In this document: positions 1 to 64,000 of the stretch, in pieces
Layout of the letters: every line of letters starts with the position of its first letter
Position numbering within the stretch: position 1 is the first letter of the stretch
Assembly (NCBI RefSeq): GCF_043290135.1
Contig: NC_134705.1
Coordinates: 59,919,771-59,983,770, forward strand
Reading direction: 5' to 3'
Length of the DNA stretch: 64,000 nt
DNA from: Rhipicephalus microplus
Taxonomy: Eukaryota; Arthropoda; Arachnida; Ixodida; Ixodidae
Notes under the pieces: generated by a model
Seen by the model: the letters and a program-made list of their open reading frames with translations, nothing else
The model's database searches: none
What the model was told of the DNA's origin: nothing
Program-made: the position numbers and the translations under genes

Positions 1-775
1 TTAAGATTTGGTACACGGCATCGTAATTTATTATTCCATGCGAAGTGTAGGTGCGAGAAATCTGGATTCAGTATCGTGAGTTTTGATTCAAGAAGGGAAA
101 GTTTCCTAAACCTCGCTGCTGTTACATTCGCTGTAGGAGGCATGATTGGCACAATCGGAAGATCAAGGGATATTCGCGCGAGTGTGTCAGCCATTTCATT
201 TATAAATATACTACGATGGCCTGGCACCCATATCATTTGCACTAGGCAAATTTTTGCTGGGGTTAATTATTTAAAAGTTTCTAGTACTGCTGATGCGGAT
301 GACGATGATAAACGAACCCACGGATACGAGTTAGTCACTACAGCAGTCGAATGAGTCGCAGGAAGTTTACGAATAGCTAGTATAACGGTCATTAATTAAA
401 TTTCAAATATTAGTGTATAATCTAGGAGGCGTAAAGAAATGACCACAATAATGAGAGAGAGAAAAATACCCACACCTGCCTTCTCGCCACTCATAGATGC
501 ATCAGTTGCAATTACTATATTAGTAGCCAATTGGGACAGGTGTTGTTCGAATAAACCAATCAAATATTTAAAGGATAAGTGTTTAGCATTCATGGGGAAG
601 ATATCGTCCAATTTCATTTGCACTCGGCTGATTGGATTGTCAGATAGTGTGATCTTAAATATATTAGCATTTAAAGCATCTAGAAGTGTTTGAACGAACA
701 GCCAGGAGTTCACCCACACCAGAGCAACGAAAAATGTTCTCTTCTTCTTCGCAGCCCAAAACAAGTATGAACCAC
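1..775 (-). pseudogene. 3' part of an RNase H-bearing LINE (family B), broken
   Basis: The minus strand encodes the C-terminal part of a non-LTR retrotransposon polyprotein: the linker after reverse transcriptase, then RNase H. Visible motifs are the first catalytic region (IATDAS, about 480-500) and the last one (WVPGHRSIFINEMADTLA, about 175-230). Next comes the tail CRVPNL near position 1. There are frame breaks around 360-430. The linker (DDIFP..K.L....GLF..HLS) and RNase H match the better copy at 41640-43665, so both belong to one family of the RNase H-encoding type (I/Jockey/R1/LOA group). The copy is truncated upstream and runs off the window downstream. Confidence 0.8.
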
Positions 776-1164
776 ATCGGCTCGTTCATCAATGGTGGCA
801 ATATACTTCGCTAGGATTTCCTATCCCGTATTCACGCCGTTATAAATTGTGCCCGTTCCAAACTTGAACTGCTCCCGTTGTTCGACCAGCCCTACGACCA
901 CACGCATCAAGCCGCACACAAGCTATCTGTCCGAGAAGACACCAACTATCCGCCGACAGCAACTGATTTGCTCCCTGTGTTCTCCGACAGCATGTGTGGA
1001 CGAAGTCGCACTCTTTGAGCCATCAAGCCCGTTTCTAAGTCGAAAACCACTTCTTCTTCCTTACTCACCCATCTCAATTTCAAACGGAGCCAGTGCTCTC
1101 CGTCTAAGCAATCCCTTTCGTATACCAACAAACTGTTTAGAGGTGAATTGCTTGGATGCGTGCA
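776..1164. other. No recognisable gene
   Basis: The plus strand is open across much of 849-1265, but the translation is low in hydrophobic blocks and shows no known motif. The minus strand is open at 946-1170, also without motif. I see no terminal repeat or tRNA-like box. It is probably decayed repeat sequence between two LINE fragments. Confidence 0.4.
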
Positions 1165-2180
1165 GCCCATTGATAGAGCGAGAGAAAGAGAGAAAACTTT
1201 ATTTGCGCAAAACGCGGAGCATTAAAAATGGTTGGGCCCCTATTCCAGGGCACCGCTGGCCCTAGCCATCATCTGTATACCCGTAGGACCAGCCACGCTG
1301 ATCAGCAATGGCCGAGCTGGACAGCAGTGCCTCCCATTGTTTCTCTGTTGTTCATGTTGTGGTATTATTCACTGTGATGTGTACACTCCCACGTGATGTG
1401 AAACAGAGTTGGTGTGGCCCCACACCAGAGACATGTTTCTCTATATGCTGTGCTGTGGAATACATGTAACCTGTGTAAGTTCGTGTATCTGTTTGTTTGG
1501 ATTCTGCGTAATGCCTTCGATTCCATTGCTGTGAGGTTCTTATGCGGTGCTGGATACAGTTTCTTATTGACCTTGTAATACTCAAGAATTGTACCAAAGT
1601 TAGAGGCTATGGGCGTTGGATCCTCTATTGCAGTGTGCAAGGAAGCTGGGTGATTTGTGAAGCCTCGAATCCGCAAACTGGTTCCCGGTGAAGCCCTCGT
1701 GCCCTAGCACCCATATAATGGTTTGGGTGTATTCAATTGGAGAGTCTTTATAAGCATTACTTGGAATTTAAGAGGCCTTCAAGAATATTCTTCCTTTTTC
1801 GTAGTTCCTACATGCAGCCTTTGAATCCGTGATTAATGTCAGTGGGGCATTTCGCTCCCTGCCCTCCTTGATTGCCAGAGCGATCGCTATCTCCTCCACT
1901 TCTGTGATAGAGGCTTGGGCTATGGAGGCACAACTTGTAACGTTTCTTCTTTTTTGGTCTGTGACCACGTCCACCATGTTTTTTTGCATTTGCCTCATAT
2001 GGTGCAGCGTCTGTATATCTCGCTGTATTCAAATGTTTTGTCTTTTTATCTAAGATATCTACCGAAGAACATGGACCCAGTTTTACATGCTGGAAGACGT
2101 AAAGCAGGCCCATAGATAAAAGACAAACATTTACCGTGCAGCAATAATCACGCCGAAGTGACCTCGCCGCCGTCAATGCC
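1165..2180 (-). pseudogene. 3' end of a second RNase H LINE, with 3' UTR and poly(A) signal
   Basis: Reading right to left, the minus strand holds RNase H pieces in shifted frames: ARYTDAA near 2030, LITDSKAACRNYEKGRI near 1800-1850, and IIWVLGHEGFTGN near 1690-1730. A Cys/His finger-like tail follows (CLWCGA...HITWECTHH, about 1370-1440), typical of the end of R1/I-type LINE proteins. A 3' UTR runs to a CT-rich end near 1170, with AATAAA on the minus strand at 1198-1203. At least two frameshifts make it dead. RT and endonuclease are absent, so it is a 5'-truncated insertion. It is not the same family as the copy at 1-775. Confidence 0.75.
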
Positions 2181-2232
2181 CTTAACCACTGTAATTTAGA
2201 GGCTTCGAAGGTATTCGATTCAGCTATCGCAA

Positions 2233-4890
2233 GTGAACTGTCACCATCTGAACGATGTGATTTCCTCCGACTTCTGTACTAGTTTCGAGAATCATTCTAT
2301 GTTGTTCAACATGCACTCGCCCGCACTACTACCACACATCATGACATCGATACCGGCTCTCATGCACCACTTCAGTGACGACCATACCATGTTTTCGCGG
2401 CAGAACACCGGGTCATTACCGAATGGGTGGACGATATGCTCCAACGCGGTGTCCGTGGGCATCACCAGTAGTGCTTTATAAAAAAGATGGTTCCATTCGC
2501 TTCTGCGTGGATCAACGGTGCCTGAATAAGATCAGTCAAAAGGATGTGTGCCCTTTACTCAGGACTGACGATGCCCTTGATATTTTACAAAGGCACCGAG
2601 TTTTTTCCATCGTTAGATTTGCATTCAGGGTACTGGCAGGTGCCCCTTGCAGATGCTGATCGACAAAAACAGCCTTTTTTCACACACGATGTTCTATATG
2701 AGTTTAATGTCATGCCCTTTGGGCTCTGCAATGCGCCTGCCACATTCAAGCGCATGATGGACTTGGTTTATCGGTGTTTGAAGTGTCGACTTTGTCTCTG
2801 CTATCGCTATGATATTGTCGTCGTTGCGCCATACTTTGCAACACATCTCGAGTGCCTGAAACACGTGCTCACGTGCTTAAAGAATGCTCACCTCCAACTC
2901 ATCCTCAAGAAGTCCCGATTTGCTGCTCGACGACTTTCTCGGTTACGTTGTATCAAAGGGTGGTATACTTCCAGATCAAGCTAAATTACGTGCTGTCACC
3001 GACTTCCCCAAACCAACGACTCTGAAACAGTTACGGAGCTTCGTAGGGTTATGTTCATACTTTCGCCAGTTCGTGCGCAACTTCGCCTCTATTATTGCGC
3101 CTTTGACCAAACTTCTAGGCAGCGCCACCGATAATTCGCCATGGTCTTCGGAGTGTGGCCAAGCCTTCTCCACCCTTCGTCTTCTCCTCATTTCACCACC
3201 AATATTGCGTCACTTCGATCCTACGTCGGCAACTGAGGTCTATGCCGACGCCAGCGGTGTCGGCCTAAGTGCGGATCTCGCGCAACACAAGCCTGGATTC
3301 GCAAAGTATGCTAGCAGAACTCTCACCAAGGTGGAATCAAACTACAGTATCCCCGAGCACGAATGTTTGGTAATCGTTTGGGCGCTTGTCAAGTTGCGCG
3401 CATACCTTCATGGCCGTGCTTTCGATGTAGTAATGAACCACCACGTATGCTGGTTGTCTTCACTCAAGGAACCATCAGGTCGTCTTGCCCGTTGGGCTCT
3501 TCGGCTTGAAGAATACGATCCGCGTTGTATACCGTTCAAGCCACAAGTATACCGATGCTGATGCACTGTCGCGATCCCCCGTATCCCCTGACATTGCATA
3601 GATTCCCACAGACCACAGGTTGTGAGTTTTTGACGTTGGCACCATCTTCTCAGCACAATGCAATGATTCATGGATTGCTTCGCATCTTGACGTGTTATTC
3701 GAGGCACCGACACTTCCGACCACTCGAACCCTGCGCCACCAGGTTCCACACTTCACTATTTAGGAAGGCTTTTTGTACCAGCGCAACTATTTCGCAGATG
3801 GTAGGAAATGGCCACTAGCCAGTCCCCAAACGCTGTGCTCTGCAATCTGCGCGTCGTTTCACTCCAACCCGCAATGTGCTCACGCCGGTGTTCTTAAGAC
3901 CTACGAGCGCCTACGATAAAGGCATTACTGGCGCGGAATGTTTAGCTTCCTCCACCAGTTCATTCGCGGTTGCCACGAATTTCAACGGTGGAAAGACCAG
4001 CCACATCCTTCAACAGGTTCATTGTAACCACTTTCATGTCCAGATCGCCCATTCGAGCGCCTTGTAATTGACCTGTATGGACCACTGCCTATGACAACGG
4101 CAGACAACTCATGGAATATCGCAGCTATAGACTATGTCACACGGTACGCGGAAACTGCTGCTTTTCCCACAGCGACAGCACAAGACGTCGCATATTTCCT
4201 CCTCAATAGTTTTGTGCTTCGTCATGGCCCTCCTCGTTAACTCTTCAGTGACCGGGGGCATGTATTGCTCTCTGTTGTAATCCAAGCACTTCTTCAACAG
4301 AGCCATATTGTACACCAGAAGACTGCAGCCTACCACCCACAGACGAACAGTTTGACTGAGTGATCAAATCGTACTCTGGGTCACATGTTCGCGTCGCATG
4401 TCCCTTCTGGTAAACAACGCATAAAACGCTGCTACGCAAGTCTACCGGGTTTTCTCTGTTTTTTCTCCTCTATGGTTGCCATTCATTGCACACAATCGAC
4501 ACTTTGCTGCCATACGAGCCAGATCTCTTTGAATGCCCACCTGCCTTGGCAGCCACTTGTTACGCACTAAAATGTCGCAAGCTGGCCAAGCGCCTTACTA
4601 CAGCTGACCAAAAGCACCTGAACGATATCTGCAATGACGGCCATGGTTCTACACTCATGTTAGTTCCTGGAGCACTTGTATGGCTGCATGCACCACGCAG
4701 CGCTCCTGGTTTATCGTCTAAGCTACTCTCCAATATTCATGGCCCCTACCGCGTTCTCGAGCGCAATGTTACTAGATTATTCTTTCAGTTTGAACTGCGC
4801 CACCGCAGGTGTCACCCTTCTATGCACCACCATGAGGGAGCGCGCTCGTCGTTCTTAGACCGGTCTGACGAGACTCACGGCGGTTAGGCG
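2233..4890 (+). pseudogene. Decayed Ty3/gypsy pol (RT, RNase H, integrase)
   Basis: Pieces of a gypsy polyprotein follow one another in the plus direction. The RT fingers lie at 2440-2570 (KKDGSIRFCVD in a shifted frame). The RT palm is at 2600-2850 with MPFGLCNAPATF, but the YLDD box is changed to YRYD. The thumb and RNase H lie at 2890-3560 ([41 protein letters not shown]). A badly broken integrase lies at 3880-4880, with recognisable IDLYGPLPM, VTRYAETAAF and LSNIHGPYRVLERN. gag and protease are missing. Several stops and frameshifts and the lost catalytic Asp make it non-functional. The style matches gypsy E at 37039-41545 more than gypsy G. Confidence 0.85.
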
Positions 4891-5703
4891 CACGCCACCG
4901 ACCACTCCGGTGAGGCAAAACAGGAGGTGCTTCTTCGTAGCGTGCAAGAATAGTGCAAGTGTGTTCCGTGCCAATCGCTATCGTTGTGTGTCTCAGCGAG
5001 ATCGAGGACACTCGCGCAGTTTGTGCTCCCATTGCTGCTTACTTCGATGTCATGGAGACATTTGACGTGTTGTCTCACTTAGTGTAAGCTCTGTTGCGTT
5101 ATTGTACCGGTTGTTAGTTGCATAGCTCTCATGCGTCATGTGGTGGTTTTTTGATGGTATAAAACAAGCCTCACTGGTTTGTCACTGGTTGCCAAAGCGG
5201 CTACGGCTCAACGAAATCTGTGACCAAAAAAATGTATTTTTTCAAGCCACCCGTTGATGAGGTGGGTCTTCAACAGTGGCAACGAGAAACACCGAGATAA
5301 GAGAAGGAACTATCATGATCTTGCGCTGTGTGCGACCTCCACTTCCAGGAGTACGATATCTTGAAATACTACGTGCACAATGTTCACGGTAAAGTAGTTT
5401 TGAACCTCCTGGTGAGGTAGTTTTGATACCGCGTGAACAAAAGTGACTTCCAGTTTGTTTGATGTAGAGTTCAATCAATTGTGTTCAATAAGACTTTGCT
5501 GAACTCATTGTATTTTGCATTTTAGAGCCTCAAAAGGGACACGCATTTATTGAATTCGTGTGCTATCTTTCCTTAAAGAAAAGTTCGGATCGTAAATTTG
5601 AGTTATCTGGAATGAATGAGTTTTTCTAGGCTTTACACTTCCGATATCTCCGGCAGCATCAGATGAATGTGGTGTGTGCCACATCATATAAGAATAACTA
5701 AGG
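4890..5703 (+). other. Possible LTR and leader following the gypsy pol
   Basis: No coding signal. A TATA-like GTATAAAAC lies at about 5157-5165. Near 5260-5275 the sequence reads CTTCAACAGTGGCAACGAG. An end in CA followed by a TGGCAACGAG primer-binding-like motif is how a gypsy LTR and leader would look. If so, the LTR ends about 5269 and what follows is a leader, so this would be the 5' LTR of another copy rather than a simple 3' end. No second copy of this LTR lies in the window to prove it. A poly(A)-like TTCAATAAGA sits at 5487-5496. Confidence 0.35.
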
Positions 5704-5712
5704 TTATACGAG

Positions 5713-5785
5713 TGTAGCGATGGCGAGTGGTTAGAGCATCCGCCTCGCATGCAAAAGGTCTGTGGTTCAAATCCCGGTGCTGCGC
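5713..5785 (+). promoter_or_regulatory. tRNA-Ala-like head with Pol III A and B boxes
   Basis: The sequence folds on paper like a tRNA. The A box is TGGCGAGTGG at 5721-5730 and the B box is GGTTCAAATCC at 5764-5774. Between them CTCGCAT can be the anticodon loop, giving anticodon CGC (Ala). The acceptor stem is not convincing, so this is not a working tRNA gene. It looks like the head of a tRNA-derived SINE or an internal Pol III promoter at the 5' end of the RTE LINE. The candidate TSD places it inside the same insertion unit. Confidence 0.7.
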
Positions 5786-6066
5786 TGTTCCCAACCAGAT
5801 AAAAAAAATCGGCATGGTGATGGAACTGCTTTACGAGGCCTGGGGTGCGGCCTCACCGGTAACCACCGCCGGGAACGCACTCCCTCACCAGAGAAGGATT
5901 GGCCACCCTGGTGCAGTATCTGGCCACCACCTCCCACATGCATACGTCAAAAAACTCATGGCCCTCAGTCCCCAGCAGCTGCGAAGCAACTGACCATGGT
6001 GGTGGTCAGATCTGCAACGCAGCAGAGGGTGCTAAGAATCTCCGGATCCGGACAGGCCGCCATTGG

Positions 6067-8870
6067 AACCTGAACTTGGCAACGTTTAACGCTAGAACCT
6101 TATCTAGAGAGGGAAGTCTAGCTGTACTATTCGAGGAGCTACAGGGTGTTAAATGGGATATAATAAGGCTCAGTGAGGTTAGGAGGACAGATGAGGCCTA
6201 TACGGTGCTACAGAATGGGCACGTCCTTTGTTATCGGGGCTTGACTGACAGAAGAGAACTGGAAGTGGGGCTCCTAATTCACAGAAACATAGCTGGCAAC
6301 ATAGAGGAACACTATAGCGTTAATGACAGGGTGGTAGGTATCGTAATTAAACTGAATAAGAGATACAAGATGAAGGTGGCACAGGCTTACGCGCCTACAT
6401 CCGGCCATGATGACGCTTCAGTTCAAAGCTTCTATGAAGACGTAGAATCTGCAATGAGTAAGGTAAAAACAAAGTATACAATACTGATGGGAGACTTTAA
6501 TGTAAAGGTAGGGAAGAAGTAGGCTGGAGACCAGGCAGTAGGAGATTATGGCATCAGCACTAGAAACGCGAGAGGAGAGCAACTAGTAGAATTCGCAGAA
6601 CGCAATAATTTACGGATTTTGAATACCTTCTACCGAAAACGAGGAAACCGCATGTGTACATGGAGCCCAAATGGCGAAAATAAGAACGAAATAGACTTTA
6701 TAATGAGTGCACAACCAGGCATCGTGCAGGATGTGGCAGTGGTTGGCAAGGTACGATGCAGTGACCATAGAATGGTACGGTCTCGAATTCACCTAGACTT
6801 GAAAAAGGAACGAGACAAACTGATACGCAAAAAGCCAATCAATGAGCTAGCACTGAGACGGAAAGTACCGGAATACAGAGTCTCGCTTCAGAACAGGTAA
6901 TCGGCTCTTAGTGAGGAAACCAACCTTAGCATGGATACAATGAATGATAATCTGACGAGTATCATTACGAAGTGTGCAGTGAAAGTTGGAGGCAGGGTAG
7001 TTAGACAGGACACTGGCAAGCTTTCCCAGGGAACGAAGAATCTTAATAAGAAGTGTCAAATCATGAAAGTCTCAATTACAACACGCAAAATAGAACTGGC
7101 AGAGCTTTTGAAGTTGATTATTAGGCGTAAGGTATTCGATGTAAGAAGGTATAACATGGAGAGAATTGAACACGCTCTGAAAAACGGAGGAAGTGTCAAA
7201 GCAGTGAACAGGAAACTTGGAATAGGCAAAAATCGGATTATGCACTAAGGGACAAAGAAGGCAAAATAACTACCAATATGGATAGGATAATTAAAATCGC
7301 GGAGGAGATTTACAGAGATCTGTACAGTAGCCGGAACAATCATGACTTTAATACTATAAGAACTAGCAGTAACCCAGATGAAACCCCACCAGTAATGATA
7401 GAAGAAGTCAGATAAGCCTTGGAGAGCATGCAGAGAGGCAAAGCTGTTGGTTAGGACCAGGTAACATCAGATCTGCTGACAGATGGAGGACAGTATGTGT
7501 TAGAAAAACTAGCCACCCTGTTTACGAGGTGTCTCCTGACGGGAAGAGTACCAGAGTCTTGGAAGAACGCTAACATCATCTTAATACATAAGAAAGGAGA
7601 TGACAAGGACTTGAAGAATTACACGCCGATTAGCTTGCTCTCTGCAGTATACAAGCTATTTACAAAGGTAATTGCTAACAGAGTAAAAAAACATTACAAT
7701 TCAATCAACCAGAGGAACAAGCAGGATTTCGAAGAGGCTACTCAACAATCGACCACATTCATACTATCAATAAGGTAATAGAGAAATGCTCAGAATATAA
7801 CCAACCACTATACATAGCCTTCATAGATTACGAGAAGGCGTTTTATTCGGTAGAAATATCAGCCGTCATGCAGACACTGCAGAATCAGGGCGTCGATGAA
7901 GTATATATAAACATCCTGGAAGAAATCTACAGGGTATCAACTGCTACCATAGTGCTTCATAAAGAAAAACAGAATACCAATCAAGAAGGGTGTAAGGCAG
8001 GGGGACACAAACTCCCCAATGCTATTTACTGCATGCTTACAGGAGGTTTTCAAAAGCCTAGAATGGAAACAGTTAGGGCTAGGAGTTAATGGAGAGTACC
8101 TTAGTAACTTGCGCTTCGCCGATCACATTGCATTGCTGAGTAACTCAGGGGACGAATTGCAACTCATGATTACGAAGTTAGACAAGGAGAACTGAAAGGT
8201 GGGTCTTAAAAGAAATCTGCACAAAACGAAAGTAATGTACAACAATTTCGAAAAAGAGCAGCGCTTCGAGATAGGTAATAGTGCACTTCTAGTTGTAGAA
8301 GTCTATGTCTACTTAGGGCAGGTAATAACCGTGGAGCCGAACCACGAGATTGAAGTAACTAGAAGAATAAGAATAGGGTGGAGCACATTTGGCAAGCACT
8401 CTCAAATTATGACAGGTAGATTGCCACTATCCCTCAAGAGAAAGGTATATAACAGCTGTATCTTGCCGGTACTTAGCTACGGAGCAGAAACCTGGAGACT
8501 TACAAAGAGGGTTCAGCTTAAATTGAGGACGACGCAGCGAGCTATGGAAAGAAAAATGGTAGGTGTAACCTTAAAAGACAAGAAGAGAGCAGAGTGTAAT
8601 AGGGAACAAACGGGGGTTAAGGATATCATAGCTGAAATCAAGAAGAAGAAATGGACATGGGCCGGGCATGTGGCACCTAGACAGGATAAGCGCTGGTCGT
8701 TAAGGGTAACTAACTGGATACCCAGAGAAGGCAAGCGGGTTAGGGGGAGACAGAAGGTTAGGTGGGCAGATGAGATTAAGAAGTTTGCGGGTATAAATTG
8801 GCTGCAGGAAACACAAGACTGGGTTAACTGGCGGAACATGGAAGAGGCCTTTGTCCTGCAGAGGACGTAG
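6067..8870 (+). pseudogene. RTE LINE ORF: AP endonuclease and reverse transcriptase, broken
   Basis: The endonuclease covers about 6067-6790: LATFNARTL, LSEVRRTDE, the AYAPTSG block, MGDFNVKVG and CSDHRMV, which are the usual metal and catalytic blocks of APE-type endonucleases. In-frame stops lie at 6520 and 6898. A linker covers 6930-7250. The reverse transcriptase covers about 7500-8190: [28 protein letters not shown] in a shifted frame, and LRFADHIALLS at 8106-8138. There the FADD box has become FADH, so the catalytic centre is lost. The C-terminal domain at 8199-8870 is one open stretch. Any start codon is uncertain; 5899 is the first ATG of the frame. This copy cannot make an active enzyme. 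Confidence 0.85.
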
Positions 8871-8877
8871 TCAGACT

Positions 8878-8920
8878 GATGACGATGATGATGACGATGA
8901 TGATGACGATGATGATGATA
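8878..8920. repeat. GAT/GAC tandem tail of the RTE LINE
   Basis: A run of GATGATGAC-like units directly after the end of the LINE coding region and directly before the right TSD candidate. RTE elements commonly end in short tandem repeats of this sort. Confidence 0.85.
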
Positions 8921-8930
8921 CTTTTACGAG

Positions 8931-9050
8931 GCACGTCGTGTTGAAAAGCTTTGAAAAATTTGGCCACCTGTGGTTTCTCTAATATGCACCTGAATTGAAG
9001 TACATAGTCCTCCAGCATTTACCCTTAAGCCCTCTGCAACGGTTTTTTAT
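8931..9050 (-). repeat. Diverged SINE fragment related to the copy at 62808
   Basis: The blocks GGCCACCTGTGGTT, TGCACCTGAATTGAAGTACA and CCTCCAGCATTT align in order with the SINE at 62808-63023 (GACCACCTGGGGTT and so on). The copy is older and lacks the tRNA part. Orientation follows the better copy. Confidence 0.5.
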
Positions 9051-9281
9051 ATATACGGTTGAATTTTAAAGAACAAGAGCGCAATACGGGTAAATTAACA
9101 CAATACTCGCAAGATTCAGCCATCGCACTCGCATCTCCGCAATGTGGCACCGCATTATCCGCACAACTGGTGCTTTAATTGCCCACTCGTAATAACCTTA
9201 TTGCACTATCACGGAAAATAACCTCGCAACGCCAAATTAACGGCAAGAACTCCGTTCAAGGCTGTACATAGGATCCATTAT
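9051..9281. other. No recognisable gene
   Basis: AT-rich sequence with no open frame of note and no terminal repeat that I can find. It is the left flank of LINE A copy 1. Confidence 0.4.
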
Positions 9282-9454
9282 GTCGCGGCGACCAGTCGAT
9301 GGATGGATGGATGGATTAATATGGCTGTGCCCTTTAGATCGGGCGGTGGCTAGCGCCAACAAGCTGTAATATTTATAGAACCAGAAACTAAATTTATTTT
9401 TTTCTTTAAATAGTGAGGTTGAGGATTCGTACTTTGCAGTGAATGGTTTCATTT

Positions 9455-10063
9455 TCACTCGTGCCTTGACTTTAGGCACCAAACAGCTAACCTCCTTCTA
9501 GTTAATTCTACCCGATTAAAATCTATTCTGCCCTTCCTGTCCCTAAACCCCAGTGCTTTGAAAAACTCTGCGATATCATCCTGAACTATAGGGTGAAGCC
9601 CTCTACAGAACATTATCAAGTGTTCGGCAGATTCTTCTTCCTCTCCACACGCACTGCATACTGTGTCTACCACTTCGTATTTGGCCCAATATGTCTTGGT
9701 TCGCAATACTCCCGTCCTGGCTTCAAACAGTAGAGAACTACCCAGAGTATTATCATAGACCATTTACTCGGCAATTTCCTGCCTAAAAGTTCCATATATC
9801 TCTAGCGCGGAGTTCTTAATTATGCCAACTCTCCACTTATCGGTCTCAGCTTCCTTCACCTATTTCTTAACCGATAATTCTTTTTGGTTTGGCCACATGC
9901 TGTTTTCTAAGTATTTACCAGTCAGTTTTCTGGTTCACTTCCGGCAGTTTGTATCGACATTTTTCATGTACAAGTAGCTGAATACCTTCCTAGCCCAACG
10001 CTCCTCCTCCATTTCTCTCAATCGCTTCTCAAAGTTTATCTTGCTGCTAGCTTCCCTGCCCTC
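9455..10063 (-). pseudogene. LINE A C-terminal domain with Cys/His finger
   Basis: The last 102 residues before the stop (9455-9763) contain CSACGEEEESAEHLIMFC, a CxxC...H....C finger typical of LINE ORF2 C-termini, followed by LHPIVQ and FFKALGFRDR. The equivalent in copy 2 is CTACGEEEETTEHLVLFC near 62515. Upstream, 9780-10063 holds the preceding thumb or connection region with several stops. The N-terminal end of this piece is the LTR-element insertion point, not a natural start. Confidence 0.85.
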
Positions 10064-10531
10064 TGTTATGCCACAGACATTTGCCTCGTTCGTGAGCACG
10101 TCTCACGAGATCGAGCGCTGTTCCGACGAGCTGTCTCCCCTCTCCCAGCGCCGCCTTCCGTGCAGGAGAACCGTTCAGTTCCGGGGATAACGTCGCTTCC
10201 TCCGCCGAACCACCTTGCAACTCTGGGTATGGCTGCGTCTCCTCAGCCGAGACACGGTGCCGTTCCGGGGAACTGGTCTCGCAGAAGAGTCCAAAAACGC
10301 TATTTAAGGCCGTGCCGGCCCCATGTTTAGGGGATCTGTTCCAGCCGACGTTGTCGTGCTGGCCGGCGCTGTACAAACGACAACCTGCTACACTAAACGC
10401 TCCTTCTTGTTGCTGTTTTCAAAACGGATTGCCTCCCTGCTTCGCCTTCGGGCAAAGACTTCAGCGAAGTCCGCTCGACGGCTCGCCGCTCTTCGCCACT
10501 GCTACCATCGTGACACAGCAAATTCCTAACA
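10064..10531 (+). repeat. 5' LTR of element K
   Basis: 468 bp, TGTTATG...CCTAACA. It matches 13784-14252 with roughly a dozen substitutions over about 450 aligned bases, so the insertion is not recent. A TATTTAAG box lies at 10301-10308. The next bases (TTGGCAGCTACGGG, 10535 on) may hold the primer-binding site, but I cannot assign a tRNA. Confidence 0.92.
10301..10308 (+). promoter_or_regulatory. TATA-like box in the LTR of element K
   Basis: TATTTAAG, also present unchanged in the 3' LTR at 14021-14028. The position near the middle of the LTR suits an LTR Pol II promoter. Inferred from sequence only. Confidence 0.5.
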
Positions 10532-11032
10532 GTAGTTGGCAGCTACGGGATACAGTGTCCTACGTTTGGCAAGTCTGATCGGATCTCTGAGCACGAGGAC
10601 GACCACCGTGATAGCGTTTGGCTACGCTGTGATACGCTACTCTACGTTTGGCACGCCGGATCGGATCCCTGGAAGCTCGATTACCACCGACCTGATATTA
10701 TCGTTCGGATACGCTGGTATACGCTACCCTGTTCTCAAAGTTCGGCAAGCTGGGACAAGCAACCCCGAATCTCAACTGCTCAGAGTTGAAGCGGATTCCT
10801 GCAGGCCCAAGACACCCACGACACTGTTCGACAGCAGCCACGAGTTGGACCATCAGGGTTACTTTGGTTGTGTGAGTGCCCAACGCTTACTGTTCACTTC
10901 GCCAGACCTCTCTAGCACAGGCAGATGTTAGGAGAGTGTTTTGAGCTTTTTGGTTATCTGTAATTCAATATTCACCTACTTTAAACCACGAGATTATTTT
11001 TAGAGAACGGTGAATATCAGTAGTAGAGCATC

Positions 11033-11770
11033 ATGAGGGACGAGGTCGCGATGGAGCAGTACCTGGTGCAGGACCTCCTTGAAATTTGTGCAGCCATGGG
11101 GATTTTCGCCGGGTCCGCTAAAACAAGGGAAGCGATTCTAGAGTTGATGCAGGCAGAGAATGTGACGACCGAGGAGGCTGACGAGTTTTGGGAGCTCGTT
11201 TGTGAGCAAAAGCAAAAGGCCGAAAAAAGCCGCGAAGAGCTCGAAACTCAAAAGCACGAAAAATTGAAGGCCGAGGAAAGTCGCAAAAGGAGAGAGCATG
11301 CACTCAAAATGAGAGAGCTTGATGGTAAAATTCAAGCACTTAAGTGGGAGCGAGCGAAACACCAGCTTCAAAACTTTGAGACAGGCGAGAACATCGCGCA
11401 TTTTCTTGATCATTTTGAAGTTGTCTGCTGTAATGTTGGTGTTAGCCGCGACCTTTGGGTGGAGAAGCTCGCCACGTTGTTGCCGCGTGAGATCGAGCTC
11501 GTTTTGAGTTGTTTACCTTACAAGGAAGCAGGAGATTTTAGCCAGGCTAGATATATTTTGATAACATATTTTTTTTCAAATCCTACTAAAAGTTGGAGCG
11601 ATAGAAACAGCACCGAAGCACGTCGTAAGGCGCCAGAAGTAGACGCTTGCCGAAGAGAGCGAGAGGATGAATTGCGTCAAAGAGAGCAGGAGGCCGACTA
11701 CGAAGGCCTGCGAACACGGGTTATCCTGGAAAGAGAGAGAGAACCCTTACAAACAAGAGAGACACCTTGA
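11033..11770 (+). CDS. Gag-like protein of element K
   Basis: 245 residues. Residues 1-50 are acidic and helical in character. Residues 55-115 are very rich in K, E and R and likely form a coiled coil. Residues 118-190 resemble a gypsy capsid: FETGENIAHFLDHFE, then VEKLATLLPREIEL, then CLPYKEAGDF and YILITYFF. This pattern (leucine-rich helices with 'LP..EAGD') is known from Gag of gypsy elements in ticks and other animals. A highly charged tail follows. The start at 11033 is the first ATG; another ATG lies at 11051. The frame ends at 11770, where the family would be expected to continue, so a frameshift there is likely. No zinc knuckle is seen. Confidence 0.75.
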   Translation: MRDEVAMEQYLVQDLLEICAAMGIFAGSAKTREAILELMQAENVTTEEADEFWELVCEQKQKAEKSREELETQKHEKLKAEESRKRREHALKMRELDGKIQALKWERAKHQLQNFETGENIAHFLDHFEVVCCNVGVSRDLWVEKLATLLPREIELVLSCLPYKEAGDFSQARYILITYFFSNPTKSWSDRNSTEARRKAPEVDACRREREDELRQREQEADYEGLRTRVILEREREPLQTRETP

Positions 11771-11780
11771 GGCGAGTTGA

Positions 11781-12577
11781 TTGGCTTTAAAGGCATCGGA
11801 AATTCCGTTCTGTCGCAAGCAGAGACAGCTAGCAACGGGCGAAGAAAAGCTAGCAAACCTATCTGGAGCTTTGACTCCACAAACTGAACGCAGCGTATTT
11901 GCGAATAAGAATGACAGTGCTGTGAGCACGGCGATCAGTTCTGTTGAGAAGAGTTGCCGGCGAGAACATAAGGCAAAGTTGAAGAACGCCAAACGCGTGA
12001 AAGTGGCTAAACGCCATGGCTCTCGAGGTGCCATGCACAATGTCAGGGCTGAGTTCGGGACAAAGCTCAATAAAAGAAAGTTGAAGTTCAGGCCACTGCT
12101 GAGATCTAGATCAAACGCGAAGCGTGTCGCGAAGAAAAGAACTTCAATAAAATTCCGAAGCCAAAATCTCCGTTTCTCTCATCTCCAGAGCAGACACCTA
12201 ACAATAACCACAAGGATAAGTTGGTTCAGCCGCATAGAAATTTGGCAGAACCTGTCGAAGGCAGCGCACTTGTTAATAAGTGTGTCGGGGCTTCCAGCGT
12301 TCCTAGCCATTCGTTAAGGAAAAGGCCTCGGCAAAAGCGTAGCGCGGAAGAGACGAGAAGCGTCAAAGATGTTAAAGCAACTGTTAAGGGCCATGACGTC
12401 ATCAGTCGCGATACCAGTTTGAGGGCTAGGCGTAGGATCGCGGAAGGGCCCTCTAAGAAACGTTTGAAGCTCAGACTGTCACTGAGTTCAAGATTATTAG
12501 GCTGGAAGCGCATTGAGAAAAACCGACTACGGGAAAATTTGGACTACGAGATCTTCGCCTGGCCTCATCAATTCTGA
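11781..12577 (+). pseudogene. Basic, Arg/Lys-rich continuation after gag
   Basis: Two overlapping open stretches (11781-12317 and 12221-12577) carry very basic proteins (for example KRVKVAKRH and RRRIAEGPSKKRLKLR). They have no protease DTG, no CCHC knuckle and no RT motif. They may be one reading frame split by a frameshift near 12220-12300, forming the nucleic-acid-binding tail of Gag in place of a zinc finger. Alternatively this is relic sequence. Not recognised as a known family. Confidence 0.45.
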
Positions 12578-13783
12578 TGCAGCGTAGATGGAAGCAAGTG
12601 GGGAAGCGATGGGAGCGCTTGAGCTGTAACACAAGCGGTTTTTCCCCACTATGGTGAAAGGGTCGCTGGTCAAACGCGCGGCGTAAACGACGCTGTGCAG
12701 ATGCCCCTTATTCGAGTTAAGCGGCTGCGGGTCAAAAGTCGCTGCTACTGAGTTCAGCGAACAGGTTGATTCATCGTCCTTTTGTCCAGACCGCAACCCT
12801 CAGAAGCTGTGGAGTGCGCGACTCCCCAGAGTTCGCCTGAGAGAGTGCCGCCTTGCTAATACTAAGGGTGTAATTTTTGTATATATTTTTGAGAACAACC
12901 TTTTATATTTTTGTCGCGCTTCTATGAGCTATGAATGCATTTGAATATTTGTAAGTTTTCCTTTCTTTCCAATTGGAGAAGCAGGCATTGATATGTTTGT
13001 TTGATTAATTTTGTTTTCATAATACTTCGAAAGGTAACAGTTAGTGTGTTTTGTTTTAACCGAGAACGTTGCGTAAAAGCCCATGTTTAAAATACCATCG
13101 GCATTTGGCATTAACTGTTAGTGCGCACGTCAGTGTAGATTAACTTTGTTTTGTATAACGCGCATAAGTTTAAATTTTAGTGTTACTTTCTTACCTTTCA
13201 AGCTTATTATCTCTTCTTGTGATGATCATTGGCTGTGCGCATTAAAGTGAAAGCTTGTCGGAGGAACTTTGTTATGTTTAGCAGTTTGACGCTTCCGAGC
13301 GACGCCAATGTGCGTGATCCAGAAGTGCTTGGTATCTAAATGGTAGTTTCGGGGCCAAATTGAGTTAACCTCAGCAGCTTCGATCGCGCCCAATCTGCCT
13401 AAATCCTAATTGAGAGTCGCTTGAAAAAATCTGTTTGGTTTAACAGTGTCATGCACTGACACTTAGCTAAAGGCGTGTCCACATTTTGTATTCCTCCTGA
13501 GATCCGCTGCTCGTGATGCTACTTTTTAGCTCAGCTTAATCTCGAGGAAATATTTTCGTTTCTGCTGGTCTGGCGATTTGATCAGCATCTGGAGGGTGCT
13601 TGCTTTGGCCAGAGTGGTTCGGCTTTGTGTTTGACTCCGTCGTTCCAGTGAACCTCCGCAGGCCTATGACAGCCTCAGCGGGCGGAGAGAGCGGAACGGC
13701 TACCGACGGTCAACCAGCATCCCTCCTTCCGAGCCGCGCTGACGGCTCAAAACTCCGGATGCATTGTCTGGCGGCGAGGGTGC
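12578..13783 (+). other. Non-coding interior of element K
   Basis: No long open frame and no pol motif. AT-rich in 12860-13560. The last bases before the 3' LTR are GGCGGCGAGGGTG (13770-13782), purine-rich as a polypurine tract should be. Confidence 0.6.
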
Positions 13784-14252
13784 TTTTAAGCCACAGACAT
13801 TCGCCTCATTCGGGAGCACGTCTCACGAGATCGAGCGCTGTTCCGACGAGCTGTCTCCCCTCTCCCAGCGCCGCCTTCCGTGCAGGAGAACCGTTCAGTT
13901 CCGGGGATAACGTCGCTTCCTCCGCCGAACCACCTTGCAACTCTGGGTATGGCTGCGTCTCCTCAGCCGAGACACGGTGCCGTTCCGGGGAACTGGTCTC
14001 GTAGAAGAGTCCAAAAACGCTATTTAAGGCCGTGCCGGCCCCATGTTTAGGGGATCTGCTCCAGCCGACGTTGTCGTGCTGGCCGGCGCTGTACAAACGA
14101 CAACCTGCTACACTAAACGCTCCTTCTTGTTGCTGTTTTCAAAACAGATTGCCTCCTTGCTTCGCCTTCGGGCAAAGACTTCAGCGAAGTCCGCTCGACG
14201 GCTCGCTGCTCTTCGCCACCGCTACCATGGCGACACAGATTTCTTCCTAACA
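13784..14252 (+). repeat. 3' LTR of element K
   Basis: 469 bp, partner of 10064-10531. Its first bases are TTTTAAG instead of TGTTATG, so the TG end is mutated. The end is CCTAACA as in the 5' LTR. It is followed by the duplicated CCTC and then LINE A sequence. Confidence 0.92.
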
Positions 14253-14256
14253 CCTC

Positions 14257-16869
14257 AAATGATGTCCTTCCTACATCACCTTGTACTCCCTGATTTGGTG
14301 TATTCCCGTGAGCTCCTAAGGCAAGCCTACCTATTGCACTTTGCTTAATTTCTAATCTTGCTTGAACTTCTGATCTCATGCACAAGACCGCATTGCCAAA
14401 CGTCAGACCAGGAACCATGACCCCCATCCATACACCTCTCACAACATCATACCTATTGTAATTTACAGTGCCACGTTTTTCACTACCACTGCATTCCTGT
14501 AACCTTTAGTCGTCACGTATATTTCGTGTTCCCTTAGGTACTCGGCCCCCTTGCTTATTCATACGCCCAGATAATTGTATTTAGCTGATGTCTTTAGCGT
14601 GACTTCCTGTGTTCTAAGGTCAATACCTTCATTGTCGTTAAAAATCATGACTGCCGATTTTTCCTTACTGAATCCTAAAACTAACCTATCTCCCTCATTA
14701 CCGCAGATGTCTACCAATCTCTGCAAATCTTCCTTGTTGTCAGCCATTAGCACTATAACATCTGCGTATATCAATGCTAGTAGTACCTGTTCAATGAGAT
14801 TTTCTTGTTTGACGAAAGAGAGGTTGAAGCCCAGTCCACTTCCCTCTAATTTGGCTTCCAATCCTTGTAGGTACATCATGAATAACAAAAGTGACAGGGG
14901 ACACCCCTGCCTAAGCCCCCGTTATACCTCTGCAGGCTTGGATACCTGTTTTTCCCACTTTATTACTACCTTGTTACCTTTAAAAATATCCTTTAAAAGA
15001 TTAGCGACTACATCTTCCACGCCTAATGTGTCCAGTATTGTCCACAATGCCTCTTGATCCACGCTATCGTACGCTCCCTTGATATCCAAAAATGCTAGCC
15101 ACAGGGCCTTGTGTTCTTTTTCTGCTATTTCGATGCACTGCGTCAGTGAGAACAGATTGTCTTTCAGCCTTCTGTGTTTCCGAAACCCATTCTGTAGTTC
15201 CCCCAGCACCCCCTCATCCTCTATCTATGCCTGCAGTCTTTCCTTTATAATCTGCATCGATAGCCTGTAGACCACTGAAGTCACTGTTATAGGGCGGTAG
15301 TTGTTTATGTCAGCTTTCTCCCCCTTTCTTTTATAGATCATGCTCATCGTGCTAAGTTTCCATTCATCGCGAACTTCACCATCGATTATTATTTTGCTCG
15401 CTGCCTCTCTCAAAGCCTGCTTAGACTTCGGACCTAATGTCTTTATTAGCATAAATGGAATGCCATCTGGGCCTGTTGATGTACTACTAGGAACCCTTTT
15501 CTCAGCCCTTTCCCACTGTCGTTGTGAAAATGGAGTCATTGCACCACTTGATTCGTCCTTGTCTATTGTGGTGCATAAAGTACTTCTTTGTTGAAATTTT
15601 TCTGTCACCCTTGTTCTTATATATTCAATAGCTTCGTCCCCTTCTAGCCTGGCACCTTGGGCTGTAGTTATAAAACTCTGCTCTAGGCTTGTCTCATTTC
15701 TTAGGGAGTTTAGATGGTTCCGAAATTTCGCAGCTGCCTTTCTATCTTTTTATGAACTTCTGCCAGCCACTGAGCTCCCTTTCTTCTAATCTTTTCATTG
15801 ATCAGAAGGAATGCAGCTCTTCTACAGCTTAGAAAGGTTTCCCATTTTCTTTCAACATCATCTGTCGGTTCACGCCGCTGCTTAGCATGTCTTTGTTCCC
15901 TAGAGGCTTCCTGACGTTTTGCTATGGCTCTCTTAACTTCCTCATCCCACCAACTTTTAGGTTTGTGTCTTCTTTTCCGGGGTGACCTGTTACGCGTCTT
16001 AGCAAGCTCTAGCTCAAAGAGTCTAATTAGATTCGTGTATGTCCACACTGTCTTATTATCCTCCGTGATTACTTTCTCAATTTGTTTAGTGGCTATTTCA
16101 ATTTGCCTTTCTGAATAAAAATTTTCCTGTTGTTGCTCATCTTGTCTCCTTCCCACTTTCACTGTTCTTCCAAAACTTAGCTTGATACGCTTGTGATCAC
16201 TACCCAGACTTCTGGAGCCACCTTCATCTATGTGCATTCCCCTGAGCTTATCATACATCCTATGTGATATCAGTTGCATAAACTATTGTCGACTGCAGCC
16301 TTCCTACCTCCCATGTTATTTGCCCTTCACACTTCTCGGTACTGTTGCAAATGATCAAATGAAGCCTTTCAAACATATCCATGATCATTTTGCCTGTCGG
16401 GTAGGTATATCCATCTATATCTTCTATGTGCGCATTCATGTCTCCTAGTATAATTATCTCGCACTCTCTTGCTAACTCCTGAATGTCCTTTGATATACAC
16501 TCTACCATTGCCTGTTTTTCCTCTCCGGCCTTTGCTCCCGTTCACAAGTGCACGAAACCAAGGAGTGTCAATTGACCTGCCACTTTCTCTTTTAGCCATA
16601 AATGTTCCTTGCACTCCTGCTTGACCCTTTGCCAGTCTGTACATTTATGAATGAATGCCCCAATGCCACCCCCCTTTCTGCTGCCTTCTGTTCTATTACA
16701 AGATTCCCACGTGTAGTCCGGATTGCTCAGAGGTTGTTCCATGTCCCTGAGATGTGTTTCTACAAAACCGTATACCATCGGCCTCTCCTTCCCTAGCTGT
16801 TCTTCTATCTCTTCCCACTTCAGCCTGTTCCCACCACCCTGCAAGTCAAACGGCATCGGAAGCGCCACC
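14257..16869 (-). pseudogene. LINE A ORF2: endonuclease and reverse transcriptase, broken
   Basis: Read right to left. The endonuclease starts near 16850 with YGFVETHLRD (catalytic Glu block), then IILGDMNAHIED near 16440 and GSDHKRIK near 16190. A connector covers 15710-16180. RT follows: TGPDGIPFMLIKTLG (15450), MIYKRKGE...NNYRPITVTSVVYR (15280), LDIKGAYDSV (15080), RGLRQGCPLS (14920), and YADVIVLMAD near 14760. The second catalytic Asp of YADD is Val here, while copy 2 keeps YADD at 61596-61607. Frameshifts lie near 16260, 16560, 15700, 15220 and 14910. The 3' piece of the same protein lies at 9455-10063 beyond the LTR element. Confidence 0.88.
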
Positions 16870-16879
16870 TAGGGAGCGG

Positions 16880-17290
16880 GAAACAAAAGAGGCCACGTTT
16901 TGCCGCCCGTCCCAGCGGAGTTTGCAAACTGAAGAATCTAAAAACATTGGTCGAGCGTGCATCATCTATGAACTACGCCATTGAACCTCTCACGCCACCA
17001 ATTAGCCATCGTCGGTGTGAACGTGATATCGTTCACGTAAACTGTCTGAAGCCCTACTTCAACCCGCTTGTTCCCACCTGTTAGATTTCCAGGATGGCTT
17101 CATCTTTTACGCCGGGGGTAATTATGATGAAGAAGAAAGACATTGATACCATAGGCTATACTATCATCACCACGAGAAGGAGGCAGGAGACCAGCGATCG
17201 AGCACCCTCATCTTGGTCAACCTGCATTCTTTTTCGAGCTACCACCCGCTTACTCGGCACCTTCAATAAACACCCCCTTTACACATATAT
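16880..17290 (+). pseudogene. 3' end of a gypsy element: integrase tail and LTR-like end
   Basis: A short frame at 16975-17082 ends the integrase C-terminal domain with ERDIVHVNCLKPYFNP and a stop, the usual VHV..LKPY ending of gypsy pol. Immediately after the stop, sequence from about 17080 to 17285 looks like an LTR: it starts TGTTAG and has a poly(A) signal AATAAA at 17265-17270. The other LTR and the rest of pol are not in this window, because LINE A copy 1 joins it on the left. Boundaries are approximate. Confidence 0.55.
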
Positions 17291-17783
17291 TGTATATATG
17301 TGATATTTGAAATAATGTTATATTTCATACATTAACAGCACGGTGATGTCGTCTTCGTTTCGGCACGTTTTTTTTTAGGCAACGGATTCTCGCAGCTGTT
17401 TAAATCGTACATCGCGCAATTTTGCTAGAATGAATATATTTAAACAATCCTTAGACAAGGAACCATGTAAATATTTCAGACGAAATAACTTAAGTGAGCT
17501 CCTCTCGAAGACGTGCCGGTGTCGACGTCGGTGCCGACCTGGTTTGTTGTGAGCGAAAAATCTGTGTTGTCCATGAGCGCAAAAACGAGGAATGAAAATG
17601 AGTAAACAAAGTGTTTTGTTCGAGTGCGAATGGAGGCGAAGCTTTCTGCATGGCGAGCAGATGTCTTACCTGAGAGACATGGCAGGACTCGGAATTCTTT
17701 CGAAAGAAAAACCACTCTATGAATGTAATGAACTGCGAAGAATATCCTCCTGAACACACTACTCAAAAGGCAGTATTTATATG
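17291..17783. other. No recognisable gene
   Basis: The minus strand is open in two frames at 17476-17766, but neither translation resembles a known domain. No terminal repeats seen. Confidence 0.4.

Positions 17784-17853
<70 letters not shown>
17784..17853. repeat. (TA)n microsatellite at the left edge of gypsy B
   Basis: An almost pure TA run from 17788 to 17850, then TTA. It touches the end of the 3' LTR of gypsy B. A similar tract touches the other LTR at 23050. Confidence 0.95.
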
Positions 17854-17854
<1 letters not shown>

Positions 17855-18002
17855 GAGACCACGTCCGGTACGGCAGCAACCAGGTTATCCTTTTTTAATC
17901 CAGACGCACGAGCCAGAGAGCCAGCCCACGTGACATACGATGATGATCACTGCAATGGTTTGGTCATACAGATGAAGATGAAGTACATAGTCAGCGCTCA
18001 CA
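17854..18002 (-). repeat. 3' LTR of gypsy B
   Basis: 149 bp, partner of 22901-23049 with three substitutions (about 98% identity). The plus strand starts TGAGACC and ends CGCTCACA. Confidence 0.92.
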
Positions 18003-18036
18003 CTATTTTCCCCCCTTCGCGAAAGAGGGCAGCAAG

Positions 18037-19068
18037 TTAGAAAGGGTTGGGACGCCGAATATATCGTTTCAGTCGAGAGACGTGGGCGATCTCGGTGTGG
18101 CGGCGACGACGATCAGAAGCCGCGTTGACAGGAGCAACGCGATAGTTGACTTCAGATGTTTGTTCCAGGACGGTGTATGGACCGAGATACCGGTGAAGGA
18201 ATTTTTCGCAGAGCCCAGGTACACGAACAGGTGTCCACAAAAGGACTTCGTCGCCTGGGTGGAACACAACAACTCGACGCTTCGCATCAAGGTCGTTTTT
18301 TCTCTTGTCCTGAATGGTAGTAGTGTTGGCACGGGCGATTTTACGGCAGCGGGCGACGCGAGCGGCGAACTCTTCCGGGAGAGATGAAGATGGATTGGAA
18401 GATGTGGACAAAAAGGTGGTGTCCAGAACAAAAGTCGGTACACGGCCATACACGAGAAAAAAAGGGCTGAATTTCGTTGTACGCTGTATGGCAGTGTTAT
18501 ATGCGAACGTGACAAAAGGAAGTATTGTGTCCCAGCTTTTGTGATCTGGTTGCACGTACATAGAGATCATGTCGGACAAAGTTCGGTGAAAACGCTCAGT
18601 CAGACCATTAGTTTCTGGGTGATACGCTGATGTGGTCTTGTGAATAGTGTTAGAGGCCTTTAAGACTTCAGCAAGGACATGTGAAAGAAATGTCTTGCCA
18701 CGGTCACTAAGGAGCACACGCGGTGCGCCATGTCGTAAAATAATGGCGCGAAGGAAAAAATCGGCTACTTCATAGGTAGCACCAGATGAAAGAGCTGCCG
18801 TCTCCGCGTAGCGAGTAAGGTGGTCTACGGCAGTAACAATCCAGCGGTGACCGGCTGACGTAAGCGGAAGAGGTCCGTATAAGTCTATGCCCACAAATTC
18901 AAAGGGAGTGGACGGGCACGGCACTGGTTGCAGTGGCCCTGTGGGAAGAGACGTTGTACGTTTTCGGTGCTGGCATGACGCGCAGGAAGCGACGTACTTG
19001 GCGACAGAAGTGGAGAGGCCAGGCCAAAGCAGCGAGTCCTGAGGCGGTCGTAGGTCTTGTGGAACCAT
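18037..19068 (-). pseudogene. Gypsy B integrase
   Basis: The integrase frame covers the CxxC of the HHCC finger (CASCQHRK). The catalytic core has FVGIDLYGPLP, LLSDRGKTF and NGLTERFHR, giving the three acidic residues D, D and E. The C-terminal GPY module has YLGPYTVLEQ and the tail ends EIAHVSRLKRY. All three catalytic residues are present. It is separated from the upstream RT/RNase H frame by a frameshift near 19035, just after the histidines of the finger (HDDATAGHL). So the domain is intact but not joined to pol in this copy. The first ATG at 19068 is not a natural start. Confidence 0.9.
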
Positions 19069-21062
19069 AAGTGGCCAGCTGTCGCATCGTCATGAAACGC
19101 TTGTAGAACTTCCAGACGAAGTGAGCGAGGAATGACGGGAACCCATTGGTTACCAAGAGGGTGGTAAATTTGCCGACATAATGTTTCCTTTTGAAGCTTG
19201 AAACGGGCAAGTTGTCGTCTTAGGTGGCTGTTTGGAGCACGCGATAAGCCAGTGAGCCGATCGATGATTGTGTGGCAGTAGGTATCGGCATGTTGGAGCG
19301 AGGCGAGATCTGTGGACGAAAGAAGGTCCGCCGAGGCAACTAACTGTTTCGAAGGAGAAGCCGTCTGTTTGGTCACTTTGGCGGGCGGTGACGAACAGAT
19401 GGAAGGTGACACTTCGGCGCTCTGCGAGAGCGGGCAACGGGACAAAGCGTCGGCATCTTGGTGCTCTCGGCCCGACTTATATGTGACGCTGTAGTCATAC
19501 TCTTGCAATCGTAGTACCCAACGGCCAAGGCGTCCCGACAAATTTTTGAGAGACGATAACCAACACAGAGCATGATGGTCAGTCACTATTGTGAAATGCC
19601 GGCCGTATAAGTAAGGACGAAACTTTTGTATGGACCACACGATGGCGAGACATTCTTGCTCAGTGGTGCTGTAGTTTCGCTCAGCATGTGACAGAGTACG
19701 GCTCGCGTAGGCCACCACTTGTTCTTCGGAAGCGTGGTTCCGCTGAAGAAGGACAGCACCGATGCCAAGTCCACTTGCGTCAGTGTGTAGCACAGTAGGT
19801 GCTGCAGGGTCGAAATGGCGAAGCACTGGCCGTGATGTGAGACATCGCTTGAGGGTGTGAAAAGCAGCTTCGCAGTCATCCGACCAAACAAAGGGTGTGC
19901 TCGTGGTCAGAAGTTTGTGCAGAGGAGCCGCAATAGTAGCGAAATCACGTACAAAGCGGCGGAAATACGAAGCTAAGCCAAGGAAGCTGCGGAGGTCTTT
20001 CTGTGTGGTTGGTGTAGGAAAGTGAAGCACCGCGGCAACCTTGTCGGGATCGGGCTCAACGCCATGTTTACTGACGACGTGACCTAATACCTTGATGCTG
20101 TGACTGGCAAACCGACACTTCTTAGTGTTGAGCTGGAGACCGGCCTTAGCTAAACACGTGAGGACTTCGTCTAGCCGTTCCAGGTGCTGTGAGAAGCTTG
20201 ACGAAAAAATGACAATGTCGTCCAGGTAGCAAAGGCAGGTCTTCCATTTTAATCCCCGCAGTACCGTGTCTATCATCCGTTCGAATGTGGCTAGGGCATT
20301 GCACAGGCCGAAAGGCATTACAATGAATTCAAAGAGCCCATCTGGCGTAGCAAACGCAGTCTTCTCTTTATCAGACTCGGGCATTAGAATCTGCCAATAA
20401 CCGGAGCGCAAGTCAAGACTTGAAAAGTACTCGGCACCTTGTAAAGTATCAAGAGCGTCGTCAATGCGAGGCATTGGGTAGACGTCCTTGCGAGTGATTT
20501 TGTTGAGTGATCTGTAATCAATGCAAAACCGTACCGAGCCATCCTTTTTTTTCACTAGTACGACAGGAGAAGACCATGCGCTTGTCGAAGGCCTGATGAC
20601 GTTGCGCGCGAGCATGTCGTTGACTTGTTCTTCTATAAGCTTGCGCTCAGAAGCCGACACACGGTAAGGGCGGCGGCGAATCACACGGGATCCGTCGGTG
20701 TCGATACGATGGGCGGTCACTGTTGTTTGACCCAGACCTTCGGAAGAAACATCCAAGCAAGTTTTGTGCTTCATTAATAACGCTAGCAAGGCATCCGTTT
20801 GCATTGGGTTGAGATGTTCACACAAAGTGGCCTTGAGAGCAGGAAATGCATCTTCCGCTGGCATACAGTTTGAAGATGACGAAGCAGATGTACCAGTGAC
20901 GACACAAAGCGGTGCTTCTTCGGTAATGCTGGCAACAGTGGTCCCCTCAGGCAAAAGAAGTGGTTCTGGCGTCGTGTTGCAGGCCGTAATGCTTGCATAA
21001 CCACGGGAGAACCGCACTAAACAAGATGCGATGGTGATCCCTCGAAAATGCAGCGCTGGCAA
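18885..21062 (-). pseudogene. Gypsy B reverse transcriptase and RNase H
   Basis: 725 codons open. RT: RRRPYRVSASE at residues 130-139, [20 protein letters not shown] at 168-187, MPFGLCNALATF near 249-260, and the catalytic box CYLDDIVIF with YLDD at 279-282, intact. RNase H: LHTDASGLGIGAVL, TTEQECLAIVW, and the TDHHALCWLSSL and DADALSR blocks, all acidic residues present. The frame then runs into the integrase zinc finger (HDDATAGH) and leaves frame. The start is artificial: protease lies upstream in another frame, and a frameshift near 21045 separates them. Confidence 0.92.
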
Positions 21063-21817
21063 GGAGCAACCACAGCGTCACCATCTAGAATGTCAAGTGA
21101 CTTGATCGTAAGGACACGTTCTCGTCCGGGAGGCAGGAGGAAATCCGCAGCTGTCACAAGGTTGGGCGACGAAAGGTCGGCAGCAGAAGAAAGCTCAGTG
21201 TCCGTAATACGAATGAGGGGCCGACCACACGAAATTACAGCAGACGCCGCTGACAAGAAGTCCCAGCCTAAGATTATTTGATGAGCGCACGAAGACAGCA
21301 CAGCCAATTGTATGTGATGACGGATTTCATCGATGAGAATACGAGCAGTGCACAACCCGGTCAGTCGAATTGGACTGTCATTAGCACCGCATAACATGGG
21401 ACCGGCATAAGGAGTTTGCACTTTACGCAGGCGAAAACACAATTCACGATCAATTACCGAAATTGCGGCTCCAGTGTCTATAAGGGCGTCAACAAAAACA
21501 CCTTCCACAAAAACAGGCAGTAAATTAGCTGGACGAGACGGAGGAGCTGTAGCGTTCCGACGACAAGCAGTTTCCCCTCCAAAAACTGCACCTTCTAGTT
21601 TTCCGAGTCCCGAGAGATCGGAGCGGGACGCAAGGGTGATGACGCACGCCGAAACGGTGACGGAGAACGGCGGGAGATGAACGAGACGGATGAGGCCCAG
21701 CATGAGACCGTGGAGGGGAGGGCGACTGACGGAAGGGGGATGGATACGGTGCGGGATCGTATTCATCGGGTCTCGGGGAAAAGTCTCTCTCGTAAGCTGA
21801 GTAACCACGTCGTTCAT
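21017..21817 (-). pseudogene. Gypsy B protease region
   Basis: After the gag-pol junction (about 21598) this frame holds GKLEGAVFGGE. The aspartic protease follows with VDALIDTGAAISVID, the catalytic DTGA intact at about 21470-21490. A downstream block HQIILGWDFL matches the conserved flap-to-C-terminal part of gypsy proteases. The part before 21600 (the first 70 residues) overlaps gag in another frame and is probably not translated in this frame. The open frame ends at 21017, overlapping the RT frame. Confidence 0.88.
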
Positions 21818-22823
21818 CCTGCTGACGGCGGCGGCAGAAACGGGATATATGACCCCTTATGCCACAGTAGAAGCAGATGGGGCGGGGAGGACGCCATGTA
21901 GAATAGTGGCGTGGCCTTGGCGCTTGCGTTGTCATCGCAGCCACATGGTCGCATCCGACGTCCGCAGGCACGGTTGGAACTGGTGCAGGGGCCCGCGATG
22001 CAACTTCTGCGTACGAAGGCACTGGGAAGCGCACAGGAGACGGGGCATGTGCAGCGCTTGTCATTGATGCCATTTCGTCCTTGATTATCTCTCGCAGGTT
22101 GGGAGAATGTGTGTGGACAGACGCAACGGTAGGGTTGCCTGGAATAAGGCCGTGAAGTTCTTCTCTGACGATTGTGCGGATAAGGGCCCACAATTCATGC
22201 TCTTTGGTAAAGCGAGCGTCGCAGGAGGCGTGTGGAAGGCGCATGGAATGAAGCGCGTCCAGGCGTTGGCATGTAGTGATGACGTCCCGGACGGTAGTCA
22301 GATTCTGAATCACGAGAGCATTGAAGGCCACAGAGTTGATGCCTTTCAGTAGATGTCGGACGCGATCGGCCTCCGTCATGTCATTTTGTGCTCGGCGACA
22401 GAGAGCCAGAATATCTTCAATGTAGGACGTATACGATTCGTCGTCCCCTTGAATGCGGGTTGCGAGCTTCTGTTTCGCTACTACAGAACATCCTGCAGAC
22501 GTGCCAAATACCTGACGGAGATGCCCCGTGAAGGCCGACCAATTGGAGAAGTCGCTCTCGTGGTTGTAATACCAGGTTTTAGCGACGCCATCGAGGTAAA
22601 AAGGAACGTAGCGCAGTTTGTGCGCCTCGTCCCAATAATTACAAACGCTGGTTCGATCATAACTGTCGAGCCATTCTTCGACGTCTTCGTTGCGAAGGCC
22701 GGAAAATACCGGAGGGTCTCGATGAGAGGTACTCACGGTGTAGTGAAGCCTTAGTGGCTGAGAAGGAGCGGTTGCAGCAGTGGGCGGGTTGGGTTCTGCC
22801 ATTGCTGTTGCTTGAGGGCACAA
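21525..22823 (-). pseudogene. Gypsy B gag
   Basis: 432 codons open. Capsid-like part: DPPVFSGLRNEDVEEWL, YYNHESDFSNWSAF, YTSYIEDILALCRRA, and MTEADRVRHLLKGI at about residues 175-188. The zinc knuckle is CFYCGIRGHISRFC (CX2CX4HX4C), followed by an R/S/P-rich tail. The tail leaves the expected frame before 21605, because the related gags end in a -N-stop at the frameshift site, whose TAG here (21595-21597) is in another frame. So the last residues are not authentic. A downstream ATG at codon 8 (AMAEP) may be the real start. Confidence 0.9.
21567..21606 (-). promoter_or_regulatory. Gag-pol frameshift site and hairpin, gypsy B
   Basis: Sense strand: TCG GAA AAC TAG (21606-21595), pol continuing in the -1 frame (GGA AAA CTA). 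Counting the TAG, 8 nt separate the AAC from a stem of 8 pairs: arms GCAGTTTT (21589-21582) and GAAACTGC (21574-21567), loop TGGAGGG, last pair G-U. The same layout occurs in gypsies C, D and E. Confidence 0.8.
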
Positions 22824-22900
22824 CCGTCGACCAGACCGGAGCTCCAGGGGTGACGGGTAAAGCAGGAGGACTTGGAAACCAAAGCACGCTCCACCACTTA

Positions 22901-23047
22901 TGAGACCACGTCCAGTACGGCAGCAACCAGGTTATCCTTTTTTAATCCAGACGCACGAGCCAGAGAGCCAGCCCGCGTGACATACGATGATGATCACTAC
23001 AATGGTTTGGTCATACAGATGAAGATGAAGTACATAGTCAGCGCTCA

Positions 23048-23049
<2 letters not shown>
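22901..23049 (-). repeat. 5' LTR of gypsy B
   Basis: 149 bp, same ends as the 3' LTR. It is followed on the sense strand by TAAGTGGTGGAGCG, with a primer-binding-like TGGTGGAG shared with gypsies C and E. Confidence 0.92.

Positions 23050-23110
<61 letters not shown>
23050..23110. repeat. (TA)n microsatellite at the right edge of gypsy B
   Basis: TA run starting directly at the LTR end, closing with TATATATTCCATACC. The left tract opens with ATGGAATATATAT. Confidence 0.95.
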
Positions 23111-23111
<1 letters not shown>

Positions 23112-24239
23112 CATACCTTCACGAAGACTAACTGGCCCATTGAATTATTACTCGTGGATTGTTCAACGAGCGCTAGGTGTAAGGGCACACAGTGAATAAT
23201 TAGTTATGGTCATCAGTGCAATCAGCATATACAGCGTTTGCAGCTGCGCAGACGTGTGCGCCACCATACGGTAGCATAGTGGGTACTTCGACGATTCACA
23301 AAAATTATTAATAAGTATGCTGCCGCAGATACTGCGCCACCGCACATGGAGTAGATATTTTATAATAGCTTGAAAGGGCGAATTTGCAGGTGCAAGTTGC
23401 TTTTCTTCGGGCGTTGAGGTGTGCACATAGAAGAGAACCCAGGCTGAACCCAACTTTGTCTGGACTACTGCTCAAAGAGACAGATACTAGCAGCGCGGAA
23501 AGCAAAATATAGTTTGTTTATGCCCCAAAGTAGGGTTAATACTTCAATGAACTTTACAGCAGATATTTGTAATTATGAAAACGACTGCTCGTTAAACAGC
23601 AATGATTCGCTCTATTAGCACGCCATGCCGATGTTTGTGTTTTACTTTTCTTAGCTTAGTATAAAAAAAATCTGTCGCTTTTCAGAAAGAGCTGGATTAT
23701 TTCCTCCACATGATGTGATGTAATGCTTGTGTCCTGCGCAGTTTCGGAATTGCACCTTCACCTCAAAAATATTTTGTTATTAAGACAGAACTAAGTTTTT
23801 CAAATATATCGCAATATAAGAAAAGTCGCCAGATTCGCCGATTCGATGTTGTATGCAGAGACATATGTTGAACAGTTGCAGATGTTTTATATAACCACTT
23901 GTTTGCAGTAGCTTCATGATGCCAACAGCAACATGGGTATTAGCAACACCAGAAGCAATAGGCTGATAATTAGTGCTTGTGCTCACCAGAATGGCAGTAC
24001 CGGACACTTGCACTACACTAAACTTCAGTGCATCGCGATTATCCGTTCAGGCTCACGCAAGAACTACTGGAAGGACTTTATTGAGATTTCACATATTTAT
24101 GAGAATTTGCACCCGGCGAAGCCCACTCACGCCATCTCCTACCCGCCACGCCATCTCACGCCATCTCCATAGTTTAAGTTTGACTTAATCAAACTATGGT
24201 TCATTAGGTACTCGCTGATGTTCCCATCTGGTAGGCTTT
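23111..24239. other. No recognisable gene; short repeats near 24130-24200
   Basis: No coding domain found. At 24131-24168 the phrase CGCCATCTC recurs (three variants), which I recall as common repeat wording in ticks. At 24167-24199 there is an inverted repeat CCATAGTTT...AAACTATGG with a 15-nt loop. The rest is AT-rich with many stops on both strands. Confidence 0.45.
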
Positions 24240-26130
24240 TGAAGAGACCGTGACTTCATTTGAAGGTGACCAACCTATGCGTGAACTTCATGCTGAACAC
24301 GACCTAGGTAGGCAAGGTAAACAAATCGGTGAAAGCTTTGCAAGCTACACTAAGGATGTGATTGGTCTCACCAGGTGAGTGGATGCCACTCACCTGCAGA
24401 GGCCACTCACCATATTAGCCACCTCCAGTATACATGATAAAGGGACCCTTCTAGCCTCCTCGAGCACCTGTGAACCCTTGGCGTACTCCAGATAACTGGC
24501 CCGTCTGACACGTTTGAGGTATCTCGAGGCATGTCTCCCGCTATTGTTGCCCTCCGTTAATTCCGACTATGGCTACATTCGTTAGCAACCAGGACCCCAT
24601 GTTACACGTAGGGCACTGACTCCCACTGACGTCGTCCAGACTTCAGTTCACGTCGATGTCTTCTGCCCCACCGCCGGTTTCCTCCCCCCAGGCTACTCTG
24701 TTCCAATCACGCCCAGGAGGAAAGCGAGCTGTCGCGGATCCTTAGGCAAGAATAGTGCCAGTCACGAAATATTTAAGGGCTCATGTTTCGCCCCCCAACG
24801 ATAATGCTCTGTTGGTAGACAATTCTGCCACAAATACTCCAGTTCACACATGTGCCACTTGTTGTGTCAACAGTGAAGTCTTCTAACACAAACTGAACAA
24901 AGTGACGACTCCACTGCTTGACGTTTTCCTATGCAAAGCAAATTCGCAGCACGTTACACCTTCGGCCCGATCCACTGACTGTATTCCTTTTCAAAACATG
25001 GTCTACATAGTCGAGTATGTCGTCCTCTTGCATGCAGCTCGTGATAATATCCTGAGATCGGACTTCCGCGAATCATGCGGTTGTCAACTGCGCTCTTGAA
25101 TAACTCGTTTTGTCTCGTTCAATACCACAGATACAGATCTTCCTTGCTAAAATGAAAAGGTGGTCGTAAATGCTAACGTCGTCACGCCTCCTTTCTCTCT
25201 CGCTATGAGGTCCATTCTTCGGAACTACGTAGCTGAATCAACTGCCCTCTTTATGCCGTAGAAGGAATGCGCTCGTCGCCGCAACCTTATCTTCTTCCCC
25301 TTTGCCATCATCTCGCTTGCCGATGGTTCCTGTGCTGATTACGTGTGCTATCCGTTAAGTCGCCCCTCCACTTGCTGGTGAAAGGGCACTTGTAGGTGGA
25401 CCAGGCTTGCTGCGTCCCGTCTATAGGCATAGCAATGATGAAGGAGACTTCTCATCAAAAGAAACAACCAACTAAACCGGCATATGGCAGGGTTGGTTCA
25501 CGGACATGACGAAGCTATGCAGCGACCATGATCCCAGGAGCAGCAGTAGGCCAGCGTGAGTGGCAGCATACATTCAACTAGGTAGCCAAGGCAGCTCTCA
25601 CGGCAACCACGCTGGCTGAATATTTTGAAGAGCGCAGGTGGGTCACACGCACCGCTAATGCGCAACAGGTAGCAGTATCTCTAGATAGCCAGTGAGCGTG
25701 GTTCCCACATCCTATTGCATTGCGAATGAATCGGTCATCGTGATGCTTGTGACGCCATCTTTCTTTTCGATGCCCAAACGACGCCAATACCTGTGGATGC
25801 TGCCACGGCTTCTGCCGCACCATCCGTATACCTGACAAAGACGTCGTTTTGAGCAGGGTGTACACTACGGTTACGCAAGATCAGTGCAATTAGGTCGGTA
25901 AACTACTTGACTCTTTCTGTGCTTCTCTCGACCACGACCAACTTAGTACGCACGTCAGTTCCTGCTCACCATTTCGACACTGATCTTCATGCGCCGCGGC
26001 GCATTAAGATCAGAAGTGGTGTTTCTCACACGCTGAGCGCGGTGTCATCAATTAACGCATTCACGACGTGCTGAACGTGATGCCATTCAGCAATAACAAG
26101 GTCCTTGGTAGTTTCCAGTTCGGCTGGTGA
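24240..26130 (+). pseudogene. Decayed gypsy fragment L: gag, protease and pre-RT traces
   Basis: Short, shifted traces of a gypsy in order: a gag piece near 24330-24380 (GESFASYTKDVIGLTR, compare SYTSYIEDILALCRR of gypsy B), a post-protease piece near 25030-25090 (AARDNILRSDF, compare HDLILGLDF), and the region before RT near 25900-26080 (SLDHDQLSTHV, SHAERGVIN). No single frame is long. It ends at about 26130, where an opposite-strand element begins. The identification rests on the order of weak matches. Confidence 0.5.
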
Positions 26131-26142
26131 GAAATAGTGACT

Positions 26143-27330
26143 TCACCAAAATATTATCTGCAAATAAAGAAGATCACACGCAATTATATTTATTCTCTGC
26201 CATACGTTGATGACGCCCTCAATTGCCTTCAAGGTGCGACACTTTTTCTCTCCACTTGATTTCTCTCCACCTTTCTCCTTGTTGACGCGGACGCCTTTTT
26301 CAAGAAGTCGTTTTACCACAGCTTCTATATTCATGAAATGTTCTTCCATCTCCTTACCAGTCACCAAGATGTCGTCCAGGTAGCAGCAAACCCCGCGTAA
26401 ACCCTTCAGCAAGATGTGTATTATTCTTTAGAAAATACCAGGTGCGGATGAAATTGCAAACGCGAGTTGACGAACAGCAAACAATTATTTCTGCGTATTT
26501 AACGTGAGGTATTGTTTGGACGACTCTGACATAACCATGAGCTGATAGACCCAATTGAGATCAATCTTTGAGAAATGCTTACCTCCTGACATAGCTGCGA
26601 ACAGGTCTTCCACCTTCGGCAATGGGTAGCGGTCGACATCAAGGCACGGATTATTGGTCATCTTGTAGTCGCCGTAAAACCTTATGCTGCCATCTTTGCA
26701 TGATTACCGGTACGGCCGGCGTAGCATATTTCGATGTCGTAACTGGCGATATAATCTCTAGTTTCTTCATTTTAGCCAACTCATCGTCAAAAGCTTTTTG
26801 CGATGCAAACGGAACCTTCCTGTCCTTTAGGAATTGCGGCTTCATATGAGGTTTAAGAAAAAGTTCGGCGCACTTTTCCGTTATCGTGCCTAACTCGCCT
26901 TTGAAAAGAAGTTGATACTTCGCCAACAACGCGCCGAGCCTCTTTTTTACACTGATATGGGTTGTGTGTAACCTTAAAATTCAGGCTCCAGATTTTCGCT
27001 CAGTTCTGTTAGACGGCGTGTAGCCACTGCCGGCCCAGTAAAAGTGGTCCCTTGTGGTCTACGACGTATAGCGGAAGGCGCGCCAAATGTTCGCCGTGCT
27101 GCACGTTGACCGAGGACACCCCCTGGGGTCGTACTAGTGCTTCATTTAGGTACGAAGCTTTACTAATTGGGCTCCAGGACTCCTGAGGGAAAGAGCTGGC
27201 GGAACTGAGTCGTTAACATAACGGAAACACCCGCGCCAATGCCTAGCTCCATGTTCACCAAGACGCCTTCGGTAGTCATCTGTCAGGTGACTGGGCCGAG
27301 TTTAGCCGTGGACACGCCGTTTAGACTTAG
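26143..27330 (-). pseudogene. Gypsy H protease and reverse transcriptase, broken
   Basis: The protease site near 27232-27249 reads ELGIGAGVSVM where ELDTGA is expected, so the catalytic Asp and Thr are gone. The pre-RT/RT frame at 26651-26929 holds YQLLFKGELGTI, VPFASQKAFDDELAKM and ATPAVPV. The palm in 26420-26640 is broken by stops. The catalytic box GVCCYLDDILVTGK lies near 26365-26405 and is intact, followed by EEHFMNIEAVVKRLLEKGV. This is the style of gypsy lineages closer to vertebrate-like RTs than B/C/D/E. Truncated after the palm. Confidence 0.8.
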
Positions 27331-27362
27331 GGTCGAAGCTATCCGCGACACAACCGTCAGCA

Positions 27363-28097
27363 TCATGACATTCCTTTATCTTGGCTTCTTCTTAGACGGA
27401 TTCTTACGACCACTTCGGCACGCTCTCTGGATATGCTCATTTTTGTCGCAGTTGAAAAAGGTTGCGTCCACATGCGGGCACGCTTCACTCCTGTGTTTTG
27501 GCGAACTGCAGCGAAAAAAGCTTTTACTTTTTTCTGGGCTTCAGGTTGCACCTTGTGCACATCGCGGACAGCGCAGTCGCCGCCGCGTGCCTCTGCGGCA
27601 CTCTTATTAGCCGCTTCAATGGCCAGAGCCCGTTCCACCGCTTTATGGAACGTTAGCTTACGATCTTCCGCGAAAAGCACTCGCTGAAGGTTTTCTCGTA
27701 CGAGGCCACACACGAAGCGGTGCTGAAGCGACTCGTTCAGTGCACCTCCAAACTCGCACGTTTGCGACAGCTTACGAAGCTCGGCAACAAACTCAGACAA
27801 AGACTCGCCTTCCTTTTGACACCTCCGGTGAAACTTGGCCCGCTCTCCAATAACGGCCGATTTCGAGGACAGGTGTTCGCTCAAAACTTTCTTCAAGACT
27901 TCGAAACTCTTTGTAGAAGGCAGTTCTGGAGCTGTTAATAACTTCAACAGCCCGTAAGTCTTGGGACCAATGATACTCGAAAACGCGTGTACTTTGTCGC
28001 TGTCGGGTACACGGTTGACAATCGGGAACGACGTAAAGCGCTCTTCGTACGAAGCCCAGTCGCGGGCAGACTCGTTAAAAGGTTCCAGCTGCTCCAT
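27363..28097 (-). pseudogene. Gypsy H gag
   Basis: The likely start is the Met of MEQLEPFNE (28097). Capsid-like features: WASYEERFTSFPIVN, VHAFSSIIGPKTYGLLK, then LSEHLSSKSAVIGERAKFH, LSEFVAELRKLSQTCEF and RFVCGLVRENLQRVLF. These follow the standard retrotransposon Gag pattern. After about 27560 the frame no longer shows the expected CCHC knuckle. In a shifted frame, cysteines and a histidine appear in the right area (near 27500), so a frameshift there is likely. An open frame continues to 27363. Confidence 0.82.
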
Positions 28098-28204
28098 TCT
28101 CCCGGCGAAGTGCGTCCTGTTGCGACTCCGAGTCTTGCGGGTCTCAGTTTGGTAGTGGGCCCCCATCCTAGGACCCATCGTCGAACAAGTCAGATGAGGC
28201 GCTC

Positions 28205-28640
28205 GTAAAAACGCAACAATTTATTTACATGGTTAGTAACTGAATTCGAAAAGAGATGCTCAAGTGATCAGAACCGTACATGAGAGTTGTTGAACTGTAG
28301 AACTTCAAATACATGAAAGTCTTCGGCTTATATAGCGCCTCGTTGCCAACCCTGGGCACAAGGTCCGCGGCTTTTGCCAGTAGGGCGTTCCATGGTCTAA
28401 ATGCTCCACCCACGAAGGAGGGGAAAGACACCACAAAATTCATGCGGAGAGGGCACAGTTCACACGATGCCCAAATATGGTGACCAAAGCACTGCACCGA
28501 CGTTTTCGCACACGTCACCAAGTTTAGCGCACGTCCGATGACTTTGATTTCCAGGATTCTTCTGGCAGTTGGGTGAGGTTCAAAAAACCGGCTGCCAGTA
28601 CACATGTCAAGCTTGCCTCACTGTTTGGCTAGGAAAGTGT
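28205..28640 (-). repeat. Probable 5' LTR of gypsy H
   Basis: It lies directly upstream of gag on the minus strand and contains a TATA box (28328-28334) and, downstream of it, AATAAA (28220-28225), in the order of an LTR with U3, R and U5. No second copy is available, so the ends are guesses. Confidence 0.55.
28328..28334 (-). promoter_or_regulatory. TATA box in the LTR of gypsy H
   Basis: Sense strand GCGCTATATAAGCCG. It lies about 230 bp upstream of the Met chosen for gag and about 105 bp before the AATAAA. Confidence 0.5.
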
Positions 28641-29689
28641 AGTGGTTGGCCAGCATATCGTCAAAATATGCCACCCCATTCAGCCGGTCCTATGGAGAAA
28701 GGGGGGGGGGGGGAGGAGTAGTCAACTAATCCCTCGTCGCCGAGGCGGGCTCCGACAAGGGCTGCAGCAGATGGTGCATTATCCTTTTCTTCACCCCCAC
28801 ATTCCATTCCTGGTTGTTTGCTAGAAGCTGTGGTTTAGCTGCACAAATCCCGGGGCTCCGCTTCTCCTCACAAGATGCAGCCACAACCAGTTTGGCTTTA
28901 GCTTTCTGCCTGAACTGCAAATACCATGCTGGTTCCGAGATTTCCAGATCCTCGGTGACCTCTAAAATGGCCCAGCTGCCTCCTCGTCTGCCTCAAAAGC
29001 CTTGCTCGCAGCAAACACAATGGCCTTTCTTGAGTCGAGCTCACAATGGCTTGTCTTGGCTTTTGCGTTTTCTTTGCGCGAACCAGTCCCGAACCCCTCG
29101 CCCATGTTTTGCCGATAGGAAATCAACCCGTCTTGATGGCACACTCTTGCTTGGAATGCTTAGAAATATTTTCGTCCTGTTCACAAAGGCCGAAAAACTT
29201 CAATAATTATGACGGTCGTAACAATCCCCACTGCCTTGGCCTCAGTCATGATGAAAGTCATCGGCTCTGTACAGTGCAAAAAAAATGGTCTTCTTCTCCG
29301 AGCCAAATTTGGAAACACTTGCCTTCCAAATTGAAGAACTGCGGCTTCAAAATCCCATCCTCGTCGTCAGTTGTTGTGTAGGCGTCGGTTCATGCGAAAG
29401 ATGCGTAGACAAGTTTCCTGGGAGCGAGTCACGTTTACTGCCCCATGCTCATCGTTCCGTGGTCCAGTCCAGATAAGCCCCGGGCGAGATGTGGCGCATG
29501 ATTTTTACTCGTTTCATGCGCGTGCACATTATCGTCTTGATCAAATGTGGCACTCGGCCGGACACCACAGAATCGAGCATCTATTTTCGACGTTTAGTTT
29601 GTTATTTTGCCCCTATATTTGATCCCTTAAAGAATGTTGTTTCTGGCAGCACTTAGCTCTCGGCCTGGAATTCTGTTTGCAGTGACTCA
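28641..29689 (-). other. Unassigned region with a possible broken ORF
   Basis: On the minus strand, 28962-29144 (60 codons) and 28726-28920 (64 codons) look like one coding stretch separated by a frameshift near 28950. The translation is mixed and plausible (AWYLQFRQKAKAKL, QEWNVGVKKRIMHH), but I do not recognise a family. A run of 14 G lies at about 28700-28713. It could be a fragment of a DNA transposon or of a host exon. No terminal repeats found. Confidence 0.35.
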
Positions 29690-29812
29690 TTTACGACGGT
29701 GTCCCAGCTCCTCACACCTTCGTCGCATTGATCCCAATGTGCCAACTGGAATTCACACCGACGCTAGTAGCGCCAGTCTCGCTGCCCTTCTTGCTCAATG
29801 CAAGAACACAAT
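29690..29812 (+). pseudogene. Gypsy RNase H remnant
   Basis: One short frame reads LRRIDPNVPTGIHTDASSAS, close to the start of gypsy RNase H (HFDPTAPTEVRTDASG in gypsy C). It carries the first catalytic Asp and nothing else. Confidence 0.65.
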
Positions 29813-31686
29813 GCAATGATAGAAAATCCTTTCCAGGGAAAAGCGAAACCATGACATCTGCGTGTTCAAGAAGCCTCCTTAATGTATTCAGTATTACCTG
29901 GTAAAAGCGTCGACGCGTGCCAGGCATCAAAACTCATTATTTGCGCCTTAAAAAGGTGTTTTAAAGGCACACTCATTACGAATTACTGAGACATCTTTAT
30001 TCATCATCAATAGCAAAAACATTAACAAAGTGGGCAGTTGCACAGCTTCGTGTGTTGGCTTGCGGACGCGCAACGGGTACTCTGCTGGTTCGCAAACTGA
30101 AGAATTATGACAGTGGACACTTAATGACTGTCGTTGCATTAGGAATTCTAGAATATTTTTAAACAACCGATTGTTACTTTCACAGATACGGCTTTTATTG
30201 AGACACGGTTTAGTTGTCTATCGAGAAGCGAAGTGAAGGATACCGATTAAGAAGGTGCAAAGGGGGCCCGATTACGCTTCGGCGTTTTCCTCTTTAGGCG
30301 AAGCTGAGACATTCTCCAGATTTAAATCGCAGCGAATTTCGCTCTTTATGTGTAGTTCTTGTAAATTATAAAATATAAAAGTAGCTTCTACCTTTTTATT
30401 TACTCTGTGTCGTGTTTCCTTCACATATTTACTGCACGAATAGAAGATCAGCACTCGCAGCTGAATAGCACGTGCATGATGCCTTGCGGCTTCAATGCAA
30501 ATGGCTGAAACATCTGTTGTAGCGTTTCCCAGAAAAAATAAAAACATGTTGGGGCGATACTTGAGTCACTATTCAGAAAGCAACTTGCGCTTATACATTT
30601 CCTTGAGAAATCTCGGCTGAGCGCACAAGATGCCTGCACGTTGCAATGCTTAGTTTTAAATATTAGCAAGGTTTGAAATGAAGCCGAGAATCCTTATTTT
30701 ATATTAGAGTGCACTGTAAGCCCGTGAACTAATATTTAAAATTAGGTATTACGTGTACGAAACAGTTATCTCACCTGCGACGCTGCAGTTCATGTTTCCA
30801 GTTGTTCCAAACCTCCATGCTATCGTTATTGTTGCAGCCATGCGCAGCCTGCGAAACTTCCATCTGGAACATACCATGGAAAGAACGCAGGATAGTTCTG
30901 TTCTTCTAGTGCCACAAGTTCAAGGGCAAACATGGATAATGAAGCAATACATATAAAAAGGTGTGACTTATCTTTATGCAGGAAACGTCAAATTGGAGCG
31001 CTTCTGCTTTTATAATCTAATAAATATTTGCAGTAGAGGCTCGCAAACTCAACTATAGTCATTCAGTAATTTAATCAGTGATAAATTTCAAATGCGCTTC
31101 TGGCTCCTGAAATGCAAAATAAGTAATATTGCAGATTTTTTTACTATTTGGAGCACAAAAATTGTCCTGCAGTCAAGATGGCAGCTGTTGCATTTTCCCA
31201 GAACCAACACGTCGTCGTCCTCTTCTTCGCACAACCCCACATAGATATAGCCGCAACCCCACTGCACAGACCTCCAGCGGGAAAATCGTTTAACCGGCCC
31301 TTGTTAGCAAGTGTTGGACGAGAGGTACTCTCTTAATCTGGTTCCATGTATGTTTCAGTTAAAAACGTCATTCACAAAAATTGATCTGGATCCGAAGTTT
31401 TAATAAGTTAAATGAGACATAAGTGGATCGGATGTGAAACGTTGCTTTTGTTTTTTTCATGTTCATCGTTCTCATCTGGAAATCAGTAAAAATGGGAGGC
31501 GGTGTTGTGTGTTCCAGTTATTGTTCCACTCAGGCTCCAGTGAAACTTGTAGACCTTGCACTTGTATATTTTTTCTTGTGTCTTGTTTTCCATAACATGC
31601 GCTGCAGTGAAGTGTGCATTGCACAGCATAAAATTGACGCTCTTCGAACAGACGCTCTTGTCCCATAGACACAAGGCTCAGTATAA
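29813..31686. other. No recognisable gene
   Basis: AT-rich, stops frequent on both strands; the longest frames are 60-90 codons without motif. No tandem repeat, LTR or tRNA-like box found. This is the longest stretch in the window without an identified mobile element. Confidence 0.45.
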
Positions 31687-32245
31687 TGTTACGGGTAACT
31701 TATTTAATAAATTAAATACGATGCACCGTGCTCAGCGAACAAGATGGCGACAGTTCATCAACCAGCCACCAACGTCGTCTTTCTCTTTCTTGCAGCCAGG
31801 CTGTGCCGGCTGTTGTGTATCATAGCCCCCCGGTGGTAGAAGCACCGTCTCACTGCTTGAGCAACTCGGATGCCGTAGGAGGGTGATAAGGCTTGAGTAG
31901 AGCTATGTGCACGATGCCACTCGAAGGTGACGATGATGACGTTGAATCGGCCGGAACGATCTCGTATGTATTTTCAGTCACCTGGCGAACTACGTGGTAT
32001 GGTTCCGTGTAGCGTGACAGCAGTTTTTGAGAAATCCCTACACACCGAGTGGGGGACCAGAGGAGGACAAGGGAACCCGGCGAAACGTGCACATTTCGAT
32101 GATGGGACTCGTATAGCTGTCTTTAGTGCTCCTGTGAGGCCTGTATGCGGCTGCGGGCGAGTTGGCGTGCGTGGTCGGCTCACGAGATGGCTTCGCCGGC
32201 ATACTCAGTGACCGAGGGCAGCAAGGTGTCAAATGCTACAGAAAC
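31687..32245 (-). mobile_element. Gypsy fragment I: integrase C-terminus and 3' LTR
   Basis: Minus strand. The integrase tail at 31850-32092 reads PGSLVLLWSPTRC, then a degenerate GPY module (TEPYHVVRQV), ending IVHIALLKPY. Next comes a purine tract (GGGGGGCTA). The 3' LTR occupies 31687-31822 (136 bp), sense strand TGATACAC...CCGTAACA. The remaining pol is absent upstream of about 32245. Confidence 0.78.
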
Positions 32246-32745
32246 CCAGACTGTACTTATGGAGCTATCTCAAAGCAGTTGACTTTTATGCACTGCTAAG
32301 ATTAATTGTTAAAAATGTCATCGTGTAATAAAGAATAGCTCTGTTCAACAAAGCTGTGGGAATACTACCCGACGGAAGCAAAAAATACATATACTAGCGA
32401 AAAACACAACTTGCCGGAACTTCTTGTAAGATTGTCTGCGCTGCTTAACCTTCTTTCTGAACGTTCTTTTGCTGTCACCAATTCCTGACCCACAATACAG
32501 CACACAGTTGCCCTCACAGCGTCAAGCGGCAGCTGTTTGCGCTGCCTCTTGACCCTGCTGCTCACAGATTGAACATTCCGTCTCGTGCTGCTCCCTTGTT
32601 TATTGCTCTCTGTGATGCTGGTGCCTAGGATGAAAATAAAGTGTTTTTAAACGGGCTGGCGCATTACTTTTTAAAAACTGTACCACACCTTTCCCTGGCT
32701 ATTCGCACTATCTCATGTGCATATCAAAAGAGCGTCAATACGACA
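32246..32745. other. No recognisable gene
   Basis: No domain. A minus-strand frame at 32365-32565 has no motif. AATAAA lies at 32635-32640 on the plus strand without an obvious transcript. Confidence 0.4.
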
Positions 32746-32914
<169 letters not shown>

Positions 32915-33028
32915 TGTGAAGCATTAACAAGGTCATTCTAGGAGAAGCCGAGAAAGAGGACGTGCGCGTGCATTAGAATAAACGCATGGCATCTGGACCA
33001 CGAGGTGTCTCCATTTTGTAGCGTCACA
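32915..33028 (+). repeat. 5' LTR of gypsy G
   Basis: 114 bp, TGTGAAGC...GCGTCACA, with AATAAA at 32977-32982. It matches 36755-36871 through most of its length with about 10 differences and a 3-bp length difference. Confidence 0.9.
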
Positions 33029-33060
33029 CAAGTCGACAGGATCGACCTCATCAACGTGCC

Positions 33061-33760
33061 ATGGCTAGGTCAAAGCCAACGCTCAACATACAGAAGTTCA
33101 AGGGAACACCAGAAGACGTCCCCGTCGACAAATGGCTTCTTCTTTTGAAACGAAGGCAGCCGAGGCGTCATGGACTCTCCGCGATCGGGTCAGTCACTTC
33201 AGCGAATACATTCAAGGGGAAGCGTTCAAGTGGTACCTGACACAGATTTTCGGCAACGGCGAGACATCTTGGGACGATATCAAGCACAAACTGCCAGCTT
33301 GCTTTGCTACGACTGACGGAGATGCCTTCCGTCTCTTCATTCACTACCGACTGAAAGAAGGGCAGACCATCAAGGACTGCTACCGCGAGAAAAAGCGACT
33401 GGGTTCCTTGGCTGACCTGAAAGAGTGCCACATCATTTCTGGACTGACTGATGGTGTTCCTCCTGATGTGAAACTGGCGCTCGCCGGACTGTCTTTCAAC
33501 TCGTCATTAGAGTGGCTCACCGCTGCTCAACGGGTCAAGACATCTTTAAAATGGGTGAGAGGAGTTTTCTTTACTCGTAACTCTAGTATCGCATCAAGCG
33601 CTCCACGTCTCTTCAGTAGACCGCAGCAGCCAACATTAACTGCTCAACCGCGTGCCCCGCAAAACGAATGTAGATACTGTCAGCTGCTGGTTTCCCACGA
33701 CAGTTTCACTGGCACAACGAATGTCCGCGCAGCGGCAATGTGTCCGCAATTCATACTGAA
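33061..33760 (+). pseudogene. Gypsy G gag
   Basis: Start at 33061 (MARSKPTLNIQKFKG...VDKWLLL). A frameshift near 33130 moves the frame to that of 33132-33650, with EYIQGEAFKWYLTQIFG, SWDDIKHKL, YRLKEGQTIKDCYREK and CHIISGLTDGVPPDVKLAL. These are standard capsid features (FxGEAxxWY..., ISGL). A CRYC pair near 33670 is the start of a zinc knuckle whose second half is in another frame. Broken in this copy. Confidence 0.82.
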
Positions 33761-33762
33761 CG

Positions 33763-34035
33763 GTGAAACAAGGAGGGCGACCCAGAGTTTCATTAATACA
33801 CTTCAGTGCTCTCATCAACGGAAAACCAGTAAATGCAATTCTCGATACAGGAGCAACAATTTCTTGCATCAGCGAGGATGTGTACAAACAGCTAAAACTT
33901 CAGTCGATGAGAGACTCCAGCATCATGGTCCAGCAAGTTGCATCAAGCATTCGAACTTTGGGTCACGTAAACATTCAGTTGCAAATTGGGAACGTCATAA
34001 AGAGTGTTTATATGCACATGTGCTGTGAGGCATGA
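33763..34035 (+). pseudogene. Gypsy G protease
   Basis: Open frame with NGKPVNAILDTGATISCIS; the catalytic DTGA is intact near 33840-33860. It lies between the gag knuckle and the RT frame, in the expected order. The Met at 33763 is not a natural start. Confidence 0.85.
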
Positions 34036-35640
34036 GAATGCAATTAATTCTTGGCCTAGACAGCGCTTTGTACTTCAATCTTTCTTTAAATCTGGAAAAC
34101 AAGTCAGTGACACAAGCACCTGAGAATATGAACCTTCCGCATCACAATGAAAAGAAAAGCATTCAAGCCCCGCTGATGCGAACCCTGACTTCAGAAAATT
34201 TATCAGAGCATAAGTCTGCGGCGCTCGACTCTCTTTTGCGCAAGTATGACGAGATATTTTCGAAACCTCAGACAGATGTTTGGTGCATCACTACTGAGAA
34301 ACATAGGATCGCACTTACCAATGCTGTCCCTATTCGTCGAGCACCATACCGATGTTCACAGGCAGACAAAGTGGAGATCAACAAACAAGTTGACGCTCTC
34401 TTCAAGCAAGGTGTTGTGAGGCCTTCATTATTGCCCTACGCCGCACCTGTCATTTTAGCAGAAAAAGAAAGGTGAACGACGCACTCGTCTATTTATTGAC
34501 TACCGGAAACTCAATGCCATAACGTTACCCGACTTTCAACCAATTCAACGTATAGATGATGTTCTTGACCATTTGGGAAAGGCGGAATGTTTCACTAAGT
34601 TGGACGTAACGTCGGGATACTTGCATGTCCACTTGCATCCTGACGATGTTCAGAAAACTGCATTTGTGATGCCTGGTGGTCATTTTGAGTGGTTGGTAAT
34701 GCCGTTTGGGTTGAAGAACGCTCCGGCTACATTTGAAAGAGCCATGAAATCAATAATAGCGAAACATCAGCTCACCAATGTTAGTACAATGAGCGTCTTC
34801 GACGATGTGGTCGTATACTCAGAGATATTTAATGATAATATACAACACATCGAGGCGCTATTCAAAGCTCTCAAAACCGAGAACGTAAAACTCAAGCGAA
34901 AAAAGTGCCAATTTGCACGCTGCAGCATTGAATACTTGTGCCACAAAATTTCACAAGAAACAGTGACACCGAAGCAAAGTAATGTGGCTGCCATACTCAA
35001 ATTTCCGACACCAAAACGAGAAAAAGATCTCCAGCGTTTTCTGGGCACTGTAAACACCTACCGTCAGTACATCCCCCACTTCAGCGATATCGCTCTTCCA
35101 CTCACAAAACTACTCCGCAAAGGCAGCAAGTGGGTGTGGACCGAAGCATGCGAGCAAGCCTTTTGTGAACTGAAGGAGCGGATAACTGAAGAACCAGTGC
35201 TTCGCATATACGACCCTTCGAGACGATGTACTGTGTGCTGTGACGCATCGGGCGAAGGCATCGGTGCAGCGCTGAAACAACCTGTTGACAAAGGCAAAGA
35301 ACATCCTGTTGCCTACTATTCCCGCAAACTACTCAAGCACGAGGTGAACTATGCTATTACAAAAAAAGAATGTCTTGCTATTGTACACGCCATTGATAAA
35401 TGGCATTGCTACCTTCAATGAAAGTCATTCACTGTTGTAACAGAACACTCTGCACTCCAGTGGCTGAAGAATATTAAAAATCCTGAATGTCGTCTTTTTC
35501 GGTGGTCTTTGAAACTGTCAATGTATGATGCGAACATCAAACATCAAAAGGGCGCAAGTAATGTCGAAGCAGATGCGCTCTCCAGAGCCCCATTAGTTAA
35601 TCCTCTGTCACACGACAACCTTCATCGATGCAACAATGAG
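34032..35640 (+). pseudogene. Gypsy G reverse transcriptase and RNase H
   Basis: Three pieces. The pre-RT and RT fingers lie at 34032-34475 (IALTNAVPIRRAPYR, EINKQVDALFKQGVVRPS). After a frameshift near 34470 they continue with LFIDYRKLNAIT and the palm at 34573-35421 (MPFGLKNAPATFERAM, SVFDDVVVYSE near 34790-34830; the two Asp are present, the usual Tyr is Phe). RNase H has CCDASGEGIGAAL near 35240 and KKECLAIVHAI near 35370. A stop at 35419 interrupts, then TEHSALQWLKNIKNP and EADALSRAP follow at 35440-35590. Confidence 0.9.
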
Positions 35641-36745
35641 CGTCCAAAATGAACGCATTCATTGGAAAATAACATCATCATCGTCAAAAGAAAAGAACTA
35701 CAAAATATACGTGCCCCATGAACGCCCAACCATTCTGAAGAATGCACATCAACATTTTGGGCATGTCGGAGTGAAGAAGGTGCTATCACTTCTGTCTCCG
35801 AAATATTATTCGCCGCTTATTGTAACCTCTGTTTCCACTTACATTCGGCATTGTGATACATGCCAGAGATGCAAGAAGACGAAAACAAAAAAGTTTGGGA
35901 CGGTTGAATCACTGCCTCCAGCTGAAGAACTCTTCGACCTCTTTGCAATAGACACCATTGGAGGATTTTCTGCATATGGCTCGTCAAAACGGTTTATGCA
36001 CTTGGTTATTGAGCATGCGACTCGCTACGTATGTGCATTTGCTTATAAAAGTGAGAACAGTGACGCCTAAATTTCATGCTTAAAAACAACTTTTGCTTCT
36101 GGAAAACCACGGAAGCTCCTTTCAGATCGTGGAACAGGATTTACTGCAGAAATATTCAAGCAGTTTTTAAAACATAATTGTACACACCAAATATTCACCT
36201 CATCTCATCATCCACAATGCAACGGCATGAACGAGCGGACAAACCAGACTACCGTAACGAGACTTAAATGTAAGATCACTGACAAACCACAGAAGTCTTG
36301 GACTAAGCTGCTTCCGGAGGTAATTGACGAATACAAACGAACACCCCACGAAGTGACTGGCTACGCACCTTCCTTCCTGATGTATGGTATTCCATCTTAT
36401 ACTACTGTACTGGAACAACGAGAAGAAACTGTCTAAGAAGGCCGAAAAACTGCAGTTACCAATTCTATCGCTTACCACAATAAGAACAAAGTCATTTATG
36501 ATAAAAAATTTCTTCCGATTGAGTTCCAAGGCGGTGACTTTGTCCTTTACGGGACACTATTGTATCCCAACAACGGCAAACTGAGTTCCGTCATGGAAGG
36601 ACCTTACAAGATTCTACGCACGGTCTCAACAGTGAACTAGAGATTAACCGCTCCGTGCTACGCTTAGGTAGATACTCTGACATTGTGCATGTGAGCAAAC
36701 TGCGGCGTTATTTTGTACCTTCTGAACTGAGACTTTCTCGAGGGG
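35636..36745 (+). pseudogene. Gypsy G integrase
   Basis: The zinc finger has AHQHFGHVGVKKV and CDTCQRCK. The core has FAIDTIGGF near 35945, LLSDRGTGF near 36120, and NGMNERTNQ near 36225, so D, D and E are all present. The C-terminal GPY module has GPYKILRTV near 36600. Stops near 36068, 36434 and 36638 split the frame. The 3' end lies 10-20 bp before the purine tract and LTR. Confidence 0.9.
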
Positions 36746-36754
36746 AGAGGGAAG

Positions 36755-37040
<286 letters not shown>

Positions 37041-37192
37041 GCCGTGGCTACGCCAGTTCCCGACGCTGCTATTTTGTCTGATAAATAGGTGCCCTTTTCA
37101 AATGGCTCATTTTATTTGGTGGAGATGCTGGGTATCGATATTCCTGGAACTTCCAAACCATACGCTGCCTCCAGTTGCTACAATGTCCACAG

Positions 37193-38403
37193 ATGAATGA
37201 AGATCAGCAGGCTGCTGCCTCGGCTCCAACTTATCCAGCTCCCGTCTGTTCCGCCCCAATCAGGCTGCGTGACCCACCTACCTTGAGTGGCACTATTGAC
37301 AAACAAGTGGAAGATTGGCTGGACAAATACGACCGGGCGAGGAAGCACAACAAATTGGATCATATGCACAAGCTTACTGTGGTCCAATTCTATGTAACTG
37401 ACGACGCCGGTTTGTGGTACCGCAACCCCGAGGAGGACCGAATCAGCCTTCAACAGCGCTCGCGGATTTGTTCGGCCATCGAGCGCTTCACGAGCTACGT
37501 GCTGAACAACGCTTGCGCGCTCGGGTCCAGCCAAGCGGCGACAATTACACCAGCTACATTGAAGATGTACTCGATCTTTGCCGGCGTGTGAACCCGGCCA
37601 TGACGGAAGCCGAGACAATCAAGCCCATCATGAAAGGCTTTGCTGGCGACACATTTCAGATGTTCATCGATAAAAACCCGCAAACGTTTGCAGATGTAAT
37701 CCAACTTTGTCAAAGTTATAACGAGCTCTGGAAACAGAATGAATATATTCGTCGCGCCAGTGCGGCATGCGCCACAATTTCCAGTTTAACGTAGGACGAC
37801 CGCAATGCCTCGCTCCTCGTGATCAAGCAGTTTGTACGCAAAGAGGTCGCACGCCAGCTGTCCATTGTGCCGTATACCTTTGATAGTGCACCATCTACCT
37901 TGCCGACTCTGATACAGTGAGTTGTTCGCAAGCAAGTGTCCGAGGTGCTACCCGCAGCCGATATACCAGCCGTGACTGCTCCGCTGTCCTACGCCGAAGC
38001 ACTGACCGCACCAAGACGTTTGCCTGCCGCAAACAACTACGTCTGCGCGCACCCCTATGCCGCACCTTCTGAACCTGTGCAGCCGGCTGCCTGCCCGTTC
38101 GCCCGACCACGCACTCAGAAGCCATGGCGAACTCCAGACAACCGCCCCATATGCGTTGCCTGTGGTTTTGCTGGCCACGCAACATGGTTTTGTCGACGGC
38201 GTGACTTTCTTCTGCGTGACGACGTTCGGTAGAACGCTTACGATTTTCTACCTCGACCTGAGCCTGCTTCATCAGGCCTGCCTGCCGGTATGGATACATT
38301 TCCCCCTCATCGCAGCTTCGATAGAGAACGGTCGCCTTCACCACAGCGCCGTTTCGTTTCCCCTACGATACGTAGTCCTCGCCATGTCCCTGAGGAAAAC
38401 TAG
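37193..38403 (+). pseudogene. Gypsy E gag
   Basis: Start near 37193 ([12 protein letters not shown]; an upstream ATG lies at 37183). Capsid pieces: DPPTLSGTIDKQVEDWLDKY (37268-37330), then after a frameshift near 37440 NYTSYIEDVLDLCRR and MTEAETIKPIMKGFAGDTF (37540-37660). An internal stop at 37791 and another at 37918 follow. The zinc knuckle CVACGFAGHATWFC is near 38150-38195. Past a frameshift near 38230 the tail reads RERSPSPQRRFVSP and ends PEEN-stop at 38403. That ending matches the -N-stop of gypsies C and D. Confidence 0.85.
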
Positions 38404-38431
38404 GAGCCGCAGTTCCGGAGGCAAGAATGGA
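38391..38431 (+). promoter_or_regulatory. Gag-pol frameshift site, gypsy E (eroded hairpin)
   Basis: GAG GAA AAC TAG (38392-38403) in gag; pol continues in -1 as GGA AAA CTA and is open to the protease. After the AAC, 8 nt precede GCAGTTCC and a GGAGGCA loop at the places of the B/C stem and loop. The 3' arm pairs at only 5 of 8 positions. Confidence 0.65.
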
Positions 38432-39290
38432 GGAGCTTTCGAACTTTATAAGACCTTGCTTTTCGGCGTCTAATGTCGTTGCTGTCTTCGTTGATGGTTT
38501 ACCTGTTTTCGCTTTGGTCTACACTGGCGCCGCAGTGTCTGTTTCGACTGAGAAAGTTTGACGTAGACTAAAAAAAGTAACAACGCCTCTTCACGACTTC
38601 ATTTCGAATACAGCGAGTTGCCAACAACTTCGTCCTTTCTCCGCGTGCGCAGCCTGCGTTCTTATTCAAGACGTCGTTTATGCCATCCAGTTTGCTGTGC
38701 TGCTACAGTGTTTCCGTGACCTTGTACTTGGCTGGGACGTCTTCTCAACAGATCATGCTGATACTTATTGTGCTCGGGCCGAAGTGGAATTCTTGCCGTT
38801 CTGTGGCTCAGCTTCCGTAGGTTCACCACCTTCAACTGCAGAAGGTTTTGTGGCCGCCGATACATCGATACCCACTTTCTCATCTGCGCTGGTTCAACTT
38901 TTCTGTTACGTCCCTACTGGCTCCACTGTTCTTTTTACACCGTCTGCAACCGCTGTCTACCACAAATGCTTCATGATTCATTTCGCCGTTCTCACTATCC
39001 ACGATCTATCAAGTGAAATTTATGTAACTAATCCGTTTTCCGTGCCTCCTGTATTACTGCGCGGGGAGTGTCTAGGCCTTGCCGATTATGTCGATCCCTT
39101 CAGTGCACAGACCGTTCCGGAGTATTCGACTCCGCTTTCAATTGACGCTGTTGCTTGCTCCGCGTTACCTTTTGAGCCGACATTCGCAGATGCACTCTCT
39201 CGCTTCATCGACCACGACCATACGGCCCAGCAGCGTGCGGACTATATCGCCTTCCTGGAGCGCTTCAACACAAGCTTCGGCCACCAGCGA
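38404..39290 (+). pseudogene. Gypsy E protease and linker to RT
   Basis: The -1 frame gives GKLGAAVPEARMEEL, then the protease VAVFVDGLPVFALVYTGAAV (38470-38525). There the catalytic Asp of DTGA is Tyr (TAC at about 38512). A stop follows at 38562. The C-terminal protease part and linker lie at 38697-39293 (FRDLVLGWDVFS, then a long acidic linker). The gene cannot give an active protease. Confidence 0.85.
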
Positions 39291-40560
39291 TGAACTTTGG
39301 GCCATGCTTTCAGTATGTCTCATCGAATCGACGCTGCGATTCACGCACCTTTACGTCAGCATCCATATCGTGTGTCAGCTTCTGAGCGGAAAATTATCAC
39401 CGAAGAAATTAACGATATGTTGAAGAACGGCGTTATTGAGCCCTCTAACAGTTTATAAGCATCACCGGTCGTTCTAGTGAAGAAAAAAGATGGCTCACTA
39501 AGATTTTGCGTCGACTACCACCGGGTGAACAAGATCAACCGCAAAGATGTTTACCCGCAACCACGCATTACGACGCCCTCGACTGCTTACTAGGAGCCAT
39601 GTTCTTTTCGTCGCTACACCTTCGCTCCGGTTATTGACAGGTTCCGATGACTGAGGCTGACCGCCCCAAAACAGCTTTCGTCACCCCAGATTGCCGATAT
39701 CAGTTTAACGTTATGCCATTCGGGCTATGCAACGCGACTGCCACTTTCGAGCACATCATCGACAACATCCTCCGTGTACTCAAACGGCAGACATGCCTGT
39801 TCTACTTAGAAGATATTCTCATAATTTCGAGCGAATTTTCACACATCTTCAGCGTCCCGAAACAGGGCTCACTTGCCTCGCCTCGGCCAGTCTATAGCTC
39901 AACTTAAAGAAGTACTGCTTTGACACTGGACAGCTTCTAGTTTTGGGCTATATCGTCGCTAAGGGGGGCGGTCTCCCTGATTCAACGAAATGGGGCGCCG
40001 TTGCCGAGTTCCCTAAGCCGAAGACGTTGAAAGAACTTCGCAGCTTCCGTGGTCTGTGCTCTTATTTTCGTCGCTTTATCCGAAACTTTGCCTCCATCAT
40101 TTTAACCTTGAATTAACGCGTCCGCTGCAACCACAACTTTAGCGGGCGGTCACCGGCATGTGACGATGCCTTTGCCACTCAGCGGCACCTTCTTACGTCA
40201 CCTTCAATACTGCGACCTTTTGATCCGCTTGCTCCAGCGGAGAACCAGGTGCCGTTCTCGGTGCTGTGATTGCCCAGCGTGAACCAGGATTTGATGAGTA
40301 CGTCGTCTCCTACACCAGTCGTGCGTTGACTAAAGTGGAAGTCAACTACTCAATTGCAGAAAAAGAGTGCTTAGCCTTTGTATGGGCCAGCAGTTTGGGT
40401 ACAGTCCACTATGTCTTACGCGGGCTTTCCTCGTCAAAAGATTTCTCCGGCTGACTCGGCCGTTGGGCACTCCAACTCCAGGAGCATGACATTCACGTTA
40501 TCTACAGATCTGCGCGCAGACATTCCGACGCCGACGCTCTGTCTCGATCAGCCGGACCAC
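39290..40560 (+). pseudogene. Gypsy E reverse transcriptase and RNase H
   Basis: [22 protein letters not shown] (39460-39520), after a stop at 39457, then KTAFVTPDCRYQFNVMPFG (39668-39724) and FYLEDILIISS (39800-39832). The YLDD box is YLED, so one catalytic Asp is lost. The thumb is broken at 39905. RNase [15 protein letters not shown] and [13 protein letters not shown] (40266-40390), then [12 protein letters not shown] (40455-40490). A stop, a deletion of the first RNase H motif and frameshifts are visible. The linker after RNase H ends at the palindrome at 40578. Confidence 0.85.
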
Positions 40561-40577
40561 ATAATGACGAGTCGCCG

Positions 40578-40610
40578 TTTTCACCAACCCACAGTGTGGG
40601 TTGGTGAAAA
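40578..40610. repeat. Perfect 16-bp-arm palindrome
   Basis: TTTTCACCAACCCACA (40578-40593), one G, then its exact reverse complement (40595-40610). The left arm is the natural gypsy E coding sequence (FSPTH); the right arm looks newly made. It lies 1 bp from the minisatellite. Confidence 0.97.
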
Positions 40611-40611
40611 T

Positions 40612-40942
40612 AGAAACTCCGCAACTAGAAACTCTGCAACTCGAGACTCCACAACTAGAAACTCCGCAACTAGAAACTCCGCAACTAGAAACTCCGCAAC
40701 TAGAAACACGGAGACAAGAAACTCCACAACTACAGACTCTGCAACTAGAAACTCCACAACTAGAAACTCCGCAACTAGAAACTCTGCAACAAGAAACTCC
40801 ACAACTACAAACTCTGCAACTTGAACCTCCACAACTAGAAACTCCAAATCTAGAAACTGCACAACTAGAGACTCCACAACTAAAAACTCCACAACTAGGG
40901 ACTCCATAACTAGAAATTCCACAACTAGAAACTACGCAACTA
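40612..40942. repeat. 15-bp minisatellite, about 22 copies, inside gypsy E
   Basis: Unit GAAACTCCGCAACTA with point variants. The unit length is a multiple of three and stop-free in more than one frame. This explains the open plus frames (N-S-A-T-R and Q-L-E-T-P repeats) and the open minus frame (E-F-L-V-A repeats) here. These are not real genes. The array sits between RNase H and integrase, a linker in this family. Confidence 0.95.
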
Positions 40943-41545
40943 CTTTGTCTCTACTTTGTGTCTCTACTTTGTGTCAGTGACATGCATTCGGAGCAACAGA
41001 AAGATCCCTGGATCGCATCACTTCTGAACTTGCCGAGTCTTCCTCCTTCGCAAAACATCCCAAGAGGCGTGCGCTATCAAGTCAAGTACAGCAAGTCGGT
41101 GTCCGGGATGGTTTGCTATGCCAAAGAAATTACCTTTATCAGGGTCGCCGATAGCTCCTGGTTATTCCCACACATCTCCGCTCAAACCTGTGCACTTCAT
41201 TTTACGCCGTTCACCTTGCGCGAATGCTGGCATGTAAAAAACTTACACCCGCCTGTCACACCGCTACTACTGACGTGGAATGTATCGCTTTATCCGACAC
41301 TACGTCCAGCCCTGTGTCGCTTGCCAGCGCTGGGACAATGCAACACCGCGTTCTTCAGCTCTACTACATCCCTTACCTTGCCCTGCCAGACTCTTTGACC
41401 ATGATGGTATTGATCTCTATGAAACCCTTCCACTCACCCCTTCTGTCAATCGTTGGATAATTGTCGCCATTTATCATCTTATGCGCTATGCCGAAACTTC
41501 ACCATTACCTTCGCGCATCGGCTAGTGACGTTGGTTCTTTCATAT
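40943..41545 (+). pseudogene. Gypsy E integrase, 5' half
   Basis: Zinc-finger region traces: RYQVKYSKSVSGMV near 41070, then MYRFIRHYVQPCVACQRW (41280-41335) with the CxxC pair. The core begins with HDGIDLYETLPLTPSVNRWI (41400-41460), containing the first catalytic Asp (DLY), and RYAETSPLP. A frameshift lies near 41240. The frame is cut at 41545 by the LTR of gypsy D. Confidence 0.85.
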
Positions 41546-41639
41546 TGTTACGTGAATAACGAGTCAGGATACTGCAAATATATTTAGAAAATATATTTAC
41601 AAGAGTGGTTGCAGCACTGGCCAGTCTGGCTCCGCGATC
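41546..41639 (-). repeat. Gypsy D 3' LTR, outer part
   Basis: Starts TGTTACGTGAATAACGAG on the plus strand, so the sense LTR ends TTCACGTAACA like the LTR of gypsy C (ACGTAACA). It joins gypsy E coding sequence directly at 41545/41546. Confidence 0.75.
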
Positions 41640-43665
41640 TTGTCTTGTCTTGTCGCCTAGGAGATCTTGGCTCATACCCACAAGGGGGATTGGCCACACT
41701 GTACCATATAATAGATATTTTTTCTACAACGCTTGCTAAAAATAGGGAGAAATAAATAAGAACAATAATAATGGTCCTTTGAAAAAAACGTGAAAAAGTG
41801 AAGAAGAATTCCATAAACCAGAATATATAAAACAAATTAACAAAAATGAAGAAGGGGAACAAAGAATTGGATATATCTGGCAGTATCACTAGCAGCGTAT
41901 CCTTCCGGTTGCCTGAATGAATTTATGTAGCGCTGACAGAATAGCACTGCGGCCCACACCCAACTGACTGGCTCCAAACAATAATAGGGTGGATGTATGG
42001 CAATCCAAGTATACCAATCGGTCTTTCAAGAATGATTTGGCGTAGTGAGGCGAAGCCGCGGCATGTGAGAAGAAAGTGATCTATTGTTTCCGGTTTATTG
42101 CTCACTGCACATAGGTTAGTTAATGAAAATCCTGATTTGTGGAGATAAAAATTTAACCGAGGAACTCTACAACGAAAGCGTGTGAGGGTCACCTCACATT
42201 GACGGGAAAGGCATTTTGCGGTGTTCCATGTGAATTGCAAGTGCCGAAATTCTTCAGATTGTAGGAGCGATGTTTCGTTGATTTTTGAGATTAACAGGCG
42301 TTTGGATCGTTCAGCAGTAATAAAAGCAAACTGTGGAGCTACTAGCACCACCAGGAAATTTAAATATGCCGAAGCGAGCGAATCAGCAATTTCATTTAGT
42401 ACAATTCTAGCATGCCCGGGGATCCATATAAACTGAACTTCTGATAGGCTATGCGGTGCGAGAGACCAAAATATCCTGAGAAGAGGAGACTGCTTTGCGG
42501 CCGTTATATGTGTACACACAGACAAAGCATCCGAAATAATAATAGCTTTTGATTGCTGATAATTTAGTTTTCGAAGAGCCAATGTAATAGCCAGGAATTC
42601 TGCGAGATAAATCGGTGTGAAATCAGGCGATCGGAGCGCATAAGATCAATTAAGCTGATGAGAAAAAATACCTCCTCCTACCTTCTGAAAATTTTGCGTT
42701 GCATCCGTCGAAATTACTACCTGATTGGGCAAATGGCTGAGATGGTTTTGAAAGAGGCCCTCCAGAATATGCTTTGGAAGTAACTTGGGATTTTTCGGAA
42801 AAATATCATCGAAGATTAAGTCAACTGGTACCGAGCATAGCGCTTGGGGAGTTCAATGTTGGAGGGAAACGTGAAGATTTGATAACAGAGACTCGACGAA
42901 AATGAATTGGGGTCTTTGATAACGAAACCACGGGCGCTCAAAGAAAAAACTGGATTGATGAAAATTGTCTGTGAACAGAAGAGAGGCGCATCGTAAAGTT
43001 CTAAAAATGTTTGCACAGTAAGCAGTCGAAATCTAGCATCAAGTGGAATGATTCGAGCTTCCAAATAAAGCATGCTATTCGCGACACACATAGGTAGCCT
43101 GAGACACAGCCGCAGAGCTTGCCTTTCTAGCAATATAAGAGGTCTTAATTTGTACTCGGCACTTCCGCAAAACAGAACGCAACCAAACTCCAGAATTGGG
43201 CGTACGTAAAGTTTGTATATCATAAGTAACGTATCCCTGCGCAACCCTGAATTCTTATTGCAAAACCGGCGTAGCAATACTAGGGCGCTTTCTGCTTTAC
43301 GGGTGTTTGATTCTATTTGTTGCTGCCAATTTAAATTGTCCACGTAAACAATGCCAACATACTTTAGTGCTGTTACTTGTGGGACCAGATTATTTCAATA
43401 ATGCACTGAAAGAAATACGGGAACGAATAGAGAGAATACAAGACGAACACATTTGCTAATATTAGGTGAAAAACACAGGCCGCCAAGCGATACCTCAAGC
43501 TCACTCAAAAATGACTGTAATATTTGATACAAACTATCGATATCTCGAGATGACGAGAAAACAGCAATATCATCAGCGTAGACGTAAAGAGGAACATTTT
43601 TATGAACGGGAATGGATGATAATAATACATCAAATAAAAGAGGTGACAGGACTGATGCTCAGCAG
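41640..43665 (-). mobile_element. LINE family B copy, 5'-truncated
   Basis: Minus strand. RT from SVLSPLLFDVLL (43650) through YVYADDIAVFSS (43560-43590; YADD intact) and the thumb (LRRDTLLMIYKLYVRPILEF near 43210-43270) to RNase H. The 3' UTR ends in (ACAAG)n (41639-41654). The 5' end falls within RT near 43665. Gypsy D LTR sequence lies on both sides, showing insertion into that LTR. No clear TSD. Confidence 0.85.
41923..43660 (-). pseudogene. LINE B RT (partial) and RNase H
   Basis: Two long open stretches. 42816-43343 is the RT thumb and following region: RKAESALVLLRRFCNKN, YVRPILEFGCVLF, LERQALRLCLRLP. 41923-42582 is RNase H: AIIISDALSVCTHI, then FIWIPGHARIVLNEIADSLA, then CRVPRLNFYLHKSGF. 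The first RNase H Asp (ISTDAT) lies near 42700 with a stop just after, near 42650. The RT palm with YADD is upstream at 43380-43640 in other frames. Frame breaks near 43380 and 42600 make it inactive. Confidence 0.87.
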
Positions 43666-43741
43666 CAAGCGACATTCATCCTCTTCGTCGGGCACACACG
43701 CACATATTGACAATATGCATTGCGGCAGCCTACATCTAGCA
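43666..43741 (-). repeat. Gypsy D 3' LTR, inner part
   Basis: Follows the integrase tail and a purine-rich AGGGGG stretch (43746-43751) on the sense strand; starts TGCTAGATG. The remaining part of the LTR is at 41546-41639 across LINE B. The exact start of the LTR is uncertain. Confidence 0.6.
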
Positions 43742-44519
43742 GAACCCCCTAGGCAATGGCGCCGTCTCGGCGCATCTAGACGTCCACTTCATCGGGCGAC
43801 TGTTACTGCTTCAGGCGTGTGACGTGTACGACATCGCTGGCCCGAGGGGTGAGTGAAGACGATGAGGCAGCAGGAGCGATTTCCTAAGTGATGGGAGTCA
43901 CCGCACGAAGCACTTTGTGTGACCCTGTGTACGGAGAAAACAGTTTGACAGACAGGCCAACGTGCCTGGTCGGAGACCAAAGCAAAACCAACCAACCAGG
44001 CGAAAAGTGCTCATCGCGGTGTCGTTGATCATACCGACGCGGTTGGTTTTCTTGGGAGGCCAGAAGGTGAGCACGAGCGACTTCGCGTGCGCGCGCGGCC
44101 CAGCTGATGGCGTCCAGGGCATATTTTGTGGTGGGAGCTGTTGGCAATGAAATGACTGTATCGAGAGCAATGTTGGTTCGTGGCCGAACAACAGCAAAAA
44201 TGGGGAGTAACCAGCTGTGTCATGGCGCGATGAATTGTGCGCAAATGTCACGTATGATAGAGTGAGGTCCCAGTCAGAGTGGTCTGAGGACACGTACTTT
44301 GAAAGCATGTCGGTTAGGGTTCGGTTCAGGCGCTCCGTGAGGCCATTTGTTTGCGGATGGTACGACGTAGTGAGCTTGTGGCGCGTTGCACATAAGCGTA
44401 GGATGTCCGCTATGACTCTCGATAGAAATGTGGAGCCTCGGTCCGTCAGCAGCTGGCATGGAGCATCATATTGCAAGATCGCGTCGTGTAGAAGAAAATT
44501 GGTGACGTCTGTGTGTACC
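43742..44519 (-). pseudogene. Gypsy D integrase, 3' half
   Basis: Sense: TDVTNFLLHDAILQYDAPCQLLTDRGSTF, with the second catalytic Asp in LLTDRG, SYHPQTNGLTERLNRTLTDM with the catalytic Glu, then SPFLLLFGHEPTL. Next come frame changes near 44120 and 44000, and the tail DVVHVTRLKQ with a stop. The first Asp lies at 50340-50420, beyond the CR1-like insertion. Nearly colinear with residues 905-1140 of gypsy C pol. Confidence 0.9.
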
Positions 44520-45034
44520 TTTATTTAATTTTTTTTATTTTAAATACCCTCAAGGCAATTGCATTGAAGAGGGTAGTGGGTGAATACATTACAAGAAGTC
44601 AGGAAACTGCAGTACAAATAGTAGAACAGAAGTAGCTATAATCTCTAAAGAACAAGTTATATGGTTCAGAAAGGTCGCAATATTCCTGTTGCGACGAGAA
44701 AAATGCGGCTGAGGTTAGCATAGGTGACAATTTTGGGCATTCAATAAAAAATATATATACATACATTGGACAAGTGAATTTCACAGATATCAATGCAACG
44801 TTATACAGAATCAAATGGCCTGAAACGTAATATTAGACGCAGCGGTACGAAACATATCTGGGTTGCGAATTATAGCAATGTTAGAAGGAAGGTGGTTCCA
44901 GTCGTTAGCGGTATGGGGAATGAAGGAATGAAAAAAGGCCTTAGTGCTGCAAGAAGGAACGCCAACTTTATGAACATGATCTAAACGCGGGGATATGTAT
45001 GAAGGTGGAGTAAGTAAAGCATGACGATGCATAT

Positions 45035-45176
45035 TGTTACGTGGAAAATAACAGTTGTTGGTCCGCAGCCACAACGCAGCTCACTCACAACGTCCACTTC
45101 TTTACTCTCAGTCCGAGGCACCTCCCTTGGGTATGCCCCACTATGCCCTCTTTCAGTCAGACGAAATCACGTAACA
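45035..45176 (-). repeat. 3' LTR of gypsy C
   Basis: 142 bp, identical to 49980-50121 except for T/C at two positions. Confidence 0.97.
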
Positions 45177-45211
45177 CGACCCCCGGCGGCAAAAGCGCCG
45201 ACCCGGCGAGT

Positions 45212-48200
45212 TTACGGGGCCACAGCAGGAGCAGTGTGGTAACGCTTGAGCCTTGATACGTGGACGATGTCCCTTGACAGCAGAGCGGAAGAGGTTGATG
45301 GACTATCAGGGACAATTTCATATGTAGTGTCGGTCACTCGTCTAAGCACGCGGTATGGGCCCGTGAAACGAGAGAGAAGTTTTTCTGACAGGCCTGTATG
45401 TCGCGTAGGGGACGAAAGAAGAACGAGGGAGCCTGTTGGAAAGTGTTCGTCGCGATGCCGCTTGTCGTAACGATGCTTCTGCGAGTCTTGGGACGCCATT
45501 AATCTGCTGCGGGCAAGCTGACGAGCATGGTCAGCTCGGGTAATAGCGTCGCGTGCATATTCAGAAGTATACTGCGCAGCGGCTGGCAGGAAGGTATCCA
45601 ACGGCAATGTTGGTTCGCGTCCAAACAGAAGGTAAAATGGCGAGTACCCGGCAGTGTCATGCCGGGAGGAATTGTATGCGAACGTCACGTAGGGTAGTGC
45701 AAGGTCCCAATCACGATGGTCGGCCGAGACGTATTTCGATAGCATGTCTGTCAAGGTGTGGTTTAAACGTTCTGTAAGCCCGTTTGTCTGGGGGTGGTAC
45801 GATGTCGTGAGCTTATGTTGGGTAGAGCAGGAACGCAGGATATCGTCAACCACTTTCGAAAGGAACGTACGGCCTCGGTCTGTCAGCAGTTGACGAGGGG
45901 CTCCATACACTAAAATGAGATCGCGTAGTAGAAAATCAGCGACGTCTGTAGCGCAGCTTGTTGGCATGGCTCGCGTAACTGCATAACGGGTCGCGTAGTC
46001 CGTAGCCACCGCGACCCACTTGTTTCCGGAGGCGGATGTTGGGAAGGGACCGAGAAGGTCCAAACCAACACGGAAGAATGGCTCCGATGGGATGTCGATG
46101 GGCTGAAGATATCCGGAAGGTAGTCTCGACGGCTTTTTGCGACGCTGGCAAATTTCACAAGCGTTGACATAGCGACGTACAGAACGTGAAAGGCCAGGCC
46201 AGTAGAAGCGGCGGCGTACACGGTCATATGTGCGAGAGACACGAAGGTGACCCGCGGTTGGCGCGTCATGGAGCTCGCGTAGGACTGTAGAACGCAGGTG
46301 CTTTGGTATGACCAAAAGTAGGTCGTGACCATGGGGCGATAAATTACGCCGATATAAGGTGTCGTCCTTTAAGGTAAACATGCGAACGGAAGCGTCTTGC
46401 GGTGAAGATTCGAGCTGTTGTATTAGGCGGCTGATATCCGGATCGCGACGCTGCTCGTCCCCGAGATGAAGCAGTTGGGAGGTGGAAAGGACGCAGCCCA
46501 CAGAATGAGTGCTCGTAGGATCGCAGTCGGCCACAGGGTAGCGTGACAGACAATCCACATCTTTGTGCAGTTTTCCTGATTTGTACACTACGGTGTAAGA
46601 ATACTCCTGGAGGCGGAGTGCCCAGCGGGCGAGACGACCTGTGGGATCTTTGAGGGAGGCGAGCCAGCAGAGAGCGTGGTGGTCGGTAAGAACTATAAAT
46701 GGTCGACCGTATAAGTAAGGGCGAAATTTCGCGACTGCCCACACCAGCGCTAGGCATTCGCGCTCTGTGATGGAATAATTACGCTCCGAGGTGGACAGCA
46801 GCCTGCTGGCATAAGCTATCACGCGATGCTGCCCACGTTGTCGCTGAGCCAACACAGCGCCTATTCCGTAGCCGCTGGCATCGGTGCGCACTTCCGTCGG
46901 TGCCGTAGGGTCGAAGTGAGCCAGCACAGGAGAAGAAGTGAGCCAAGTGGTCAGGTCGGAAAATGCTGCTGCTTGCGAGGGACCCCAGGTAAACGTCTCA
47001 TCCGGTTTGAGTAAATCTGTTAGGGGCCGAGCGATTTCCGCGAAGTTCTTGATGAACCGCCGAAAATAGGAGCAGAGCCCCACAAAGCTGAGGACATCTT
47101 TGGCGGTTTTCGGCACAGGAAAGTCCTTCACTGCTCGAACTTTTTCTGGGTCAGGCTGTACACCGTAAGCGTCAACAATATGTCCAAGTATTGTAATGCG
47201 ACGGCGACCAAACCGGCACTTAGATGAATTCAGCTGAAGGCCGGCGAGACGGAATACATCAAGAATTTTTGACAGTCTTTCAAGGTGCGCTTCAAAAGTG
47301 GGAGCAAACACAATCACGTCATCCAGATAACAAAGACACGTAGACCACTTGAATCCATGGAGCAGGGAGTCCATCATTCGTTCAAAGGTGGCGGGGGCAT
47401 TACATAAGCCGAAAGGCATGACTTTGAATTGATAGAGGCCATCGGGTGTTACAAAAGCCGTCTTCTCTCGGTCCATGGGGTCCACGGCAATCTGCCAATA
47501 ACCAGAACGAAGATCGATGGAAGAAAAGTAGGCGGCACCATGGAGGCAATCAAGGGCGTCATCAATGCGGGGCAGAGGGTATGCGTCTTTCTTGGTGATG
47601 TTGTTAAGGTGGCGATAGTCCACACAAAATCGCCACGATCCGTCCTTCTTTTTAACTAATACCACCGGGGATGCCCAGGGACTGGAGGATGGTTCAATAA
47701 TGTCCTTCGCTAGCATCTTGTTCACCTCCTTCTGAATTATGCTCCGCTCAAAAGCAGACACTCTGTAGGGACGGCGGTGAACAGGGTTGGCATCACCTGT
47801 GTGTATGCGATGCTGGACAAAGGACGTCTGCCCAAGAGGTCGGTCACCAAAATCGAAAATATCCTGGTAGGCCTCGAGAAGATGTTGTAGGGCTTCAACT
47901 TGCGGAGGCGGAAGATCTGTGGCGATCATGTCTACAATTTGACGGCTGCCCGAATGTGTTGCGAGTAATGTGCGCTGCGGTGAAGCAAGTGTGTCTAAGG
48001 CAAGCACTTCAATTTGTGAATCGAGCAACGGACACAGGTGGGCCACAGAAATGCCTTGTGGAAGCACATGATTCATGTAGCCGAAATCGACAAGAGGTAG
48101 ACAAGTTTTGTTATCTGTGATGCTGAGCACCGTATAGGGCACTGCAACATTGTGCGCAAGGAGTACGTCGGTGAGAGGCGTAGCGTAATAGTCACCGTCG

Positions 48201-48719
48201 GGCACAGCTGGTGAGCACAGAAAATCGACGTACGTCACAGTTTTCGAGGGCAGGCGAACAAAATCGCTGCATTGTAATCGGCATGTAGGTTGGTACGGGG
48301 CGGCACTGATTTGTGGCAGTTCAAGGCGGAGCACACCAGCGGAGCAATCAATCAGAGCAGAATTGGCGGCAAGAAAATCGAGGCCTAGTATGAGGTCGTG
48401 GGGACATGTTTCAAGCACGGTAAAAAGGACGACCACTTGATGACCGGCTACGGTAAGTTGAGCTGTGCACATACCGACGACAGGGACTTTTGCACCATCT
48501 GCAACTTGGACGACACTGGTCAAGGGGGGCGTGAGGACCTTCTTCATGCGACGACGAAAACGCGAACTCATAATACAGACGTGAGCGCCCGTATCTATCA
48601 AAGCTTCAACAGGTGTACCATCAACATATACTTCTAGGGTGTTCCGGTTCAAACGTAAGGGCAACAGAGGATTTTTGGGTAAGGTCGACAGGGCAGCTTC
48701 ACCTCCAGAAGCTGCGCAG
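45212..48719 (-). CDS. pol: Gypsy C Pol polyprotein (protease, RT, RNase H, integrase)
   Basis: 1150 codons from the Met at 48664; the true protein probably enters by -1 frameshift from gag at 48724-48729, because the frame is open upstream to the junction (GKLGCAASGGEAALS). Protease: ALIDTGAHVCI, DTG at 24-26. [22 protein letters not shown] near 336-355, MPFGLCNAPATF, YLDD at 446-449. RNase H: RTDASGYGIGAV, catalytic D595, E636, D661, and DCLSR at 704. Integrase: finger H799, H806, C836, C839; core D869, D929, E965 (35 residues between the last two, DD35E); GPY module at 1102-1104. All catalytic residues are present. It copies element RNA to DNA and inserts it. The protein ends RRYHTAP-like, 36 bp before the LTR. 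Confidence 0.95.
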
Positions 48720-48732
48720 CCTAGTTTTCCGG
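48693..48732 (-). promoter_or_regulatory. Gag-pol frameshift site and hairpin, gypsy C
   Basis: Sense: CCG GAA AAC TAG (48732-48721); pol reads GGA AAA CTA. Counting the TAG, 8 nt lie between the AAC and a perfect 8-bp stem: GCAGCTTC (48715-48708) and GAAGCTGC (48700-48693), loop TGGAGGT. Same geometry as gypsy B, with the fifth pair C-G here and T-A there. Confidence 0.85.
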
Positions 48733-49908
48733 GGACGCGCGGCGGTTGAACGATGGCGAGGGAGAGCGGCGACGCGTGTTTGAACGAGAAGGGCGGCTTT
48801 GAGGCGGTGGCGACGACGGGGCACGGTGGCCGTAGTCCTCAGGGGCAGTAAATGCTGTAGACTCGGTGCAGGTCGGATAACGGTGGTTTGGTGGACGGAA
48901 TGAGTTACTGTAAGCGGAGTACGAGCCAGAAGACATAGATGGCCATTGGCTGCGGCAGTAACGAGCGATGTGTCCTGCGCGACCACAGCGGAAGCAAATT
49001 GGCTTATCATCAGCTGTTCGCCATTCAGACGGGTTCCTGGTTCGGATAGAGTACGGACGGCGACGTCTCATGTCCACAGAAGCTATCGAGGGGCCAGTAT
49101 TATCCAGTGTGGATGCAGTGGACAGGATGTCAAGGTTAGCAAATTCCTGGCGGACAACAGCCTGGATCAAGGCGACAGCTGGCGTTGAGGCGTCGGGCAA
49201 CGTCGGTTTGTTGGCAGCCGGGTAAGCGGCCTCGAGTTCACGTCGGACGATGCGCGTCACGTCGTCGGTTGTAGACGGATGACAAGGAGTGGCTTCGCAA
49301 GACGACGTTGCCGCGGTGTTGGGTAGGCGCTGAAACTGCTGCAAAATGCGTCGACTCTTCGCCTGCTCGAGACGGCGGCACTCTTTGATCACGGCGTCCA
49401 TGGTCGTTACGTTGGTGAATACAAGTAGACTGAACGCATCGTCGGCGATTCCTTTTAACACGTGCGAAATCTTGTCGGCCTCAGTCATGTTGGGATCGGC
49501 CCTTTGACACAACGCTAAGACGTCTTGAATATAAGTCAAGTAGGGCTCAGTGGACGTCTGTGTACGGACAGCCAATTGCTTTCGGGGATCAAGTTGTTGA
49601 CCAAACGGGTTGCCAAAAAGGTCGCGGAGCTGTTGTTTAAACATTTCCCAGCTTGTGATTTCGTGCTCGTGGGTCTCAAACCAGGTGCGAGGGGTCTTGT
49701 CAAGATAGAAAATGACATTCGCAAGAATAACGGTTGGGTCCCAGCCATATTGCTTGCTGATGCGCTCGTACATGCTAAGCCACTTGTCCACATTCACGTT
49801 GTCCTCTCCAGTAAAGGTACCGGGATCACGGGGTTGCGTTAGGGCGACGTACCGGGTTGCTGTCGTTGCTGAGGTAGGTGGCGAAGCCGTATCCTCACCC
49901 GGAGCCAT
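48721..49908 (-). CDS. gag: Gypsy C Gag
   Basis: Open from 50019, but the first 37 codons read through LTR and leader; the Met at 49908 (MAPGEDTASPP) is the likely start, giving 395 residues. Numbers here count from 50019: capsid-like QPRDPGTFTGEDNVNVDKWL (62-81), WFETHEHEITSWEMF (113-127), YLTYIQDVLALCQRA (160-174), MTEADKISHVLKGIADDAF (178-196). The zinc knuckle CFRCGRAGHIARYC has C342, C345, H350 and C355 (CX2CX4HX4C), followed by an S/P/R-rich tail ending SPEN-stop. It packs element RNA in virus-like particles, by family role. Stop codon TAG is at the frameshift site. Confidence 0.94.
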   Translation of the reverse strand: MAPGEDTASPPTSATTATRYVALTQPRDPGTFTGEDNVNVDKWLSMYERISKQYGWDPTVILANVIFYLDKTPRTWFETHEHEITSWEMFKQQLRDLFGNPFGQQLDPRKQLAVRTQTSTEPYLTYIQDVLALCQRADPNMTEADKISHVLKGIADDAFSLLVFTNVTTMDAVIKECRRLEQAKSRRILQQFQRLPNTAATSSCEATPCHPSTTDDVTRIVRRELEAAYPAANKPTLPDASTPAVALIQAVVRQEFANLDILSTASTLDNTGPSIASVDMRRRRPYSIRTRNPSEWRTADDKPICFRCGRAGHIARYCRSQWPSMSSGSYSAYSNSFRPPNHRYPTCTESTAFTAPEDYGHRAPSSPPPQSRPSRSNTRRRSPSPSFNRRASPEN

Positions 49909-49979
49909 GGTAGCAGGCTTAAGGAGGCGTCCACTGCGTAGCTCCGTTGTCAGAAGAGCACCCAGCACTTCCACCAAAA

Positions 49980-50121
49980 TGTTACGTGGAAAATAACAGT
50001 TGTCGGTCCGCAGCCACAACGCAGCTCACTCACAACGTCCACTTCTTTACTCTCAGTCCGAGGCACCTTCCTTGGGTATGCCCCACTATGCCCTCTTTCA
50101 GTCAGACGAAATCACGTAACA
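49980..50121 (-). repeat. 5' LTR of gypsy C
   Basis: 142 bp, TGTTACGTG...CACGTAACA. No TATA box that I would trust. Confidence 0.97.
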
Positions 50122-50302
50122 ATATTTTGTGGGAATACTTTATGGAATAAGCACAATCATGCAACTTTGTGGCGTGACGTCAGGGATGTTAGACCCAAGT
50201 TACATTTCATTCCGGATACGCTGGCTGCTCGCTGATAGTTAGAAAAAATGAAACGTGCGGCGTTGTTTTGAATGATTTCGAGTTGATGACTAAGAATTTA
50301 TT

Positions 50303-53300
50303 CGAAGGGCGCATGTGATGGCGTAGCGTGTGGCGTAGTCAGTGGCCATAGCTATCCACCTGTTGCCAGCAGAAGACTGGTGAAAAGGCCAAGTAAGTCC
50401 AAGCCGACGCGAAAGAAAGGGTCAGAAGGAATGTCGAATGACTGAAGGTGCCCAGCCGGAAGCGTTGACGGTGTTTTGCGGCGATGACATTCCTCACACG
50501 GCGCGACATAACTTCTGAGAGAGCGTGCGAGACCTCGCGAATAGAAATGATGGTGGGTGAATCCGGTCGTATGTGCAAGACGCGCCGAGGTGACCGGCAG
50601 TAGGGACGTCATGAAGTTCGTGGAGTACAGCCAAGCGGAGGTGTTTGGGTATAGCAAGCAGCAGAGATGAGCCGTCTGGATGGAAGTTATGCCGTTATAA
50701 TGTACCATTCCGAAGTACGAACGCACGATGGGATCAGTTCGATGGAAAAGAGTCGAGGCACTCCATCATAGCTCGTAAGGCTGCATCACGGGGTTGCTCG
50801 TCAGCTGTGTGGGTCAGTTGGGAAATGGAGCACACGCAGGCGTCATTGTCAGGTGCGCCAGCTCGTTTGCCAACTGGGTAGCGGGAAAGGCAATCAGCGG
50901 GCTGATGCAGGCGTCCAGACTTGTACGTCACAGCAAAAGTATAGTATTGCAGTCGCAGAGCCCAGCGGCCAAGTTGACGTGTGGGATCGCTCAAGGCTGG
51001 CAGCAAGCAGAACGCGTGGTGGTCCGTGACGGCGGATAAGTGTGTGCTATATAAAAATGGACGGAACTTCGAGACCGCCCAGACAAGAGCAAGGCACTCT
51101 CGCTCCGTGATCAAATAGTTGCGCTCTGCAGGTGTAAAGAGGCGGCTAGCGTAGACGATAACGCTGCCGTGTCCTTGGTGCGTTGGGTGAGAGCGGCTCC
51201 GATACCGTAACCACGGGCATTCGTTCGGACCTCAGTTTGGGTGGATGGGTCAAAGTGGGCCAGGATAGGGGGCGTGATCATAAGTGTGATGAAGCGAGAG
51301 AATGCTACTGCTTGAGTGGACGCCCACGAAAATGGGACGCCTTCCTTCAGAAGATCGGTGTGTGGTTGGGCGATTACTGCAAATTCTTTCACGAACCGCT
51401 TATAGTAGGAACAGAGTCCCACAAAGCTCCAGACATCTTTGGCGGATCGAGGTACTGAAAAACTCGTGACGGCACGAATTTCTTCAGGGTTCGGACGCAC
51501 ACCAGACACATTGTAAAGGTGGCCCAACACTGTAGTATGTCGGTGGCCGAAATGACAGTTCAAGGAGTTCAACTAGAGGCCAACATTGCGGAAGACCTTG
51601 AGAATGGCTGAGAGACAATCAAGGTGGGTCTCAAATGTAAGTGAACATACTAGGGCGTCGTATAGTGTATACAGGCATGTTGACCATTTGAACCAGTGTA
51701 GCAGAGTCCATCATATGTTCGAACGCGGCTGGCGTGTGGCATAGACCGAAGGGGATAACCATGAATTCGTACAGGCCATCGGGAGTGACGAACATGGTCT
51801 TTTCTTGGTCCTTCTGGTCCATGGCAATCTCTCATCAACCAGAGCTAAAACGATGGGTGAAAAATTGCGTGCGCCAAGGAGACAATCGAGAGCGTCATCA
51901 ATACTGGGCAAAGAATACACGTCCTTTTTCGAAATTCGATTTAGATGCCGGTAATCGATGCAGGAACGCCATGTGGTGTCCTTCTTTTGAACCAGGACAA
52001 CGGGTGACGCCCATGGGCTTGATGAGGGCTCAATAATGCCTTTAGTTAACATTTTTGTTGACTTTGGCTTGAATAATCTGGCACTCCAAAGTGGACCCGC
52101 GATACGGTCGACAGTAATTGGGAGCAGCATCACCTGTGTAGATGCGGTGCTAGACAAGAGAAGTTTGGCCGCGTGGTCGAGCGTCAAGGTCGACGATGTC
52201 GCGGTAGGAAGCGAAAATGCGGATGAGGGTAGCTTATTGTGCTGGGGGGAGTTCAAGAGCGATCATGGCACATATTGACATATAGAGACGTGTGTAATCG
52301 GGTGGGCGACAAGAAAGATTAGTGCATCCGTCAGCTGCGAAAGTAGTGACGTGGTCATCGGTTAATGACCGCAACGTGGCAATTAAGATGTTTTTGGGTA
52401 GGACTTCCTTCGCGAGTCTGAAATTTATGACGAGTACATATATCAGGTTGGCGGCAATAGTTACGACAAAGTGAGGGACGGTGACATCACGGGCCAGTAG
52501 GACATCAGAAATCGGCGTGACGATGTAATCCCCTTCCAATACGGGTGAGGTCGTGGTGAACTCGGCAAATGTGAGGGCTTTAGGCGGTAAGCGGAGAAAA
52601 TCTGTGGCACAGAGACCACGTTAATGTTCAGGTTGAATATCCAGCTGAAGAGGAAGGTCTAAGCAAAGAGTACCAGCGGAACAGAGCAGGATGGGTCGAC
52701 AGCAAGTCCATTCCCAAGATGAGGTCATGAGGAAAGTTATCGAGCATCGTGAATAGGACATGAACGTAGCGTTCGGCCATGCTTATGCGAGCCATACACA
52801 TTCCGAGGGCAGGAACAGTTCCGCCATCGGCGACACGTACAGCTTCTATAGCAGGAGGCGTCAGTACTTTTCTTAAGCGGCGACAAAGATGAAGACTGAG
52901 TATGGACACGTGAGCGCTATTATCTACTAGTGCCGTGAGAGAAATACCGTCATCGTGCACATCGATAAGGTTTTTGTTCGTAGGAAGCGTCAACGGAGGG
53001 TTTGGTTCCGACGGAGATGATGCGGCCCTCCCTGCAGGAGCTGCACGGTCTAGTTTTTCGTCGGGCATGATGGAAAGTTGGGCGGCGAGGGATGGTGGCG
53101 TGGTTGGGGTGACGGGGAATGACGGTGTTGAGGGCACGGAGAACGAGCAGGAAGTCGGCTATTAGGTGGGTCGAAAAAAGGATCCATACGGCTGGGCGAA
53201 TACTGGCGAGGATCTTCGTAAGGGCTATAAGGTGCGAAAGACAGGTTCCTATGTGGCGGCGCCCAGGAGGCACGGTACACGGTAGTAGTTTAGTTCGGAC

Positions 53301-53357
53301 TGGCACGGTGGATGAACGTGTTTTTGAGCGCTCCCAAATGACTGCGCAGACAAGTGG
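50303..53357 (-). pseudogene. Gypsy D pol (protease to integrase start) and gag tail
   Basis: Gag tail at 53050-53280 ends CPTKN-stop. The -1 frame then gives protease (52628-53049) with ALVDNSAHVSI in place of DTG, FPHDLILGMDL and SAHVSILSLHL. RT fingers lie near 51950-52060 (SPWASPVVLVQKKDTTWRSC) and the palm at 51690-51830 (KTMFVTPDGLYEFMVIPFGL). The YLDD place near 51660 is unreadable. The thumb and RNase H are at 51111-51572 with TEVRTNARGYG (TDAS lost). RNase H continues at 50734-51114 (TERECLALVWAVSKFRPFLY). The integrase finger and first core Asp lie at 50330-50560 (YVAPCEECHRRK, VGLDLLGLF). Many breaks; colinear with gypsy C. Confidence 0.88.
53022..53061 (-). promoter_or_regulatory. 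Gag-pol frameshift site and hairpin, gypsy D
   Basis: Sense: ACG AAA AAC TAG (53061-53050), pol in -1. Counting the TAG, the 8-nt spacer is TAGACCGT; arms are GCAGCTCC (53044-53037) and AGGGCCGC (53029-53022), pairing at 6 of 8 positions with a 7-nt loop. The element is old, so partial decay is expected. Confidence 0.65.
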
Positions 53358-53728
53358 TTTTGCATGTTTTGAGCTTTCTTTTATAATAATAAGGCAGCAG
53401 TTAGAACCTTTGTAGCACTTATTACATTGTACGTCTCTTTCGGGGATCAGTCACAAGCTGTTTACTAGTTTGTGTGTGTTTGTTTGTTTGTTTGGGTTTT
53501 TTCTCTTGCCACCCGTGGGGGAGGTGCACGCACACCGAACACGGCAGTTTTTGTAGTGGAGCTTAAACTTTCTTTTTTTGTAGGGCAGGATTCGTTGTAG
53601 GCCGTGTTTTGTAATTATCGAGGGGCGCAAATCATAAAGTCAATTGGTGTCAAAAGGCATCGTTAAAAGAACTGTAAAATGTTGAGGATGCGGATTGGGT
53701 TTGAAAATTAACCCAAGCGCATACGCGT
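53358..53728 (+). other. 5' untranslated part of LINE A copy 2
   Basis: No coding motif. Contains a T/G-rich stretch (53470-53510). Confidence 0.45.
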
Positions 53729-54440
53729 ATGGAGAGGAGGCTGACTCCAAGTGTAGGCAATTTGAGGTCGAATAAAAAAAATAAGAAAATGATAGTTGCC
53801 CAGAGTGAACTGCAAGCAAGTTCGGAAAAAAACTGGTTCAGCCGGTTCAATGGCTGCAGGACCCAGTTTCAGCGAAGTAGTGGTGGGGCTAGAAGTGGAC
53901 AAAGCAGCCGGCTTCAAAGGTGCAAGTAACCCCTAGGGGCAGGATGCTCCAGCTGAAAAGTCACAGCACGTGATAATTGCCGGGGACTCGAATATAAATC
54001 GGTTCGCAGAAGCAATCAAACAGAGGGTAAGAGATGACAAGAGAGTGGCAGTAGGGACGTTCCCAGGAAGCAAGATGGAAGCAGTCATGAGGAAAGCAAG
54101 CGGAAAACTCGAAACTATAGCTGATGTACGAAACCTCGTGATAATTGCAGGCGGTTTAAACGATGCGACTACATTGGCGAAAGGGGTCGATGACATGCGC
54201 ACCATTTCGCCTCAGCTACATGCAGTGATATGTACGATACCGGAGGTACCGGTGCGTGATGGCAACCTGCAAAGATTGGTTGTCAACCCAAACCAAGAGA
54301 TATGGTGGATGAGTCGAAAAAAAGGCTTTCAGGTGGTGGAAATAAAGAGAGAGCTGCATAGGTGGGGTGGTGTTTGAACGAGACAGAATTCATTTAGATG
54401 GGAGGCTAGGTCATGAGGTGGGTTGGCAACATGCAGAACG
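53729..54440 (+). pseudogene. LINE A ORF1 with an SGNH/GDSL-esterase-like domain
   Basis: After a short basic N-terminal piece (53729-53935) with a stop, the frame from 53970 holds IIAGDSNINRF (block I, Ser), IIAGGLNDAT (the Gly-x-Asn-Asp block III), and in a second frame FERDRIHLDGRLGHEVG near 54372-54420 (block V, D-x-x-H). Ser, Asn, Asp and His of an SGNH hydrolase are thus all present, in order and at suitable spacing, with one frameshift near 54370. ORF1 proteins of some CR1-like and other LINEs carry such esterase domains; their job is unclear, perhaps membrane or RNP association. A T/G homopolymer at 54449-54480 ends the open region. Confidence 0.72.
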
Positions 54441-54639
54441 TGCAGTAGTTTTTTTTTTTTTTGGGGGGGGGGGGGGGGGGCTCGCGGGCCCTTTGGGGTG
54501 CACGATAGCTAGTAACGAAAAAACCAACCAGAGGGTCTCTTTGACAGGTGGTATAGACAGATACGATTCCAAAGTGGCACCACTATCTAAGACAGGTAGA
54601 GTCCGGGGCAGAAATCGACGTAGCCACGAGGGCCGAGCC

Positions 54640-54808
54640 AATTCAGACGTAGGGTATATTAACATGCAGTGTGGCAGGAATAGGCTGAAGGGGGAAGAGA
54701 TAGAAAAGCAAGTAAGGGAGGAGAGGCTGATGGCATATGGTTTTGTAGAAACCCACCTTAGGGACATGACACAACCTCCTAACAATCCGGACTACGCGAG
54801 GGAATATT
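54640..54808 (+). pseudogene. LINE A endonuclease, first part
   Basis: INMQCGRNRLKGEEIEKQ then LMAYGFVETHLRDMTQPP; catalytic Glu block YGFVETHLRD as in copy 1 (16740 region). Cut at 54808 after PDYARE by the CR1-like LINE; it resumes at 58902 with CNRIEGSRKG in another frame. Confidence 0.9.
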
Positions 54809-55119
54809 TTATTTATTTATTTTTATATTCTAAGGACCCGGGAGGGCATTACATAGGGGGTGGGGGATTAGGAAGATTTTCAACATGTGTACAATACATT
54901 AAATGTTCAGAGGCATCATTACAAAAAGCCTAAATGAAAAAAATAGACACAACAGCAGTGATAAAGAGAAAAAGCATATATATAAACTCTGCAGAAGAAA
55001 AGGTTAGTTAATAAAAATACAGTGGGCTCCAGGTAACTAAGTGTAGGCGCAAATGACACACTCAAAAATATCCAAGTAATTCACACGAGCAACACCACCG
55101 TATAACTATATTAATCGAT

Positions 55120-56900
55120 TGGAAGTTCTAAGAACACCTTTAACGCTTTCAGAAATGATGGAGATTCTGTTAGAGTGGCTATATCAGCTGCCAAGGAATT
55201 CCAGTTAGTTATCGACAAGGCTAAGACCGAGTTTTGGTATTTTTTGTTCTCGGGAAGATGGGATTAATTTGTTAGGGTGATCAAGATGGGCTGAAGTGTG
55301 TGATGGCGAGAGGATATGCCTGCGCTCAAACAGGGAGTTGCTTTGGAAGAGTGAGTGGAAATTAGATAGCCTTGCAAGTTTACGGCGCGTGGCAAGGGAG
55401 GGCAGAATAAGCGATTTCAGTAAGGAACTTACGCTTTCATACCGTGAGTATGATGACGTTAGCAAGCGCGCAGCTTTGTTTGGAATTGATTCAACCAGGT
55501 GAGTTAAATTTTCAGTGTGAAGATGTCATATGATTGAAGCATACTCCAGCGATGCTCTTAACAGGGAAATGATTGAATTGAGTCTGGCTTTTTTGTTGGC
55601 AAGGTATATTCGCCTTTTAAGGATGCCAAGTTTTGTTGTTGCTATAGTAGTGATATGTTCAGTGTGAGTGGTGCAGTTTTGATTGGCTGTGAAAAATACC
55701 CCAGATATTTAAAGGATTGTACTGATTTAATGCGAATGTCATTTATGGTGTATGTGTTATGCAAAGAGATTAGAGCAGAACTAAATTCCAAGTGCTTAGT
55801 TTTCCGTACAATATTTTCCATCTGCCTTGTGTCGCACCACTGAGCCAGCCTATCTAGTTCAGATGTAGAATGGTATTATCGGCAGGGCAAGTTATTTCTT
55901 TGTAGATTACGCCGTCGTCTGCAAATAGCCGAATTAGCAAACTTATGTTACATGCTATGTCATTATTGTATAATGAAACAAAAGAGAACCTAGAACAGAG
56001 CCTTGTGGGACACCGGATAAAACGCTAGTAGGGTTAGAGATGTAGCTCTTTAGTTTTACAGATTGGAAGCGATTAGTAAGAAATTTCAGAATCCATTGTG
56101 CTGTATTGTTTTCAAGCTTCAGATTGCGAATGTTAAGTTCAAACGTTTGTAGCGGACCCTATCAAATGCCATTGATAAATCAATAAAGATGGCATCGCCA
56201 CGACGGGAAGAGTTAAGCGCAGAATGGTCAGTAATAAGTTAGAAGCTCAGTAGAATTAGAAGGTCAGTAATTAGTTCGAAAAGTTGTGATTGGCATGAGA
56301 AGTTTTGAAGAAAACCATGTTGGTTGTTTAGGAGCAAGTTATTTAAATGAAGATAAGCCATTATATTTGTGAGTAGGATATGTTCGAGAAGTTTGCAGCA
56401 TATGGACGTCAAAGAGATCGGTCTGTAGTTATTGGGATGAGTATTATCACCAGATTTGAATATTGGGATTATGTAAGCAGATTTCGAGTCCTCTGGCAGA
56501 TAACCTGTATCTAAAGATTGATGAAAAATTAACGCCAGCAAAGAGGCTGAGAAGTGGCTGGTTAGTTTTAAAAGCTTATCGCTAATACCATCAGGGCCGG
56601 GGCTGGTTTTAAAAGCTAACCAATATATCGCACAAGCTACAGCGTGTGCAGTTGTTGTGATAGGATAAAATTGATTAGAAATAGCTGTGGCAAATTAAGG
56701 TTGCTATCGAGCAATCTCTCGAATGTGTGAACTTCGGAAAAAAATGGTTAAGTTTTTCAGCGCAGCCGCCTAAGCTCAGGGTGTTGCCATCCTCTCTACA
56801 GAGTGCTGGCACTGACTCTCTTTTCTTGGGATTTACAGCGCTCCAGAACTTCTTAGGGTCAGTTTTGAACATGGTAGGTAGTGTGTCATTGAAGTACTTA
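55120..56900 (-). pseudogene. CR1-like reverse transcriptase, broken
   Basis: Sense order: DPKKFWSAVNPKKRESVP and REDGNTLSLGGCAEKLNHFF (56760-56870), AYIIPIFKSGDNTHPNNYRPISL and LTSICCKLLEHI (56390-56500), LNNQHGF (56310), AIFIDLSMAFDRVRYKR (56150-56200), GVPQGSVLG (56000-56025), and LFADDGVIYKE with the catalytic FADD at 55914-55925. Then a thumb region and the C-terminus WNSLAADIATLTESPSFLKA (55140-55200). The order and wording match CR1/L2-group RTs. FADD is intact, but frames change at least five times. Confidence 0.85.
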
Positions 56901-57199
56901 CTTTTCGCTTTATAAATTGCAGCTTCTGTTTGTTTGGAAATGTTTTTAAAGTTCTGCCAGTCCTCCGACGCGTTCGTACTCGACGCTTCAGTGTACGACC
57001 TCTTCTTTATATTAAGCTAACTTTTAATGTCACAGGTGAACCATGCATCGTCCGCTCTTTCGGTTATTGTAATCACCGGCACACAAACACGTTCTATTTC
57101 TTTTAATTTGTCACGAAATAAGCACCAATTTTGTTCAGTAAAGTGATTAGGAAAGTTAGATATAAATTCATCCGAAAAAGATTCTAGGAATCTGTTAAG

Positions 57200-58068
57200 C
57201 TTATCTGTGTCTGCGCGTGCTTAGTTAAATATATTCTTTCGGACGTTTATTTTCTTGGCATGCGGAAGAGGCGAAAAGTGGTGAACTGCCCTATGATCAC
57301 TTATTTCTTCCAAGAACTCAACTTTAGTGCTGTCGGAATGATTAGGTATTATAAGGTCTAAAATATTGCTGTCACGTGTTGGTTCCTGCACGATCTCTTG
57401 TAGATTGTGATAATGGAGAAGGCGCAGAAAGCTAAGCTGTCAATGGCAATTAGAATGAGTAGGGACAGATGAAGTGGACCAGTTGATTGAAGGATAGTTG
57501 AAGTCGCCACCAAGTATTAGAAAACAATTAGAAAACTCGAAAAGAATGGAATCAATAACTCCCCGAAGAAGCTCAACGAAATCATGCCGGCAATCAGGGG
57601 GTCAGTAACAGGCACCAATATGCAATGAATCCGTTAAAAACATGATGAAACCGAGACAATTTCAAGGGGGGAATCTGAAGGAAGAAGTTATGGCTGATAG
57701 ATTTCTTTTATGGCAATAATAACGCCACCACCTTGACAACCCATTCTATCTATACGAAACAGATTAAACGATGATGAAAACGAAAGTTCGCTGTTCGTTA
57801 CGTTCTCGGTAAACCATGATTTCGTACCTACGACTATATCAGCTGAGCACGTGTACACAAGGGTGTTTATTGCATCAAGCTTTTTATAAACTCTGTAAAA
57901 ATTAAATAAAAATAGTGAGACCGATTTTGACAAGTTTGGCGTGCGGCAACGTGATTTACAGGGTGATTCAGGAGGGTTTTGTATATTTGTTGACACCGTG
58001 ACTAGGCAATTATTTATCGAGTCGTAACAGAATGTAGAACCATGCATCTGAAGCTTGTTAAAACGCAC
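57200..58068 (-). pseudogene. CR1-like endonuclease, broken
   Basis: The N-terminal half is clear in one frame (57688-57920): FNFYRVYKKLDAINTLVY, SADIVVGTKSWFTENVT, then FRIDRMGCQGGGVIIAI, matching the N..K..E/T and GGG block of CR1 AP endonucleases. The usual ETW is KSW here, so the catalytic Glu is changed. The C-terminal half (57240-57660) is readable only in pieces. Not functional. Confidence 0.8.
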
Positions 58069-58289
58069 CGTATATTTTTCATCGCCTTTGCATTGAGCCT
58101 TAGCGTAGTCGCGTAACTTCTTTCTGGCAAGCTGTGCTTTTGGTGAGAAATCTTCCTCAAGCCAGACCTTAGTCCTTTAGAGATCTTTCAACTTTGGGGC
58201 GCTAGACAGAGCTTTTATTTGGTTTTGAAGTTCAAAAACTTCACTATGATAGGGCAATCAAAGTCGGGCCAGGGTTTTCATAATCTATG

Positions 58290-58790
58290 AGCACGTTCGA
58301 TGTCACCAGCCTCCATTTTCAAGTGTGTTGAAAAGAATTTTTCGACAATCCTTCGGACTCTACATACCCTTCATGATCTTCTTCTGGAAGGCCTTTGATT
58401 ATAAGGTTATTTCGCCTCATTCGACTGTTCATATCGTCCACGACGTTAGCAAGACCTTCATTCGTCTTGCAAACATTTGCTTTTACTTCCTGAACAGTGC
58501 CGATGACAGTTTCAACGTTGCCTGTCAAGTCTGATACTTTGTGCACGGTGTTTTTTAGGCTTGAGAGGCGGCACTCAATGCTTGTCATCTGATGTTTGAT
58601 TTCAGTTAAGCTGGACGTGGTTTCATCGTGACACCTTTTTACCTAGCTGAGCACATCCTCGATCTTAGGACCAAGATTTGCCTCCAAGTCGCCTGCACAA
58701 AGCAGTAGCAATGCGAGACACATGGACAGCAAGAGAGACGAGGGCCTAGGGCTGAGTACACGGATAAGACTTGATCCGGCCGAAAAACGG
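58290..58790 (-). pseudogene. CR1-like ORF1 with 2A-like N-terminus
   Basis: The first part (58639-58760) has a hydrophobic run SLLLSMCLALLLLCA followed by GDLEANLGP (58667-58693), one change (Pro to Leu) away from the 2A-type consensus D-x-E-x-N-P-G-P. After a stop and frameshift near 58640, a coiled-coil-like stretch follows (58430-58588), then RRNNLIIKGLPEED, the typical ORF1 phrase of CR1/L2 elements. ORF1 chaperones element RNA by family role. The start and full extent are unclear. Confidence 0.75.
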
Positions 58791-58901
58791 CTGCCGAAGA
58801 AACATTTAGGCATTCGGCTAGCAAAGAACGAACCAATACAAGCACGATAACTACACACATCAATACCCATGTTCAAAAAGAGAGATTTGCATTGTAGTAT
58901 T

Positions 58902-60002
58902 GTAATAGAATAGAAGGCAGCAGAAAGGGAGGTAGTATTGGGGCATTCATTCATAAAAGTACAGAGTGGCAAAGGGTCAAGCAGGAGTGCAACGAGCATT
59001 TATGGCTAAAAGGGAAGATGGCAGGGCAGAGGACACTCCTGGGATTTGTATACTTGTGGACAGGGGCAAAAGCCAGAGAGGAAAATCAACAAATGGTGCA
59101 CTGCATAGGAAATGAAATAAACGAACTAGGAGAAGAGTGCGAAGTAATCGTATTAGGAGATATGAACGCGCACATAGAAGGTATGGGTAGATATACTGAC
59201 CCAACAAAAAAATGATAATTAAAATGTGTGAAATACATGATTTAATCATTTGCAACAGCACCAAGAAATGCGAAGGGCAGATAACATGGGAAGTGGGAAG
59301 GCTGCAGTCGACGACAGATTATGCAATAAAGTCACATGGGAGCTATGCTCAGCTAAGGGCGGTGAACATAGATGAATATGGGTCAAAAAGCTTAGGTAGT
59401 GATTACAAACGTACCAAGCTGCGTTTTCGAAAAGAAATGAAATTGGAAAGGCGGAATTACGAACAACTACGAGGTAATATTTATTCAGAAAGGCAAAGAG
59501 AAATGGTAGCTAGAGAGATTGAGAAAATAATGACCGAGGATACTCGAACAGAGTGGACGTACACAAATCTAACTCGACTGTTTGAGTTAGAGCTTGCTAA
59601 GGTACGAGTCAAATCAACCAGGAAAAGCAGACACAAACCCAAGAGCTGGTGGGATGAGGAAGGTAAGGGAGTCATAATAAGACGTCAGGAAGTCTCCAGG
59701 GAACAGAGGTATGCTAAACAGAGGGGTGAACCTGAAGATGATGTCAAAAGTAAATGGAATAACTTTTTGAGCTACAGAAGGGAAGCGTTTGATTTGATCA
59801 GTGGGAAGATTAGAAGAAAAGGACCCAGTGGATAGCGGAAGTAAACAAAAAGGATAGAAAGGCAGCTGGAAAGTTTAGAAACCATCTCAATTTTCTGAAT
59901 AATAACACAAGCATCAAAGAGAGGTTTATAACTACAGTTCAAGGGGTCAAACTGAAAGGGGATGAGGCAATAGAATATATAAAACCAATGATGACAGGAA
60001 AA
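58902..60002 (+). pseudogene. LINE A endonuclease, second part, and connector
   Basis: Resumes with CNRIEGSRKG and GAFIHKSTEWQRVKQECNEH in shifted frames, then EVIVLGDMNAHIEGMG (59140-59180; GDxN block), KKCEGQITWEVGRLQSTTDY (59255-59320), GSDYKRTKLRF (59395-59430), where the SDH His is Tyr. A charged connector YTNLTRLFELELAKV follows (59560-59605). A stop at 59212 and a frameshift before 59835 are present. The endonuclease of this copy has lost its catalytic His. Cut at 60002. Confidence 0.87.
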
Positions 60003-60790
60003 AATGGCAGCATATCCACGGAGTGAAAGATGGAGAGTGGGCCGAAGCATGCGTCCGTTCATTCGTTCTTAATTCCGTCCGTCCATGCGTCCGTCTGTGT
60101 GACCGTTCGTGCGTACGTCTGTTCGTGCGTCGGCACGTCCATCTGTGCGCCCATCCCTGCGTTCGTCCATGCATCCGCCCCTGCGTCCGTCAATGGGTCC
60201 ATCCGTCGGTGTAGCCATCCGTGAGTCGGTCATGCATCTGTCTTTGTGTCCGTTCGTCCATCTATTCAACACTCCAAGTACCACGATCTCGCATCTTTTC
60301 ATCATATATTCCGCACATGAACCGGCATTTAGCGGATTTTTCAAGGACCAAACGAGAGGTGGCACATGCACACTTTCTTACGGCTTGCGCTTCGTGTCTA
60401 CTTCCCACCTTTAACCACCTCGAGTTCATGGTATATACTAGTTCACGGTTTTCAAGGCACTGCAACCCAACACTCGCTAAGCCTTTCTAAAACCAAGGAG
60501 GTTACGGCCAGCATATATAACGCAGCAACCCTTTCTTGTCAGATAGTGCTCAATGTACATGCCAATTGCTGCTAAGGGGCAAAGAGAGACAGGAGAATTC
60601 GGCTTTTAGTTTCCGCGCACGCTGCGAATTTTTTTATTCTTCAACAACTCACAGAAGAAATCTCTCACCGGCACCACCTTGGAGGTCAAAACGTAAGACT
60701 GGTTACACACCACGACTACTACTACGACTACGAAGGACGAACGGGTGCCGCTATAAGGAGCTTCGCCCCTAAAATTTAACACCAGGAAAA
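60003..60790. mobile_element. Non-autonomous DNA-transposon-like insert
   Basis: About 780 bp foreign to LINE A: copy 1 runs from one side to the other with only about 30 bp between. Two boundary models fit. (a) An 8-bp duplication CAGGAAAA at 59995-60002 and 60783-60790. (b) A weak terminal inverted repeat ATGGCAGC...GCTGCAT (60003-60012 and 60792-60799) with a 3-bp repeat ATG. The core is rich in CGTCCGTC/CGTTCGT-type repeats (60050-60250). No transposase. An end phrase with GAGCTTCGCCCCT (60757-60769) is one I recall from tick repeats. It was not identified with a named family. Confidence 0.6.
60050..60260. repeat. Imperfect CGTCCGTC-type repeats
   Basis: Many degenerate CGTCCGT, CGTTCGT and CCATCCGT units. 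Open frames on both strands here (R-A-S-V-R-P and R-T-D-G-R-T type repeats) are artefacts of the repeat. Confidence 0.85.
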
Positions 60791-62716
60791 CGCTGCATGC
60801 ACCGCACCAGATGAGTATGGGCCAATTAGCTCAGTGGCTCCACTAGGACATCGAGAGTGGGAAAGGCCAGAGAAAAGAGTCCCTAATAGCATATCAACTA
60901 GCCCTGACGGCATCCGAATCATGCTAATAAAGAAACTAGGACCGAACTCTTAGCAAACATTGAGAGGCAGCGAGCAAAGCAATAATGGATGGTTAAGCTT
61001 CAAATGGATGGAAACTAAGCAGGGTGAGCATGGTCTATAAAAGAAAGGGGGACAAAGCCGATATAATCAACTACTGTCCTATAACAGTGACATCAGTAGT
61101 TTACAGACTGGTGATGCAGATAGTAAAAGAAAGACTACTGACATGGTTGGTGAGTGATGGGATGCCTGGCGAACTACAAAATGGGTTCCGTAAGAGAAGA
61201 AGGTTAGAGGACAATCTGTTTTCATCCACGCAGTGTATAGAAATATCGAGAAAAGAACATAGGTCCGGTGGCTGGCATTTTAGGTATCAAGGGAGCTTAC
61301 GATAGTGTGAATAAAAACTTGTGTTCAATACTGGATACACTAGATGTGGAGATAGAATGACTAATTTTCTAAAGGATATCTATAAAAGTAACAAGTAGTT
61401 ATGAAATGGAAAGAACAGGTATTCGAACCTATAGAGATACAACGCGGGCTTCGACAGAGATTTCCCTTGTCCCCTTTGTTATTTTTACGGTATCTCCATG
61501 GACTAGAAGCCAAATTAGAGGGGTGTCGACCAGTATTCAGCCTCTCCTTTGCCAAGCAAGGAAAACAGATTAAACAGTCATTACCAGCATGTATGTATGC
61601 AGATGATATAGTGTTAAGAGCCGACAACAAGAAAGATATGCAGAGATTGATAGACATCTGTGGTTATGAGGGAGATACGTGAAATTTGAAGTTCAGCAGC
61701 GAAAAATCGGCAATCATGCTTTTAAATGATAACAAAGGCAGTGAGCATAAAATACAGGAAGTCACGTTAGAAATATTGGATAAATACAAATGCTTGAGCG
61801 TGTTGATAAATAACGGGGCTGAGTATTTAAGGAAGCACGAAAGATACGTAATGACTAAGGGCACCAGGAATGCAGCTGTAGTAAAAAATAGGGCACTGTG
61901 GAACTTCAATAGGTATGACGTTGCGAGAGGGATTTGAAAAGGTGTTATGGTCCCAGGTTTGACGTTCAGCAATGCGGTCTTGTGCATGAAATCGGAAGTT
62001 CAAGCAATATTAGAATTTAAATACGTGGCTCGGGTAGACTTGCTTTGGAAGCGCACGGGAATACCCTAAATCAGGGGGTAGAGGGAGACACGGGATGGAC
62101 AGTGTTCGAGTGCCGGGAAGCTAACAGGAAGGTAGAATTTGAGGAGCGATTGAGAAAAATGGGAGAGGAGCGTTAGGCTAGGAAAATTTTCAGTTATTTG
62201 TGCATAAAGAATTTCGATTCTGAATGGAGGAAACGAAACTCCAAAACTGTCAAGCAACCGTTTAGAGAACAGCAGAATACCAAGTGAAAAGAAAACATCG
62301 GTTAGGAAGAAGGTGAAGGAAACAGAGAGGAACATGTAGAAGACGGGAATGCTTACGAAATCATCACTGGAGTCTTACCAAACTTTTAAGCAGGAAATTC
62401 CAAGGTAAAAGGTCTACTATGATTCTCGGGGTAGTTCTCTGCTTTTTGAGGCTAAAGCGAGAGTATTGCGGACCAAGACGTACCGAGCGAAATACGAAGG
62501 CACAAGCATCGTATGTACTGCGTGTGGAGAGGAGGAGGAAACGACTGAACATTTGGTATTGTTCTGTAAAAGGCTCCACCCTCTTGTTGAAGATAATGGC
62601 GCCGAATTTTTCAAGGCATTGGGGTTTAGAACAGTAACGACAAAATAGACTTTAAACCGGTAGAAATAACCAAGAGGAGGCTAACTGATTTGTGGCTACA
62701 ATCAAGGCACGAGTGA
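60791..62716 (+). pseudogene. LINE A reverse transcriptase and C-terminal finger
   Basis: Sense: LGHREWERPEKRVPNS (60860), SMVYKRKGDKADIINYCPIT and VTSVVYR (61024-61110), FRKRRRLEDNLFSSTQC (61188-61240), RGLRQRFPLSPLLF (61446-61488), MYADDIVLRADNKKDMQRL (61593-61650; YADD intact at 61596-61607), then RNAAVVKNRALWNFNRYD (61867-61920) and VMVPGLTFSNAVLCMKSEVQ (61947-62005). The finger CTACGEEEETTEHLVLFC lies near 62517-62570. Frameshifts near 60950, 61300, 61680, 61937 and 62470. Unlike copy 1, the catalytic Asp pair is kept. Confidence 0.88.
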
Positions 62717-62807
62717 AATTCAATCCCTAAACACACAGTGATAGTACTTAACTTTATGGCTACGCTCGATCTATAGGGCACTCTCGGATACATTCATACA
62801 TCGATCC
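62717..62807 (+). other. LINE A 3' untranslated end, first part
   Basis: The phrase CTATAGGGCAC and the following GATCC-rich end correspond to CTAAAGGGCACAG...ATTAATCCATCC on the sense strand of copy 1. The SINE target duplication TCATACATCGATCC starts at 62794. Confidence 0.6.
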
Positions 62808-63023
62808 TGATTGATTTATTGATTGATTTGTGGGGTTTAACGTCCCAAAACCACCATATGATTATGAGAGACGCCGTAGTGGAGGGCTCCGGGAATTTTG
62901 ACCACCTGGGGTTCTTTAACGGGTTCTTTAAATCTGAGCACACGGGCCTATGACATTTCCGCCTCCATAGGAAATGCAGCCGCCGCATCCGGGATCTGAA
63001 CCCGCGACCTGCGGGTCGCATCA
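62808..63023 (-). mobile_element. tRNA-derived SINE, probably Ruka, 5'-truncated
   Basis: The sense strand is minus. It starts within the tRNA part (CCGCAGGTCGCGGGTTCAGATCC, B box GGTTCAGATCC near 62993-63003), then GGCGGAAATGTCATAGGCC, CCCCAGGTGGTC, GAGCCCTCCACTACGGCG and TTTTGGGACGTTAAACCCC, ending in AATCAATC-type repeats. This is the wording I remember for Ruka, the tick SINE. The A box is missing. A perfect 14-bp target duplication TCATACATCGATCC flanks it (62794-62807, 63024-63037). It depends on a partner LINE for its enzymes. Confidence 0.85.
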
Positions 63024-63046
63024 TCATACATCGATCCATCCATCTA
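63024..63046 (+). repeat. (ATCC)n end of LINE A copy 2
   Basis: TCATACATCGATCCATCCATC, the second SINE target duplication plus the LINE tail. Gypsy D gag begins right after. Confidence 0.75.
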
Positions 63047-64000
63047 CTAGCGGGAGACATGTCCAACGCGGTGGAACCAGAAGCAGATCGGTTTGTCGTC
63101 GGGAGTCTGCCATTCTGTGGGATTGCGAGATCGTGGAGAAGCGAATCGGTCACGTCGAGATGCAATAATGGGCATTGGTCTAGGGAGAGGGTGAGAGACG
63201 GGGCAGGCGACAGGGAACCCGACGTTGGCGAATTCTTGTCATACGACGGCCTAAATAACAAAGACCGTGGGGGTTGTTGGTATGGTAGCATATTTGAAAG
63301 GAGAGGGCTGAAGCGGCGCTGGACTTGCTGCTTCAAAATCCCGTCGAACGATACGCGTGACACTCTGCTCAAAAGGCGGTGTGGTGGCGGAATCAGAGCA
63401 GGTGGATGTAGCCGCCGTGTTTGGCAAACGAGAAAAAGGAGGGTGCACCCGACGACATTTTGCTGTTTCGAAATGGCGGCATTCCTGAATGATGCGGTTG
63501 ATAGTCGAGACGTTGGTGTAGACCAGCAAATTAAAAGCATCGTTCGCTATTCTCTTCAAAACGTGACCAATCTTGACCCCTTCAGACATCGCCTCGTCCA
63601 CTGTCCGACAAAGAGCGACAACTTCTTGTGTGTAGGACACAACCGATTCCGTTGGCGACTGGACACGGGTAGTCGCCTCCTGTCGGTCAGCTGCAATGGA
63701 CCGGTCGGGTCCCCAAAGATTTCACGTAACTTCTCCTTGAATGTGTCCCAGCTGGTGAGTTTGGACTCATTTGTTTCGTTTCGTACCAGACACGCGGGGT
63801 TTCGTTCAAGTAGAAGAAACATTAGCGAGCATCATGGTTGGGTCCCAGCGGTTAGTTTGACTGGCTCATTTATACAGGCGAAACCAGTAGTCGACATCGA
63901 GTCTAGGTTGCGCAGAAAATTTTTCGAGATCACGGGGTGTGGGGTCCACGACAGAGGTTGTCGGAAAAGTCGCAGACGGAGAAGGCGACGGGTTGTCACT
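63047..64000 (-). pseudogene. Gypsy D gag, N-terminal and central part
   Basis: Sense order from the window end: TSVVDPTPRDLEKFSAQPRL (63890-63960), a capsid with NESKLTSWDTFKEKLREIFGD (63700-63775), SYTQEVVALCRTVDEAMSEG (63580-63640), KIGHVLKRIANDAFNLLVY, then the zinc-knuckle region PDDKPICFWFHRVGHVSR (63055-63115), whose second Cys is Phe. The rest of gag continues at 53357 beyond LINE A copy 2. Frameshifts near 63640, 63780 and 63830. Colinear with gypsy C gag residues 55-352. The start codon and 5' LTR lie beyond the window. Confidence 0.87.

Follow-up and report, generated by a model that had tools for sequence, protein, structure and literature searches.

The window, a stretch of 64,000 nucleotides (G000:C6:59919771-59983770) from the 3.26-Gb Rhipicephalus microplus assembly, contains four gypsy junctions, in elements here called B, C, D, and E, and at each of them a heptamer ending in AAAC directly adjoins a TAG. 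Heptamer and stop together occupy 21604-21595 in B, 48730-48721 in C, and 53059-53050 in D, all on the minus strand, and 38394-38403 on the plus strand in E. Elements C and B carry Ty3/gypsy marks, namely the domain order protease-reverse transcriptase (RT)-RNase H-integrase in C and long terminal repeats (LTRs) in both; the LTRs of C (45030..45176 and 49975..50121, minus strand) are 97% identical over 147 nt, and those of B are 98% identical. Only C combines a long open pol with an open gag. Its gag open reading frame (ORF) extends from the first ATG to the end ...SPEN* (48721..49908, minus strand), and its pol, with protease, RT, RNase H, and integrase, lies in the -1 frame (45212..48730, minus strand). 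Among the 120 matches listed of 7,776, the best-scoring Pol relative is an R. pulchellus record that is 93% identical. Element C (45030-50121) appears to be nested inside the pol of D, whose Pol pieces are found at 50305-53044 and 43740-44512. The gag of D is in two pieces, a tail at 53053-53274 and the remainder at 63050-64000 (both minus strand), and since these are 9.8 kb apart, later insertions probably lie between them. Other features of the window are a 15-nt tandem repeat at 40548-40997, within the E region; an ORF at 5863-6519 (plus strand) with an endonuclease/exonuclease/phosphatase domain (PF03372), which suggests a non-LTR retroelement; and another repeat family with two inverted copies, 75 to 81% alike (15105-16701 and 58900-61266), two ORFs of which gave no Pfam match.

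In C (all positions on the minus strand), the slippery heptamer G_GAA_AAC at 48724..48730 reads GAA AAC in gag and GGA AAA in pol, and the gag stop codon TAG follows at 48721..48723. Downstream lie the 5' arm (48709..48715) and 3' arm (48693..48699) of a putative stem, S1, whose core has 7 bp; among the window elements, B and C alone add an eighth pair (48708 with 48700 in C). The S1 loop holds TGGAGG (48702..48707), the 5' strand of a second putative stem, S2, whose 3' strand CCTCTG lies 22 nt past S1 (48665..48670) and pairs with it through two G-U pairs out of six. B has the same heptamer at 21598..21604, S1 arms at 21583..21589 and 21567..21573, and S2 strands TGGAGG at 21576..21581 and CCTCCG at 21539..21544, all on the minus strand. 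D, on the same strand, has the heptamer G_AAA_AAC (53053..53059), S1 arms at 53038..53044 and 53022..53028 with six of seven pairs, and S2 strands at 53031..53036 and 52994..52999 with five of six. The decayed copy E retains G_GAA_AAC (38394..38400, plus strand) and remnants of S1 and loop (38409..38431, plus strand), with five of seven S1 pairs and, in a five-base register, four of five S2 pairs, one of them G-U.

The first-pass annotation had proposed a programmed -1 frameshift module with a hairpin at these junctions. The spacer it gave, with exactly 8 nt separating AAC and GCAG, is present in 4/4 window junctions, and the -1 frame is open from heptamer to protease in B, C, D, and E. Its statement that gag ends at AAC-TAG in all four holds for C, the only one with an open gag ending at the junction, but not for B, where the ORF with the zinc knuckle (22931-21525) passes the junction in a different frame, as sequenced; the SP-rich tail ...DSEN* of B sits in the AAC-TAG frame. 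The gag of D is split, as described above, and the gag frame of E has an internal stop. The word AAAACTAG occurs six times in the window, compared with 2.13 expected, and at least six times in 4 of 100 shuffles, so that the word by itself is not striking; its position and frame are.

Read from the heptamer, the pol of C begins with Gly-Lys-Leu and continues into protease, RT, RNase H, and integrase, with the protease DTG at codon 46. In the pol frame, the first ATG is codon 70 in B, 54 in C, and 87 in D, and the protease active site is at codon 43, 46, and 46, respectively. Because the first ATG lies past the active site in all three elements, a separate AUG start would lose it. This bears on whether Pol could arise through splicing or downstream re-initiation instead of frameshifting, as database gene models of Cordylochernes that join gag and pol over the junction might suggest. 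Since B, C, and D lack an AUG ahead of the active site, the slippery box is retained in 17 sequence clusters (see below), and E has a pol-frame stop immediately 5' of the box, we consider such a route extremely unlikely.

Searching the window plus a 200-kb flank with a protease profile gave 26 matches. Fourteen of them begin at profile position 25 or earlier and so reach the beginning of pol. At 13 of the 14 sites, four in the window and nine new ones, the box is in frame and accompanied by a stop; the exception, at window +33811, is a weak match of another lineage, without a box in frame. Genome searches with protein pieces returned 58,263, 55,209, and 54,572 first-look candidates, of which 150 per search were scored and listed, and 40 stretches were fetched for spread (20 from the first list, 20 from the second, and none from the third). 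NNNAAAC plus a stop was found near the expected place in 37 of the 40. The three exceptions (L060, GGGAAAT-TAA; L063, GGAAAAA-TAA; L067, GGATAAC-TAA) were left out of later counts; L060, a tick copy, has a strict X_XXY_YYZ heptamer that differs in the last base. The resulting 50 junctions (13 + 37) carry GGAAAAC (46), GAAAAAC (2), GAGAAAC (1), or GGGAAAC (1), the last, in L023, being the only strict X_XXY_YYZ heptamer among them. All three stop codons are used (33 TAA, 10 TAG, and 7 TGA). Single-linkage clustering at 80% identity gave 17 clusters. Five 10-kb stretches taken elsewhere in the genome had no protease match.

The Gag proteins point in the same direction. In a protein search with the gag of C, 170 relatives passed and 120 were listed, of which 89 end in EN (71), GN (17), or QN (1); the remaining 31 listed relatives end differently, many of them being short or annotated gene models. 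Selecting instead by the SP-rich tail yielded 87 Gags, with 68 EN, 16 GN, 1 QN, and 2 other ends. While we infer the codons behind the EN and GN ends, the residue at position -3 provides a further view of the box, as the third base of its codon is the first base of the heptamer: among these 89 listed relatives, none has a residue there whose codons cannot end in a purine. The same count at positions -4 to -10 is 13, 20, 12, 14, 35, 38, and 9, but it is 0 at -11 and 1 at -12. The gag tails of the tick lineage (window 48721-48900, minus strand, and P0123-P0242) contain an RS/SP-rich, RSPSPQRRQSRSPQPRR-like repeat ahead of the terminal EN.

The pairing originally described for S1 was recovered, with 8/8 pairs in C and B (one of them G-U in B), 6/8 in D, and 5/8 in E, as was the change of the fifth pair from C-G to T-A. 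A stem of 8 bp is, however, a property of B and C and not of the family: 11 of the 13 junctions from the window and its flank lack the eighth pair, which leaves a core of 7 bp. The earlier explanation of the mismatches in D and E, that these are dead copies, is for the same reason only partly sufficient. Across the 13 junctions, 81.7% of the S1 cells are paired, compared with 74.7 ± 2.1% in shuffles (reached by 0/500), and covariation is 0.492 versus 0.313 (0/500); controls slid out of register are 31 to 49% paired. Five pairs are changed on both sides, a number reached by 141/500 shuffles, and permuting whole 3' arms among the 13 reached the observed 8-bp count in 57/20,000 cases. A permutation test for covariation, run on the 17 clusters of this one genome with the spacer fixed at 8 nt, came out clearly in favor of S1, with 107/119 cells paired against a permutation mean of 94.9 and 0/20,000 permutations reaching this value; these permutation counts are not probabilities, and the shuffles do not remove relatedness. 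Frames, spacing, and base-pair covariation are what the sequences show directly. If the fold served packaging, dimerization, or some other step and lay at the box by coincidence, there would be little reason for S1 to pair in 107/119 cells over the 17 clusters at one fixed distance of 8 nt from the heptamer, and we attach almost no likelihood to this explanation.

Since the paired region also encodes the N terminus of Pol, the complementarity could simply reflect the conservation of a protein motif such as a protease cleavage site. Much of the pairing does survive synonymous shuffles that keep the Pol peptide, which pair equally well in 115/1,000 cases for C and 87/1,000 for B (mononucleotide shuffles gave a knot as good in 0/500 cases for each of the two), and pseudoscorpion gene models whose S1 is imperfect also contain the motif GKL..A...GG.xA...PP. 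Yet the two arms vary jointly (GCAGCTT/AAGCTGC, GCAGTTT/AAACTGC, and GCGACCT/AGGTCGC) while third positions are otherwise saturated between families, with an identity of 0.28 to 0.32, which makes an origin in the peptide very unlikely. Three Pol N termini that span the stem (P0014, P0058, and P0089) had 2 fully complementary two-codon blocks out of 171, and these are S1 and S2. Combined with B, C, and D, they gave 24/24 for S1 and 23/24 for S2, values reached by 120/720 and 96/720 row permutations; the top pair of S1 in this six-sequence set is paired in 7/12 (360/720 permutations). P0096 was excluded from this block test, as it was read as crossing the box in another frame. The queries from P0014 and P0058 start in the stem codons, which biases toward kept peptides, a bias that affects the flank sites and matches starting further on (e.g., L061) less; a protein search with residues 1 to 60 of P0014 matched itself alone. 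Single-sequence folding was uninformative by comparison: the fold energy of 48-nt pieces is ordinary (z scores of -1.21 for C, -0.22 for B, +0.34 for D, and -0.23 for E), 32, 74, 124, and 67 of 200 shuffles of C, B, D, and E, respectively, fold as well, and the shuffle scan found no uninterrupted stem of at least 5 pairs in D and E.

As to the kind of stimulator, the downstream structure of the first-pass annotation stands, but its hairpin is better described, judging from the alignments, as an H-type pseudoknot in which the S1 loop pairs with CCTC-type bases about 22 nt past S1. A plain 8-bp hairpin as the entire stimulator was set aside, given the failure of the eighth pair and the better fit obtained with S2. 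Of 552 downstream positions in the alignment of B, C, and D, the one most complementary to the loop is at +22 (17/18; the next best has 15), and S1 and S2 together have 39/42 cells paired. For these three elements, the observed S1 was reached by 1/3,000 column and 2/3,000 codon permutations, and the sum of S1 and S2 by none; shuffling of pair partners (124/500) says little with three sequences. Over the 17 clusters, S2 has 13 mismatches, compared with an average of 16.9 in permutations (532/20,000 have as few), and is perfect in nine, while slid versions have 20 to 65 mismatches; permuting partners among the 13 junctions reached the observed S2 in 3,356/20,000. Its strands change in step (TGGAGG/CCTCCA, TGAGG/CCTCA, CGAGG/CCTCG, AGAGG/CCTCT, and CGGAGG/CCTCTG), and the difference between TGGAGG/CCTCCA and TGAGG/CCTCA or CGAGG/CCTCG would correspond to the loss or gain of a whole base pair. 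In ten elements with a six-base loop strand, S1 and S2 are 92.3% paired (0/500 shuffles on both pairing and covariation; slid controls, 46 to 53%), and six pairs, including two in S2, have changed at both bases (35/500). In seven elements with a five-base strand, pairing is 89.3% (146/500), covariation was reached by 16/500 shuffles, and three pairs are changed on both sides (5/500).

The covariation of S2 is weaker than that of S1, and S2 is poor in L023 and L029a, 4 bp long in E, L029b, L068, and L073, and uncertain in L013. One could therefore argue that the same -1 frameshift is stimulated by S1 as a plain hairpin, with the CCTC run kept only for the NPP/NPL of the Pol peptide. The matched S2 changes in several clusters, the position of the best loop complement at exactly +22, with a spacing that is constant in most, and the pseudoknot that is also offered by a moth-type element (described below) speak against it, and we regard the hairpin alone as unlikely, though less so than the other alternatives.

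Taken together, these comparisons make it very probable that the gag-pol junction of a large R. microplus Ty3/gypsy lineage carries a programmed -1 frameshift signal with a pseudoknot, and the original inference of such a signal is strongly supported by the covariation of S1 in 17 clusters and by the in-frame boxes. Pol lies in the -1 frame and overlaps gag at the heptamer, the heptamer is a conserved, accepted variant, and a covariation-supported structure follows at 8 nt, within the 5-to-9-nt range of known signals. In the model we propose, ribosomes reading gag would arrive at G_GAA_AAC with the stop codon next, and the P-site tRNA-Glu and A-site tRNA-Asn would slip one base back onto GGA AAA, so that translation would proceed through Gly-Lys-Leu into protease, RT, and integrase. 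Re-pairing of tRNA-Glu(UUC) on GGA requires no more than a mid-codon G-U pair. Slippage would be promoted by the H-type pseudoknot 8 nt downstream, with an S1 of about 7 bp and an S2 of 4 to 7 bp joining the purine loop (GGAGG/GAGG) to pyrimidines (CCTC...) that lie in a run 21 to 22 nt past S1, and the N-terminal Pol peptide GKL..A...GG(E/K).A...NPP/NPL would be largely the protein image of this knot. That ribosomes slip, in which direction on the tRNAs and how efficiently, and that the knot forms in vivo, is what we infer from these sequences.

The box itself is not new, and the view that its P-site half is unusual did not hold up. According to the portions of these publications that we consulted, GGAAAAC directly ahead of the ORF1 stop is a putative -1 site in fusagraviruses and papaya meleira virus (PMC4881467, PMC4863961), and GGAAAAC is likewise a putative -1 site in dipteran viruses (PMC3832450) and a mosquito totivirus (PMC10460169); among these viruses, BcRV1, whose heptamer begins with GAA like that of tick element D, is the only one for which a test is mentioned there, in E. 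coli, while GGAAAAC is given as predicted. Fusagraviruses, papaya meleira virus, the dipteran viruses, and AejapTV1 resemble the tick elements in having the same heptamer before the ORF1 stop and the polymerase in the -1 frame, and in the same portions a downstream structure is predicted for several of them. They differ in being RNA viruses with a capsid-polymerase or ORF1-ORF2 junction, and the likeness rests on descriptions of the junctions. PEG10, as described in excerpts of two papers (PMC2800197, PMC10570562), has GGGAAAC just ahead of the ORF1 stop and reads GNGKL. Like the tick elements, PEG10 and sushi-ichi are described there with a -1 shift before the ORF1 stop, Gly-Lys-Leu after the shift, and a pseudoknot as stimulator. 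The PEG10 heptamer is that of L023 and would also be that of the 17 GN-ending Gags if their codons are GGA AAC; its spacer is reported there as 5 nt, compared with 8 nt in the tick, where the usual box is GGAAAAC, and the knots are likened by description. A 2003 survey, as told in part of a review (PMC5009743), placed pol in the -1 frame in 28 of 51 animal LTR elements, which share the gag-pol arrangement and the tandem heptamers with the tick elements; in contrast to what we find here, that part of the review gives no covariation-supported pseudoknot for an arachnid lineage. This tick gypsy signal is not named in the titles and abstract beginnings of the open-licence papers listed by literature searches on the subject, which is weak evidence of novelty.

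Outside the tick, a 5.3-kb "Wolbachia plasmid" (NZ_CP087956.1; L002) is a Ty3/gypsy-like element with its own -1 box, probably from the moth host Corcyra cephalonica. It shares with the tick elements a pol in the -1 frame, a spacer of 8 nt, S1, and a loop complementary to bases downstream (here GGGGC and GCCCC), and it differs in that gag ends in G_TTA_AAC-TAA, S1 is 9 nt with one mismatch, and loop 3 is 12 nt. With one mismatch allowed, 0/300 mononucleotide shuffles gave a knot as good, and 10 of 200 shuffles folded as well as the element; an earlier version without mismatch, matched by 174/1,000 synonymous and 3/500 mononucleotide shuffles, was replaced by this one. The plasmid search returned 11 records, namely the Corcyra element, two "Bacillus licheniformis plasmids" that match gypsy pol (NZ_CP065945.1, L003, and NZ_CP065944.1, L004), and eight short matches, several of them annotated as IS481 transposases; a plasmid search with the Corcyra protease matched itself alone. 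L003 has a G_TTA_AAC-TAG junction and a strong hairpin, and gypsy sequence in the two Bacillus records is possibly contamination. Scans of viral contigs and of phages for relatives found none. In genome contigs, 48 pattern matches included one distant element (L001, PIVK01000084.1), with a gypsy-like pol of 1670 aa on a contig assigned to a Rhodospirillales metagenome-assembled genome and probably a eukaryotic contaminant. Eleven motif strings, ten from pseudoscorpion gene models and one from another protein, keep GG...PP with 4/4 cells each, and the tick S1 register is broken in them (21, 14, and 15 of 22 cells), so that S1 may be missing from them or sit elsewhere. In Cordylochernes models (e.g., P0029, P0049, and P0068), gag-like and pol parts are joined in one protein across the junction, perhaps through modelled introns.

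It is tempting to speculate that the slippery box and pseudoknot are old and were inherited as a unit among animal Ty3/gypsy elements, so that those of tick, pseudoscorpion, and moth, and perhaps the sushi line behind PEG10, would have them in common, although we consider this doubtful at present. If it were so, the Pol peptide GKL...GG...PP would be mostly the imprint of an RNA knot, and gain and loss of base pairs, as from TGGAGG/CCTCCA to TGAGG/CCTCA, would be a mode of its evolution. The case also cautions that conservation of an N-terminal peptide can originate in an RNA fold formed by the same bases. While the frameshift mechanism is known from retroviruses, the putative knot is here kept by matched base changes across many families within one genome, and an animal LTR-retrotransposon lineage thereby gains a probable frameshift stimulator with base-pair covariation from a single genome. 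The 54,572 to 58,263 first-look candidates per query, mostly unscored, suggest that R. microplus may hold a very large natural set of related signals in which to study the trade-offs between pseudoknot and heptamer.
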